A stretch of 64,000 bases of DNA from Halarcobacter anaerophilus (GTDB lineage: Bacteria; Campylobacterota; Campylobacteria; Campylobacterales; Arcobacteraceae): contig NZ_CP041070.1 in NCBI RefSeq assembly GCF_006459125.1, positions 2,480,001 to 2,544,000 of the forward strand, in the 5' to 3' direction. The notes below the pieces were generated by a model that saw nothing but the letters and a program-made list of their open reading frames with translations, ran no database searches and was not told where the DNA came from. A program made the position numbers and the translations under genes. Of the stretch, positions 1 through 64,000 are shown one piece after another. Position 1 is the first letter of the stretch; the number at the start of each line of letters is the position of its first letter.

Positions 1-6763
<6,763 letters not shown>

Positions 6764-6793
6764 TTAATTTTAGCTTTGTATATAAAGCGCAAA

Positions 6794-6887
6794 AGCATCC
6801 TTAAAGGATAGGGTTAGAATTTCTATTAAAATTCTAACCTTAGCCCTCAAAGATGCTAATCTTTATACAAGGCATTTGCCTTGTATA
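6794..6887 (-). promoter_or_regulatory. Hairpin cluster between rplL and rpoB
   Basis: Two strong inverted repeats lie in the 169-nt spacer. One has perfect 11-bp arms (6812-6822 with 6829-6839, 6-nt loop) and is framed by a weaker outer pairing (6794-6799 with 6852-6857). The other is an 11-bp palindrome with a 2-nt centre (6864-6874 with 6877-6887). Neither is followed by a U-tract on the minus strand, so they are not ordinary terminators. In E. coli this same spacer holds an attenuator and an RNase III site; a similar role is an inference. Confidence 0.55.
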
Positions 6888-6908
6888 ACAGGATAATTAC
6901 AAAAGTAA

Positions 6909-7286
6909 TTATGCTAATTCTACAGTAGCTCCTGCCCCTTCTAATTCAGCTTTAGCAGCTTCAGCGTCTTCTTTAGAAACACCTTCTTTAACTACTGCAC
7001 CAGCTTCTTCAGCCATAGCTTTTGCTTCTTTTAATCCAAGACCTGTAAGAGCTCTGATTACTTTAATAACGTTGATTTTTTTAGCACCTGCATCTTTAAT
7101 CACAACGTTAAATTCAGTTTTTTCTTCTGCTGCAGCAGCTTCACCACCAGCAACTGCTCCACCTGCAACTGCAACCGGTTGTGCAGATACACCGAATTTT
7201 TCTTCAAATTCTTTTACTAATTCAGATAACTCTAATACAGATAAACCTGAGATGTATTCTAATACGTCTTCTTTAGAAATTGCCAT
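6909..7286 (-). CDS. rplL: 50S ribosomal protein L7/L12
   Basis: Stalk protein that recruits translation GTPases; 125 residues, the normal size. The N-terminal dimerisation helices ([20 protein letters not shown]) are followed by an Ala/Gly-rich hinge at about residues 38-55 and the C-terminal factor-binding domain with the conserved [17 protein letters not shown] segment. It follows rplJ by 78 nt, the usual order for the L10-L12 stalk pair, and is the last ribosomal gene before the polymerase genes. Confidence 0.98.
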
Positions 7287-7364
7287 ATCAATTTTCCTTA
7301 TAATTTTTATTTTTTTAATTTTATAAAATTAGTCTGTTCTACAAACTAAACCATTATTAACTGC

Positions 7365-7853
7365 TTATGCAGCTTCTTCTTCTTTTTTTCTTCTAAGAGC
7401 ATCAAGCCCGATTGTAAAGTTAGTAACTGGAGCCATCCATGTAGCAGCAAGCATACCAAGAAGCTCTTCTCTAGATGGTAATTTAGCAAATGCATTAACA
7501 GTAGCAAGATCAGCAATTTGACCTTCAATGATACCAGATTTAATTGCAAATTTATCTTTATTTGCAGTTGCAAATTTATCGGCAACTTTACAAGCAGAAA
7601 TTTGATCTTCAGACCATAAGAAAATGTTAGTTCCAGATAATTCAATATCCCCTAACTCAGCATTTTTAACTGCAACAGTTACTAATGTATTTTTAGCAAC
7701 TTGAACTTTTGCCCCTACAGCTTTTGCTTCTTTTCTTAATGCTTCTAATTCTTTATGAGTTAAACCTTTATAATCACATACTACGATAGCTTGTGATTCT
7801 TTAAACTCAGAAGTTAAGAAGTCAATTACTTCAGCTTTTTGTTGTTTATTCAT
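7365..7853 (-). CDS. rplJ: 50S ribosomal protein L10
   Basis: Base of the ribosomal stalk; binds 23S rRNA with its N-terminal domain and L12 dimers with its C-terminal helix. I set the start at MNKQQKAEVIDFL because the minus strand has AAAGGAG 5 nt before this ATG. The frame is open 8 codons further upstream to a TTG, but that start would place the ribosome-binding site inside the gene. This gives 162 residues, close to the family size. In many bacteria L10 with L12 represses its own mRNA by binding the leader just upstream. Confidence 0.96.
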   Translation of the reverse strand: MNKQQKAEVIDFLTSEFKESQAIVVCDYKGLTHKELEALRKEAKAVGAKVQVAKNTLVTVAVKNAELGDIELSGTNIFLWSEDQISACKVADKFATANKDKFAIKSGIIEGQIADLATVNAFAKLPSREELLGMLAATWMAPVTNFTIGLDALRRKKEEEAA

Positions 7854-8012
7854 CGATTCTCCTTTCAAAACATCCAACTTAAGCAGGTTTTACAAAATAC
7901 AGGAGGAGTATTTTACCGGCTATCTTCAGTTTTTAATGTAGTGCTTTGATTAACACTCAATCATAAGGATTATATCCTCACTGTTGAATGTTAATTAAAT
8001 AAGGGGAATCCC
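7854..8012 (-). promoter_or_regulatory. rplJ leader, possible L10 autoregulatory region
   Basis: This 159-nt spacer between rplA and rplJ sits where the L10 leader is found in many bacteria. It opens with a hairpin right after the rplA stop (AAATAAGGG pairing with CCTTATTT). A TATAAT hexamer at 7969-7974 could be an internal promoter, but no good -35 is visible. The L10-binding kink-turn itself I cannot confirm by eye, so the regulatory call rests mainly on position and length. Confidence 0.4.
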
Positions 8013-8711
8013 TTATTTAATCTCCATTAATTCCAATACATCCATACTAACTGATGGAGACATAGTTAAAGATACTGCTGCATTTTTAATATATCTACCT
8101 TTTGATGATGCAGGTTTAGCTTTATTAATAGCAGTAATAAAAGAAAGAACATTCTCTTTTATAGCTTCTTCAGAAAAAGAAACTTTTCCTACTGCTGCAT
8201 GAATATTACCTTTTTTATCAACTCTATATGCTACTTGACCACCTTTAGCATCGTTTACTGCTTTAGTAACATCCATAGTAACTGTACCTGTTTTAGGATT
8301 CGGCATTAAACCTTTTGGTCCTAAAATTCTACCTAGTTTACCAACTAATCCCATACAATCAGGTGTTGCAATTAAAACATCAAAATCAATGTTCCCAGCT
8401 TGTACACTCTCTACTAAATCATCATTTCCAACGATATCAGCACCTGCTGCTTTAGCTTCATCTACTTTAGCACCTTTAGCAAAAACTGCAACTCTAACAG
8501 TTTTTCCTGTACCGTTTGGAAGTACAACAGCACCTCTAATCATTTGATCTGCATGTCTTGGATCAACGTTTAAGTTTAATGCAACTTCTACTGATTCATC
8601 AAATTTAGCAGATTTTAAATCTTTTAACTTAGCGCATGCCTCAGCTAATGAATAATCTCTCTCTTCAATTTTTTCTGATAATGTCTTATATCTTTTTGAA
8701 ACTTTTGCCAT
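8013..8711 (-). CDS. rplA: 50S ribosomal protein L1
   Basis: Primary 23S rRNA-binding protein at the L1 stalk, 232 residues, normal for the family. The signature region [18 protein letters not shown] is present at about residues 126-143, as are the N-terminal SKRYKTL and the C-terminal domain. It lies 71 nt after rplK. In E. coli L1 represses the rplKA mRNA, so the structures upstream of rplK are candidates for its control site. Confidence 0.98.
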
Positions 8712-8782
8712 TTTATTCTCCGCAATATTTATTTTTTTTGCTACCGCTGTTTATAGTCCAGTGGTTAGACTAGTTTTGAATC

Positions 8783-9208
8783 TTATAATTCAACATCAAT
8801 TCCCATTGATCTAGCTGAACCTGCAACAATTTTTGCAGCTTGTTCTTTGTCATCAGTATTTAAATCGGCAATTTTCATACCAACGATTTCCATAACTTGA
8901 TCTTTAGTTAATTTTCCAACTTTATTTTTTAGTGGATTATCACTACCTTTTTTTACACCAGAAACTTTTTTAATTAAATCAGTCATTGGTGGTTCTTTTA
9001 ATGTAAAAGTAAAGCTTTTATCGTTATAAACAGTGATTTCTACAGGAATCGTAAAACCACCTTTATCTTTTGTTTTTTCATTAAATGCTTTACAAAATTC
9101 CATGATGTTAATCCCTCTTTGACCAAGAGCCGGACCAACTGGTGGTGATGGATTTGCAGCACCCGCAGGAATTTGAAGTTTTAAGATACCTTCTACTTTT
9201 TTAGCCAT
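8783..9208 (-). CDS. rplK: 50S ribosomal protein L11
   Basis: Binds the GTPase-associated centre of 23S rRNA and is needed for RelA-type stringent signalling and methylation by PrmA. It has 141 residues, as usual. The N-terminal domain holds the proline-rich [19 protein letters not shown] block and the C-terminal domain the rRNA-binding helices. It is the first gene of the classic rplK-rplA pair, separated from nusG by 103 nt that contain a strong hairpin. Confidence 0.98.
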
Positions 9209-9243
9209 CGTATTTCCTTTTTAAAATTTATTATATTTAATGA

Positions 9244-9302
9244 TTTAGGCATTAGGCAAGAAAACTCAAAGGAAGCTGAAGTTTTATTGCCTAATGCCTA
9301 AA
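9244..9302 (-). promoter_or_regulatory. Long hairpin between nusG and rplK
   Basis: Perfect 16-bp inverted repeat (9244-9259 with 9287-9302) extended past one G/A mismatch by 6 more base pairs (9261-9266 with 9280-9285), leaving a 13-nt loop. The arm reads TTTAGGCATTAGGCAA. There is no U-tract directly after it on the minus strand, so it does not look like a simple terminator. It may be an RNase III site, a protein-binding leader (L1 acts here in E. coli) or a partial terminator separating nusG from the ribosomal genes. Confidence 0.6.
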
Positions 9303-9311
9303 ATTGTTTTA

Positions 9312-9839
9312 TTAAACTACTCTTTCTACTTGAGTGTAGTTAATTTCAACGGGAGTGTTTCTTCCGAAAATTGAAACGTTTAATTTCAATAAACCTGAAG
9401 CCATATCAAAATCTTCAACTACTCCATTAAAGTTTGCAAACGGTCCTTCATTAATTCTAACCATTTCACCTTCATCAAAAGAGATTTTAGGTTTAGCAGC
9501 AGCTCTATTTTGAACTTTGTCTAAAATTGAATCGATATCTTTTTTTGTTAAAGGAGTCGGTTTTTTAGATTCACCGATAAATCTTCCGACTTTAGGCATT
9601 GATTGAATTCTATGCCATAAAGCTGTATCCAAATCAATTTTAGCAAATGCATAAGCCGGATATAAAGGTCTTTCAACTATTGTTTTATTCCCTTTTTTTA
9701 CTTCTATTAAATCTTCTGTCGGAACTAGAACTTCAGAGATTTTTTCATCTCCCATCTCTTCTGCTAATTTTTCAAGAGCTCTTTTTACAGTTAATTCGCT
9801 ACCTGAGTGAGTTTGTATTGCGTACCATTGATGTGCCAT
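9312..9839 (-). CDS. nusG: Transcription elongation/antitermination factor NusG
   Basis: RNA polymerase-bound elongation factor that also links to Rho and ribosomal S10. At 175 residues it matches the standard two-domain form: an NGN domain starting HQWYAIQTHSGSELTVKRAL with the RPLYPAYAF segment near residue 60, and a C-terminal KOW domain at about residues 120-175 (GPFANFNGVVEDFD). It starts 10 nt after secE ends, the usual secE-nusG pair. Confidence 0.98.
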   Translation of the reverse strand: MAHQWYAIQTHSGSELTVKRALEKLAEEMGDEKISEVLVPTEDLIEVKKGNKTIVERPLYPAYAFAKIDLDTALWHRIQSMPKVGRFIGESKKPTPLTKKDIDSILDKVQNRAAAKPKISFDEGEMVRINEGPFANFNGVVEDFDMASGLLKLNVSIFGRNTPVEINYTQVERVV

Positions 9840-9849
9840 TAGATATTCC

Positions 9850-10032
9850 TTAGTTCATTACAGCAGATAAGCTTAGAGACATGATTGCATCAATTAGTGC
9901 TAGGAAAAGTGATATTACGGTTACAACAACAAAAACAGAAAGATAAGCAGATCTGATTTGTTCTTTAATTGGGAAAATTACTTTAAGTAGTTCTTCTTTT
10001 GCACTTTTATAATAGGTTTTTAATTTATTCAC
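9850..10032 (-). CDS. secE: Preprotein translocase subunit SecE
   Basis: Small essential clamp of the SecYEG channel. I place the start at a GTG because the minus strand has GGAG 6 nt before it; a TTG four codons upstream would overlap that site. The product is 60 residues: an amphipathic stretch with KSAKEELLKVIFP, then a single transmembrane helix at about residues 29-52. This is the short one-helix SecE of most bacteria rather than the three-helix enterobacterial form. It lies between tRNA-Trp and nusG. Confidence 0.94.
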   Translation of the reverse strand: MNKLKTYYKSAKEELLKVIFPIKEQIRSAYLSVFVVVTVISLFLALIDAIMSLSLSAVMN

Positions 10033-10102
10033 AATCGACTCCAAATTCTAAGCTTTATAAATTCTTTTAAAAGAAGTCAAAACTGCTTTTAAAAAAATTT
10101 AG

Positions 10103-10178
10103 TGGCAGGCCAGACAGGACTCGAACCCGTAACCATCGGATTTGGAATCCGGCGCTCTACCATTGGAGCTACTGACCT
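10103..10178 (-). tRNA. trnW: tRNA-Trp (anticodon CCA)
   Basis: Full cloverleaf of 76 nt with encoded CCA. The acceptor stem is AGGTCAG with CTGGCCT (one G-U pair), the discriminator is G, the anticodon loop reads ATTCCAAAT giving CCA, and GGTTCGAGTCC forms the T-arm. It sits between rpmG and secE, a common bacterial order. Confidence 0.97.
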
Positions 10179-10205
10179 AGGTTTTCAAAAGGTTAAGAAA
10201 AAGTC

Positions 10206-10376
10206 TTACGACTTTAACTTAACTTCTTTATGAATAGTGTGTTTTTTTAATCTTGGACTATATTTTTTAATCGCCATCTTTTCTGTAAAAGTTTTTGGAT
10301 TTTTATAAGTAGTGTAGTTAATATCACCACACTCTTCACACTTTAGTCCAATTTTGATGCTTACTCCGTTTGCCAT
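10206..10376 (-). CDS. rpmG: 50S ribosomal protein L33
   Basis: A 56-residue protein starting [20 protein letters not shown] and ending HKEVKLKS. The first zinc-ribbon half is intact (Cys13 and Cys16). In the second half the usual CPxC is replaced by SPRL (Ser40, Leu43), so only one Cys pair remains and a normal zinc site cannot form. The order tuf-rpmG-tRNA-Trp-secE is standard. The start is the only ATG and lies 9 nt after the tuf stop. Confidence 0.95.
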
Positions 10377-10385
10377 AAGTTATCC

Positions 10386-11594
10386 TTACTCAATAATTTC
10401 AGCAACAACTCCAGCACCAACAGTTCTACCACCTTCTCTAATAGCAAATTTAGTACCTTTTTCTAGAGCAATTGGAGCAACTAATTCAACTGTCATCTCA
10501 ACGTTATCACCTGGCATAACCATTTCAGTACCTTCTGGTAAAGTAACAGAACCTGTAACGTCAGTTGTTCTTACATAAAATTGTGGTCTATATCCTGAGA
10601 AGAATGGAGTGTGTCTACCACCTTCCTCTTTAGAAAGGATATATACTTCACCTTTGAATTTAGTATGTGGAGTAATTGAACCTGGTTTAACAAGAACTTG
10701 TCCTCTTTGAACATCTTCTTTTTTAACACCTCTTAGAAGAACACCGGCATTATCACCAGCAACACCTTCGTCCATCTCTTTTCTAAACATTTCAATACCA
10801 GTAACAGTAGTTTTCATAGTATCTCTCATACCAACGATTTCAATCTCTTCGTTTAGTTTGATTGTACCTTTTTCAATTCTACCAGTTACAACAGTACCTC
10901 TACCTTGAATTGTAAATACATCTTCAACAGGCATTAAGAAATCTTGGTCTGCATCTCTTTCTGGAGTTGGGATATAGTTATCAACTTCATCCATTAATTT
11001 ATAGATTTTTTCTGACCATTCACCAGCTGTACCACCTTTAGCTTCTTCTAAAGCTTGGAAAGCAGAACCAGCAACGATAGGAGTATCATCACCTGGGAAA
11101 TCATATTCTGATAATAATTCTCTTACTTCCATCTCAACTAATTCTAACATCTCTTCTTTATCTTCTTCGTCAAGTTGATCTTCTTTGTTTAAGAATACAA
11201 CGATGTATGGTACACCAACTTGTTTAGATAATAGAATGTGTTCTCTAGTTTGAGCCATTGGTCCATCTGTAGCAGCAATAACTAAGATAGCACCATCCAT
11301 TTGTGCAGCACCAGTAATCATGTTTTTAACATAATCGGCGTGACCTGGACAATCCACGTGAGCGTAGTGTCTAGTTTCAGTTTCATACTCTACGTGAGAA
11401 GTAGCAATTGTAATTCCTCTTTCTCTCTCTTCTGGAGCATTATCAATTTGATCATAATCCATCGCAGCTTGACCATTTTTAAGCGCTAAACACATAGTAA
11501 TAGCAGCTGTTAATGTAGTTTTACCGTGGTCAACGTGACCAATAGTACCAATATTTACGTGCGGTTTAGTTCGCTCGAATTTTTCTTTTGCCAT
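10386..11594 (-). CDS. tuf: Translation elongation factor Tu
   Basis: GTPase that brings aminoacyl-tRNA to the ribosome; 402 residues. G1 [10 protein letters not shown] (about 18-27), the switch motif [15 protein letters not shown]3 [12 protein letters not shown] and the G4 motif as NKED (the common form is NKCD) are all present, followed by the two beta-barrel domains ([11 protein letters not shown]). It is the only tuf in the window. It lies behind a Phe-Thr-Tyr-Gly tRNA cluster, recalling the E. coli thrU-tyrU-glyT-thrT-tufB layout, but a terminator-like hairpin separates it from tRNA-Gly. Confidence 0.99.
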
Positions 11595-11624
11595 AAAATT
11601 CCCCTTAAAAAATTTTGGTTATTG

Positions 11625-11666
11625 CCCTCTGAGTAGATAAGCCCACTGGCTTCTCTATTCAGAGGG
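11625..11666 (-). promoter_or_regulatory. Hairpin in the tuf leader
   Basis: Directly upstream of the tuf ribosome-binding site the minus-strand transcript can fold CCCTCTGA with TCAGAGGG, then TAGA with TCTA and AAGCC with GGCTT, giving 17 bp with two mismatches and a 4-nt loop. It is GC-rich against an AT-rich background. No terminating U-tract follows directly. A role in mRNA stability or leader control is an inference. Confidence 0.5.
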
Positions 11667-11774
11667 GATGATTTATATATTTATGTTCACTAAAAAATAG
11701 ATACTATTTTTTTCGTGGATTGGTATTTTAATTAAAAAATACTAAAAAAAACTTTAATGGGAGATTTTTTGTAT

Positions 11775-11806
11775 AAAAAAGGAGTTATAAAAATGCGTTA
11801 TAACTC
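11775..11806 (-). terminator. Terminator-like hairpin between tRNA-Gly and tuf
   Basis: Perfect 9-bp stem (GAGTTATAA at 11782-11790 with its complement at 11798-11806) with a 7-nt loop, followed on the minus strand by C and six T. It would end the tRNA cluster transcript, or let part of it pass, before tuf. The 108 nt between it and the tuf leader hairpin are very AT-rich and probably hold a tuf promoter, though I cannot single out a convincing -10. Confidence 0.7.
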
Positions 11807-11830
11807 AGCTCCCAGTAATCAATAAATTAA

Positions 11831-11907
<77 letters not shown>

Positions 11908-11917
11908 AACATTTTAG

Positions 11918-12002
11918 TGGTGGTGAGAGAAGGATTTGAACCTTCGAAGCCATAGGCGGGAGATTTACAGTCTCCTGGATTTGACCACTCTCCAACCTCA
12001 CC
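11918..12002 (-). tRNA. trnY: tRNA-Tyr (anticodon GTA)
   Basis: 85-nt class II tRNA with a long variable arm and encoded CCA. The acceptor is GGTGAGG with TCTCACC (one G-U), the anticodon loop is ACTGTAAAT, and the T-arm contains GGTTCAAATCC. Confidence 0.97.
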
Positions 12003-12066
12003 GTTGAAAAATTATTGTTCTGGTCAAGCGCTGATCTTTTTAAGATTACGCACGACATTAATAAAA

Positions 12067-12143
12067 TGGAGCTGGTGAAGGGAGTTGAACCCCCGACCTG
12101 CTGATTACAAATCAGCTGCTCTAGCCAACTGAGCTACACCAGC
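12067..12143 (-). tRNA. trnT: tRNA-Thr (anticodon TGT)
   Basis: 77-nt cloverleaf with encoded CCA. The acceptor is GCTGGTG with CACCAGC, the anticodon stem CTGAT/ATCAG surrounds loop TTGTA, and the T-arm is GGGGGTTCAACTCCC. Confidence 0.97.
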
Positions 12144-12186
12144 ATCCGTCAATTTAAATCTTTTTAAAAAACTAGTCTTTAAAAAG

Positions 12187-12262
12187 TGGTGGCGCGGGGC
12201 AGAATCGAACTGCCGACACAAGGATTTTCAGTCCTTTGCTCTACCGACTGAGCTACCGAGCC
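12187..12262 (-). tRNA. trnF: tRNA-Phe (anticodon GAA), acceptor-stem mismatch
   Basis: 76-nt cloverleaf with encoded CCA and anticodon loop CTGAAAA. The 5' acceptor strand is GGCTCGG and the 3' strand CCGCGCC, which leaves a U-C mismatch at the fourth pair (window 12259 against 12194); a standard pair would need CCGAGCC. All other helices pair normally. It is the first gene of the tRNA-tuf cluster. Confidence 0.93.
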
Positions 12263-12280
12263 GTCTTAAATTGGAGTGAA

Positions 12281-12286
12281 ATTATA
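12281..12286 (-). promoter_or_regulatory. Probable -10 box of the tRNA-tuf cluster
   Basis: A perfect TATAAT on the minus strand, 18 nt before the mature 5' end of tRNA-Phe, in the short gap after murD. There is no clear TTGACA upstream, as is common in Campylobacterota. Confidence 0.55.
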
Positions 12287-12298
12287 CACATACAATAA

Positions 12299-13459
12299 TT
12301 AATTTAAGCTTAAACTAGATACGAACTTTTTAAATTCTTCTCCTCTTTGCTTATATGAGCTATATTGATCAAGTGATGCAGCAGCTGGAGAAAGTACTGC
12401 AAGGCTGTTTTTATCGTGCTTTTGAGCTATTCTTTTAACTGCTTTTTCCAAGATAGAACATTTTGAAATTTTTATATTATACTCTTTGCAAAATTGATAA
12501 ATTCTATCTTCATTACTTCCAATTGCAAATATTTCAATATCAAAAGCTTTTATATAATCAAAAAGAGGCTTTAAATCTGCTCCTTTATCATCTCCTCCTA
12601 ATATTAGAAATATTTTTTTATCTTTATATGATTCTAAAGCTTTTATTGTTGCATCTACATTTGTAGCTTTACTATCATCTATCCATAATCTATTATCTAT
12701 ATCTTTAAACTCTTCTACTTTATGTTTATCTACTTTAAAACTGTTAATATTTTCATAATCAATTTCATCAAAAAGAATCTTTTTTGCGGCAAGAGATAGA
12801 ATTGCATCTATTAAAAAAGGTTCTTTAAATTTTATGCTGCTTTTTTCAATATTAAAAAACTCGCATAAATCATCACTGTTTTTATATGTGATTTTCATAG
12901 CTGAAGTGGGATAATCTTTAAACTCTTCGGGAATTATTGCAATTTCACCCTCACCCATCATATCAAGCGGTTTTAATTTTGCTCTTTTATACTCTTCAAA
13001 ACTTCCGTGCCAAGATATATGATCTTCACTTATAGGAAGAAGTATATATAAATTGGGTTTTGCTCTTTTTATATAATGAAAAGTAAAAGAAGAGGTCTCT
13101 AATATCCATATCGGTGCTTTTTTATCTAAGAGAGTAACAGGCGTACCGATATTTCCTCCGCATACACTTCCTTTATCTTTTAAAAGGTGCTGAATCATTT
13201 GCGTAGTAGTTGTTTTTCCGTTTGTTCCGCTTATCCAAATAGAAAAAGGCATATTCTCATATATTAAGTCATAATCACTTTGTATATTGTTTGCATTTTT
13301 TACCATATTATTATAAGGAGGTATTCCCGGACTTACAATTGTAATATCTTTAGAATCTAAATCATAACTGTTAAAATCCGAATCATCATACAAAGTTACG
13401 TTTTCAAAACTTTTTTTTATTGCTTGTGCAGTGAGACCTTTTCCAAGTACTCTAATCAT
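12299..13459 (-). CDS. murD: UDP-N-acetylmuramoylalanine--D-glutamate ligase
   Basis: Cytoplasmic Mur ligase that adds D-Glu to UDP-MurNAc-L-Ala using ATP. The ATP loop GTNGKTTTT is at residues 78-86, ETSSFTFHY and the SEDHISWH metal/substrate segment follow, and the C-terminal domain has DDSKATNVDA and LSPAAASLDQ(Y). At 386 residues it is short (the E. coli enzyme is near 438), with a reduced N-terminal domain, as in other Campylobacterota. It starts 13 nt after mraY ends, and the two are clearly co-transcribed. Confidence 0.95.
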   Translation of the reverse strand: MIRVLGKGLTAQAIKKSFENVTLYDDSDFNSYDLDSKDITIVSPGIPPYNNMVKNANNIQSDYDLIYENMPFSIWISGTNGKTTTTQMIQHLLKDKGSVCGGNIGTPVTLLDKKAPIWILETSSFTFHYIKRAKPNLYILLPISEDHISWHGSFEEYKRAKLKPLDMMGEGEIAIIPEEFKDYPTSAMKITYKNSDDLCEFFNIEKSSIKFKEPFLIDAILSLAAKKILFDEIDYENINSFKVDKHKVEEFKDIDNRLWIDDSKATNVDATIKALESYKDKKIFLILGGDDKGADLKPLFDYIKAFDIEIFAIGSNEDRIYQFCKEYNIKISKCSILEKAVKRIAQKHDKNSLAVLSPAAASLDQYSSYKQRGEEFKKFVSSLSLN

Positions 13460-13472
13460 TTTATTATATACC

Positions 13473-14534
13473 TTATCTTATTTTTAGTGTTAAAAGGGCA
13501 ACTAAATTTGCCATAAAAGAGACAATCCAGAATCTTACTATTATTTTATTCTCTTTCCAACCTTTTTTTTCAAAATGGTGGTGAATAGGAGCCATTAAAA
13601 ATATTCTTTTTTGTCTTAATTTATAAGAACCCACTTGTAAAATAACTGATACCGTCTCAACTACAAAAATGAGTCCTATAAATATAAGTAAAATTTCAGA
13701 TTTTGCGACAATTGCCATATATCCCATAAAAGCGCCTAAAGGCAAAGAACCGCTGTCTCCCATAAATACTTGTGCAGGATGGCAGTTAAACCAAAGAAAG
13801 GCTATTAAAGAACCTACTAAGGCTGTTCCTATTATCGCCAATTCTCCCGAAGTTTGAATACTAGGTAAAAATAGATAAGAAGAGAATACTGCATGACCTG
13901 TTATATACACAATTCCGGAAAGTGTCACAAATGCCATAATAGAAGGTACTGTTGCCAAACCGTCTAATCCGTCTGTTAAATTAACAGCATTTGAAGCAGA
14001 TACTATTACTAATACCCAAAAAGCAATTGCAAAATAACTCATATCAAAAAGCGGATATTTGTAAAAAGGAGTATAAAGAGTCGTAGTATGCCCGTAAACT
14101 ATTAAAACAACGGATACTACAATAGCAGCTAAAAGCTGTAAAAAAAGTTTTCCTCTGGGCGTTAATCCGGCAGAATTACTGTTTTTTAAAATCTTCGAGA
14201 TATCATCTTTAAAGCCAATTAAAGAGAAACTAGCAAGAATCAATAATGCACCTACAACATAAAAATTATTTAACTTAACTGTAAAGAGTGTAGCTATTAA
14301 AGTTGAAAATATAAAAATCACTCCTCCCATAGTAGGTGTTCCAGCCTTCTCCTGATGTGAATCGGGAGCATACTCGTAAATAGGCTGAGAAGCTTTTTTT
14401 GATTTTGCCCACTTTACAAATTTTGGAAGAAGATACATAGTAAGAAAAAATGAGATAAAAAACGCAATCCCTGCACGAACCGAAATATATTGAAATATAT
14501 TTATATCTAAATGTCTGTAGAACCAATAAAACAA
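13473..14534 (-). CDS. mraY: Phospho-N-acetylmuramoyl-pentapeptide transferase
   Basis: Polytopic inner-membrane enzyme that makes lipid I from UDP-MurNAc-pentapeptide and undecaprenyl phosphate. At 353 residues with about ten membrane helices it has the expected size. Catalytic motifs are [23 protein letters not shown] and the [13 protein letters not shown] loop. The first codon is TTG: the N-terminus [10 protein letters not shown] fits the family, AAGG lies about 9 nt upstream, and no ATG occurs before residue 33. Confidence 0.96.
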
Positions 14535-14592
14535 ATTTAAACCTTCAATTTCAGGAAATTTGACTCCTGTGTTTTAACAAACCCCAATCTTT

Positions 14593-14598
14593 AGTATA
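14593..14598 (-). promoter_or_regulatory. Possible -10 box for mraY-murD
   Basis: TATACT on the minus strand about 60 nt before the mraY TTG start, in the 158-nt gap shared with the divergent gpmI. No clear -35 is visible. Confidence 0.35.
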
Positions 14599-14642
14599 AA
14601 ACAAAGAGATATATTTTCAGCAAATATAGGAGTTAGTTTTGG

Positions 14643-14648
14643 TATAAT
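14643..14648 (+). promoter_or_regulatory. Probable -10 box for gpmI
   Basis: Perfect TATAAT 44 nt before the gpmI start, preceded by T-rich DNA typical of sigma-70 promoters in Campylobacterota. A second AT-rich stretch with TATAATATAAT follows closer to the gene and could also serve. Confidence 0.5.
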
Positions 14649-14692
14649 CCGCGAAGATTATAATATAATATAGTTTTTAAAAGGTTTAAATA

Positions 14693-16168
14693 ATGAGTAA
14701 AAAAGCAATCTTGATAATTACAGACGGAATTGGATTTAATGAGTCGGAAAAGTATAATGCATTTACCAATGCTAAGACTCCGACATACGATTATCTATTC
14801 AAAAACGTACCCTACTCGTTAATTCACACTTACGGAAAATATGTAGGACTTCCCGACGGACAAATGGGAAACAGTGAAGTAGGACATATGACAATAGGTA
14901 GCGGTAGAGTTTTATACCAAGATTTAGTAAAAATAAATATCTCTATTGAAAATGACACTTTAAAAGATAATAATGTTATAAAAGAGACTATCTCTTCATC
15001 AAATAATATTCATCTAATAGGATTATTGAGTGACGGTGGAGTACACTCTCATATCAATCATATAATGAGTTTAGCAAAAATTGCAAAAAACAGCGGCAAA
15101 AAAGTCTTTATTCATGCAATAACAGACGGAAGAGATGTCGCACCTAATTGTGCAAAAAAATATCTTCAACAAATTATCGATATTTGTGATGATGATATAA
15201 AATTGGCAACAATTGCCGGAAGATATTACTCTATGGATAGAGATAATAGATGGGAAAGAGTTCAAAAAGCTTATGATGCAATAGCATTTGCAACTCCAAA
15301 AACTTCAAAAGAGGTATTTGATTTAATAGATGAGTCTTATAAAAACGAAATCTTTGATGAATTTTTAGTTCCTACAGCCTTTGAAGATTATAAAGGATTA
15401 GAAGAGAATGACGGAGTAATTTTCTGCAATTTCAGAAGCGATAGAATGAGAGAAATCTCAACGGCAATCGCAAGCAGTCAATTTAATGAATTTAAAAGAT
15501 TCGATAAAAAACTAAATATAGCTACAATGACGCAATATGATAAAAATCTTCCTCTTCCCGTAATTTTTCCAAAAGAGACTCCTAAAAACACCCTTGCAGA
15601 AGTAATTTCAAATGCAGGATTAAGCCAACTTCATACGGCAGAAACAGAGAAATATGCCCATGTAACATTTTTCTTTAACGGCGGTGTTGAAGAACCTGTT
15701 TTAAATGAGAGCAGAGTTTTAATACCTTCTCCTAAAGTAGCTACTTATGATCTTCAACCTGAAATGAGTGCACCAAAAGTATCAGAAGCCGTTTTAAAAG
15801 CAATGGAAGAGAGTTACGATTTTATTGTCGTAAATTTTGCAAACGGAGACATGGTCGGACATACAGGTGTTTATGAAGCCGGTATAAAAGCCGTTGAAGC
15901 TGTAGATAAAGAGTTAGGACAAATTATTAAAAAAGCAAAAGAGAAAGATTATAATCTTATTTTAACAAGCGACCACGGAAATTGTGAAATGATGAAAGAT
16001 GAAAAAGGAAAAACCTTAACTAATCACACAGTAGGAGATGTATTCTGCTTCGTTATGGCACAAGGTGTAGATAGAGTAAAAACAGGAAGCTTAAACAATA
16101 TTGCTCCTACTGTTTTAAAACTTATGGAGATAGAAAAGCCAAAAGAGATGGATGAGGCTTTGGTTTAA
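14693..16168 (+). CDS. gpmI: 2,3-bisphosphoglycerate-independent phosphoglycerate mutase
   Basis: Manganese-dependent enzyme interconverting 3- and 2-phosphoglycerate in glycolysis/gluconeogenesis. It belongs to the alkaline phosphatase superfamily: the first metal site is at Asp11 (ITDGIGF), the catalytic serine is Ser61 in GNSEVGHMTIGSGR, the substrate pocket has HAITDGRDVAP, and the second metal set includes TSDHGNCEMM and NHTVGDVF. At 491 residues it is close to the usual 505-515. Its stop overlaps the next start by one base (TAATG), so the ABC ATPase is in the same operon. Confidence 0.97.
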   Translation: MSKKAILIITDGIGFNESEKYNAFTNAKTPTYDYLFKNVPYSLIHTYGKYVGLPDGQMGNSEVGHMTIGSGRVLYQDLVKINISIENDTLKDNNVIKETISSSNNIHLIGLLSDGGVHSHINHIMSLAKIAKNSGKKVFIHAITDGRDVAPNCAKKYLQQIIDICDDDIKLATIAGRYYSMDRDNRWERVQKAYDAIAFATPKTSKEVFDLIDESYKNEIFDEFLVPTAFEDYKGLEENDGVIFCNFRSDRMREISTAIASSQFNEFKRFDKKLNIATMTQYDKNLPLPVIFPKETPKNTLAEVISNAGLSQLHTAETEKYAHVTFFFNGGVEEPVLNESRVLIPSPKVATYDLQPEMSAPKVSEAVLKAMEESYDFIVVNFANGDMVGHTGVYEAGIKAVEAVDKELGQIIKKAKEKDYNLILTSDHGNCEMMKDEKGKTLTNHTVGDVFCFVMAQGVDRVKTGSLNNIAPTVLKLMEIEKPKEMDEALV

Positions 16169-16866
16169 TGACGCAAAAAGTAGATATAAAAAGACTACAA
16201 ATATCAACCGATAAAAAAAATTTAGTCGATCTTTGCTTTGATATAGATGAGGCTACTGCTTTAATCGGTCAAAGCGGAAGCGGCAAATCACTGACGTTGA
16301 AGTCTATTTTAAATCTGCTTCCTTCAAATTTAAAATTAGATTTTGAGGTTGATTCACCTTTTGAATTAAACAGTAATACTATAGGATTTATTCCTCAAAA
16401 TCCGTTTACTTCACTCTCTCCTATGACAAAAATAAAAAATCAATTTTTCTGTTCAGATGAAAAAAAAGAACATTTAATGCAATTTGTCGGTTTAGATAAA
16501 AAACTTTTAGAAAGATTTCCCAATCAATTAAGCGGAGGACAACTTCAAAGAGCGGTTATTGCAATTGCATTTAGCAATGATATAAAACTTCTGCTTTTGG
16601 ATGAACCTACGACAGCACTTGATGAAAAATCAAAACAGACAATTTTAAATCTGCTTCATGACTTACAAAAGAAGTTAAATTTTTTGACTCTTTTTGTGAC
16701 TCATGATATAAACTCTATAAAAAACATTTGTAAAAATATTGTTATTATAAAAGATGGTAAAGTTATTGAGAAAGGAGATACGAAAAGTATCCTTTCAAAT
16801 CCAAAAACTTCTTACACCAAAGAGCTTATAAATTCAACTTTTGAAAATAAGGAATTCAGGAAATAG
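16168..16866 (+). CDS. Orphan ABC transporter ATP-binding protein (peptide/nickel type)
   Basis: A complete ABC ATPase of 232 residues: Walker A GQSGSGKS (34-41), Q-loop IPQNPFTSLSP, signature LSGGQLQRA (121-129), Walker B LLLLDEP (141-147), and H-loop VTHD. The NPFTSLSP segment resembles OppD/DppD/NikD proteins, which carry NPMTSLNP there, but the protein lacks their C-terminal extension. No permease or binding protein is nearby; it is squeezed between gpmI (1-nt overlap) and a class A PBP (2-nt gap). The substrate cannot be read from the sequence. Confidence 0.88.
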   Translation: MTQKVDIKRLQISTDKKNLVDLCFDIDEATALIGQSGSGKSLTLKSILNLLPSNLKLDFEVDSPFELNSNTIGFIPQNPFTSLSPMTKIKNQFFCSDEKKEHLMQFVGLDKKLLERFPNQLSGGQLQRAVIAIAFSNDIKLLLLDEPTTALDEKSKQTILNLLHDLQKKLNFLTLFVTHDINSIKNICKNIVIIKDGKVIEKGDTKSILSNPKTSYTKELINSTFENKEFRK

Positions 16867-16868
16867 AT

Positions 16869-18866
16869 ATGATGAAATACATTTTTACATTCTTGCTTAT
16901 AATCGGTATAGGTATTGCAGGATGGTTATTAAATCTTTATAATGAAATTAGAGGGGATTTGGATAAAGTAGTAAACTACAATCCACCCAAAACAACTCAG
17001 TTTTTTGATAGAGACGGAAAACTTATTGCAAATATATTTAAAAAAGAGCATAGATTATATGTAAAATATGAAGATATCCCGGCAAGAGTTGTCGAAGCTT
17101 TAGTTGCTATAGAAGATACTCACTTTTTTGAACATCATGGTATTAACCCCGATGCAATCAGCAGAGCAATGATAAAAAATATTAAAGCAATGAAATATGT
17201 AGAAGGAGCAAGCACCCTAACCCAGCAACTTATAAAAAGTATTGTATTAACAAGAGAAAAAAAACTAATAAGAAAAATAAAAGAGGCACTTTTAGCTGTA
17301 AGATTAGAAACAATTTTGACAAAAGAGCAAATTCTTGAAAGATATTTAAATCAAGTCTATTTTGGGCACAGCTATTATGGGATTAGAACCGCTGCACAAG
17401 GATATTTTAGAAAAGATTTGTTTGAATTAAATCTAAAAGAGATTGCAATTTTAGTAGGTCTTCCAAAAGCTCCAAGTTTTTACGACCCTACACGAAATCT
17501 AAAATTTACCCTAACAAGAGCAAATCAAGTAATAAGCAGAATGCATACATTAGGCTGGATAAATGATGAAGAGTATAAAGACTCAATAAACTATATTCCT
17601 AAAGTTTATAATGATACTTTAACAAAAAACAAAGCCCCTTATATTGTAGATTATGCAATAAAAATTTTACATAAAGATATCAAAGATATTAGATCAGGCG
17701 GATATAAAATAAACTTGACAATTGATTTGGATGCACAAAAAATTGCAAGAGAAGCCTTAAAATACGGATATGATAGAATTATACAAAGAGATGAAAAGCT
17801 GCAAAAGAATCCAAAAAACAATGTTGACCATGACGGAAACGAAGTTGAAGAAGGATATTTTGTAAATTCATTAAACGGAGCTTTAATCTCAATTGAAAAC
17901 AACACAGGAAAAATATTGGCTATGGTTGGAGGAGTAGATTATAAAGAGTCCTCTTTTAACAGAGTTGTTCAAAGTAGAAGACAACCGGGTTCTTCGGCCA
18001 AACCTTTTTTCTATCAAACAGCACTTGATTTAGGATATTCTCCGGCTTCTCAACTTATAGATATAGGAAGAACCTATAATTATGAAATTGACGGTGAAGA
18101 GAAAAAATGGCAACCTAAAAACTATGGTGGCAAATTCAAAGGTATAATTACCCTAAGAGAATCTCTGGTAAAATCAAGAAACCTTGCAACAATTAATTTA
18201 GTAACAGATGTAGGAATAGATGAAATGTATAAAGGTTTAGAAAACTTTGGAATAACAGGAATGCCAAAAGATCTCTCTATAACCTTGGGTTCTTTTTCAA
18301 TCTCACCTTTTGATTTTAGTAAAGCCTACAGCTCTTTTTCAAATGATGGTATACAAGTAACTCCATATATGATAAATTCAATTACAAATAGCAAAGGTGA
18401 AACTATAAATTTTGAACCGGAAGTAAAATATGTAGACTCTCCTGAACAAATCTATTTAATGAAATCAATTTTAGAAGATGTTGTTTTAAAAGGTACGGGA
18501 AGAAGAGCAAAAGTAAAAGGAATTGAATTAGCAGGTAAAACAGGAACAACCAACAACAATACAGATGCATGGTTTTGTGGATTTTCTCCTACAATTCAAA
18601 CCATTGTATGGTTTGGTAAAGATGATAATACTGCAATGAGAAGAAGTGAAGGTGGAGGAACTACAGCAGCTCCGTCATTCTCTTATTTTTATAAAAAATA
18701 TTTAGAAATTCATCCCGAAATTCAAAGAGAGTTTCAAATGCCTGATAATGTAAAAAGTTCTTATGTGAATGGACATAAAGAGTATTATACACAAACTTCG
18801 CCTCTTCCAAAAACTCAAATGCCTGTTACTAATGAAGCTCCAAACGGAGAAATAATAGAGTTCTAA
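16869..18866 (+). CDS. pbpA: Class A penicillin-binding protein (PBP1A type)
   Basis: Bifunctional murein glycosyltransferase/transpeptidase anchored by an N-terminal helix (residues 3-22). The GT51 domain has catalytic Glu82 in EDTHFFEHHGI and GASTLTQQL near 113-121. The transpeptidase motifs are S375-S-A-K378, S436-R-N438 and K557-T-G559. At 665 residues it is a compact PBP1A lacking large inserted domains. It is the third gene after gpmI and the ABC ATPase, and a strong bidirectional terminator follows. Confidence 0.95.
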   Translation: MMKYIFTFLLIIGIGIAGWLLNLYNEIRGDLDKVVNYNPPKTTQFFDRDGKLIANIFKKEHRLYVKYEDIPARVVEALVAIEDTHFFEHHGINPDAISRAMIKNIKAMKYVEGASTLTQQLIKSIVLTREKKLIRKIKEALLAVRLETILTKEQILERYLNQVYFGHSYYGIRTAAQGYFRKDLFELNLKEIAILVGLPKAPSFYDPTRNLKFTLTRANQVISRMHTLGWINDEEYKDSINYIPKVYNDTLTKNKAPYIVDYAIKILHKDIKDIRSGGYKINLTIDLDAQKIAREALKYGYDRIIQRDEKLQKNPKNNVDHDGNEVEEGYFVNSLNGALISIENNTGKILAMVGGVDYKESSFNRVVQSRRQPGSSAKPFFYQTALDLGYSPASQLIDIGRTYNYEIDGEEKKWQPKNYGGKFKGIITLRESLVKSRNLATINLVTDVGIDEMYKGLENFGITGMPKDLSITLGSFSISPFDFSKAYSSFSNDGIQVTPYMINSITNSKGETINFEPEVKYVDSPEQIYLMKSILEDVVLKGTGRRAKVKGIELAGKTGTTNNNTDAWFCGFSPTIQTIVWFGKDDNTAMRRSEGGGTTAAPSFSYFYKKYLEIHPEIQREFQMPDNVKSSYVNGHKEYYTQTSPLPKTQMPVTNEAPNGEIIEF

Positions 18867-18913
18867 AAAAGGAACTCTTATATAATTTTTTATTAAATTA
18901 AAATCTTGAATAT

Positions 18914-18949
18914 AAAAAAAGGCTAGTCTTTAAAAGACTAGCCTTTTTT
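18914..18949. terminator. Bidirectional terminator between pbpA and glnA
   Basis: GGCTAGTCTT (18921-18930) pairs with AAGACTAGCC (18934-18943) around a 3-nt loop. The stem is flanked by an A-run on the left and a T-run on the right, so each strand reads as stem plus U-tract. It serves the convergent genes pbpA and glnA. Confidence 0.93.
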
Positions 18950-18967
18950 ATTTTAAAGGAGACTTGA

Positions 18968-20395
18968 CTAACAAGAGAAAGTTGATTTAAATTCAAATGC
19001 AGTTGGTCTTGCTTCATCAGGCCAAACTTGTGTTTCGAATTTATAGTGTTGATATGTATCAATCATATCTTTACTAAATACAGGTTGTAAGAAATCGTTA
19101 TCTCTAATTAAAGCTTCTAAAGAACCTCTTAATGTATGAGGCATTTGAGGGATTTTTCTCTCTCTAATTTCATCTAAAGGTAATTCAAATAAATCATCAT
19201 CCATTGGACCGATAGGTTCATATTTATTTTTAATACCGTCTAATCCTGCCATCATCATTGCAGCAAATGCTAAATATGGGCAAGCTGTTGAGTCAGGGAA
19301 TCTCATTTCGATTCTTGTTGCTTTTTCACCTGCTCCGTAAGGAATTCTACAAGATGCAGATCTGTTTTGAGAAGAGTAAGTTAAAATTGAAGGAGCCTCA
19401 AAACCAGGGATTAATCTTTTGTAAGAGTTTGTTGATGCGTTTGTAAATGCCGCAACTGCTCTTGCATGTTTAAAAATACCACCGATATAGTGTCTTGCCA
19501 TTTCACTTAAATTTGCATATTCACCCTCTTTGTAAAATAAGTTTCTTCCGTCTTTCCAAATTGATTGATGTACGTGCATACCGTTACCGTTATCACCGTA
19601 TAAAGGTTTAGGCATAAAAGTACAAGTTTTACCGTTTAAGTGAGCAACCATTTTACAAACATATTTGTATTTTTGAACATTGTCAGCAGCTTCAATTAGG
19701 TCACCGAATACAATTCCGATTTCACCTTGAGCTTGAGCAACTTCGTGGTGTCCTAGAACAACTGTTAATCCAACTTGTTCTAATATTTGCATCATTTCAG
19801 CTCTTAAATCTACCATTGAATCTGTAGGTTGAACAGGGAAATATCCACCTTTTGTTCTTGGTCTATGAGCCATGTTTCCAGTTTCATACTCTTCATCGTC
19901 TGACCAGCAACCTTCGTCAGAATCAACTCTATAGTGAGATTCATTGATTTCATCTTTGATTTTTACATCATCAAATACAAAAAATTCATTTTCAGGTCCA
20001 AAGTAAGCTGCATCTCCAAGTCCTGAATCACTTAAGTGTTTAAGAGCTTTTTTAGCAATAGATCTTGGACATTTTTCATATAATTCACCTTTGTAAATGT
20101 CATAAACATCACAAAATAGTATAATTGTAGAATCAGCAGTAAAAGGGTCCAAAAATGCAGTTTCAACATCAGGTTTTAATAACATATCTGATTTATTAAT
20201 TGGTTGCCACGCATCTACAGATGAACCGTCAAATGGCATACCATTTGTTAAATTATCTTCATTTACAGCACTTAACATATAAGTCAAATGGTGCCACATA
20301 CCTTTCATATCCGTAAATCTAAGATCTACAAATTTAACCTCATTTTCTTCACAATATTTGAAAAATTCTTCAGTATTGTTAACAAATTTTCCCAT
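18968..20395 (-). CDS. glnA: Glutamine synthetase, type I
   Basis: ATP-dependent synthesis of glutamine from glutamate and ammonium; a dodecamer in this family. At 475 residues it has GMPFDGSSV, the metal site [32 protein letters not shown] and the flap region [10 protein letters not shown]. Where GSI-beta enzymes carry the adenylylated tyrosine in NLYDLP, this protein reads DLFELP with Phe403, so regulation by adenylylation appears absent. The same loss is known from Helicobacter pylori. AAGGAG lies just upstream of the ATG. The 135-nt region upstream is AT-rich with no NtrC-type sites that I could see. Confidence 0.97.
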
Positions 20396-20530
20396 GTTTT
20401 TAACTCCTTGAAATAATTATGCGTTATTTTATCCAAATAAAGAAAATTTTAGGTAAAACGCCTGTATAAAAAATACACAACAAAATATATTTTATTATCG
20501 ATTTATCAAAAATAAGCTCTATTTAGCTGT

Positions 20531-21331
20531 TTAAAAATTAACTAGTTTTTTATCCCTATTTCTAAAGATAACGCAATTATTATATCCAATTTCTCTTGCA
20601 ATTGCAGTTACACTTTCATACATAAATCCAATTTGTTCAATTTTGTGTGCATCTGAAGAGAATGTGATAGGAATATCTAATTCAAAAGCAAGCTCAAGCA
20701 ACTCTTTTGAAGGGTAAGGTTCATTTATAGGTTTTCTAAATCCGGCACTGTTAATTTCTATAACCATATTAGCTTTTTTTATCTCTTTTAGGGCGTCTAA
20801 AGCTATTGATTTAATATCTTTATCAGGCAAATATTTAAATACTTTAATCAAATCCAAATGTCCGACAATATCAAAAAGTTTACTTTTTGCCATCTCTTTA
20901 ATTGCTGCAAAATATTCACTCCAAATATAATCTATGTTTTTCTCTTTGTATTTACCTATAAATTCAGGATTATCAAAACCCCAAAGTCCGGAACCGTTCT
21001 CTTGTAAAAAATGAACTGAACCTATTAAATAATCAACATTTGATTTTAAAACCTCATCTAACATCAAAGAGTTGTTTTGCATAAAATCTACTTCATATGC
21101 TTTTAAAATTTCTATTTTATCTTTATACTTCTGCTTCAATATTTCAATGTTTTGTTCATACGCATTTTTTTGTGAAATATCCATTCTGTATTTTGGATCA
21201 TAAGGCATCGGTGCATGGTCGGAAAAACCAAAAACATCTATATTTAACTCTATTGCTCTTTGTATATACTCTTGCATTGTTCCTGTTGCATGATTACATA
21301 AAGTTGTATGGTTGTGTAAATCTACTCTCAT
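20531..21331 (-). CDS. PHP-domain phosphatase, histidinol-phosphatase (HisJ/HisK) family
   Basis: 266 residues of PHP-superfamily metallohydrolase. Metal-ligand motifs are HNHTTLCNHA at the N-terminus, FSDHAP near residue 38, the SVHFL block, GHLDLIK near residue 158 and SSDAHK near residue 235. This matches the HisJ/HisK type that removes phosphate from L-histidinol phosphate, though some members act on other phosphoesters. Its ATG overlaps the end of the response regulator by 4 nt, so it is the last gene of the moaD-moaE-regulator operon; no other his gene is near. Confidence 0.82.
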   Translation of the reverse strand: MRVDLHNHTTLCNHATGTMQEYIQRAIELNIDVFGFSDHAPMPYDPKYRMDISQKNAYEQNIEILKQKYKDKIEILKAYEVDFMQNNSLMLDEVLKSNVDYLIGSVHFLQENGSGLWGFDNPEFIGKYKEKNIDYIWSEYFAAIKEMAKSKLFDIVGHLDLIKVFKYLPDKDIKSIALDALKEIKKANMVIEINSAGFRKPINEPYPSKELLELAFELDIPITFSSDAHKIEQIGFMYESVTAIAREIGYNNCVIFRNRDKKLVNF

Positions 21332-22578
21332 CTATATCTTATCCTATTTCTTCCTGTCTCTTTTGCTTCATATAGCCCTTTGTCTGCCTCTTGTAGCATT
21401 ATATCCAATGCATCTGCTTTTTTAAAACTACAACCGATTGAAATAGTAAATTTCAATTTTAAGTCTCCTAGTTCAATCACATTTTCGGCAAACTCTTTTC
21501 TTAGAAGTTCTAATCTCTGTTTTACTAAATCTTCATCTTTATTTTTAAACAAAATACAAAACTCTTCACCGCCTAGTCTTGCTATTAATTCATCTTTTTT
21601 AAAATATTTTCTCAATATTTTTGAAACCTCTTTTAAAGTCAAGTCCCCTATATCATGACCGTAAGTATCATTTATGTTTTTAAATTTATCAATATCAATT
21701 AAAGCTGCAAATAATCTATTTTTCTTTTCATTTGCCTCTTTTAAAATTTTATTTCCCTCTTCAAAGAGATATCTTCTATTATAAAGTTTTGTAAGAAAAT
21801 CTTTATTTGCCCTGTTTTTTAACTCTTCAAAAAGCTCTAAAAGTTCTATATTGGCATTTATTCTTACAAACAGCTCTTCTTGGGTAAACCCTTTATAAAG
21901 AAAATCATTTGCACCGTATTTTAAAAACTTTGAAGCTGTTTGCCTCTCTTTTGTTACTGAAGTTACGATTATAGATAACTCATCTTTAGCATATTTTTTT
22001 CTTACGGTTCTTACTAATTCAAGTCCGTTCATAAAAGGCATATAATAATCCGTTAATATTATCTTGATATCTTTATTCTTCTCTAAAATCTCTAAAGCTT
22101 CTAAACCGTTTGTTGCAGTAAAAACTTCTATTTTGTATCTTTCTATAAGATCTTTTGTATTATCCAAAAAACTTTTTGAGTCATCAACAATAAGCAGTTT
22201 TATTCCATCATTATTTACTATTCTTCTTATAACCGAAATTGCATATTTAAATGAATATAAACCATCTTTTATAACATAATCTACAATATTCTTATTTCTA
22301 TATTTTATCTCATTTTCTACCAATGAAGTGGCAGTTAAAATAACTATAGGAATATTAAACTTCGTAACAAAATCTACAATCTCACCGTTATAAGAATCGG
22401 GCAAACCCAAATCTAAAAGAGCAATATCGAATTTTCCTTTATATTCAAGTAATAGTTTCGCACACTGCTTTACTGAAGAACCTATAACTGTTTTAAAACC
22501 CAATTCATCTTTTATCATTGCCTCAAGTGTACTTGAAACGGATTTACTGTCTTCAATAATTAAAACTCTTTTTGACAT
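21328..22578 (-). CDS. Response regulator with two REC domains and a GGDEF diguanylate cyclase
   Basis: Soluble 416-residue output protein. REC1 (about 1-120) has the phospho-acceptor Asp56 and Lys104; REC2 (about 125-245) has Asp177 and Lys229; both acidic pockets are present (IIEDS, IVDDS). The C-terminal GGDEF domain (about 250-416) has GGEEF at 336-340, so cyclic di-GMP synthesis is expected. The RxxD inhibitory site is not conserved (KKDE at that place). No histidine kinase is adjacent. The architecture resembles PleD, but neither receiver is degenerate. It sits between moaE (1-nt overlap) and the PHP gene. Confidence 0.92.
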   Translation of the reverse strand: MSKRVLIIEDSKSVSSTLEAMIKDELGFKTVIGSSVKQCAKLLLEYKGKFDIALLDLGLPDSYNGEIVDFVTKFNIPIVILTATSLVENEIKYRNKNIVDYVIKDGLYSFKYAISVIRRIVNNDGIKLLIVDDSKSFLDNTKDLIERYKIEVFTATNGLEALEILEKNKDIKIILTDYYMPFMNGLELVRTVRKKYAKDELSIIVTSVTKERQTASKFLKYGANDFLYKGFTQEELFVRINANIELLELFEELKNRANKDFLTKLYNRRYLFEEGNKILKEANEKKNRLFAALIDIDKFKNINDTYGHDIGDLTLKEVSKILRKYFKKDELIARLGGEEFCILFKNKDEDLVKQRLELLRKEFAENVIELGDLKLKFTISIGCSFKKADALDIMLQEADKGLYEAKETGRNRIRYR

Positions 22579-23030
22579 TAGCTTAAAATCCCTGCTCCTT
22601 TTATGGGAGTACTTCTATCTTCGGCATAAACTCGTTTGCCTTTTAGAATATCATATTTCCATATTGGAGCCGATGCTTTAAAATCTTCAACAAACTCATC
22701 GATTAATTCTAAGGCCACTCTTCTTTTAGGGGAGCATACGGCTGCTATATATGAACTTTCATGATTAAGAACATCTCCTTTGCTGTGAGCCATTAAAACT
22801 ATAGCACCTTTGCTTTTTGCTTTTTCTTGCCAGGAATCAAACCAAGAGTTTAATATCGGTTCATAAATATCAAAACTTAAACCCTCAATTTTATTCTCGT
22901 CTCTAACAACTCCTACAAAGGTAATTATCGCACCGTAATTAGAGTTTTTATACTCTTTATACCAGCTGTTAGTTATCTTTTCAACCGGTAAACTTCCCTC
23001 AAAAAGTTGCAATTTTCTATCAATTTCCAT
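22578..23030 (-). CDS. moaE: Molybdopterin synthase catalytic subunit
   Basis: Large subunit of molybdopterin synthase, transferring sulfur from the MoaD C-terminus to precursor Z. 150 residues, the normal size. The family pattern AIITFVGVVRDE, HSKGDV, CSPKRRVALELIDEFV and the catalytic region APIWKYDILKGKRVY with its lysines are present. It starts 25 nt after moaD. Confidence 0.95.
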   Translation of the reverse strand: MEIDRKLQLFEGSLPVEKITNSWYKEYKNSNYGAIITFVGVVRDENKIEGLSFDIYEPILNSWFDSWQEKAKSKGAIVLMAHSKGDVLNHESSYIAAVCSPKRRVALELIDEFVEDFKASAPIWKYDILKGKRVYAEDRSTPIKGAGILS

Positions 23031-23055
23031 TATTCACTCTTTATTTACTATTTTA

Positions 23056-23277
23056 TCATCCCCCGCAAACAGGAGGAAGTAAAGAGACTCTATCTCCGTC
23101 TTTTAAGGCAACATCTTTAGAACAGATTATAGTATCATTTACTGCAACTGCACAATTTTCAAGCCAAGAAGATATTTGGGCATCTTTTTTTAATATTTGG
23201 CTTAACTGTTCTAAACTATTTGCTTCTATTTTTACAGAGTCTTTATTAATTGGTCCTAAAAATTCTACTTTTACCAT
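23056..23277 (-). CDS. moaD: Molybdopterin synthase sulfur-carrier subunit
   Basis: Ubiquitin-like sulfur carrier of 73 residues ending in LLPPVCGG; the terminal Gly-Gly is what becomes the thiocarboxylate. First gene of the operon with moaE. Molybdenum cofactor is needed by the periplasmic nitrate reductases and formate dehydrogenases common in this group, none of which is in the window. Confidence 0.94.
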   Translation of the reverse strand: MVKVEFLGPINKDSVKIEANSLEQLSQILKKDAQISSWLENCAVAVNDTIICSKDVALKDGDRVSLLPPVCGG

Positions 23278-23348
23278 ATTAACCCCTTATTTACTTCAAT
23301 TTAGATATTATATCCAATTAATTTTAATAAAAAGAAGGAGCAAATAAA

Positions 23349-24008
23349 ATGATATTTGCAAAAATAGATTTTATAAATTTACTACCCGTTCATGTCTTTT
23401 TAAAAAAAAGAATTCAATCGTCTCAAATTAAGTCAATTATTAACTATAAGAAATCTTATCCGTCTAAAATAAACAAGAAACTAAAAAAGAGTAAAGTTGA
23501 TTCTGCTTTTGTATCTTCTATTGCATCAAGAGGAGAGAAAAGATTAGATTATGGGATTATCGCAAGAAAAAACGTAAGGTCGGTTTTTTTAATTCCGGGA
23601 AAAGATAAAGAAGATTATCAAAGTCAAACCTCAAATGCCTTGGCAAAAATATTAAATTTGCACGGAGAGGTTTTAATAGGAGATAAGGCTTTAAAATTTT
23701 TCCATGAAAACCCTGATGTTGAAACTATTGATTTAGCCGTAGAATGGGAGAAAAAATTTAATCTTCCTTTTGTTTTTGCAACATTATGTTATAGAAAAAA
23801 CGGTAAAATGTTAAAAAATATAATGAAAGATTTTAAAAAAAGGCAAATAAAAATTCCTCAATATATTTTAAATGAGTATTCAAAAAGATCAAATATTTCA
23901 AATAAAAATATTTTAGAGTATTTAAAACTAATCGATTATGATATAAGAACTAAAGAGAAAAGAGCTATAAAAAAATTTCTTTCACTTACAAAACAAAAAG
24001 GATTTTAA
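23349..24008 (+). CDS. mqnA: Chorismate dehydratase of the futalosine pathway (MqnA family)
   Basis: 219-residue periplasmic-binding-fold enzyme of the MqnA/MqnD family; MqnA dehydrates chorismate to 3-enolpyruvyl-benzoate, the first step of futalosine-route menaquinone synthesis. The N-terminal [13 protein letters not shown] and the [10 protein letters not shown] segment fit the MqnA pattern. AAGGAG lies 7 nt before the ATG. At 219 residues it is shorter than the roughly 270 of some homologues. Its stop overlaps the uppP start by one base. Confidence 0.85.
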
Positions 24009-24778
24009 TGACAGGATTCGACTCTGTTATTTTAGGTATTATTGAAGGGATAACCGAGTTTTTACCTATCTCTTCAACGGGACATTTAATTGTTGCAAGT
24101 AATTTTTTAGGCATTGACCAATCACAAGTTAATAAAGCCTATGAGGTCATAATTCAATTTGCGGCAATTTTAGCTGTAGTTTTAAATTATCCATCTAAAT
24201 TCACCTTTAAACATATAAATTTATGGATTAAAATATTTATTGCTTTTTTACCCATTGCAGCAGTCGGATTTCTTTTTTCAGATCAAATAAAAGCACTCTT
24301 CTCTTTACATATAGTTGCTACTATGTTTATAGTAGGAGGAGTTGTCTTTTTAATTGTTGAAAAATTTTATGATGAATCAAAACACATAACAGCCGATGTA
24401 GAAAAAGTTACATATAAACAATCTTTGTATATAGGGCTTGCACAAATTTTTGCACTAATTCCGGGAACTTCAAGAGCAGGTTCCTCCATAATAGGAGCTA
24501 TGCTTGTAGGTTTAAATAGAAAAGCCAGTGCAGAATTTAGTTTTTTGCTGGCTTTTCCCGTAATGTGTGCAACAACAGGTTATGATCTATTAAAACATCA
24601 TAACGATCTTTTAGTAGGAGCAAATTTTAGCAATCTTATAATCGGTTTTATAACCTCTTTTATTGTTGCTTATATTGCAATAAAACTGTTTTTAAAGTTT
24701 TTAGAAAACTTTACTTTTGTAAGTTTCGGTATATATAGAATCGTTTTCGGTATTCTTTTACTTACCTTGACTAATTAA
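24008..24778 (+). CDS. uppP: Undecaprenyl-diphosphatase (UppP/BacA)
   Basis: Inner-membrane enzyme recycling undecaprenyl pyrophosphate for cell-wall synthesis. 256 residues with about eight membrane segments. Both catalytic motifs are clear: [16 protein letters not shown] near the N-terminus and [10 protein letters not shown] near residue 156. It is cotranscribed with mqnA, and its last 21 nt overlap the end of murG on the opposite strand. Confidence 0.96.
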
Positions 24779-25777
24779 GTTTACAATAGATTCAACTGCA
24801 TTATATTTAATTGAATCTACCAACTTTTTACTAATTGAGAAGTTATCTTTTTTTAGACTCTCAATTAGTATCTCTTCATTTAATTTCTCTTCTCTACAAA
24901 GATAACACAACCCTTTATCTTCCAAAAACTTTGCATTTGTGTATTGATGATCTTTTGCAGCATACGGAAAAGGGACAAATAAAGTAGGTAAAGAATTTGC
25001 ACAAAGTTCCCATAAAGTAGATGCACCTGCACGGCTAACGGCAAAATCAGCTTCACTCATCTTTTTTGCAATCTCTTTTGAAAAAGGGAACAAATCAACT
25101 TCTATTCCCATTTTTTCATACTCTTCTTTTACTCTTTCATAATCGTTTTTACCCGTTTGATGAATAATATTTAGTCCTAGTTTTTTAAGTGTAGGTGCAA
25201 CTTTCAAGGCAAAATTGTTTATTGCCGATGCCCCTTGAGAACCGCCTAGAAATATAATTGTTTTCAACTCGTCTCTTATTCTTGCATTATCAAAAAACTC
25301 TTCTGAAACAGGATAATCTCTTATAAGTGATTTATTGTCAAAAGAACAAAAAACTTGTGTCGCAAATTTTGAAGTTATTTCATTTAATCTACCCATCACG
25401 GAGTTTTGTTCATGAATATATAATTTACAACCCCAAGAGAGTATAGCTGCAAAAGTAGCAGGTGCGGCAGAAAATCCTCCCACTGAAATTACTGTTTTGA
25501 CATCATACTTATCAAAAATATCAAAACATTGATTCATAGCTTTAAATATTTGAAACAAAGAACTTATTTTTCCTAAGCCTTTTTTATTTACAACCCCTCT
25601 GGTTTCTAAAAAATAGGCTTTTTTTAATCTTTTATCATTTTCAAACCAATCTTTGTCCTGCCCGTTTACGGAACCTATAAAAATAGGTTTTATTCCTCTT
25701 TTTGAATACTCTTCAATAAATGCATCGGCAACTTTCAAATGTCCGCCTGTTCCACCGCCTGTTATAACTACTCTCAT
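24758..25777 (-). CDS. murG: UDP-GlcNAc:lipid I N-acetylglucosaminyltransferase
   Basis: Peripheral membrane GT-B enzyme making lipid II. 339 residues. The N-terminal [13 protein letters not shown] loop, HEQNSVMGR, the [12 protein letters not shown] loop between domains, and the donor-binding region [11 protein letters not shown] are present. Its ATG touches the ftsW stop (TAATG, 1-nt overlap), giving the common ftsW-murG order. Confidence 0.97.
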
Positions 25778-27012
25778 TATTGATTAACCTTTTTATTTAA
25801 ATCTACAGATTTGCTGATTGATAAAACCATTCCTATAGCTATAGAAATTGCCAGCATTGAAGACCCCCCGTAACTTAAAAGAGGAACGGCAATACCTTTT
25901 ATAGGAATCATTCCTGAAATTCCGTAAGAGTTTATCAAAAAAGCAATTATTATCATTAAAGCAACCCCTATAGTAAAGAGATGGTATATTTTATTTTCCA
26001 CCCTTCCGCTTATTCTAAAAATTCTAAATATTATTAAAAATATAATAAAAGTTATAAATATAAGTCCTACTAAACCTAACTCTTCTGTTATCCCTGCTAA
26101 AACAAAGTCTGTGTGTACTTCACTTAAAAAACCTAGTTTTATATCTCCTAATCCTACTCCTTCTCCGAAGATTCCCCCGTTATGCATAGCATTTAAAGAG
26201 TGAGATACCTGGTAGGGTTCGGGAAGTTCGTCTATTCTTAAATATTTATCTGCCCAAGAAGGTAGTATTGATAAAATTTTATCTTGAACCATAGCCCACC
26301 AAGAAAATATTCTCTGTATTCTATGGGGAGCTGCTATAATAAGTCCTATAAAAGCCAATATTCCCACAACGCCTAAAGAGACAAAAACTTTATAACTCCT
26401 ATTTGCAAAAATAAGAAGAGTAAAAAGAATTGCACCTAACAATACAACTTGACCCAAATCTTTTTGTAGAAATGCAATTATAAAAACAACCACTAAAAAA
26501 GCTACAAAATAAGGAGTTAAAAGCAGAAGCTCTTGTTTAAGCCCTATTTTTCTTGGAACTTCAATTAATCTTCTATGAAAAGACCAAGAAAGAAAATATA
26601 TAAATCCGATTTTAAAAAACTCGACAGGAGAGAGAGAAAACCCCGGAAGCCTTATCCATCTATTCGCTCCACCTGAAGCTGTTACCATTGAAGAGGGTAA
26701 AAAAGGCATTAAAATCATTAAAATAAAGAAAAATATAAAAAATCCCATTCCCACTCTATTTACTATTTTATCAGGTTCAATTAAAGAAAAACCCCACATT
26801 ATAAAAATAGATAAAACTCCTACTAAAAACTGTCTGACAAAAAAATGGAATTGGTTGTAATCATAATATTCAACAGTATAAATAGCAAGAGAATATGAAA
26901 ATATAATACTTATAATAATTAGTAAAGAGACCAATAAAAACAGTAGATAATCAGCTTCATAAATTCTTTTATCGGTATTGTTTCTTTTAATTTTATTTTT
27001 GTTAGAATTCAT
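25777..27012 (-). CDS. ftsW: Septal peptidoglycan polymerase FtsW (SEDS family)
   Basis: 411-residue polytopic SEDS glycosyltransferase with about ten membrane helices after a charged N-terminus. Family motifs include GANRWIRLPGFSLSPVEFFK, FLQKDLGQ and GEGVGLGDIKLGFL followed by SEVHTDFVLA with the conserved Asp. The direct link to murG favours FtsW over RodA. It is divergent from a class B PBP, the usual SEDS partner, with only 28 nt between starts. Confidence 0.92.
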   Translation of the reverse strand: MNSNKNKIKRNNTDKRIYEADYLLFLLVSLLIIISIIFSYSLAIYTVEYYDYNQFHFFVRQFLVGVLSIFIMWGFSLIEPDKIVNRVGMGFFIFFFILMILMPFLPSSMVTASGGANRWIRLPGFSLSPVEFFKIGFIYFLSWSFHRRLIEVPRKIGLKQELLLLTPYFVAFLVVVFIIAFLQKDLGQVVLLGAILFTLLIFANRSYKVFVSLGVVGILAFIGLIIAAPHRIQRIFSWWAMVQDKILSILPSWADKYLRIDELPEPYQVSHSLNAMHNGGIFGEGVGLGDIKLGFLSEVHTDFVLAGITEELGLVGLIFITFIIFLIIFRIFRISGRVENKIYHLFTIGVALMIIIAFLINSYGISGMIPIKGIAVPLLSYGGSSMLAISIAIGMVLSISKSVDLNKKVNQ

Positions 27013-27040
27013 TTTTTATTATATTATATTATGGATAAAT

Positions 27041-28921
27041 ATGTCTTCAAATTTTAAAGAAAAAGATAACAAAATCAAGAAAATAATGTTTTTGTTTTTC
27101 TTCATACTTTTCTTACTAATTATTTTAATAATCTCAATATTTGATACAATAGAAGATTACAGAAGACTGCCCTCTTTGGAGACTTCTAAAAAAGAACTTG
27201 CCGTACGTGGAGATATAATTAGTTCCGATAATTTTAAGATTACGACTTCAAAGAAAATATATAAAGCTTCAATAGATACAAGACATTTAGATGAAAACAA
27301 AAAAGAACTTTTTATAAAACTTTTTTCCATTTACAGCGATATCCCTTATAAAAAAATCGAAAATAAAATTGATGAATCCTTGAAAAATGCTCCGGGGAAT
27401 CTTGTTCTATCATATAATATTGATTCAAAAACCGCTAAAAACTTAAAAGAGTTGGGTTTTAAATTAAGAAGGTTAAAAGTATTTAAAGCAAGACAAGTAC
27501 CCGGAGGAAAAATATTAAGAGGACTTAGCATAACTGAAAGCGGTGAAAAAAGAGTCTACTCTTATGAGAATACTTTAACTCCCGTAGTTGGGTATATAAC
27601 CAAATTTGAAACAAAAAACGACAAAACAAGAGTAAAAGGAATAAAAGGATTGGAAAAAGAGTATAACACTCTTTTAAATAATAGCAAAGACGGGATTCTA
27701 AGCGGAAACAGAGATGTTTTATCTTATATCTCTTTTAATAGAAATTCAACAATAAAACAGAGAGTCGACGGAGCAAGTTTAGTTTTAAATATTCCTCTTA
27801 AACTTCAAAAAAACAATGAAATGGTTCTTGATATTTATAAGAAAAAATTAGAAGCGCAAGAAATTATAGTTTCAATCATGGACAGTAAAACGGGAAAAGT
27901 TCTCTCTTTAGCCTCATCAAACAGATTTAATCCCGAAAGAATATATCAAAAAGATATTCCCTCTTTAAACGTTAATGCCGTGGAGTATCAATATGAACCA
28001 GGATCAGTTATAAAACCTATTGCTATTTCATTGGTTTTAGATAAAAATAGAATCAAAAAAAACGAACTTCTTTTTGCTTACAATACAAAAGACAGAGCAA
28101 ATAAAGAAGGAGAGTTTCCAAGAGGACAGTTTAAACTAGGAAGATTTATAATAAAAGATGATCACCGATTTAAAAAACACTATCTAACTTTGGATGATAT
28201 TGTAATTTTTTCTTCAAATATAGGTACTTTGCAATTTGCACAAAGATTAAGTGGTCCGGAATTTTTTGAAGGAATGAAAAGATTTGGATTTACTAGAAAA
28301 ACGGGAATTGATTTACCTTATGAAAAAAAAGGTTCAATGCCTAAAGTCTGGCAATTTTCCGCAAATGATAAAAAAGAGGAAGACAATGTTTATAAAGCCA
28401 CTGTATCTTACGGACAGGGAATGACCGCAACATTTATGCAGATTTTAAAAGCTTATTCGGCATTTAATAATGATGGTGTAGTAGTAACTCCCAAAATCGT
28501 CTCTTATATTGAAATGAACGGAAGCAAATATAAAGAAGACAAAATAAAAGATGAAAGAATTATTACTAAAAGAACAGCAGATGAGATAAAAAGACTGCTT
28601 ATAAAAACCGTTGATAAAGGTACGGGAAAAGCCGCAAAAATTCCCGGTTTAGAAATAGGAGGAAAAACAGGAACCGCACAAATAGCAAGAGGTGGAAAAT
28701 ATCTTAAAAAATATATTTCATCTTTTTTTGGTTTTGTTAATGACGGAGAACACTCTTATACAATAGGTGTTACGGTTATGGATCCTGTTTCAAAAGGTAA
28801 ATATTGGTATTATCATTATGCTTCATGGTCAGCAGTTCCCGTTTTTAAAGAGATAGTAAATAATCTTATTAGATTAAACTATCTATCACCAAAAAAAGAT
28901 ATAATTTCTACAAAAGATTAA
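27041..28921 (+). CDS. ftsI: Class B penicillin-binding protein (FtsI/PBP3 type)
   Basis: Monofunctional transpeptidase, 626 residues from the ATG I chose. That ATG gives a cytoplasmic tail, one membrane helix (about 15-34) and then the pedestal domain (VRGDIISS); the frame runs 21 codons further upstream, but only by overlapping the divergent ftsW. Catalytic motifs are S322-V-I-K325, S391-S-N393 and K542-T-G544. No strong ribosome-binding site is seen. Pairing with ftsW suggests septal synthesis, although PBP2 of the elongation complex cannot be fully excluded. Confidence 0.88.
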   Translation: MSSNFKEKDNKIKKIMFLFFFILFLLIILIISIFDTIEDYRRLPSLETSKKELAVRGDIISSDNFKITTSKKIYKASIDTRHLDENKKELFIKLFSIYSDIPYKKIENKIDESLKNAPGNLVLSYNIDSKTAKNLKELGFKLRRLKVFKARQVPGGKILRGLSITESGEKRVYSYENTLTPVVGYITKFETKNDKTRVKGIKGLEKEYNTLLNNSKDGILSGNRDVLSYISFNRNSTIKQRVDGASLVLNIPLKLQKNNEMVLDIYKKKLEAQEIIVSIMDSKTGKVLSLASSNRFNPERIYQKDIPSLNVNAVEYQYEPGSVIKPIAISLVLDKNRIKKNELLFAYNTKDRANKEGEFPRGQFKLGRFIIKDDHRFKKHYLTLDDIVIFSSNIGTLQFAQRLSGPEFFEGMKRFGFTRKTGIDLPYEKKGSMPKVWQFSANDKKEEDNVYKATVSYGQGMTATFMQILKAYSAFNNDGVVVTPKIVSYIEMNGSKYKEDKIKDERIITKRTADEIKRLLIKTVDKGTGKAAKIPGLEIGGKTGTAQIARGGKYLKKYISSFFGFVNDGEHSYTIGVTVMDPVSKGKYWYYHYASWSAVPVFKEIVNNLIRLNYLSPKKDIISTKD

Positions 28922-28931
28922 AAGGAGCAAT

Positions 28932-29444
28932 ATGTTTGGATTTGGAAAAAAAGAGTTAAAACAGTATACCTATACAGAAAAAGAACTAGCAAAATTTAAA
29001 TATGCAAAAATAGAGATGGAGAAAGGAGATATTTGGTTAAAACTTTTTTATAAAGAGACTCCAAATACCGTTTCAAATTTCGTAACATTATCAAAAGAAG
29101 GTTTTTATGACGGACTAAACTTTCATAGAGTAATTCCGGGATTTATGGCTCAAGGAGGATGTCCTGAAGGAACAGGTGCAGGTGGTCCCGATTGGGCAAT
29201 TGCTTGTGAAACTCATGCGGATAAACAAGTTCACAACAGAGGTAGTTTATCTATGGCTCATGCTGGTCCTGATACAGGTGGCAGTCAATTTTTTATCTGT
29301 TTTGTTGCTTGTCCTCATTTAGACGGGCATCATACAGTTTTCGGTGAAATAGAAGAAGGAGACAGTACAAGTTTTGAAACCTTGGATAATATCAGACAAG
29401 GTGATATAATAAAAACCATAGAAATCAAAGAAAAGAGAGATTAA
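28932..29444 (+). CDS. ppiB: Cyclophilin-type peptidyl-prolyl isomerase
   Basis: 170-residue cyclophilin without a signal peptide, so cytoplasmic. The active-site pattern NFHRVIPGFMAQGGC, GSQFFICF and HLDGHHTVFGEI is intact. It follows ftsI by 10 nt with AAAGGAG before the ATG. Its stop codon forms the loop of a terminator hairpin. Confidence 0.93.
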   Translation: MFGFGKKELKQYTYTEKELAKFKYAKIEMEKGDIWLKLFYKETPNTVSNFVTLSKEGFYDGLNFHRVIPGFMAQGGCPEGTGAGGPDWAIACETHADKQVHNRGSLSMAHAGPDTGGSQFFICFVACPHLDGHHTVFGEIEEGDSTSFETLDNIRQGDIIKTIEIKEKRD

Positions 29445-29459
29445 ATCTCTCTTCTTTTT
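29433..29459. terminator. Bidirectional terminator with the ppiB stop codon in its loop
   Basis: AAGAGAGAT (29433-29441) pairs with ATCTCTCTT (29445-29453). The 3-nt loop is the TAA stop of ppiB. On the plus strand it is followed by CTTTTT; on the minus strand by TTCTTTG. It serves the convergent ppiB and the heme-protein gene. Confidence 0.85.
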
Positions 29460-30861
29460 AGTGACTTCTTGATTCTCTTTTAAATTTTCTCCATTTTTCA
29501 AAAATACTATAATTTTTAAGATTGTTATCATGACTGTAATCAGCTGCATAGTTCATCAAAACTTGTTCTAAAAAAGTACTGTAATCAAGTGCAATTACAT
29601 CTTTTTCTTCACTTTGAGGAATATTTCCCCATCTATTTTGAAACCATTGATTCCATATCTTAGAACCTGGTTCATACATTGTCCAAATTCCGTTTTTTAT
29701 ACTTTCTACAGGATAAAAAGGTGTTACCATATTATAACTTTTAGGTAAAAAACTTGCTGTTCCATGACAGCTCATACAAGAAGAACTTCTAAGTTTTTTA
29801 ACCGTTTTTCCATTAACTTTTACATCATACTTCACAGCAATATCAAAAGGTCCGGATAATCTTAAACCATACCCCAAAGTCACTTTTGCATAAGCAGGTG
29901 CTTTAGGGTTTATATAAGTTTCCAAAAGCTCTTCTTTAGGATTTTGTGCAGAATTTACAGCCGGATCGTTTCCCCACATTGCCCCTAGAGGAACCATTTT
30001 ATCCCAAGCATTATCTCCTTTTGCATTTTTATCATAAACCAAGGTTGTAAATACCCAGCCTGTTTCAGGTGCCGCAACAGAATCTTTAATAATAATATCA
30101 AAGATTGTAACACGAGTATCAGTTACTACAGGCGGTTTATCTTTTATCGTACCGTTCATATCAAAAGGTTTTCTATATATTTTCCACTTTGCCGCACCTT
30201 CTAAAACAGGCCACTGTTCAGGTGTTGCAGAAGCAGAAGCTGCTTTAATTATTATAGCACCCTCTTTAAATTGAGCTTCATCGTTATTTACACTAGGAAT
30301 ACAGCTATCTTCACTTTCATCACACTTTTTAAAGACTTCATGCAGAGTATATGCTGCTACTTTATCATAATAAATTGCAGCATAATTTCTAACAGGAACA
30401 GTAAGTCCAAAATCCTTATATACTGAAGCTGGTTGAATTTGACCGGTATACGTTCCGTAAATAGCCTCTCTTCCTTCCCAGCCTGTCAAGTCTACATTTT
30501 CTCCTGCCCATAACATACTATACCAATCTTTTTGTAAACTTTTATTCCACTTTTCTTGATCTAAAACAAAAGTCTTCACAGACGGTTCAATATACTTTTT
30601 TAAAGCCATAATATAATCATAAGCTTTTTCTTTTGTTAATTTTTTACCGTTGGTTACTTTACTCCAGGGGGTGTTAATAGGCTCTTCATAACTTACAGGA
30701 TAATTGAAGTTAAATTTAAAAAGAGCTCCGGAATACTCTTTTTTAGAAGGAATCTCACCATTATTTACGGCAAAAGGATCAATATTTTGACTTTCTAAAG
30801 CCAAAAGATTTGAAACAGAAAAAATTAAAAAACAACCTACTATACTTTTAAAAAACATCAT
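29458..30861 (-). CDS. Secreted protein with one c-type heme motif, function unknown
   Basis: 467 residues starting with a clear signal peptide (hydrophobic segment about 5-20, ending LLALES). A single CMSCH heme-c attachment site is at 362-366, near the C-terminus; Cys180 and Cys187 could form a disulfide. The rest is a large domain rich in Trp and Tyr that I do not recognise. It would act in the periplasm and need the cytochrome c maturation system. It begins 7 nt after the 1662-residue GGDEF protein, with GGAG before ATGATG, so the two are one operon. A role as redox enzyme or as redox sensor for that partner is a guess. Confidence 0.8.
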   Translation of the reverse strand: MMFFKSIVGCFLIFSVSNLLALESQNIDPFAVNNGEIPSKKEYSGALFKFNFNYPVSYEEPINTPWSKVTNGKKLTKEKAYDYIMALKKYIEPSVKTFVLDQEKWNKSLQKDWYSMLWAGENVDLTGWEGREAIYGTYTGQIQPASVYKDFGLTVPVRNYAAIYYDKVAAYTLHEVFKKCDESEDSCIPSVNNDEAQFKEGAIIIKAASASATPEQWPVLEGAAKWKIYRKPFDMNGTIKDKPPVVTDTRVTIFDIIIKDSVAAPETGWVFTTLVYDKNAKGDNAWDKMVPLGAMWGNDPAVNSAQNPKEELLETYINPKAPAYAKVTLGYGLRLSGPFDIAVKYDVKVNGKTVKKLRSSSCMSCHGTASFLPKSYNMVTPFYPVESIKNGIWTMYEPGSKIWNQWFQNRWGNIPQSEEKDVIALDYSTFLEQVLMNYAADYSHDNNLKNYSIFEKWRKFKRESRSH

Positions 30862-30868
30862 TTACTCC

Positions 30869-33800
30869 TTATTTTATTTGGTCTCGTCCATTTTGTTTTG
30901 CTCTATAAAGTGCATCATCGGCAAATTTTATAAGAGTATTAGGAGAGATTATTTTTATATCATCTGTAGTTGCTATTCCCATGCTAAGAGTTACAAAATC
31001 AGAGATATTTGATTTTATATGAGGGATTTTTAATTTTCTTACATCTTTAGATATCTCTTGAGCTATTACCAAAGCTTTTTTTCTAGTTGTGTTTGGCAAA
31101 ATTATGGCAAACTCTTCTCCTCCATACCTTGCAACTAAATCATTTTTTCTTTTTATATTGGATATAAAAACTTTTGATATCTCTTTTAAACACTCATCTC
31201 CTTGTAAATGTCCGTAAAAATCATTATATTGTTTAAAAAAGTCAATATCACACATAATCAATGATAACACTTCATTATTTCTCGTTATTCTAGAACACTC
31301 TTTTTTTAATACTTCATCAAATATTCTTCTATTTTTTAACTGAGTTAAGGCATCTATAGTAGCTAACTGATCTAATTTTTTAATAGCCTCTTGTAATTTT
31401 TGTTCAACGACTTTTCTTTTCTCATTCTCTTCTACTATACTTGAATTTAGTTCTAAAATTTTGTTATTTTGCTCTTGTAAAATTAAGTTTTGATCTTTTA
31501 ATTTTTCGTTTTTTATATCTAAATCTTTTGTTCTTTCTTGAACTTTTTGTTCCAGATTTTTGTACATTTTGGCATTTTCAATTGAGATTGCGATTTGGGT
31601 ACTTAAATGTTTCAATAAATCAATTTTCTCTTTTGTAAAAACACCTGTTAAAAGATTATTCTCTAAATAAATAATACCTTTTAGACTATTTCTTAAAATT
31701 AAAGGAAAAGATAATACCGATTTTACTTCCCTTTGAATAATATTTATCTCTTTTGAAAAAATAGGATCATCTTCTAAATCATTTATAATAACAGACTCTT
31801 TTGTTCTAATTACATATTTCACTATATTTTGAATTATATTTTTACACTCTTGATATCTTTTATCGATTAAAACATCAAAACTGTTTTCATCATCGTTTAA
31901 ATAAATTGCTTCAACTTTATATTCAAAATCCTCTTCTAATATAATTACGATATTTTGTGCCCCCGAATTTTCTAAAAGTATTCTAATCAGACTTTTTAAA
32001 AGATTTGAGAGTTTTTGTTCTCTAAAAATAGCTTCTGAGGATCTAATCAAAGTATTAATATTTAAGGATTTTTCTACTGAAGTTTTTTCATTTTCTTCAG
32101 AATCTAAATATTTGCCCGCTCCCCAACTTATAAAGCTATTTTGAAACTCCTCTTTATATAATTTTGCAAAGCTCTCTTGTTTTAACGAATCATAAATTTT
32201 ATATAAAAGTCTGCAAGCTATAATTTTTAAATTATATTGAGAGTATATTTGAGAGATTTCGATAGCTTTTAAAAATTGATTTTGTGCTTTAATATAATCC
32301 TTATTTAATCTGTTTAATTCCCCGTTTAATATATATTTTCTTACTATGAAATTTTCTGCACAATCTTTTGAATATTTTTCAAATTTTTCAATTGTAGTTT
32401 TTACTCTTTTTAAATATATAATTTTATCTTTAACATTAAAAGAGTTAAAACATTGCAGATATATTAAAGCTTCATAAAAAAAATGTTCGCAACTATGAAA
32501 CATACCTTTTGAAGCATTTAAAAATTTTCTACTCTTTTTTGAAACTTCAAAAGCCAACTCATAACTTTCATGAATATACAAAGAGATCATTTTATTAATA
32601 TAATAAAAATGTGCAAAATGCAAAGAACTGAAATTATCAAGATTTTTTATATACTCATCTTCATTAAAAGATTCATCACTAAAAGAGACAGTATTATTAG
32701 TCTTTCCTTGAATATTTTTTATAGCTTGTTTAACGCTCTTTATTGCTTCAAGTTGTTCTTTTGCTCCTATTTTACTTAATCCTTTTTCAAACTCTAAGAT
32801 CTGCTCTTGAATTAACTGAAAATTCACTCCTCTCATAAACATACTTTGAACTATCCCAGCTGCAGCACAAGCACTATGGAACCAATCTCCGATGTGCATA
32901 CCGCTTTTGTAAGATTCATGCCAGTTTTGTTCTGTTAGACTAGCAGGAATTATCCAAGATAAACCGAAATAACCCGATACAAATTTTACTTCCGGTGCAA
33001 GTACGGTATTATTATACTTTTTTATCATATCCAAAGAGAGAGTTGCATATTTATAACCTAATTGATGTTTTTCTAAAATACCGCCTTTAAAAATAACTCC
33101 ATAAACCATAAAACCTATTACGGCATCTTTAGTATCACCATGTTTCAAACAACTTTTTACAAGTAACATTGAGATAAGTACACAAAGCTCAGGTCTAATT
33201 TGATATGCCGCTTTTAAAACCGAAGATAAAATTTTAATTATTATTATGGCTCTCTCTTCTTTTGCCTCATCCAAGTTTAATAAATTTTCCACCTTTTTAT
33301 TTTTTAATTTCAATTCAAGTTCTAAATACTCTTTTATAAAAATTAAAAAATTAAATCCCCTTGGAATATTTAAATCAAATAATTTCAAGGCTGCTTTACC
33401 TATTTTATAAGCCTCGTTAAACTCGGAAAAATCAGTGTGAAGTTTTATCATCTGCTCATATATATAAGCTTTTTTTAGATCGTTTTTTATATATTTTAAT
33501 GCTTCTTTATAATAAGACAATGCCTTAGTCTTGTTAAGCACTAAATGCTCTGCAATTGCAAAATCTTTAAAAAGTTCATCACGGGTATCTAATAATTTAA
33601 CATTTGAATATAAAGAAAAAGCATTTTTCATAAAATTTAATGACATTTCAAAATCGCCGTTACTTCTTGCAATAAGTGCAGCTTCATGATTTAAATTTGC
33701 CAAAAAATCATTTTTATTCATATTAATAAAATATTGCTTCGCTTTATTATAATGATTAACAAACGTTAAAAGATACTCTTTATTATCTTTATACCTTTTA

Positions 33801-35857
33801 TAATAAAAGTCTCCTACTTCTTTATGATATGAAATAAGATCTTTTTCATTTATTGACGTATAAAAAACTTGTTGTATCCTGTCATGGGAAAACTGATAAA
33901 AGTTTTTATCGATTATGGAAGATTTGGTTATCCATTCATCTTGCAAACATGAATTTAAAATCTCTTCAAAGTTCTCTTTTTCTTTAAATATATCTTTTAA
34001 AACCACAATATCAAAATTATTTCCTATACATGACGCTTTTTTTAAAAATTCTATTTTCAAATTATCTAAAGATGCTATCCTGGTTTCCAAAAATTCTATA
34101 ATATTACTACTTGCTTTTATCTGTTTTAATTCATCTATTTTACAATACCAAGAGTTCTTCTCTTCATCAAAAAAAAGAGTATTATTCTGCTGTATCTGCT
34201 TTAATAGTTGAATAACAAAGAAAGCATTGCCACCCGTTTTTTTATGTAAGAGTTCGGATATCTCATCACTGTTATTTATAGTAATATTTGAATCTAACAG
34301 ACTTTTTATATCTAAAGGAGTAAGAGGTTTTAAATTATATTTATTTAATAAAATATCAAAACTCTCAAATAATTCCAACTCTTTTTTTAGTAATTTATTT
34401 TTTGATAACTCATTATCTCTATAAGTTATTATTACTTTGACATTATTTAGATTTAAAAGAAGATTCTCTAACCATTTTATAGTAACAGAATCAGCCCATT
34501 GCATATCATCCATAAAAATAAGTAAAGGATTGTTTTTTGTTGAAAAAAGTTTTAAAAATTTAAATAATTGACTGTTAAATCTATTTTTTGATTCACTAGG
34601 ATCTAATTGATCTACATCAGGTAAATCACCGATAACAACTCTTAATTCAGGTATTATTCCAAACAATACTTTTACATCTCTACCTAAATGCAATAATATT
34701 TTATTTTTCCATTTATTTAAAGTTTCATCATCTTCAAGCAACAACTCTTTTGCCAATTTTCTGAAACAGTCATATAAAACTTTATAAGGAGTATTGTTTT
34801 TATAATCATCAAATTTTACATTTATAAAATTTTTAAATATTTCATCTGCATTTTCAAGAACTTTATTTACAAAAGAAGTTTTCCCTATCCCTGAAGGTCC
34901 GTAAATAATAAATAATTGATTTTTACTTTCATTTTTATATAAAGCCTCTTTAAAAGAAGAAAGTTCTAAGTTTCTACCGAAAAAAGTCTTTTTACCTATT
35001 AAAAAATCTTTTTTATGTTTATTAATTTCAAAATCTAATACATCTAAATTATTATCAAGTCTTTTTTGAATTTTTTTTAAATCTAAAAGAAGAGAAAAAA
35101 TACTGTCATATCTGTCTATAGGATTTTTTTCAATCATCTTATTAATAATCAGTGATAAGACTTTTGGTATATCATTATTAAAATTGCTTACTAAAGGCAA
35201 ATCTTTTGCAATAATATTGTAAGACAAAGAATCTTTTTTCTCTTTACTATAAGGAATAAAACCTGCTAACAATTCATAAAAGAGTATTCCTAAAGAGAAA
35301 ATATCAGTTTTATAATCAACTTCCATGTTAATTCTATTTGTCTGTTCAGGAGAGTTATAAAATGATTTATTATTAAAAGATGGACAGCTGTAACCTTTAT
35401 TAAAAGAGTAGTTAAAATTTAACAATCTTATATCGTGCAGTTTCTTGTTAATTAAAATTGAATCAGCATCTATATTATTATGTATAACACCCTTTTTATG
35501 TAAATAATCTAATGCTTCACAAAACTTAATTGCTATTGATATAAACTCATTCAAATTCTCTTTATTAACATACTTAAAATTCTCTTTGAGAGGAATTCCT
35601 TCATACTTTTCAAATATTACAAAAAGTCTGTTATCGACTTTTTTTTTATCTAGTGCTTTAAGTATATATTTATGATCACATTTCGATAGTATATTAAATT
35701 CATTTATTAACTCATTACTTTCACTTTGTAAAGAGTGAATCTCTTTTGTTGTTTTAGCTAAAAACTTGTTTTTTAAATCTGATGTAACTGTATTATATAT
35801 ATTAAAATTGCTATATGAATATTTTAAAGTTTCTAATTTAAAATCTTTAATTGACAA
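30869..35857 (-). CDS. Pseudokinase-AAA ATPase-helical repeat-GAF-GGDEF signalling protein
   Basis: 1662 residues in this order: Ser/Thr kinase-like domain (about 1-260), AAA/NACHT-like ATPase (about 290-570; Walker A GPSGIGKTS at 320-328, Walker B LLIFMDD at 445-451), helical TPR-like region (about 620-1240), GAF (about 1270-1425), coiled coil (about 1425-1490) and GGDEF (GGEEF at 1579-1583, with an RxxD inhibitory site RKND). The kinase core is degenerate: HRD is HNN (126-128), the catalytic-loop Asn is Ser133, DFG is NFN (147-149) and no glycine loop is visible, while SPEQ and DIFSLGILFYELL are kept. No membrane helix or signal peptide is evident. The start is a TTG with AGGAT upstream; no ATG exists nearby. 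Related cyanobacterial proteins end in histidine kinases; here the output should be cyclic di-GMP. Confidence 0.88.
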   Translation of the reverse strand: MSIKDFKLETLKYSYSNFNIYNTVTSDLKNKFLAKTTKEIHSLQSESNELINEFNILSKCDHKYILKALDKKKVDNRLFVIFEKYEGIPLKENFKYVNKENLNEFISIAIKFCEALDYLHKKGVIHNNIDADSILINKKLHDIRLLNFNYSFNKGYSCPSFNNKSFYNSPEQTNRINMEVDYKTDIFSLGILFYELLAGFIPYSKEKKDSLSYNIIAKDLPLVSNFNNDIPKVLSLIINKMIEKNPIDRYDSIFSLLLDLKKIQKRLDNNLDVLDFEINKHKKDFLIGKKTFFGRNLELSSFKEALYKNESKNQLFIIYGPSGIGKTSFVNKVLENADEIFKNFINVKFDDYKNNTPYKVLYDCFRKLAKELLLEDDETLNKWKNKILLHLGRDVKVLFGIIPELRVVIGDLPDVDQLDPSESKNRFNSQLFKFLKLFSTKNNPLLIFMDDMQWADSVTIKWLENLLLNLNNVKVIITYRDNELSKNKLLKKELELFESFDILLNKYNLKPLTPLDIKSLLDSNITINNSDEISELLHKKTGGNAFFVIQLLKQIQQNNTLFFDEEKNSWYCKIDELKQIKASSNIIEFLETRIASLDNLKIEFLKKASCIGNNFDIVVLKDIFKEKENFEEILNSCLQDEWITKSSIIDKNFYQFSHDRIQQVFYTSINEKDLISYHKEVGDFYYKRYKDNKEYLLTFVNHYNKAKQYFINMNKNDFLANLNHEAALIARSNGDFEMSLNFMKNAFSLYSNVKLLDTRDELFKDFAIAEHLVLNKTKALSYYKEALKYIKNDLKKAYIYEQMIKLHTDFSEFNEAYKIGKAALKLFDLNIPRGFNFLIFIKEYLELELKLKNKKVENLLNLDEAKEERAIIIIKILSSVLKAAYQIRPELCVLISMLLVKSCLKHGDTKDAVIGFMVYGVIFKGGILEKHQLGYKYATLSLDMIKKYNNTVLAPEVKFVSGYFGLSWIIPASLTEQNWHESYKSGMHIGDWFHSACAAAGIVQSMFMRGVNFQLIQEQILEFEKGLSKIGAKEQLEAIKSVKQAIKNIQGKTNNTVSFSDESFNEDEYIKNLDNFSSLHFAHFYYINKMISLYIHESYELAFEVSKKSRKFLNASKGMFHSCEHFFYEALIYLQCFNSFNVKDKIIYLKRVKTTIEKFEKYSKDCAENFIVRKYILNGELNRLNKDYIKAQNQFLKAIEISQIYSQYNLKIIACRLLYKIYDSLKQESFAKLYKEEFQNSFISWGAGKYLDSEENEKTSVEKSLNINTLIRSSEAIFREQKLSNLLKSLIRILLENSGAQNIVIILEEDFEYKVEAIYLNDDENSFDVLIDKRYQECKNIIQNIVKYVIRTKESVIINDLEDDPIFSKEINIIQREVKSVLSFPLILRNSLKGIIYLENNLLTGVFTKEKIDLLKHLSTQIAISIENAKMYKNLEQKVQERTKDLDIKNEKLKDQNLILQEQNNKILELNSSIVEENEKRKVVEQKLQEAIKKLDQLATIDALTQLKNRRIFDEVLKKECSRITRNNEVLSLIMCDIDFFKQYNDFYGHLQGDECLKEISKVFISNIKRKNDLVARYGGEEFAIILPNTTRKKALVIAQEISKDVRKLKIPHIKSNISDFVTLSMGIATTDDIKIISPNTLIKFADDALYRAKQNGRDQIK

Positions 35858-35971
35858 TTTTTATCCTATAAAAAAATATCTATATAATATACAAAGTAAT
35901 ATTACAAGAAAGTAAAAAAAGAAGATTAAAAGAGAAAGGCTAAAAAGGCATTGGAGGGAGGTAAAAAGGCT

Positions 35972-36025
35972 AAAAAAAAAGCCTTGTCTTAGACAACTAA
36001 AGATAAGTTGAGAAAGATAAGGCTT
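35972..36025 (-). terminator. rRNA operon terminator
   Basis: A two-tier hairpin: an outer stem AAGCCTT.TCTT with its complement and an inner CAACT/AGTTG stem, followed on the minus strand by nine T. It lies just after the 5S gene. The 114 nt from here to the next gene are AT-rich and hold nothing else that I recognise. Confidence 0.88.
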
Positions 36026-36041
36026 AAAAATAAACTCAAGA

Positions 36042-36157
36042 GCTGGCAGCGGCTTACGTTTCCACTCCCGTAGGGAGCAGTATTATCAGCGCAGAGGTGC
36101 TTGACTTCCGGGTTCGGAATGGAGCCGGGTATTTCCACCTCGCTAAAACCACCAGCA
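36042..36157 (-). rRNA. rrf: 5S ribosomal RNA
   Basis: About 116 nt. On the minus strand the 5' end GCTGGTGG pairs with the 3' end CTGCCAGC, and the conserved CCGAACCCGGAAGTCAAGC block is in the middle. The ends are estimated from stem pairing. Confidence 0.93.
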
Positions 36158-36160
36158 ATA

Positions 36161-36201
36161 TGAGTAAAGAAACTATTTTTAATAATATATCTCTTTACTC
36201 A
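36161..36201 (-). repeat. Hairpin in the 23S-5S spacer
   Basis: Perfect 10-bp inverted repeat (TGAGTAAAGA at 36161-36170 with its complement at 36192-36201) around an AT-only loop. Probably an RNA processing structure between 23S and 5S. Confidence 0.6.
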
Positions 36202-36258
36202 CATCTTCTGAGTTCTTTAAATTAATGTTAAGTCTTTTGACACTCTTTTGAGTTTAAC

Positions 36259-36279
36259 TCAATAAGATAGTAAACCAAG
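36259..36279 (-). repeat. 23S processing stem, 3' strand
   Basis: Positions 36259-36271 are perfectly complementary to 39265-39277 (13 bp), and 36275-36279 to 39258-39262, with a small bulge. The two strands flank mature 23S rRNA, the layout of an RNase III processing stem. Confidence 0.7.
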
Positions 36280-36291
36280 AAATTTATAAAA

Positions 36292-39168
<2,877 letters not shown>

Positions 39169-39525
39169 TTAATCTCCTTTAAAAATTTTCATTTTTAAAG
39201 GGACCAATTTGAGAATAAAATAACTTTCGTTATTCTACCTTTTTTGAATAATTATTCCTTGGCTACTATCTTATTGAATTAACTTCAATAATATAGTTGT
39301 GTCTATCATGTTTTTACTATTTCTAGTAAATTTTAGATATGAAATTTTTTTGTTTTTTAAATCATCTTTATACGAAAGATATTGATTTAAACGAAAAAAT
39401 TAAAGACTTTAACATTATGTTTTTAAATATCACTTTGACTTTAAAAGTCAAATATAAATTCAACTTTTTTATTGAACTTATATTTGATTTTTATTTCAAA
39501 ACTCTTTTTCTTGATTTGTTATAGA
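39169..39525 (-). other. Spacer between tRNA-Ala and 23S rRNA
   Basis: 357 nt of AT-rich spacer without a gene. It holds an 11-bp hairpin at 39176-39201 (CCTTTAAAAAT and complement), the 5' strand of the 23S processing stem (39258-39277), and a second hairpin at 39448-39487 (10 bp, one mismatch, 5 bp, 8-nt loop). The short open frame here is chance. Confidence 0.75.
39258..39277 (-). repeat. 23S processing stem, 5' strand
   Basis: Partner of 36259-36279: ACTATCTTATTGA matches perfectly over 13 bp and CTTGG over 5 bp. Confidence 0.7.
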
Positions 39526-39601
39526 TGGTGGAGATAAGCGGGATCGAACCGCTGACCTCCTGCGTGCAAGGCAGGCGCTCTCCCAGCTGAGCTATATCCC
39601 C
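39526..39601 (-). tRNA. trnA: tRNA-Ala (anticodon TGC)
   Basis: 76-nt cloverleaf with encoded CCA; acceptor GGGGATA with TATCTCC (one G-U), anticodon loop CTTGCAC. Lies in the 16S-23S spacer, downstream of tRNA-Ile. Confidence 0.97.
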
Positions 39602-39638
39602 ATCTACTGGATAATCCTTCTATCAGATTATTTAATAA

Positions 39639-39715
39639 TGGTGGGCCTACCAGGACTTGAACCTGGGACCTCACGATTATCAGTCGAGCGCTCTAGCCAG
39701 CTGAGCTATAGGCCC
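39639..39715 (-). tRNA. trnI: tRNA-Ile (anticodon GAT)
   Basis: 77-nt cloverleaf with encoded CCA; acceptor GGGCCTA with TAGGCCC, anticodon loop CTGATAA. First tRNA of the 16S-23S spacer. Confidence 0.97.
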
Positions 39716-39741
39716 ATTCTCACCTATTTGTCTTAAATAAC

Positions 39742-39763
39742 CTTTATAAACCGAATATGATAA
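39742..39763 (-). repeat. 16S processing stem, 3' strand
   Basis: Perfectly complementary over 22 nt to 41448-41469. The two strands lie just outside mature 16S rRNA and would close the precursor into the long stem cut by RNase III. A further 9-bp hairpin (GAGACTTAA and complement) lies between this strand and the 16S 3' end. Confidence 0.85.
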
Positions 39764-39819
39764 TTAATGCAATCTTTGATTGCTTTGGAGACTTAAAACG
39801 AATTAAGTCTCTCTTCTCT

Positions 39820-41336
<1,517 letters not shown>

Positions 41337-41447
41337 AAAAAGTTTAATCTGACTTTGATTTATAATATCTTTCAATTACAAATTAAATCTCATTGTGTTA
41401 TAGACAAGGATATATGTTTTACATTTATCCTGTTTCTTTATTCTTGT

Positions 41448-41469
41448 TTATCATATTCGGTTTATAAAG
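41448..41469 (-). repeat. 16S processing stem, 5' strand
   Basis: Leader-side partner of 39742-39763 with 22 of 22 complementary bases. It lies in the 218-nt leader between the promoter and 16S; that leader holds no gene. Confidence 0.85.
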
Positions 41470-41553
41470 ATTACTTTCCTCTTAACAAACCTTCGTTTTT
41501 AAAGATCTTAATCTCTTTAGAACTTTGTGTCGTTCCTCTGAAATTGGACGGGA

Positions 41554-41582
41554 ATTATAATAGATTTTTTCCCCCTTGTCAA
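41554..41582 (-). promoter_or_regulatory. rRNA operon promoter
   Basis: On the minus strand, TTGACA (41577-41582) and TATAAT (41554-41559) are separated by exactly 17 bp, a full sigma-70 consensus. It is followed by a GC-rich discriminator TCCCGTCC, the kind of start region associated with stringent control. A consensus -35 is rare in this window. Confidence 0.92.
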
Positions 41583-41633
41583 GAACTTTTCCTAAAATCT
41601 CGCTTAAATTTTTAAATTCTTTTCTCTTCCTCT

Positions 41634-42254
41634 CTATTCTATGTACGTATATCCACTCTTTGGTTCTATTATTATCCCTATTTCTCGACCTTCTTCTGAT
41701 TTTAGCTCTATTTTACATCTCTGTTTTATCTCATATTTATTTTCTTGATTTTCATAATTACTAAGCTTTGAATACACTTTCCCATCATTTCCAAAAGAAA
41801 TTTGCCCCAAACTTGATGTCATGTTACAACTTATATTTACATCACTTATTCCATACTCTTTTGTAAGAAGAACATATTTACTTGTATTTGAATTTGTTTC
41901 ACAACTATTTGATGAATAAATCTTTTTATTTGTTAAAGGATCACTTATCGCTTCATCTATATTTGGATGCCCTTTCATATTTTCATCACTATATATTATG
42001 TAATATATTCCTCCTATACTTTGTTTACATCTGAAAAACTTAAAAGTCCATCTTTTTTTATGCCATAGTTTGTTATCGTAAGCTTCTTTACTGTCTACTA
42101 AGGCTTGATACCTTGTCTGTTTTAAATATAAGACTATTCGATTTGCCGCATCTTCTAAATTGTTTTTGTCAATTTTTATAAAAAAGGAGTAGTAACATAT
42201 GGATAGTAGAAGTATTATTAGGATTAGTTCAAGTAAAGAAAAACTTCTTTTCAT
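41634..42254 (-). CDS. Pseudopilin-like protein with type II/IV prepilin N-terminus
   Basis: 206 residues. The N-terminus MKRSFSLLELILIILLL has the form of a prepilin peptidase site: short basic leader, cut expected before Phe5, glutamate five residues on, then a hydrophobic helix. The rest is a small periplasmic domain with several cysteines (for example SCET, NISCNM) as in minor pseudopilins. It overlaps the preceding membrane protein by one base. No type II secretion or type IV pilus assembly genes are in the window, so the partner machinery must be elsewhere. Confidence 0.75.
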   Translation of the reverse strand: MKRSFSLLELILIILLLSICYYSFFIKIDKNNLEDAANRIVLYLKQTRYQALVDSKEAYDNKLWHKKRWTFKFFRCKQSIGGIYYIIYSDENMKGHPNIDEAISDPLTNKKIYSSNSCETNSNTSKYVLLTKEYGISDVNISCNMTSSLGQISFGNDGKVYSKLSNYENQENKYEIKQRCKIELKSEEGREIGIIIEPKSGYTYIE

Positions 42255-43450
42255 TAGTTTTTTATTATATATGCAGTTGCAACTGTTTTATCTAAATACT
42301 TAATCGATATTTTTTTATCGTAATAATATTTTTTATTTGTTGAAACGAAATACCTGTTTCCCTCTTTTATCCCATAGAATTTTAATCTAAGCAATAACTC
42401 TTGTTGATCACTTTCAATTTCATTAATATTATTCTTTTTTAGTTTAGCAGCTAACTCTTTTGCAATATTATAGTTGTAAGCAAAATGTTTTTTAGGATTT
42501 TCAAGAAAAAGATACAAAGGTTTATTAAAAATTGTAAGTGTTGCATTAAGAAGCAAAATAAAAAGGGTTATAGAGGCTACATATCTATGTTTTCTTCTAA
42601 ATTGAGGTAATCTCACTCTGTAACTCTGTAAAAAGTTTTTCACCATATAAGGTAAAAAGATAACAACAAAAGGTGCATAGTCTTCAATATATATTCTTTG
42701 TCTAAATGAGAATAATAAAGAAAAGGCTAAGGATGTAGCCGAGATATACCAAACTATATGTCTGTTTCCTTTTACCCCTTCCCTGTAAATTGTATAAAAG
42801 AAGTAGATAAAAAGAAGAGGTGAAAATATTGAAGCATATATTGCAAAGGTATCTACTAAAAAACCTCTTGGCTTTCCACCCGTGTCAAATCCGTAAAGTG
42901 CCATTGAAACACAAAACAAAATAAAAGAGCTTATTAAAAGTTTTTTGTCAAAATCTTTTAAAGCATAAAAAAACAGAGCAAGGAAGAATATTGCAAAAGA
43001 GTTATCTATAAATAAAAAAAGGATTAAGAGTATATAACAATGCCTTTTTGTAGATTTTAAATAATTCAAATATAATAAAGTAAAAAATGTAACTATTATT
43101 GCGCTGTTAACCAATAATGAGGCACTTAAGAGCCCAGGTAATAACATAAAAATAAGTATAGAAAGTAGTCGATCACTCTCTTTTTTAAAAAGATTATCCG
43201 TAAATCTATACATTAGAAGAATACTAAAAAAGTAAAAAAGAATAAAAGGAGCCCTTAGGGCATAATCATTTTGTCCGAAAATAGCAATTGAAGTATTCGT
43301 AATAATAGATAATAATGAATTATTTATAAATACGTTTAAGGCTTCTTTATAAGAAATACTTAAAGTATCTACCGTAAAAAAGAGTATAGATAATACTACA
43401 AAAAGAGTTGTATAAAAAATTATTTTGTAAATATTATCAGATAGACTCAT
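42254..43450 (-). CDS. Polytopic membrane protein, likely lipid-linked glycosyltransferase (GT39/ArnT-like)
   Basis: 398 residues with about ten predicted membrane helices. The first periplasmic loop has an acidic residue followed by RAPFILFYF, as in the GT39/ArnT/PMT-like GT-C fold (usually D/E pairs, then R-hP). Helices are spaced as in that superfamily and a soluble C-terminal tail of about 80 residues follows. The donor and acceptor cannot be told. It overlaps pabA by 4 nt (ATGA). Confidence 0.6.
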   Translation of the reverse strand: MSLSDNIYKIIFYTTLFVVLSILFFTVDTLSISYKEALNVFINNSLLSIITNTSIAIFGQNDYALRAPFILFYFFSILLMYRFTDNLFKKESDRLLSILIFMLLPGLLSASLLVNSAIIVTFFTLLYLNYLKSTKRHCYILLILFLFIDNSFAIFFLALFFYALKDFDKKLLISSFILFCVSMALYGFDTGGKPRGFLVDTFAIYASIFSPLLFIYFFYTIYREGVKGNRHIVWYISATSLAFSLLFSFRQRIYIEDYAPFVVIFLPYMVKNFLQSYRVRLPQFRRKHRYVASITLFILLLNATLTIFNKPLYLFLENPKKHFAYNYNIAKELAAKLKKNNINEIESDQQELLLRLKFYGIKEGNRYFVSTNKKYYYDKKISIKYLDKTVATAYIIKN

Positions 43451-44016
43451 ATTTTTAAAAAATTGTTTATTATAGTAAATCCATGTTCACTCATTATTGA
43501 TTCAGGATGGAACTGAACACCGTATATATCTTTCCCTTCTATCTCTAAAGACATAATTTCATCATCATCCATACTGTATGAAGTTGGAATAATGCATTTT
43601 GGGAGATTCTCTTTATTGACTATTAAAGAGTGATATCTTGTTTGAACAAACTCTTTAGGTAAGCCTTCAAAGATTTTTGTCTCTTTTACTACTCTTATTT
43701 TTGAAGTTTTTCCATGCATCATATTTTTTGCTCTTATTACTTCACCGCCAAAAACCTGAGCAATACTTTGATGCCCCAGGCATATTCCTAAAATCGGTTT
43801 TTTATCGGCAAAAAAGTCAATCACTTCCAAACAAATACCGGCTTCATTTGGAGTTGCAGGTCCAGGAGATATAATTATTTTTTCAGGATTTAAAGCTTCA
43901 ATCTCTTTTACCGACATTTCATCATTTCTTATAACTTTTAAATTTGCTCCTAATTCTAAGCAGTATTGAACAATATTATATGTAAAAGAGTCATAATTAT
44001 CAATCATCAAAATCAT
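43447..44016 (-). CDS. pabA: Glutamine amidotransferase, anthranilate/aminodeoxychorismate synthase component II
   Basis: Class I amidotransferase of 189 residues from ATG (MILMIDNYDSFTYN); a TTG six codons upstream lies on top of the ribosome-binding GAGG and is less likely. The catalytic triad is visible in GICLGHQSIAQ (Cys nucleophile) and QFHPESI (His, Glu). PabA and TrpG cannot be separated by sequence alone, and one protein often serves both folate and tryptophan pathways. No trpE/pabB is adjacent; the gene heads an operon with two membrane/envelope genes. Confidence 0.88.
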   Translation of the reverse strand: MILMIDNYDSFTYNIVQYCLELGANLKVIRNDEMSVKEIEALNPEKIIISPGPATPNEAGICLEVIDFFADKKPILGICLGHQSIAQVFGGEVIRAKNMMHGKTSKIRVVKETKIFEGLPKEFVQTRYHSLIVNKENLPKCIIPTSYSMDDDEIMSLEIEGKDIYGVQFHPESIMSEHGFTIINNFLKI

Positions 44017-44142
44017 TTTATATTTTTTCCTCAATAAATTAATTAAAGTAATGATTATAACACTTTTTATATTTAATCTATATTTTTTAAGTTTATAAAC
44101 CCCTAACTCTTCCCAATAACACAGAATTAATTAAAGATTATA

Positions 44143-44148
44143 TATAAT
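44143..44148 (+). promoter_or_regulatory. Possible -10 box at a leaderless start
   Basis: TATAAT ending 6 nt before the ATG of the periplasmic-sensor GGDEF gene, which has no ribosome-binding site. If used, transcription would begin at or next to the start codon. The DNA is very AT-rich, so chance is a real alternative. Confidence 0.3.
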
Positions 44149-44154
44149 TATTAT

Positions 44155-46437
44155 ATGTATAGTATTAGAAATTTACTCATTTTTATTTTATTCTTAGCAA
44201 CTTTTTTAAATGCAAAAGAGTTAGAAAAGGTATCTATTCAACTTGATTGGCTACATCAATTTCAATTTGCAGGATATTACATTGCAAAAGAGAAAGGCTT
44301 TTATAAAGATGAGGGGCTTGATGTAACGATAAAAGAACTTAAACAAAACAAAGATGTAGTAGAAAACGTTCTTAATTCAAAAAGCCAATATGGTGTGGGA
44401 AAATCTTCTTTAATCGTATCAAGGTTAAATAATAAAAAAGTTGTTCTTTTAAGTGCAATATACCAAAATTCACCTATGGTATTAATTTCAAAAAAAAGTT
44501 CTAATATTAATTATCCAAATGAGTTAAAAAATAAAAGAGTAATGCTCACTCCTGATGCAAGGTCTGCTGCGAATATAAATTCTATGATTATTTCCCAAGG
44601 ATTAAAGTTAGAAGATGTAAAATTTCAAAAACATAGTTTTGATATAAATGATTTAATAAACGGCAAAACTGATGCAATGGGATGTTATCTCTCTAATGAA
44701 CCCTATCTTCTGGAAAAAAGAGGAATAAAATACGACATTCTTGATCCCAGCGATTACGGCTTTGATTTTTATGGCGGAATCTTTTTTACCTCTCAAAAAG
44801 AGTTAGATACTCACCCAAAAAGAGTTAAAAAAATGTATGAAGCAACTCTTAAAGGTTGGAAATATGCTTTTAATCATATACAAGAGAGTGCCCAACTTAT
44901 ATTTGAAAAGTATAATACGCAAAACAAAAGCTTAGATGCACTTATTTATGAAGCTAATATATTAAAAAGACTTTCTAAAATAGAGGAAGGTCTGCTTGGA
45001 AATATAAATAAAAAGAAGATTGAAGAGATTCAAAGACTATATACCCTTTTGGGATTTGCAAAAAAATATACGAAAATGCCAAAAGCAGAAGAATTTGTAT
45101 ATAATATACCCAAAACTATATACTCTTTAAAAGAGAGTGATTATATAAAAAACAAAGAGTTAACTCTTTTAAGTAATCAAAATTTCCCTCCTTTTACAAT
45201 GATCTCTTCAGAAAAAGTTACAGGTATTGAGATTGATTACTGGAAACTAATAGTAAAAAAACTTGATATTAAAAACAGTAATATTAAAACATTTGCTAAT
45301 TTAAATGAGGCATTAAAAACCATTGAAGAGAATGACAGCTATGTAAAATATGCTTTTAGTAAAAAAGATTTAAATAAAAATATCGTTTTAAGCGATTCTA
45401 TAGCAAAAATAAAACTAGGTATCGTAACATTAACAGACAAACCGTATATATCAGATATAATACAATTAAAAGCTAAAAGAGTCGCTGTTCCTAAATATGC
45501 ACTGTTTTATAAAAAACTAAAGAAGAAACATCCTGAAATAAATTTTGTTGAAGTAGAAGATATTAATGAAAGTTTTGATCTTTTAAAAGAGGGAAGCGTC
45601 TACGCACTTGTTAATAAAATGCCTACGCTTAATTATATGATATCAAATAGAAATCTGGAAAATATGAAAATTGCAGGTTCTTTTGATGAAAAATTTGATA
45701 TGAGATTAAGTGTCAATAAAGATAATAAACTTTTGTTAGAGCTTTTAAATAGTGCCATTTCTAAAATATCAGAGGAACAAAGAGATTTAATAAACTCAAA
45801 GTATTATTCAATAATTTTTGAAGATCATATCGATTATGAAGGCATATATAAAATAGTATTACCTCTTTTAATTATCTTAATATTCATAATAAGAAGCAAT
45901 AGACTTATGAATAAAGAGATAAAAAGAAGAAAAGAGGTAGAAAAAGAGTTAAAAAAAGTTGCAAATGTAGACTCTTTGACAAAAATCTATAACAGAAGAA
46001 AAATCAACTCAATTATCAAGAATGAAGTAAACAGAGCCAAAAGATATGATAGGAACTTTTCAATAATATTTTTTGATATAGATAATTTCAAACTTATAAA
46101 TGATAATTTGGGTCATTCTGTAGGAGACGATGTATTAATTGACTTATCTAATCTAATAAAAAACAGTATAAGAAAAACGGACTATTTTGGAAGATGGGGA
46201 GGAGAAGAGTTTATTATTATACTGCCTGAAACCAATAGAAAAAGTGCAGAAAATATTGCATACCTTTTAAAAGATAAAATCAATAAAAATGATTTCAATA
46301 TTCCAAGAACGGTAACTTGCAGTTTTGGAGTGACTCAATTTGAAGAAAATGATAATGAAGATACTATTTTAACAAGAGTTGACAAAGCTTTATATCATGT
46401 AAAAAGAAACGGGAAAAATAATATAAAAGTACTTTAA
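44155..46437 (+). CDS. Diguanylate cyclase with two periplasmic substrate-binding domains
   Basis: 760 residues: signal peptide or anchor (1-20), an NMT1/THI5-like binding domain (about 21-310; begins IQLDWLHQFQFAGYYIAKEK, the pattern of thiamine-pyrimidine-precursor binding proteins), a second, SBP_bac_3-like domain (about 330-565), a membrane helix near 570-587, and a cytoplasmic GGDEF domain with GGEEF at 682-686 and an RxxD inhibitory site (RKTD). The likely role is sensing one or two small molecules in the periplasm and making cyclic di-GMP. The ligand is unknown; a pyrimidine-like compound is suggested only by family resemblance. It is transcribed alone, and convergent with the UbiD gene. 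Confidence 0.87.
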   Translation: MYSIRNLLIFILFLATFLNAKELEKVSIQLDWLHQFQFAGYYIAKEKGFYKDEGLDVTIKELKQNKDVVENVLNSKSQYGVGKSSLIVSRLNNKKVVLLSAIYQNSPMVLISKKSSNINYPNELKNKRVMLTPDARSAANINSMIISQGLKLEDVKFQKHSFDINDLINGKTDAMGCYLSNEPYLLEKRGIKYDILDPSDYGFDFYGGIFFTSQKELDTHPKRVKKMYEATLKGWKYAFNHIQESAQLIFEKYNTQNKSLDALIYEANILKRLSKIEEGLLGNINKKKIEEIQRLYTLLGFAKKYTKMPKAEEFVYNIPKTIYSLKESDYIKNKELTLLSNQNFPPFTMISSEKVTGIEIDYWKLIVKKLDIKNSNIKTFANLNEALKTIEENDSYVKYAFSKKDLNKNIVLSDSIAKIKLGIVTLTDKPYISDIIQLKAKRVAVPKYALFYKKLKKKHPEINFVEVEDINESFDLLKEGSVYALVNKMPTLNYMISNRNLENMKIAGSFDEKFDMRLSVNKDNKLLLELLNSAISKISEEQRDLINSKYYSIIFEDHIDYEGIYKIVLPLLIILIFIIRSNRLMNKEIKRRKEVEKELKKVANVDSLTKIYNRRKINSIIKNEVNRAKRYDRNFSIIFFDIDNFKLINDNLGHSVGDDVLIDLSNLIKNSIRKTDYFGRWGGEEFIIILPETNRKSAENIAYLLKDKINKNDFNIPRTVTCSFGVTQFEENDNEDTILTRVDKALYHVKRNGKNNIKVL

Positions 46438-46446
46438 TGTACTTTT
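46425..46446. terminator. Terminator-like hairpin at a convergent gene end
   Basis: AAAAGTAC (46425-46432) pairs with GTACTTTT (46439-46446). The 6-nt loop includes the TAA stop of the plus-strand gene. The minus side is followed by a T-rich run (ATTATTTTT). Stem energy is modest. Confidence 0.55.
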
Positions 46447-46449
46447 ATA

Positions 46450-48264
46450 TTAAAGCTGATATTTTTTTATAAACTCATCATCAATATCTAAAATACCTCT
46501 TTTTCTCAATGAAGAGATTACCTCTTTTGTACAATCTACATCATCAGGCCATCTTCTATTAAAATTATCAAGTGTATTTTTATTTGTTCCATCAATACAA
46601 ATAGTATTTGAATCTATAAAAATATCTCTGTTTGAATCGATATTATTTACAACTCTCCAAAGCAGCATATATGGATTATTTACATCATTTTGATGGGCAT
46701 CATCGACTATAACCAAAATTTTTAGATTTGTGTATAATGATTTCAAATCCTCAAATAGATGTTTTTGATTTCTATTTTTATCTACACTTATCACTGTTAT
46801 CGGATTTTTTGTATTAATAAAGTATTGTTTTAAACTTTTTACCTCATCTGTTATTTCTCTTATTTTTGATAAAAGTTCATCATCTTTTAATAAAGAGATT
46901 CCTAACTCTTTAATCTCATCACCCGTACAGTCAAGCCCTAGTTTTCCTCCTACTGCAAATTTCGGACTAGAGTGGTCAAGAGCATCTACTACACCTTTTG
47001 ATATAAGCATATCATCAATATCTATTCTATTTAATATATATTCCGTAATTGCTTTATGGTCAACAAGTTCCGGTGCATCTTCTCCTACAAAAATTGCATG
47101 TTTTACAAAACTCATCTGCCCTACTCCCCAAAAAGCGTGCATCATCTGACTTGCATGTCCTGGATAAAGTGTTTTTATTTTTGCCAAAATAAGATTATGG
47201 AATACTCCGTTTTCAGGCATATAATAATCAATTAAATCAGGGGCAGTGGTTCTAAGAAGAGGTAAAAATATTCTTTCCGTTGCATGTCCCATATATTTAT
47301 CTTCTAAGGGAGGTTTTCCTACAACTGTTGCCAAATAAGTAGGCTCTTTTTTGCTGGTTATTGCACTTATTTCTAAAAAGGGATACTCCTCTTCTAAAGT
47401 ATAATAACCTGTATGATCTCCAAAAGGTCCCTCTATTTTCATCTTTGAAGTGTCAACAAAACCTTCAATAACAAAGTCATTGTCTTTTGGAATCCAAATG
47501 TCATTTGTAATAGATTTTACAAGCTGTGCATTTTTGTTTTTTACAAAACCATAAAGCATTAATTCAAAAATTCCGATTGGAAGAGGAGCCTGTCCGCACC
47601 AAATATACATCGGATCTCCGCCGATTCCTATTGATACGGGCATTTTTTTGCCTGCTTTTTTATACTCATGAAAAAAGTGGTTTGAGTCTTTGTGTATTTG
47701 CCAATGCATTCCAAGAGTATAATCATCATAAACCTGAAGTCTATACATACCCAAATTTTTCATTTCACCGTTTAAAGAAGTAGTATAAACTTGTCCCATC
47801 GTAATAAAAGGACCTCCGTCTTGCTCCCAAGTTGTTAAAATAGGTAAATCAGATAATTTTGCATCTTTTCCTAACTTAATAATCTGCTGGCATTCACCTT
47901 TACCTCTGTTTTTTTTAGGTATTGTATTTTTCAAAGCAAATAGTTTACCGAAAGTAGAAAGCTTTTCGGAAAAAGTCGAAGGCGGTTTCATTTTAAGCAA
48001 AGACTCTATCTCTTTACTTATTTCATCCCCATCCCCTATAAACAGTTTTACAGCTTTTTCATTACAAAAAACATTCATTAAAACAGGAGTATCAAATTTT
48101 TTGCCGTTTTTTTTATCAATCACATTTGTAAAAAGAAGTGCTTTTGAGTCCTCTTTTTTTACTTCAACATATGCAATATGAGGAATTTCTAAATAGATAT
48201 CCAGTTCATCATCAATTACTCTTAACAAATTATTCTTTTTTAAAATTTCTATTGCTTCTTTCAT
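46450..48264 (-). CDS. UbiD-family prenyl-FMN decarboxylase, probably menaquinone pathway (MqnL-like)
   Basis: 604 residues of UbiD type. Conserved blocks include TTWEQDGGPFITMGQVYT, the MYRLQVYDDYTLGMHWQ segment with the conserved Arg, and IEGPFGDHTGYY with the catalytic acidic residues. These enzymes need prenylated FMN made by a UbiX protein. Campylobacterota make menaquinone by the futalosine route, not ubiquinone, and mqnA lies in this window, so decarboxylation of 1,4-dihydroxy-6-naphthoate is the likely reaction; that is inference. It is longer than the roughly 490 residues of E. coli UbiD, with an extra C-terminal part. Confidence 0.85.
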   Translation of the reverse strand: MKEAIEILKKNNLLRVIDDELDIYLEIPHIAYVEVKKEDSKALLFTNVIDKKNGKKFDTPVLMNVFCNEKAVKLFIGDGDEISKEIESLLKMKPPSTFSEKLSTFGKLFALKNTIPKKNRGKGECQQIIKLGKDAKLSDLPILTTWEQDGGPFITMGQVYTTSLNGEMKNLGMYRLQVYDDYTLGMHWQIHKDSNHFFHEYKKAGKKMPVSIGIGGDPMYIWCGQAPLPIGIFELMLYGFVKNKNAQLVKSITNDIWIPKDNDFVIEGFVDTSKMKIEGPFGDHTGYYTLEEEYPFLEISAITSKKEPTYLATVVGKPPLEDKYMGHATERIFLPLLRTTAPDLIDYYMPENGVFHNLILAKIKTLYPGHASQMMHAFWGVGQMSFVKHAIFVGEDAPELVDHKAITEYILNRIDIDDMLISKGVVDALDHSSPKFAVGGKLGLDCTGDEIKELGISLLKDDELLSKIREITDEVKSLKQYFINTKNPITVISVDKNRNQKHLFEDLKSLYTNLKILVIVDDAHQNDVNNPYMLLWRVVNNIDSNRDIFIDSNTICIDGTNKNTLDNFNRRWPDDVDCTKEVISSLRKRGILDIDDEFIKKYQL

Positions 48265-48344
48265 TTTGCCCTCTAACCTAAAAATTAGTCTAAATCTTAT
48301 ATCATTTTATCAATAAAAAAAAGTTTATAATAGGGATATTTTAT

Positions 48345-49502
48345 ATGATTTATAATTTTGATGAAATAATTGATAGAAAAGATACATCTTGCGTAAAGTA
48401 TGATGCATTAGAAAAATACTTCGGATATAAAGATTTACAACCTTTATGGGTTGCAGATATGGATTTTAAAACTCCTGATGTGATAATAAAAGCACTGAAA
48501 GAGAAAGCAAATAAAGGACTTTTCGGTTATCCTATTTCAACACAAAAAACAGATACTTTGGTAAAAGAGTGGATGAAAAAAAGACATAACTGGGAAATTG
48601 AAGAGTCTTGGATAAGTTATGTAAACGGTGTAGTTCCGGCTTACAGTGCAGCTGTTGAAGCATTTAGTGAAGAAGGTGATGAAATAATCGTACAAACACC
48701 TGTCTATTTTCCTTTGTTTAACCATATAAAATCAAATAATAGAAAAATGATTACTAATCCTTTAATAGAAGATAATGGTTATTATAAAATGGATTTAGAA
48801 GATTTAAAAGCAAAAATTACCCCGAAAACAAAAATATTCGTACTTTGCTCTCCTCACAATCCTGTCGGACGAGTTTGGAGTAAAGAGGAGCTTGAAGAAC
48901 TTGCAAAAATCTGTTTAGAACACAATATATTAATGATAAGTGATGAAATCCATGCAGATATCGTATTTAAAAAATTTACGCCTTTAGCCTCTATTTCAGA
49001 AGAGATTGCAGATAATACCTTAACATTGAACTCTCCTGGTAAAACATTTAATACAGCTGGTTTAAATTGTGCTTATGCAATTTGCAAAAATAAATCAATT
49101 ATGAAGAAGTTTATGGTTGAGGCACAAAGAAGAGGAATTACTTCAGTTAACGTATTCGGTTATGTTGCACTTGAAGCTGCATATGAGTTTGCAGAACCCT
49201 GGTTGGAAGAATTATTAGTTTATCTGAAAAATAACATAAGTTATACAAAAGATTATTTAACAAAGTATAATAGTAAAGTTACCTTTTTAGAGCCTCAAGC
49301 GACATATTTACTTTGGTTAAACTTTAAAAATACTATTAGTGATTATAACAAAGTGAAACAAAAGTTATTAGAAGAAGCACAAATTGCATTAAATGAAGGA
49401 ACAAGCTTTGGAATCGATGGAAAGGGCTATTTTAGGCTTAACTGTGCACTTTCTAAGAATAAATTAGAGGAGGCTTTGGGTAAAATAGTTACACATTTTT
49501 AG
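48345..49502 (+). CDS. PLP-dependent aminotransferase, PatB/MalY type (cystathionine beta-lyase)
   Basis: 385-residue fold type I PLP enzyme. The N-terminal FDEIIDRKDTSCVKYDAL and PLWVADMDFKTPDVI are typical of MalY/PatB C-S lyases, SPHNPVGRVW binds substrate, and the PLP lysine is in NSPGKTFNTAGLNCAYAI. It probably cleaves cystathionine or cysteine-like C-S bonds. It stands alone between divergent and downstream genes and is followed by an AT-only hairpin. Confidence 0.88.
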   Translation: MIYNFDEIIDRKDTSCVKYDALEKYFGYKDLQPLWVADMDFKTPDVIIKALKEKANKGLFGYPISTQKTDTLVKEWMKKRHNWEIEESWISYVNGVVPAYSAAVEAFSEEGDEIIVQTPVYFPLFNHIKSNNRKMITNPLIEDNGYYKMDLEDLKAKITPKTKIFVLCSPHNPVGRVWSKEELEELAKICLEHNILMISDEIHADIVFKKFTPLASISEEIADNTLTLNSPGKTFNTAGLNCAYAICKNKSIMKKFMVEAQRRGITSVNVFGYVALEAAYEFAEPWLEELLVYLKNNISYTKDYLTKYNSKVTFLEPQATYLLWLNFKNTISDYNKVKQKLLEEAQIALNEGTSFGIDGKGYFRLNCALSKNKLEEALGKIVTHF

Positions 49503-49539
49503 AGCAAAAAAGTAAAGAGTATTACCATTCTTCTCACTG

Positions 49540-49563
49540 AAAAATTAAGTGTAACTAATTTTT
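49540..49563 (+). terminator. Weak AT-only hairpin after the aminotransferase gene
   Basis: AAAAATTA (49540-49547) pairs with TAATTTTT (49556-49563) with an 8-nt loop. It has no GC in the stem, so termination would be weak. Confidence 0.4.
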
Positions 49564-49591
49564 ACCATATGACCACATAGTTACGCAAAAT

Positions 49592-49603
49592 ATTGTACAA
49601 TTC
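49592..49603 (+). promoter_or_regulatory. Palindrome upstream of the nuo operon
   Basis: The 130-nt region before nuoA contains the 10-bp palindrome ATTGTACAAT about 30 nt before the gene; its right half TACAAT could also act as the -10 of the nuo promoter. No other element is clear. The operon's first gene is preceded by GGGATAG rather than a strong ribosome-binding site. Confidence 0.35.
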
Positions 49604-49632
49604 TCTAAACAATACAACATATGGGATAGATT

Positions 49633-49995
49633 ATGTCAACACATTTAATTCTTTCTTCGGTAATATTTGTTGCACTTGCGCTTATATTAGTAGGTGTATT
49701 CTTACTTACAAGATATCTTGGGCCAAATAAAACTGAAGACAAACTTAAAAACACCGTATATGAAAGTGGAGTTACAAATCCTGTCGGAAGCACAAATATA
49801 AGATTCTCAGTTAAATTTTATTTAGTTGCAATAGGTTTTCTACTTTTTGATGTAGAGATTATTTTTATGTTTCCATGGGCTGTAAATATCCTGGAACTTG
49901 GCTTTGCAGGTATCATTAAAATGTTTATTTTTATTGGATTACTTTTTGCGGGTCTGATTTATATGTATAAGAAAAAGGCTTTATCATGGGATTAG
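49633..49995 (+). CDS. nuoA: NADH-quinone oxidoreductase subunit A
   Basis: 120-residue membrane subunit of complex I with three helices and the conserved loop [33 protein letters not shown] shortened here to its core, [15 protein letters not shown], whose acidic residues belong to the quinone-proximal channel. First gene of the operon; its end overlaps nuoB by 10 nt. Confidence 0.97.
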
Positions 49996-50501
49996 GAGCA
50001 GAAGCTAATTTAGGTGATTCAATAATCACTACAAAACTAGACTCAGCTATTAACTGGGCAAGATCATATTCAATGTGGCCAATGGCATTCGGTACTGCAT
50101 GTTGCGGTATTGAATTTATGTCTGTTGCAGCTGCTAGATATGACGTATCAAGATTTGGTGCAGAGGTTGTAAGATTTTCCCCTAGACAGGCAGACTTACT
50201 TATAGTAGCAGGAACAATCACATATAAACAAGCACCCGTACTTAAAAAGATTTGGGATCAAATGTGTGAACCTAAATGGGTAATATCAATGGGTGCCTGT
50301 GCTTGTTCGGGTGGTTTTTATGATAATTATACAACACTTCAAGGAATTGATGAAATTATTCCTGTGGATGAATATATAGCAGGTTGTCCTCCAAGACCTG
50401 AAGCTGTTTTAGATGCAATCATGAGAATTCAGGAAAAATCATATAATGAATCTATTATAAAAGACAGAGAGCGAAACTACAAGGGGATTTTAGATGCTTA
50501 A
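49986..50501 (+). CDS. nuoB: NADH-quinone oxidoreductase subunit B
   Basis: 171-residue peripheral subunit carrying cluster N2, next to the quinone site. The tandem-cysteine motif [10 protein letters not shown] and the other ligands in [14 protein letters not shown] and GCPPRPE are present. It overlaps nuoA by 10 nt and nuoCD by 8 nt. Confidence 0.98.
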
Positions 50502-52128
50502 ACCTGATATGCTTATTGATGCAAAAGATATAAAATCAACAATAACTAGGCTTAAGAACGAAGAAGATTATACGATTCTTTTAGATGTTACAGCTATCGA
50601 TTATATACAATATCCTGATGTAACTCCTTCTAGATTTGCCGTAATCTATATTTTAAGAACTAGTAATTTCAAAAAACAACTTACGGTAAAAGCATATGTA
50701 GATGACAATACCTTGGAAGTTGATTCAATAACCGATCTTTTTTACTCTGCCGATTGGGCAGAAAGAGAGACTTTCGACCAGTACGGAGTAAAATTCAAAG
50801 GTCACCCGAATTTAAAAAGAGTTTTAAATCACCACCAATTTGTAGGTCACCCTTTAAGAAAAGATTATGAAATAACAAAAGGTCAAATCTGTACTGAAAC
50901 TGAAGATTTGATGGATGAGATGATTCCTCTTCTTAAAAGAAAAGGGTATAAGCAGTCAGATTTAGAAGATTTGATGATGTTAAACGTAGGTCCTTCTCAC
51001 CCGGCTTCTCACGGTACAATTAGAAACTTCGTTGCTATGGAAGGTGAAACAATCAAAGCTTGTGTAACAGAAATAGGTTATTTGCACAGAGGTTTTGAAA
51101 AAGCGTGTGAAACTCACACATATTCGCAAGTAATCCCTTATACCGACAGACTTAACTACTGCTCTGCAATGCTTAATAATGTAGGATATTGTAAAGCAAT
51201 AGAAGATATGTTGGAAATAGAAATTACTCCTAGAGCAAAAATGATTAGAGTTTTAATCGGAGAGTTAAGCAGATTAACAGACCACATTGTTTGTAATGCT
51301 GCAAATATGGTTGACTTGGGAGGTCTTACCAACTTTTGGTATATTTTTGCACCAAGAGACAAAGCTTATGATCTTTTTTCTAAATTAACAGGGGCAAGAC
51401 TTACAAATTCATATACAAGAATCGGCGGGTTAGAATTTGATTTATATGATGGTTTTGATGAAGATTTAGAAGATGTATTAAAAGATGTAGAAAAAGCTAT
51501 AGAAGACTCTCTGTCTTTAGTAGAACACAATAAAATTTTTCACGACAGAACACAAGATGTGGGTGTAATTGATGCACAGTTTGCACTTGATGCGGGGATT
51601 ACAGGTCCAAATCTTAGAGCAGCAGGTGTCCCTTTTGATTTAAGAAAAGATGCACCTTATTACGGTTATGAAAATTTTGATTTTGATGTTGTTGTAGGTT
51701 CTCACGGAGATGTTTACGACAGAATCATGTGTAGATTCGAAGAGATGAGACAATCAATAAGAATCATAAGACAAGCTATGAAAGAGATGCCTGACGGTCC
51801 CGTAAATGCAGAGCATCCTGCTATTTTATTACCTCCGAAAGTTGATGTATACAACAACATAGAGGGTTTAATGAATCAATTTAAACTTACTTTTGAAGGA
51901 ATAAAAGTTCCTAAAGGTGAATATTACGGTGCAACTGAGGCTGCAAACGGAGAACTTGGATTTTATACTGTAAGTGACGGTTCAGGAACACCTTATAAAG
52001 TAAAATGTAGACCGCCATGCTATTATTCTCTTGGAGGATATGCAAAAATTGTTGAAGGAACAATGTTAGCTGATGCTATTGTAACAATGGCTAGTATGAA
52101 CTTTATTGCCGGGGAGTTTGATAGATAA
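50494..52128 (+). CDS. nuoCD: NADH-quinone oxidoreductase fused subunits C and D
   Basis: 544 residues. The NuoC part (about 1-135) ends with [20 protein letters not shown] and the PLRKDYE element; the NuoD part (about 155-544) begins [19 protein letters not shown], with the quinone-site His and Tyr region, and has YLHRGFEK and the C-terminal PPCYYSLGG and AGEFDR. Fusion of the two occurs in E. coli and several other groups; in Campylobacter they are separate genes. It overlaps nuoE by one base (TAATG). Confidence 0.97.
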
Positions 52129-52604
52129 TGAGTAAATTTAAATATACAGACGAAAAAGAAAAAGAGTTCCAAAGAATAGCAAAAAAATATCCGAAAATTG
52201 ATGCTATGATGCTTCCGGCACTTTGGCTGGTACAAGAACAAGAGGGTTGGGTAAGTCCCGATGCAATGATTTTTCTTGCGGATAAACTCGGGAAAACTCC
52301 AATAGAAGTTTATGAATTTGCAACTTTTTATACAATGTTCAATCTTAAACCCATAGGAACATACCATATTGAGTTATGTAAAACTTTATCATGTATGATA
52401 ATGGGTGCACCTGAACTTAAAAAATTTATAAAAGATACTTTAGGAATCGGTCCTGGAGAAACAACAGCTGATGGAAAATTTCATTTTAGTGAAGTTGAAT
52501 GTCAAGGTGCTTGCGGCGGTGCTCCTATGATTGCATTAAATCATACTTATCATGAAAACTTAACTGTTGACAAGTTGAAAAAAATCATAGAGGAGTGTAA
52601 GTAA
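52128..52604 (+). CDS. nuoE: NADH-quinone oxidoreductase subunit E
   Basis: 158-residue 2Fe-2S subunit of the input module. The four ligands lie in ELCKTLSCMIMGA and VECQGACGGAPM, the family spacing for cluster N1a. Campylobacter and Helicobacter lack nuoE and nuoF and carry unrelated proteins in their place, so presence here is notable. It overlaps nuoF by one base. Confidence 0.95.
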   Translation: MSKFKYTDEKEKEFQRIAKKYPKIDAMMLPALWLVQEQEGWVSPDAMIFLADKLGKTPIEVYEFATFYTMFNLKPIGTYHIELCKTLSCMIMGAPELKKFIKDTLGIGPGETTADGKFHFSEVECQGACGGAPMIALNHTYHENLTVDKLKKIIEECK

Positions 52605-53863
52605 TGGCAGTTGAATTAGTAAAAATTGTTAGTAAAAACTTCGACATTCCTGATTCTCATAAATTAGAAGTTGCATTAAAAAACGGAAGATATGAATCAA
52701 TAGATAAACTTTTTTCAATGAAACCCGAAGATGTAACAGAAGAGGTATGTAAATCGGGTCTTAGAGGGAAAGGTGGAGGTGGAGCACCTTGTGGTCCAAA
52801 ATGGAAACTTATGCCTCCTGTTGATGAAAGACCTAGATATCTAATAGTAAACGGGGATGAATCAGAACCTGGAACTTTTAAAGATAGACAAATTTTCCAA
52901 TATGATCCTCATATTTTAATTGAGGGTATTATCTGCTCTTGCTATGCAATACAAGCCCATGAAGCCTTTATCTATATAAGAGGTGAATACAAATGGTTTA
53001 TTGACAGATTAAATGAAGCAATAGATGAAGCTTATGAAGCTGGAATAATAGGACCTAAAGTTATGAATAAATATGACTTTAGCGTAGATATAACTGTTCA
53101 CAGAGGCGGAGGAGCTTATATCTGCGGTGAGAAATCTGCTCTTATTGAATCAATTGAAGGTAAACGTGGACATCCAAGACTTAAACCACACGGAAAAGAG
53201 TGTGAATGGTTTTACGGACAACCTGCAACAGTTAATAATGTTGAAACAATCTCTTCAGTTCCCAATATAGTATTAAACGGTTACGAATCATATACTAAAT
53301 GGGGAACACAAAAAGCTCCGGGAACAATGCTTTTTGCAATGAGCGGTCCTGTTAAAAATCCGGGTGTATATGAATTACAATACGGCGAAAAAATGCTTGA
53401 CGTAATTAATGAAATCGGTGGAGGAATGAAAGACGGTTTAAAACTAAAAGCCGTAATTCCGGGAGGTGCATCATGCCCTATTTTAACGGCAGAAGAAGTT
53501 GAAAAGGCTTACTTAGATTATGAATCTATGTGGGATATCGGTTCTACACTGGGTACAGGAGGAATGATGATTATTCCACAAGGCGTATCTATGGTAGATG
53601 TAGCAAAAAATTTAATAGAATTTTATCATCACGAATCTTGCGGACAATGTACTCCGTGTAGAGAAGGTACTGGATGGATAGATAAAACTATTAAAAAAAT
53701 TCTTGATGGTATTGGTTCACAAGAAGATATTGAAACAATTTTAGATGTTTGTGAAACAATGAACGGTAAAACAATCTGTGTTTTTGCACCTGCAGTAAAA
53801 GATATTATTAAAAGTATAGTGCAAAAATATAGACATGAATTTGAAGAACATTTTAAAAAATAA
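52604..53863 (+). CDS. nuoF: NADH-quinone oxidoreductase subunit F with altered NADH pocket
   Basis: 419 residues, standard length. FMN-site elements (NGDESEPGTFKDR, the Gly-rich loop, GAYICGE) and the N3 cluster ligands (ESCGQCTPCREG and a later Cys in TICVF) are kept. The residues that hold NADH in the Thermus enzyme are changed: GAGFPTGLKWSFM reads GGGAPCGPKWKLM (Phe to Ala61, Phe to Leu69), GEETAL reads GEKSAL (Glu to Lys177), and KPPFPA reads KPHGKE (Phe to Gly197). An intact flavoprotein fold with a rebuilt nucleotide site suggests another electron donor, perhaps a ferredoxin or flavodoxin. gltA follows after 14 nt. Confidence 0.95.
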   Translation: MAVELVKIVSKNFDIPDSHKLEVALKNGRYESIDKLFSMKPEDVTEEVCKSGLRGKGGGGAPCGPKWKLMPPVDERPRYLIVNGDESEPGTFKDRQIFQYDPHILIEGIICSCYAIQAHEAFIYIRGEYKWFIDRLNEAIDEAYEAGIIGPKVMNKYDFSVDITVHRGGGAYICGEKSALIESIEGKRGHPRLKPHGKECEWFYGQPATVNNVETISSVPNIVLNGYESYTKWGTQKAPGTMLFAMSGPVKNPGVYELQYGEKMLDVINEIGGGMKDGLKLKAVIPGGASCPILTAEEVEKAYLDYESMWDIGSTLGTGGMMIIPQGVSMVDVAKNLIEFYHHESCGQCTPCREGTGWIDKTIKKILDGIGSQEDIETILDVCETMNGKTICVFAPAVKDIIKSIVQKYRHEFEEHFKK

Positions 53864-53877
53864 TATAAGGAGAAAAA

Positions 53878-55164
53878 ATGGGAAAAAATACTTTTACATT
53901 AACTGATAACAGAGACGGTAGATCTTTTGAGTATGATATTATAAGTGGGACAAGAGGTCCTGATGTTGTTGATATAAGAAGCTTTTATAAAGATTCTGGG
54001 ATGTTCACTTATGACCCGGGATATACTTCAACTGCTTCTTGTAATTCAAAAATAACATTTATTGACGGTGAAAATTCAGAACTTAGATATAGAGGAATTC
54101 CTATTGATGAATTAGCCGGGAAAAGATCTTATTTAGATGTTTGTCATTTGTTAATGATGGGTAGACTTCCAAATGAAGAAGAATCAAAAAACTTTGACCT
54201 TGAAATAAGACATAGATCTTTTTTAAATGAGGGAATTATCAGATTATTTGATGCATTACCTGATGGGGCTCACCCAATGGCAACAATGGGTGCCGCAACT
54301 ATGGCACTAGCAGCATTTTACAAAGATCACTTACATTTAGAAGATGAAGAACAATTTAAAACGATGAGAAGAAGAATTTTGGCTAAAATGCCTACAATTG
54401 CTGCAATGGCATATAGAAATTCAATCGGTACACCGTTAATTTATCCTGATATTAATAGATATTTTACAGAAAACTTCTTATATATGTTAAGAGCTTATCC
54501 GGGTGGAAAAATGAAATATCTTGGAGACGGATTAAATGACCAAATCAAACAAGTTGAAGTTGATGCACTTGATGCAATTTTAACACTACATGCAGACCAT
54601 GAACAAAATGCTTCTACAACTACAGTTAGAAATGTCGGTTCAACAGAAGCTCACCCATATGTTGCTATTGCTTCTGGTATCTCTGCATTATGGGGAAGTG
54701 CTCACGGTGGTGCAAACGAAAGAGTTATGGAACAACTAAAACTAATTGGTGATGTTAAAAACGTACCTACTTATATTGCAAAAGCTAAAGATAAAAACGA
54801 TCCGTTTAGACTTATGGGATTTGGACACAGAGTTTATAAAAACAGAGACCCAAGAGCACAAGAACTTAAAAAATTACAAGATAAATTAAGAGAAGAGTTA
54901 CATTTAGATTCACATCTTTTAGATATTGCTGCTGCTGTTGAAGAGGCTGCACTTAGTGATGATTATTTTGTATCAAGAGGTTTATATCCAAATATCGACT
55001 TCTATTCAGGAGTAATTTTAACAGCTCTTAAAATTCCTATTGAAATGTTTACACCTATTTTTGTTATCGGAAGAATTCCGGGATGGATTTCTCAATGGTC
55101 AGAGTTAAAACAAGACCCTACTGCAAAAATTGCAAGACCAAGACAATTATACACTGGTAAATAA
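53878..55164 (+). CDS. gltA: Citrate synthase, located inside the nuo operon
   Basis: 428-residue hexameric-type citrate synthase condensing acetyl-CoA and oxaloacetate. The catalytic residues are in GSAHGGANE, GFGHRVYKNRDPRA and NIDFYSGV (His, His, Asp). The start has AAGGAG 6 nt upstream, 14 nt after nuoF, and nuoG follows after 33 nt with another AAAGGAG; all are on the same strand without a terminator. The gene is therefore an integral member of the complex I operon, coupling entry into the TCA cycle with respiratory input. Confidence 0.97.
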   Translation: MGKNTFTLTDNRDGRSFEYDIISGTRGPDVVDIRSFYKDSGMFTYDPGYTSTASCNSKITFIDGENSELRYRGIPIDELAGKRSYLDVCHLLMMGRLPNEEESKNFDLEIRHRSFLNEGIIRLFDALPDGAHPMATMGAATMALAAFYKDHLHLEDEEQFKTMRRRILAKMPTIAAMAYRNSIGTPLIYPDINRYFTENFLYMLRAYPGGKMKYLGDGLNDQIKQVEVDALDAILTLHADHEQNASTTTVRNVGSTEAHPYVAIASGISALWGSAHGGANERVMEQLKLIGDVKNVPTYIAKAKDKNDPFRLMGFGHRVYKNRDPRAQELKKLQDKLREELHLDSHLLDIAAAVEEAALSDDYFVSRGLYPNIDFYSGVILTALKIPIEMFTPIFVIGRIPGWISQWSELKQDPTAKIARPRQLYTGK

Positions 55165-55197
55165 AAAAAGTGGTCAATTAAAAGGAGATTACACAAT

Positions 55198-56634
55198 ATG
55201 AGTGAACTTGTTAAATTTACGGTGGATGGGAAAGAGATAGAAGCAGCTAAAGGCAGTCTTTTAATAGACAGCCTTTTAGACAGAAATATTCATATTCCTC
55301 ACTTTTGTTATCACCAAGCTTTAGGTAAAGATGGAAACTGTAGAATGTGTATGGTTGAAATCGAAGGTCAAAAAAGACCACAAATTGCGTGTGATACTCC
55401 TGTGAAAGAGGGGATGGTCGTAAGAACAAAAGGTGATAACATTGAAAAAGTAAGGCGAGATATTCTGGAAATGGAACTTATCAATCACCCTATTGACTGC
55501 CCTACCTGTGATCAAGCAGGAGAGTGTAAACTACAAGATTATTATATGGAATCAGGTTTTTATCACTCAAGAGTTACGGTAGATCAAAAAGTAAAAGCCA
55601 GAAAAAGAATTGAATTGGGAAGCAATGTAATGCTTGACCAAGAGAGATGTGTTCTTTGTACAAGATGTGTCAGATTCTGCTCGGATATAACAGGAACCAA
55701 CGAGCTTGGTGTTATAAATAGAGCCGATCACTCCGTAATAGGAACATTTCCCGGGAAACCTTTAGATAATCCGTATGCGATGAATGTTGTAGACTTATGT
55801 CCTGTAGGAGCATTAACTTCACAAGATTTTAGATTTAAACAAAGAGTTTGGTTTTTAGAAACTTTTGATGCAATTTGTAATGGTTGTTCAAGAGGTTGCA
55901 ATATAACAGTCGATCATAGAAAAGAGAAATATAAAGATGATCAAATCTTCAGATTCAAACCAAGAGTAAACAGAGAAGTAAACGGTTGGTTTATGTGCGA
56001 TGAGGGAAGATTATCATATAAAAAAGAAGCAGAAAACAGATTTGAAACTGCTTTGATAGACAATGAAGAATCACTATTAGATAATGCAATTACAAAAGCT
56101 TTTAAAATGCTGACACAAAAAGATAAAATTTTATTTGTTTTAGATCCTAATCTATCTTTGGAAGAGATGCAAAACAGTAAAAATCTGGCAAAAGTATTAA
56201 ATGCAAATATTACAGGATACTCTCCTCAATATTTTGATGAAAGTTTTGGAGATGATTATTTAAGAAAAAGTGACAAATCTGCAAACAGAGCAGCTTTTAA
56301 AGAGTTGGAAATTGATGAAAGTGAAGAGAGTTTCAATAAATTATTTGATGAAGCAAATATTATAGTTATTTTAGGGAATAACTATTTTGATACAAATTTG
56401 GAAAAATTATCAAATAAAAAAGTAATCAGTTTCTTCTCTCACAAAACTGAAACAATATCAAAATCAAATATTGCGATTCCGACAGCTTCTTTTTATGAAA
56501 AAAGCGGAACTTATATTAATTTTGAAGGGAAAAAGCAGAAAGTAATTTCAAAAATAAGAAAAAATAGCCCGAAAGAGACTATTACTTCAATTATAGAGTA
56601 TATTAAAACTATGATAGATAAAGGTAATCTATGA
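55198..56634 (+). CDS. nuoG: NADH-quinone oxidoreductase subunit G, short form
   Basis: 478 residues, against about 780-910 in Thermus and E. coli. The N-terminal iron-sulfur part is complete: 2Fe-2S ligands in HFCYHQALGKDGNCRMC, the N4/N5 ligands in HPIDCPTCDQAGEC and CVLCTRCVRFC, CPVGAL, and a further set CNGCSRGC plus MCDEGR matching cluster N7. The molybdopterin-like C-terminal region is cut to about 220 poorly conserved residues. It overlaps nuoH by 4 nt. Confidence 0.94.
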   Translation: MSELVKFTVDGKEIEAAKGSLLIDSLLDRNIHIPHFCYHQALGKDGNCRMCMVEIEGQKRPQIACDTPVKEGMVVRTKGDNIEKVRRDILEMELINHPIDCPTCDQAGECKLQDYYMESGFYHSRVTVDQKVKARKRIELGSNVMLDQERCVLCTRCVRFCSDITGTNELGVINRADHSVIGTFPGKPLDNPYAMNVVDLCPVGALTSQDFRFKQRVWFLETFDAICNGCSRGCNITVDHRKEKYKDDQIFRFKPRVNREVNGWFMCDEGRLSYKKEAENRFETALIDNEESLLDNAITKAFKMLTQKDKILFVLDPNLSLEEMQNSKNLAKVLNANITGYSPQYFDESFGDDYLRKSDKSANRAAFKELEIDESEESFNKLFDEANIIVILGNNYFDTNLEKLSNKKVISFFSHKTETISKSNIAIPTASFYEKSGTYINFEGKKQKVISKIRKNSPKETITSIIEYIKTMIDKGNL

Positions 56635-57914
56635 GTACAGCTGCAATAGTTATTATTATAATAAACGTTCTACTCGCCAAAATATTTTCAGTGGGAACAA
56701 CTCCTATTATGGTTTGGTGGGAAAGAAGGGTTGCCGGTTTTATGCAAGATAGAACCGGTCCTAATAGAGCCGATATAGGCGGTATTAGACTAGGTGGATT
56801 AATCCAAGCAATAGCGGATATGCTGAAACTTGTATTTAAAGAGGATTTTACTCCTGCACATATTAAATACAAATTTTTATATACAATAGCACCTGCAATA
56901 GTATTTTTATGTTCATTTATGACTATGGCAGTAATTCCATTTGCCGACAATTTAGTTATAGACGGTGAAAGTTTTATGATGCAAGCCATTCCAACAACAC
57001 TTGGGATTATGTGGTTTTTAGCATTTGCCGGTCTTTCTGTTTTCGGTATTATTTTAGGTGGTTATTCATCACAAAACAAATACGGACTTTTAGGTGGGAT
57101 TAGAGCTTCAGCTCAAGTTATCTCTTATGAAGCCGCAATGGCACTATCTGTTATATCTATATTATTAACTTACGGTTCAATTAACCTAAATGATATGGTT
57201 CAAGCTCAAGGTGATACTTTTTGGGGAATAATTCCTTCATGGGGTTTATTTATGCAACCTTTAGCTGCACTTATTTTTATAGTAACTGCATTTGCGGAAA
57301 CAAACAGAACTCCTTTTGATATAGCAGAAGGTGAATCTGAAATTGTTGCGGGTTATCATACAGAATATTCTGCTATGAGATTCGGTCTTTTCCAAGTCGG
57401 TGAATATGCTGCAATGTCTGCTTCATCTGCAATTATAGTAACTCTGTTTTTAGGTGGATATCAAATTCCTTGGATGGATACGCAATCTATTCAAAGCAAT
57501 ATAAATTATGTAATGATTGCAATTATAATTCTACTTCCTTTAAAAGCATTTTTCTTTGCAAAATGGATGAATAAGAATTATAATTGGCTTGATAAAAATG
57601 ATAAAAGACAAAAAGAGAAAAATATTTTAATAAGAGGTTTCTGGGCTACTGCCATTATTATAGCAGCTGTTTTAGCTCTATTTGTAGTAACAGGACTTGG
57701 AACCAATGGTGTAAATATAGCAACGGCAGTTATTCAAGTAGCAGTATTTGTAGCTAAATTTTTATTTATGAGTTTTGTATTTATCTGGGTTAGATGGACT
57801 CTACTTAGATTTAGATATGACCAATTACAAATGTTAGGATGGAAAGTTCTTATTCCATTATCAATACTTAATATTGTAATAACTGCAATAATTGTAGTAG
57901 CAACAGGAAGTTAA
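56631..57914 (+). CDS. nuoH: NADH-quinone oxidoreductase subunit H with two-helix insertion
   Basis: 427 residues; the family is usually about 320-350. Typical NuoH blocks are WWERRVAGFMQDRTGPNRA, GGIRASAQVISYE, AETNRTPFDIAEGESEIVAGYHTEYSAM and, at the end, WVRWTLLRFRYDQLQMLGWK. Between helix 7 and the last helices (about residues 282-365) there is an insertion with two hydrophobic segments (about 291-311 and 335-355) joined by a Lys/Asp-rich linker. This subunit forms the membrane side of the quinone chamber. Confidence 0.95.
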   Translation: MSTAAIVIIIINVLLAKIFSVGTTPIMVWWERRVAGFMQDRTGPNRADIGGIRLGGLIQAIADMLKLVFKEDFTPAHIKYKFLYTIAPAIVFLCSFMTMAVIPFADNLVIDGESFMMQAIPTTLGIMWFLAFAGLSVFGIILGGYSSQNKYGLLGGIRASAQVISYEAAMALSVISILLTYGSINLNDMVQAQGDTFWGIIPSWGLFMQPLAALIFIVTAFAETNRTPFDIAEGESEIVAGYHTEYSAMRFGLFQVGEYAAMSASSAIIVTLFLGGYQIPWMDTQSIQSNINYVMIAIIILLPLKAFFFAKWMNKNYNWLDKNDKRQKEKNILIRGFWATAIIIAAVLALFVVTGLGTNGVNIATAVIQVAVFVAKFLFMSFVFIWVRWTLLRFRYDQLQMLGWKVLIPLSILNIVITAIIVVATGS

Positions 57915-57915
57915 T

Positions 57916-58422
57916 ATGGGAATTAAAATAGTACAAAGACATGGAAAGTCTTTAAAAGACAAACTCTACATACCGGCAATAGTCGGTGGTATGAAAACCA
58001 CTTTTACTCACTTTAAGAAAAACTTGGGTGATGTATCAAACTTAAGAACGATGCAGTACCCTGAAGTGCAACCTACAGATATCACAGAGAGATATCGTGG
58101 GGTACACAGACTTACAAAGTGGGAAGACGAAAGTGAAAAATGTGTTGCATGTTATATGTGTGCAACTGCCTGCCCTGCCCAATGTATCTTTATAGATGCC
58201 GAAGAAAGATTTGACGGAGTAGCCGAGAAGAGACCAAAAGAGTTTAAAATTGACCTTTTGGAGTGTGTTTTCTGCGGTTATTGCGTTGAAGCTTGTCCTT
58301 GTGATGCGATTAGAATGGATACGGGGATTTTCAGTTTCACTGCAAGTAAAAGAGAAGATTTCGTAGTAGATAAAGAACGACTTATGTCGCATGAGCGTTC
58401 AAAGGATTTTGATGATGAGTGA
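57916..58422 (+). CDS. nuoI: NADH-quinone oxidoreductase subunit I
   Basis: 168-residue ferredoxin-like subunit with two 4Fe-4S motifs, CVACYMCATACPAQC and CVFCGYCVEACPCDA (clusters N6a/N6b). Starts one base after nuoH ends. Its end overlaps the start of nuoJ. Confidence 0.97.
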   Translation: MGIKIVQRHGKSLKDKLYIPAIVGGMKTTFTHFKKNLGDVSNLRTMQYPEVQPTDITERYRGVHRLTKWEDESEKCVACYMCATACPAQCIFIDAEERFDGVAEKRPKEFKIDLLECVFCGYCVEACPCDAIRMDTGIFSFTASKREDFVVDKERLMSHERSKDFDDE

Positions 58423-58930
58423 TATAATTTTTATAGGACTTAGTTTTTTTGCAATAACAGGGGCTATTGCAATGTTAGTTTACAAAAATCCAATGTATTC
58501 AGCCTTGGGACTACTTATTTCAATTTTGGCTGTTGCAGGTATGTTTGCACTTTTAAATGCAGCTTTCCTTTTTATGGTTCAAATAATTGTTTATGCAGGT
58601 GCAATTATGACTCTGATTCTATTTTTGCTTATGTTTCTTAATATCAAAGAAGAGAACTTGCCAAAAGAACCTAAAAAGTATCTGCTTATAGTTTTGGGTG
58701 CAATTATTATGATTCCGTTTAATATTGTTATTCTAAAAGCAGTTTCAGATCTTCCTAATGCAAATATGGAGATCGTACAAAGTGATTTTGGAGATATAAA
58801 ACCAATAGGAACTCTACTTTATAATGATTGGATTTTAGCTTTTGAAATGATTTCAATACTTCTTTTAGTTGCATTAGTAGGTTCAATTGTATTAGCAAAA
58901 AGAAAAAAAACTAAAAAGGAAAACTCATGA
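58412..58930 (+). CDS. nuoJ: NADH-quinone oxidoreductase subunit J
   Basis: 172-residue membrane subunit with five helices and the conserved VQIIVYAGAIMTLILFLLMF segment of helix 3. I start it at ATGATGAGTGAT because AAAGGA lies 5 nt before the first of the two ATGs; the second ATG (8-nt spacing) is equally possible. An ATG seven codons upstream would lie deeper in nuoI without a ribosome-binding site. Confidence 0.93.
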   Translation: MMSDIIFIGLSFFAITGAIAMLVYKNPMYSALGLLISILAVAGMFALLNAAFLFMVQIIVYAGAIMTLILFLLMFLNIKEENLPKEPKKYLLIVLGAIIMIPFNIVILKAVSDLPNANMEIVQSDFGDIKPIGTLLYNDWILAFEMISILLLVALVGSIVLAKRKKTKKENS

Positions 58931-59238
58931 TTAGTTTAACATCATATGCATTTGTTTCTATGATTCTTTTTTCTATTGGAGTTATAGGTGTAATTGCAAG
59001 AAGAAATATTTTTGTAATCTATATGTCTATTGAGTTGATGTTAAATGGAGTAAACCTCTTCCTTGTAACATTTGCTAGATATTATTTTAGTATGGATCCA
59101 CAAATTATTACAATTATGGTTATATCAATTGCAGCGGCAGAAGCAGCAATCTTTTTATCGGTAATCATACTTTTATACAGATCTAAAAAATCTCTAGATA
59201 CCGATATTTTTACAACACTTACCCAAGGAGAAAAATAA
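58927..59238 (+). CDS. nuoK: NADH-quinone oxidoreductase subunit K
   Basis: 103 residues, three membrane helices, with the two buried glutamates of the proton path in MSIELMLNGVNL and AAAEAAIFLSVI. Overlaps nuoJ by 4 nt and nuoL by one base. Confidence 0.97.
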   Translation: MISLTSYAFVSMILFSIGVIGVIARRNIFVIYMSIELMLNGVNLFLVTFARYYFSMDPQIITIMVISIAAAEAAIFLSVIILLYRSKKSLDTDIFTTLTQGEK

Positions 59239-61127
59239 TGACAGATACATCACTTCTTGTTTGGATTATTTTAGCTCCTTTAATTGGTTCAATTTTAAAT
59301 GCCGGTTTCTATTTTTACCATGTAAAAAGAAGACCTATTCCAGAACTTGTTTTTTCACTTATAGGTACGATTACACCGTTAATAGCTTTTTTGATTACTT
59401 TAAATCTTTTTTTAAGTATGCTGGATAATGAAGTAACATATAGACAAGAGTTATTTACCTGGCTTAATATTGAAAACTTGAATATCTCAATGGCATTTTT
59501 AGGTGATAAATTGGCAATATTCATGTCTATGTTTGTTACTTTTGTCGGTTGGTTAATTCATATTTATGCAATAGGTTATATGACAAAAGATGAGGGATTC
59601 GGAAAGTTTTTCTCGTATTTTAATCTATTCTTGGCATCAATGTTGATTTTGGTTCTTGCAGACAATCCTGTAATCTTATTTATAGGATGGGAAGGTGTAG
59701 GACTTTGTTCTTATCTTTTAATTGCTTTTTATTATACTGATAAAGATAACGTACTAGCAGGGAATAAAGCTTTTATTGCAAATAGAGTCGGAGACTTTGG
59801 ATTTTTACTTGGTGTTGTAACACTCTTTTTTGCATTAGGTGGAGTTGATTTAAGTTTTAGTTCTCTTGAAAGTAATATTTCAAATGCTTCAACTGCTCTT
59901 TTAGCACTTTCAGGTTTTTTACTCTTCGTTGGAGCTATGGGTAAATCAGCACAAATTCCATTATATGTATGGCTTCCTGACGCAATGGCAGGACCGACAC
60001 CTATTTCAGCATTAATTCACGCAGCAACAATGGTTACAGCCGGGGTTTATATGGTATCAAGATTTCATTTCCTTTATTCAGGAATTGAAAATATCGGGAT
60101 ATTTATAGCTTATATCGGTGCTTTTTCTGCACTCTTTGCTGCTATTATTGCAACTAGACAACAAGATGTTAAAAAGATTCTTGCTTACTCTACAATGTCG
60201 CAATTAGGTTATATGTTTATTGCAGTGGGACTTGGATTTTACTCTTCGGGACTTTTTCATGTTTTAACTCATGCTTTCTTTAAAGCAATGTTATTCATGG
60301 GAGCTGGAGGTATGATTATAGCTTTACATCATGAACAAAACATTTTTAAAATGGCTCAACACAGAGTTCAGCTTCCTATTATCGGCATTACATTTTTAAT
60401 CGGAGTAATTGCAATATCAGGTATTCCGCCGTTTTCAGGTTTCTTTTCAAAAGATGCTATTTTAGCGGCAGCTTTTCAAGAGGGTGAATATTTGATCTGG
60501 GCTATTGGAGTATTTACTGCATTTTTAACAGCTTATTATATGTTTAGAATGTACTTTATTCTTTTTGTTGCACCGAATAAACACACTAAGAACTATGTTT
60601 ATACATCAAGAACAATTACAATTCCGCTTTTAATTTTAGCAATAGGAGCCGTAGGAGCAGGATTTTTAAATCTTCCTAGTACATTAGGAGGAGAACATAT
60701 GGTTGATACTTGGCTTATGCAGACAAATTCGACTGAAGTTCATATGTCACATGCAACAGAGTATATATTAATGGTCGTATCTGTTCTTGTTGCTCTTTTA
60801 GGTATTTTTGTAGCTTACAAAAAATATGCAAACTTTGATGTATATAATCCGGAAGATGAAAAAGGTTTAATTGCCAATAAATTCTATGTTGATGAGATCT
60901 ATAATGTTCTTTTTATACAAAGTCTAAAAAAATTATCTTCATTTATAGATAAAACAATTGATATGAAAATTATTGACGGATTTATTATGAATAGTTGTAA
61001 CCAGTTTATCAATATAGGTAAAAAAGTTGCAATGATTCAAAATGCAAATGTAAGATTTTATGCACTGTTTATGCTTGTGGGTATGAGTTGTGTATTTATC
61101 TATTTATATATTTCTTTAGGATTATAA
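59238..61127 (+). CDS. nuoL: NADH-quinone oxidoreductase subunit L
   Basis: 629-residue antiporter-like subunit at the distal end of the membrane arm. Conserved blocks are WEGVGLCSYLLIAFYY, FVGAMGKSAQIPLYVWLPDAM, GPTPISALIHAATMVTAGVY and FKAMLFMGAG, with the proton-channel lysines. The long lateral helix region with its final membrane segment is at the C-terminus. Confidence 0.98.
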   Translation: MTDTSLLVWIILAPLIGSILNAGFYFYHVKRRPIPELVFSLIGTITPLIAFLITLNLFLSMLDNEVTYRQELFTWLNIENLNISMAFLGDKLAIFMSMFVTFVGWLIHIYAIGYMTKDEGFGKFFSYFNLFLASMLILVLADNPVILFIGWEGVGLCSYLLIAFYYTDKDNVLAGNKAFIANRVGDFGFLLGVVTLFFALGGVDLSFSSLESNISNASTALLALSGFLLFVGAMGKSAQIPLYVWLPDAMAGPTPISALIHAATMVTAGVYMVSRFHFLYSGIENIGIFIAYIGAFSALFAAIIATRQQDVKKILAYSTMSQLGYMFIAVGLGFYSSGLFHVLTHAFFKAMLFMGAGGMIIALHHEQNIFKMAQHRVQLPIIGITFLIGVIAISGIPPFSGFFSKDAILAAAFQEGEYLIWAIGVFTAFLTAYYMFRMYFILFVAPNKHTKNYVYTSRTITIPLLILAIGAVGAGFLNLPSTLGGEHMVDTWLMQTNSTEVHMSHATEYILMVVSVLVALLGIFVAYKKYANFDVYNPEDEKGLIANKFYVDEIYNVLFIQSLKKLSSFIDKTIDMKIIDGFIMNSCNQFINIGKKVAMIQNANVRFYALFMLVGMSCVFIYLYISLGL

Positions 61128-61128
61128 T

Positions 61129-62613
61129 ATGAGTGCAGATATACTATCGTTTATTATCTTTTTACCAGCAGTAGTTGCCTTTGGTTTAATGATTACAACA
61201 AGACACGTAGAAACAGTAAGAAATATAGCTTTTCTTGCAACTACGGTTATACTGGCACTTGTACTTAAAATCTATATTGACTTTGAACCAAGTGCGGGAA
61301 TGCAGTTTGTAACAAATGTTCCGTGGATTTCATCTTACGGTATCAATTATTACATTGGTGTTGATGGATTTTCATTAACAATTTTAATGATGATTGCTAT
61401 TTTAATTCCAACAGCATATCTTCTATTATGGGATGGAAGAACAAAAGGTTACTGGATAAATATGCTTTTAGTTCAAACAGGTGTAACAGGAGCTTTATTA
61501 TCACTTGATGTAATTCTTTTCTATTTTTTCTGGGAAATTATGCTTTTACCTGTTTTCCTAATGATAGGTATTTACGGGTTTGGAGATAAAGTATTTACGA
61601 CAATAAAAGTTACCGTTTATACAATGGTAGGTTCACTTTTGATGTTTGTAGCAATTTTATATCTTGGTGTTAGTTATTTCAATGAGTTTGGTTCTTGGTC
61701 TTTCCAATATGATTCACTAACTCAAATTACTACATTGTCATATAATGAAAAAATTTGGTTATTTTTAGCATTTCTTTCAGCATTTGCGATTAAAATCCCG
61801 ATTTTCCCTCTTCACACTTGGATTATGGAAACCTATAAAAATGCTCCTACGGGTGCAGTATTTTTATTATCATCTATAATGGCTAAACTTGGAGTTTATG
61901 CAATTGTTAGATTTATGATTCCTATTTTCCCTGATATTTATGTTGAGTTTTCAACTTGGTTTGTATTTATAGGACTATTTGGTCTTATCTATTTCGGTAT
62001 TGCCGCACTTATGCAAGATGATCTTAAAAGAATGTTTGCATACTCTTCGGCATCACACTTAAGTTTTATAGCTGCAGGAATTTTTTCACTTAATGAATTT
62101 GGTATAAACGGAGCTTTATACTTAATTATTGCCCATGCAATTGCAACAGGTGCACTTTTCTTACTTGTAGGAATTATTCATGATGAAACAGGGTACAAAA
62201 CAATTAAAGATTTAGGCGGTTTAGCTAAACAGTCTCCGATTTTTACGACAGTATTTGCAATTATGCTTTTGGCAAATATAGGACTTCCGGGGACAAACGG
62301 ATTTGTTTCTGAACTTTTAATTATCTTTGGAGTATATGAATTTAACCATACTTTAGGTTATATCTCCGCTCTTACTGTTATTATAGGGGCATCATATATG
62401 TTATGGATGTTCCAAAGAGCAATTTTAGTTAAAAGAGAAGCAGGTGAAGATTTAAAATTCAGAGATTTAAAAATCAAAGAGATCATTGGTTTAACTCCTT
62501 GGATAATTTTAATATTTTTAATGGGTCTTTATCCGGATATCTTTATAAACAAATTTGAACCTACGGTTACCCATTACCTAAATGATATTTTACAAATTGG
62601 AGCAACAAAATGA
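61129..62613 (+). CDS. nuoM: NADH-quinone oxidoreductase subunit M
   Basis: 494-residue antiporter-like subunit. The key glutamate is in [18 protein letters not shown], the lysine in [19 protein letters not shown], and [11 protein letters not shown] and [14 protein letters not shown] follow. Spacing to nuoL is one base, and it overlaps nuoN by 4 nt. Confidence 0.98.
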
Positions 62614-64000
62614 GTCAGTTTATTCACATATTACCTGTATTAACAGTATTAGTAGCAGCCGTTGCTTTAATGTTTATGAGTATGTATCAAAATAAATTCT
62701 CCGTAAAAACATATATTACTGTTTCATCAATAATTTTAGTTGCGACATTGGCATTTGTATTTGTACCTTTCGGTGAAACTTTTTCCGTAAAACCATATAG
62801 TTCGATATTTAACAATGTTTTAATATTTGATACTTTTTCAAACTTCTTTTATGTTTTATTAATAGGAGGTACACTGTTTACTCTTCTAATAGGAGAACAC
62901 TATTTCCAACACAGAAGTTATTTTACAGGGGAGTTTTTCTCAATTTTGCTCTTCTCTTTATTCGGTATGTTACTTTTAGCAAATGCAAATGAGCTTATAA
63001 CAGCATATGTTGCTTTGGAAATAGCATCATTCTCCGTATATATTATGGTTGGATACAATTCAGAAGATTCAAGAAGAGTAGAAGCTATTTTTAAATACCT
63101 TGTATTAGGTTCGTTTATGGGAGCTTTCTATCTTCTAGGGGTAGTATTGGTTTACGGAGCAACACAAACAACAAATTTAAGTGAAATTGCTACGTTTATT
63201 GCAAATAACAATATAAGTGATATGCCTCTTCTTTATATTGGTTTAACACTTATTTTATTTATATTTTTATTTAAAATTTCAGCTTTTCCGTTCCAACAAT
63301 GGGTATTAGATGTTTATAGAGGTGCGCCAATGATAATTACTGCATTTATGGCATCTACATTTAAAATTGCAATATTCTCTTTCTTCCTAAGAGCTATGTT
63401 GCAAGATATAAAACCTATGATAGGATTCTGGGATTCTATAATATATGTAGTAATAGTATTAACCTTAGTATTCGGTACATGGTTGGCAATTACGCAAAAA
63501 ATTATAAAAAGAATGCTTGCAGCTTCGTCAATCGTTCATACAGGTTATTTATTACTTGCATTTATTGCAATAGGAAAAAATATAGATGCGGCTTATGCAA
63601 TTGTATTTTATCTTATAGCCTATTTACTATCGGCACTAGGTTCATTTGGTCTTGTTTCTCATATTATTTCCGAAACGAAAGTAAGAGTTACTTATGATGA
63701 TTTTAAAGGATTAGCTCATGAAAGACCTTTTTTAGCTGCAATGATGACCGTATTTATGTTCTCTCTTGCGGGTATTCCCTCAACAATAGGATTTATGGGA
63801 AAACTTTACGTATTTACGGAAACTATTAATGCAGGATATGCAGGACTTGCAGTATTGGCAATATTGGCAACTATTGTATCGGTTTATTACTATTTTAAAC
63901 TTATTGCAATGATGTATTTTTATCCTACAAATGAAAAATGTATGTCAAATGATTTCAATGACAAAAGAATCTCAACTTATGCTATAGCATTTTTAGCAAT
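62610..64000 (+). CDS. nuoN: NADH-quinone oxidoreductase subunit N, 5' part (cut by window edge)
   Basis: Open for 463 codons from an ATG ([11 protein letters not shown]) that overlaps the nuoM stop (ATGA) to the right edge. Antiporter-like features include [18 protein letters not shown] with the conserved Glu, [20 protein letters not shown] (the usual PFHxW has Gln in place of His), the lysine in ASTFKIAIF, and [15 protein letters not shown]. Probably the last nuo gene, near completion at the edge. Confidence 0.96.

Follow-up and report, generated by a model that had tools for sequence, protein, structure and literature searches.

According to the part of the published account considered here (PMC12599244, Biochem Soc Trans 2025), every CP1-type pseudokinase is joined to a predicted ATPase, COG3899, and frequently also to domains of GAF type or PAS, so that the joining of a dead kinase to an ATPase is not in itself new. 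The protein described here is encoded in the window, i.e. the whole stretch of 64,000 nucleotides of Halarcobacter anaerophilus DNA that was analysed, and it resembles the CP1 pseudokinases in having a kinase fold with degraded motifs, lacking the aspartates of both HRD and DFG, an ATPase, a GAF domain and no transmembrane region as judged from hydropathy. The ATPase of the window protein is recognised as AAA_16 (residues 291–471), that of CP1 as COG3899; a difference lies in the GGDEF output and the partner cytochrome, neither of which is named in the same portion of the CP1 account (PMC12599244). The combination that the original prediction placed in the foreground, a dead kinase with an ATPase and a GGDEF domain, amounts to a variation on a type of pseudokinase that is already known.

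The order of kinase, AAA, repeats and GAF is also that of the proteins named by NCBI as 'trifunctional serine/threonine-protein kinase/ATP-binding protein/sensor histidine kinase'. One of them, encoded on a Leptolyngbya plasmid (H21), shares 27% identity with the window protein over 98% of residues 1–1262 of the latter. The trifunctional proteins differ in their histidine kinase output and in their intact kinase domain (K-D-N-D in L148). Ser/Thr-kinase-like, AAA-16 and GAF domains followed by an output are likewise found in the Chk1-type hybrid histidine kinases of Candida, which, however, are eukaryotic, have a histidine kinase and receiver output and, in the part of the source considered, no named cytochrome partner (PMC9069115). 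With regard to the haem, a Cache-type sensor domain with a cytochrome-derived c-type haem also exemplifies c-type haem in extracytoplasmic sensing, but there, according to the portion of the preprint used, the haem motif lies inside the sensor domain, whereas in the present case it belongs to a separate P460-like protein encoded beside the STAND protein (preprint PMC12889525). None of the matches listed in the open-access literature described the pairing of a P460-like cytochrome with a STAND protein or a diguanylate cyclase; PMC8547461, considered as a possible match, was discarded, as the relevant part of that paper concerns a PAS-GGDEF protein instead.

The large protein and its degenerate kinase domain

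The gene for the large protein of 1662 residues occupies positions 30869..35857 of the minus strand. Its frame is open over 1663 codons and opens just one codon ahead of the TTG start, the first internal methionine is residue 178 and AGGA lies directly upstream of the TTG, so the choice of this start codon is close to forced. Upstream on the same strand is a 16S-Ile-Ala-23S-5S rRNA operon with the 5S gene at 36041–36156; just past that operon, an ORF of 398 residues (42254–43450, minus strand) gave no Pfam match at 1e-8.

All four domains named below as Pfam matches scored over their cut-offs. From the N-terminus, the protein (all coordinates on the minus strand) consists of the pseudokinase domain (residues 21–250, 35108..35797; Pkinase, E 4e-25), a STAND-type ATPase domain (residues 291–471, 34445..34987; AAA_16, E 2e-23), a putative helical-repeat, TPR-like region with approximate boundaries (~residues 620–1260, 32078..34000), a GAF domain (residues 1284–1426, 31580..32008; E 4e-11) and a GGDEF diguanylate cyclase domain (residues 1499–1660, 30878..31363; PF00990, E 1e-49). 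The only Pfam match in the middle part of ~600 residues was TPR_12 (E 3e-4), which with 21.4 bits falls under its cut-off of 30.1, and the nSTAND1 match of 19.9 bits likewise stays under its cut-off of 27.1. The P-loop of the ATPase retains both Walker A (GPSGIGKTS, residues 320–328) and Walker B (LIFMDD, residues 446–451). In the GGDEF domain the active site reads GGEEF (residues 1579–1583) and is preceded, at the spacing of the product-inhibition I-site, by an RxxD motif, RKND (residues 1570–1573). No membrane span was detected by hydropathy, the highest 19-residue peak being 1.52. A search of the genome with the large protein returned 33 matches, all of which, except that of the protein itself, were to the GGDEF region or to the GAF-GGDEF part. 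Another GGDEF protein of the window, in which NMT1 and SBP_bac_3 periplasmic-binding domains are fused to GGDEF (44155–46437, plus strand), is encoded 8 kb from the large gene.

Within the kinase domain only the β3 lysine is kept, as K35 in the segment FLAKTT. The HRD motif is replaced by HNN (beginning with His126), the catalytic-loop asparagine by Ser133 and the DFG motif by NFN (beginning with Asn147), while the absence of any glycine from the first 40 residues means that there is no glycine loop. The predicted structure of residues 1–597 has a mean pLDDT of 79.7, and all 50 structural matches listed for it were protein kinases (Z 26.6–28.2) with PknB on top, the first ~270 residues of the model matching PknB at Z 28. 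The kinase fold is therefore secure and the catalytic losses are no slip of the alignment. As K35 is kept, the kinase fold may still bind ATP. The original prediction, made from the letters of the DNA, had described a protein of 1662 residues with a dead kinase, an intact ATPase, helical repeats, GAF and a GGDEF with intact active and product-inhibition sites, and this description stands, being borne out by the reading frame, the Pfam domains, the kinase fold with its motif losses and the intact motifs of the ATPase and GGDEF domains. The role that it proposed for the dead kinase, as scaffold or as a module for ligand sensing, is a hypothesis that may or may not hold.

Kinase motifs and output domains among the relatives

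Homologues were collected from the window's family (Arcobacteraceae), its phylum, the Gammaproteobacteria, named GTDB genomes and plasmids, five of the 217 matched plasmid records being used. Among 63 proteins, six had no usable kinase region and the remaining 57 kinase regions were aligned; L131 (misaligned) as well as L136 and L140 (gap at the HRD site) were dropped from the HRD count, leaving 19 rows inside and 35 outside the clade described below. The tree of 54 rows was calculated by a quick method from the ATPase and repeat region alone, with the kinase columns excluded; some of its long branches were flagged, and nine short rows are absent from it. Four of the absent rows (L111, L129, L130 and L145) were by default counted as outside the clade, L147 was assigned to it by similarity and by a match range complementary to that of L143 from the same genome, and L058, as regards its kinase part, entered the clade count on the strength of its other piece, which the tree includes.

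The window protein belongs to a clade of 20 of the 54 tree rows (SH-aLRT 100). It is clear that the loss of the kinase motifs is conserved across this clade, since the HRD aspartate is missing in 18 of the 19 evaluable members, compared with 11 of the 35 rows outside (Fisher p 7e-6, uncorrected for kinship). None of the 19 has the catalytic aspartate, the loop asparagine and the DFG aspartate together, even the sole member with an HRD aspartate, L147, being without the loop asparagine and DFG; outside the clade 24/35 keep the HRD aspartate and 22/35 all three residues. The letters at the HRD site vary within the clade (HNN, HNS, HTN, YQN, HGN, HTQ, HAQ and HYN).

The output domains, assigned by BLAST against reference domains, were histidine kinase in 15 and GGDEF in six of the rows outside the clade, and histidine kinase in three and GGDEF in 12 of those inside, the output of the remaining rows in both groups being unseen or of another kind. 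The statement of the original prediction that its relatives normally terminate in a histidine kinase is thus correct only in part. The implied tie between a dead kinase and a cyclic di-GMP output did not survive the comparison: the histidine kinase-ended members of the clade have all lost the HRD aspartate (3/3), and of the GGDEF-ended relatives outside the clade four of the five evaluable keep it, only one lacking it. A coupling of the dead kinase to the GGDEF output was rejected on these grounds, and kinase loss is, as read from the aligned sequences, a mark of the clade and not of the output. A further output on the kinase-STAND core was seen in L117 (G469), the C-terminal domain of which is class III cyclase-like (BLAST E 1e-9); its kinase, with K-D-V-D at the four sites (valine for the loop asparagine), was called intact.

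The adjacent P460-like cytochrome gene

Seven bases downstream of the large gene and on the same minus strand lies a gene for a product of 467 residues (29458..30861), probably for an exported mono-haem cytochrome resembling P460 and cytochrome c′-β, that the original prediction overlooked and that is a more telling feature than the dead kinase. The N-terminal hydrophobic stretch (30793..30861, minus strand; 19-residue hydropathy peak of 1.85 at residue 4) is a putative signal peptide, and the product is probably exported. A single c-type haem motif, CMSCH in the context SSSCMSCHG (residues 362–366, 29764..29778, minus strand), would carry the haem; its two cysteines and the histidine are invariant in 17/17 and 13/13 aligned relatives. 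The same holds for Lys206 (30244..30246, minus strand), which we take to be the candidate equivalent of the haem cross-linking lysine of P460.

No Pfam or NCBIfam family was assigned to the cytochrome at E 0.001, and the match to Pfam P460 (PF16694) scored 14.1 bits (E 0.06), below the gathering score of 27, so the protein is called P460-like and not a member of that family; among its relatives, 6/17 matched PF16694 at E up to 0.1, the best at 9e-4. The AlphaFold model is of middling quality (mean pLDDT 58.7), but its top 18 Foldseek matches (best E 2.8e-3) and its top 17 VIA rows (Z of 6.1 or less, under the tool's caution level of 8) are all P460 or c′-β cytochromes, the core of this likeness spanning approximately residues 61–347 (29821..30681, minus strand). 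One match of this group, 9htv, is titled only 'McCP' and is presumably the cytochrome c′ of M. capsulatus. Sequence searches of the PDB gave no match with the window cytochrome (E up to 1), with a profile of 17 cytochrome rows (E up to 10) or with the distant relative L069 (E up to 10). The protein is like P460 and c′-β cytochromes in its CxxCH motif, its best (if low-scoring) fold matches and the candidate lysine, but differs from them in its length (467 residues versus ~135–161 in the matched solved chains) and in a sequence match that falls short of the Pfam cut-off.

The window's family is represented by 104 genomes, six of which have the cytochrome, in each case adjoining the STAND gene of the clade (Fisher p for co-occurrence 2e-8, uncorrected for kinship). 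A scan of GTDB species genomes, limited to close relatives of the cytochrome by the use of two exact peptide patterns, found 12 loci, including Malaciobacter, Nitrincola, Marinomonas and Methylobacter, 11 of them with an adjoining STAND gene; the twelfth (L066) is a fragment at a contig edge, and the same genome (L065) has the pair on another contig. With two genomes common to both sets (G077 = L055 and G072 = L056) and each genome counted once, a close relative of the cytochrome adjoins a STAND gene in 15/15 genomes of Campylobacterota and Gammaproteobacteria. All 15 fall within the clade of 20 rows. The cytochrome gene is located downstream where the output is GGDEF, and upstream at the histidine kinase-ended L043 and at L057, the output of which was not seen. 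Between the window and the gammaproteobacterial copies the cytochromes are ~55–59% and the STAND proteins ~30–35% identical, yet the two genes are still adjacent.

Beyond the pair the surroundings change: the flanks comprise cyclophilin and rRNA in the window, TlyA/RibF/CmoA/GlcD-like/YihY in L040, an ABC ATPase in L045, LysR and SbcCD-like genes in L059, AzlC and GntR in L062, and a histidine kinase-response regulator pair in L060. Membership of further neighbours in a module was not supported, since the flanks differ across the loci examined. At L043 (G072) a gene for a hybrid histidine kinase (14647–18144, minus strand), with two periplasmic solute-binding-like domains recognised by eye, precedes the cytochrome and STAND genes. 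In Nitrincola sp. A-D6 (L058, 5232–9937) the cytochrome gene is open, but the STAND gene next to it consists of two frames that overlap, which may reflect either a real frameshift or a sequencing error.

More distant cytochromes (~32–37% identity) adjoin genes for class III cyclase-AAA_16 proteins on 3/3 Paracoccus plasmids and in genome G651, where the cyclase-AAA_16 gene falls into two separate frames, so that the same cytochrome family stands beside STAND proteins with other outputs. On the Paracoccus plasmids (L068, L073 and L074) the cytochrome gene, the cyclase-AAA_16 gene and a Crp/Fnr gene follow one another in a three-gene operon, a candidate for a compact cyclic-nucleotide circuit. 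These operons resemble the window pair in a homologous cytochrome (32–34% identity) and a homologous STAND ATPase core (98.8% over ~residues 291–756 of the window protein); they differ in that the cyclase is N-terminal, the cytochrome gene is upstream and no kinase, GAF or GGDEF domain was found. No STAND gene was detected near the cytochrome of a Bradyrhizobium plasmid (L067, 38–40% identical), nor beside the still more distant cytochromes of ~31% identity or less (L069, L070, L075, L105 and L160–L162); for L106–L108 the comparison covered the window protein's own domains. On Variovorax, Rhizobium and Methylobacterium plasmids (L069, L070 and L075) the neighbouring genes code for an amidohydrolase, a GMC oxidoreductase or a molybdopterin enzyme, contexts that suggest an enzymatic branch of the cytochrome family.

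A possible two-gene signalling module

STAND ATPases show an established ligand-gated, ATP-driven assembly behaviour, and the mechanism proposed here is built on it. In our main reading, with a probability of roughly one half, the two genes form a signalling module in which a cytosolic STAND receptor and a periplasmic cytochrome of the P460/c′-β kind serve the same signal. The ATPase and the helical repeats would act as a ligand-gated ATP switch: a ligand at the repeats would release the control over the nucleotide, ATP binding would bring about assembly, and this assembly, relayed via the GAF domain, would bring two GGDEF domains together for the synthesis of c-di-GMP, which, to judge from its motifs, the large protein presumably makes, and the production of which the I-site would limit. 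The kinase fold, transferring no phosphate, would serve as a regulatory or assembly domain that either locks the resting state or binds a nucleotide via Lys35. The cytochrome, for its part, may bind or convert a small redox or nitrogen compound and so shape the signal read by the STAND receptor; most likely it binds or converts the very compound, or a precursor of it, that the STAND part reports. Direct contact between the two proteins is unlikely, since the large protein has no span by hydropathy and the cytochrome is expected in the periplasm. A nitric-oxide sensor tied to denitrification was considered as well but was not supported. By eye, NirS-type proteins (PF02239, paralogues included, E < 1e-40) occur in 43 of the 104 family genomes, namely in 0/6 of the cytochrome bearers and 43/98 of the others (p 0.04), one bearer, G032, having a weak match (E 1.5e-6). 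Nitric oxide from a cytochrome cd1 nitrite reductase is thus unsupported as the signal, and the missing matches speak against a straightforward scenario based on nitric oxide.

Members of the clade can do without the cytochrome, as five rows of the clade (L039, L044, L141, L142 and L114) have no adjoining cytochrome gene. In L039, from the window's own genus, the same downstream genes are present and the STAND frame is open, but the cytochrome is absent from the gap; L044 lies at a contig edge without it, and no match was found elsewhere in its genome; and no cytochrome was found beside the STAND gene in L141/L154 and L142/L155. In L114 a transposase-like gene interrupts the STAND gene. At the gammaproteobacterial clade locus L153 (G714, ~6514–12801) a gene of this type separates two parts of the STAND repeat region and the cytochrome was found neither in the region nor in a search of the genome, a single case that fits joint decay. 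The four loci L039, L044, L141 and L142, managing without the cytochrome, are also what the most serious competitor to the main reading can point to, namely that the large protein belongs to the ordinary STAND signalling proteins of CP1 type and senses a cytosolic ligand alone, with the cytochrome as a co-transcribed stress enzyme outside the signalling. This competitor is plausible, if the lesser of the two, because CP1 kinases, as far as the source considered here covers them, have no membrane spans, share the domain associations described above and are pseudokinases in ~40% of cases (PMC12599244), and P460 proteins are known from the relevant part of another source as hydroxylamine-oxidising enzymes (PMC11928373). 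That the two genes adjoin in every one of the 15 genomes, and that the cytochrome turns up again next to STAND proteins of different output, is nevertheless more than what a shared stress regulon usually produces.

The remaining alternatives carry less weight. A mobile cassette of two genes, adjacent through joint transfer and functionally uncoupled, would agree with the pair's patchy distribution and its differing flanks, but is improbable because cassettes tend to break up unless held together, while these copies have stayed adjacent at the divergence given above, and because the pair persists in both gene orders and together with GGDEF, histidine kinase and, in its more distant form, cyclase outputs. 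Least probable is an N-terminal kinase fold that is still active, by non-canonical phosphotransfer or AMPylation, so that the module would also signal by protein modification: the retained K35 and the other activities of SelO-type pseudokinases noted in the portion of the review considered (PMC12599244) speak for it, but in the window protein the three catalytic residues have been lost together and the glycine loop is absent, and the free drift of the motif letters within the clade is unlike the conservation of a new active site.

If the two-gene module is accepted, it may represent a wider class of envelope-to-cytosol signalling, in which a periplasmic P460-like haem protein informs a cytosolic STAND ATPase of a redox or nitrogen species and the fused output decides whether c-di-GMP, a cyclic mononucleotide or else a phosphorelay follows, the dead kinase being kept as a regulator in one branch; this generalisation is put forward tentatively and may well prove too broad. 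What is worth pursuing is the conserved pairing of the clade with a P460-like cytochrome, together with the renewed appearance of this cytochrome next to other STAND signalling proteins. For one branch of a pseudokinase family that has received little study this would provide a concrete partner gene, and P460-like cytochromes, known so far as enzymes or gas binders, would be tied to second-messenger signalling. One cytochrome family beside c-di-GMP, cyclase and histidine kinase outputs would moreover amount to a natural experiment on the ligand of the STAND core.
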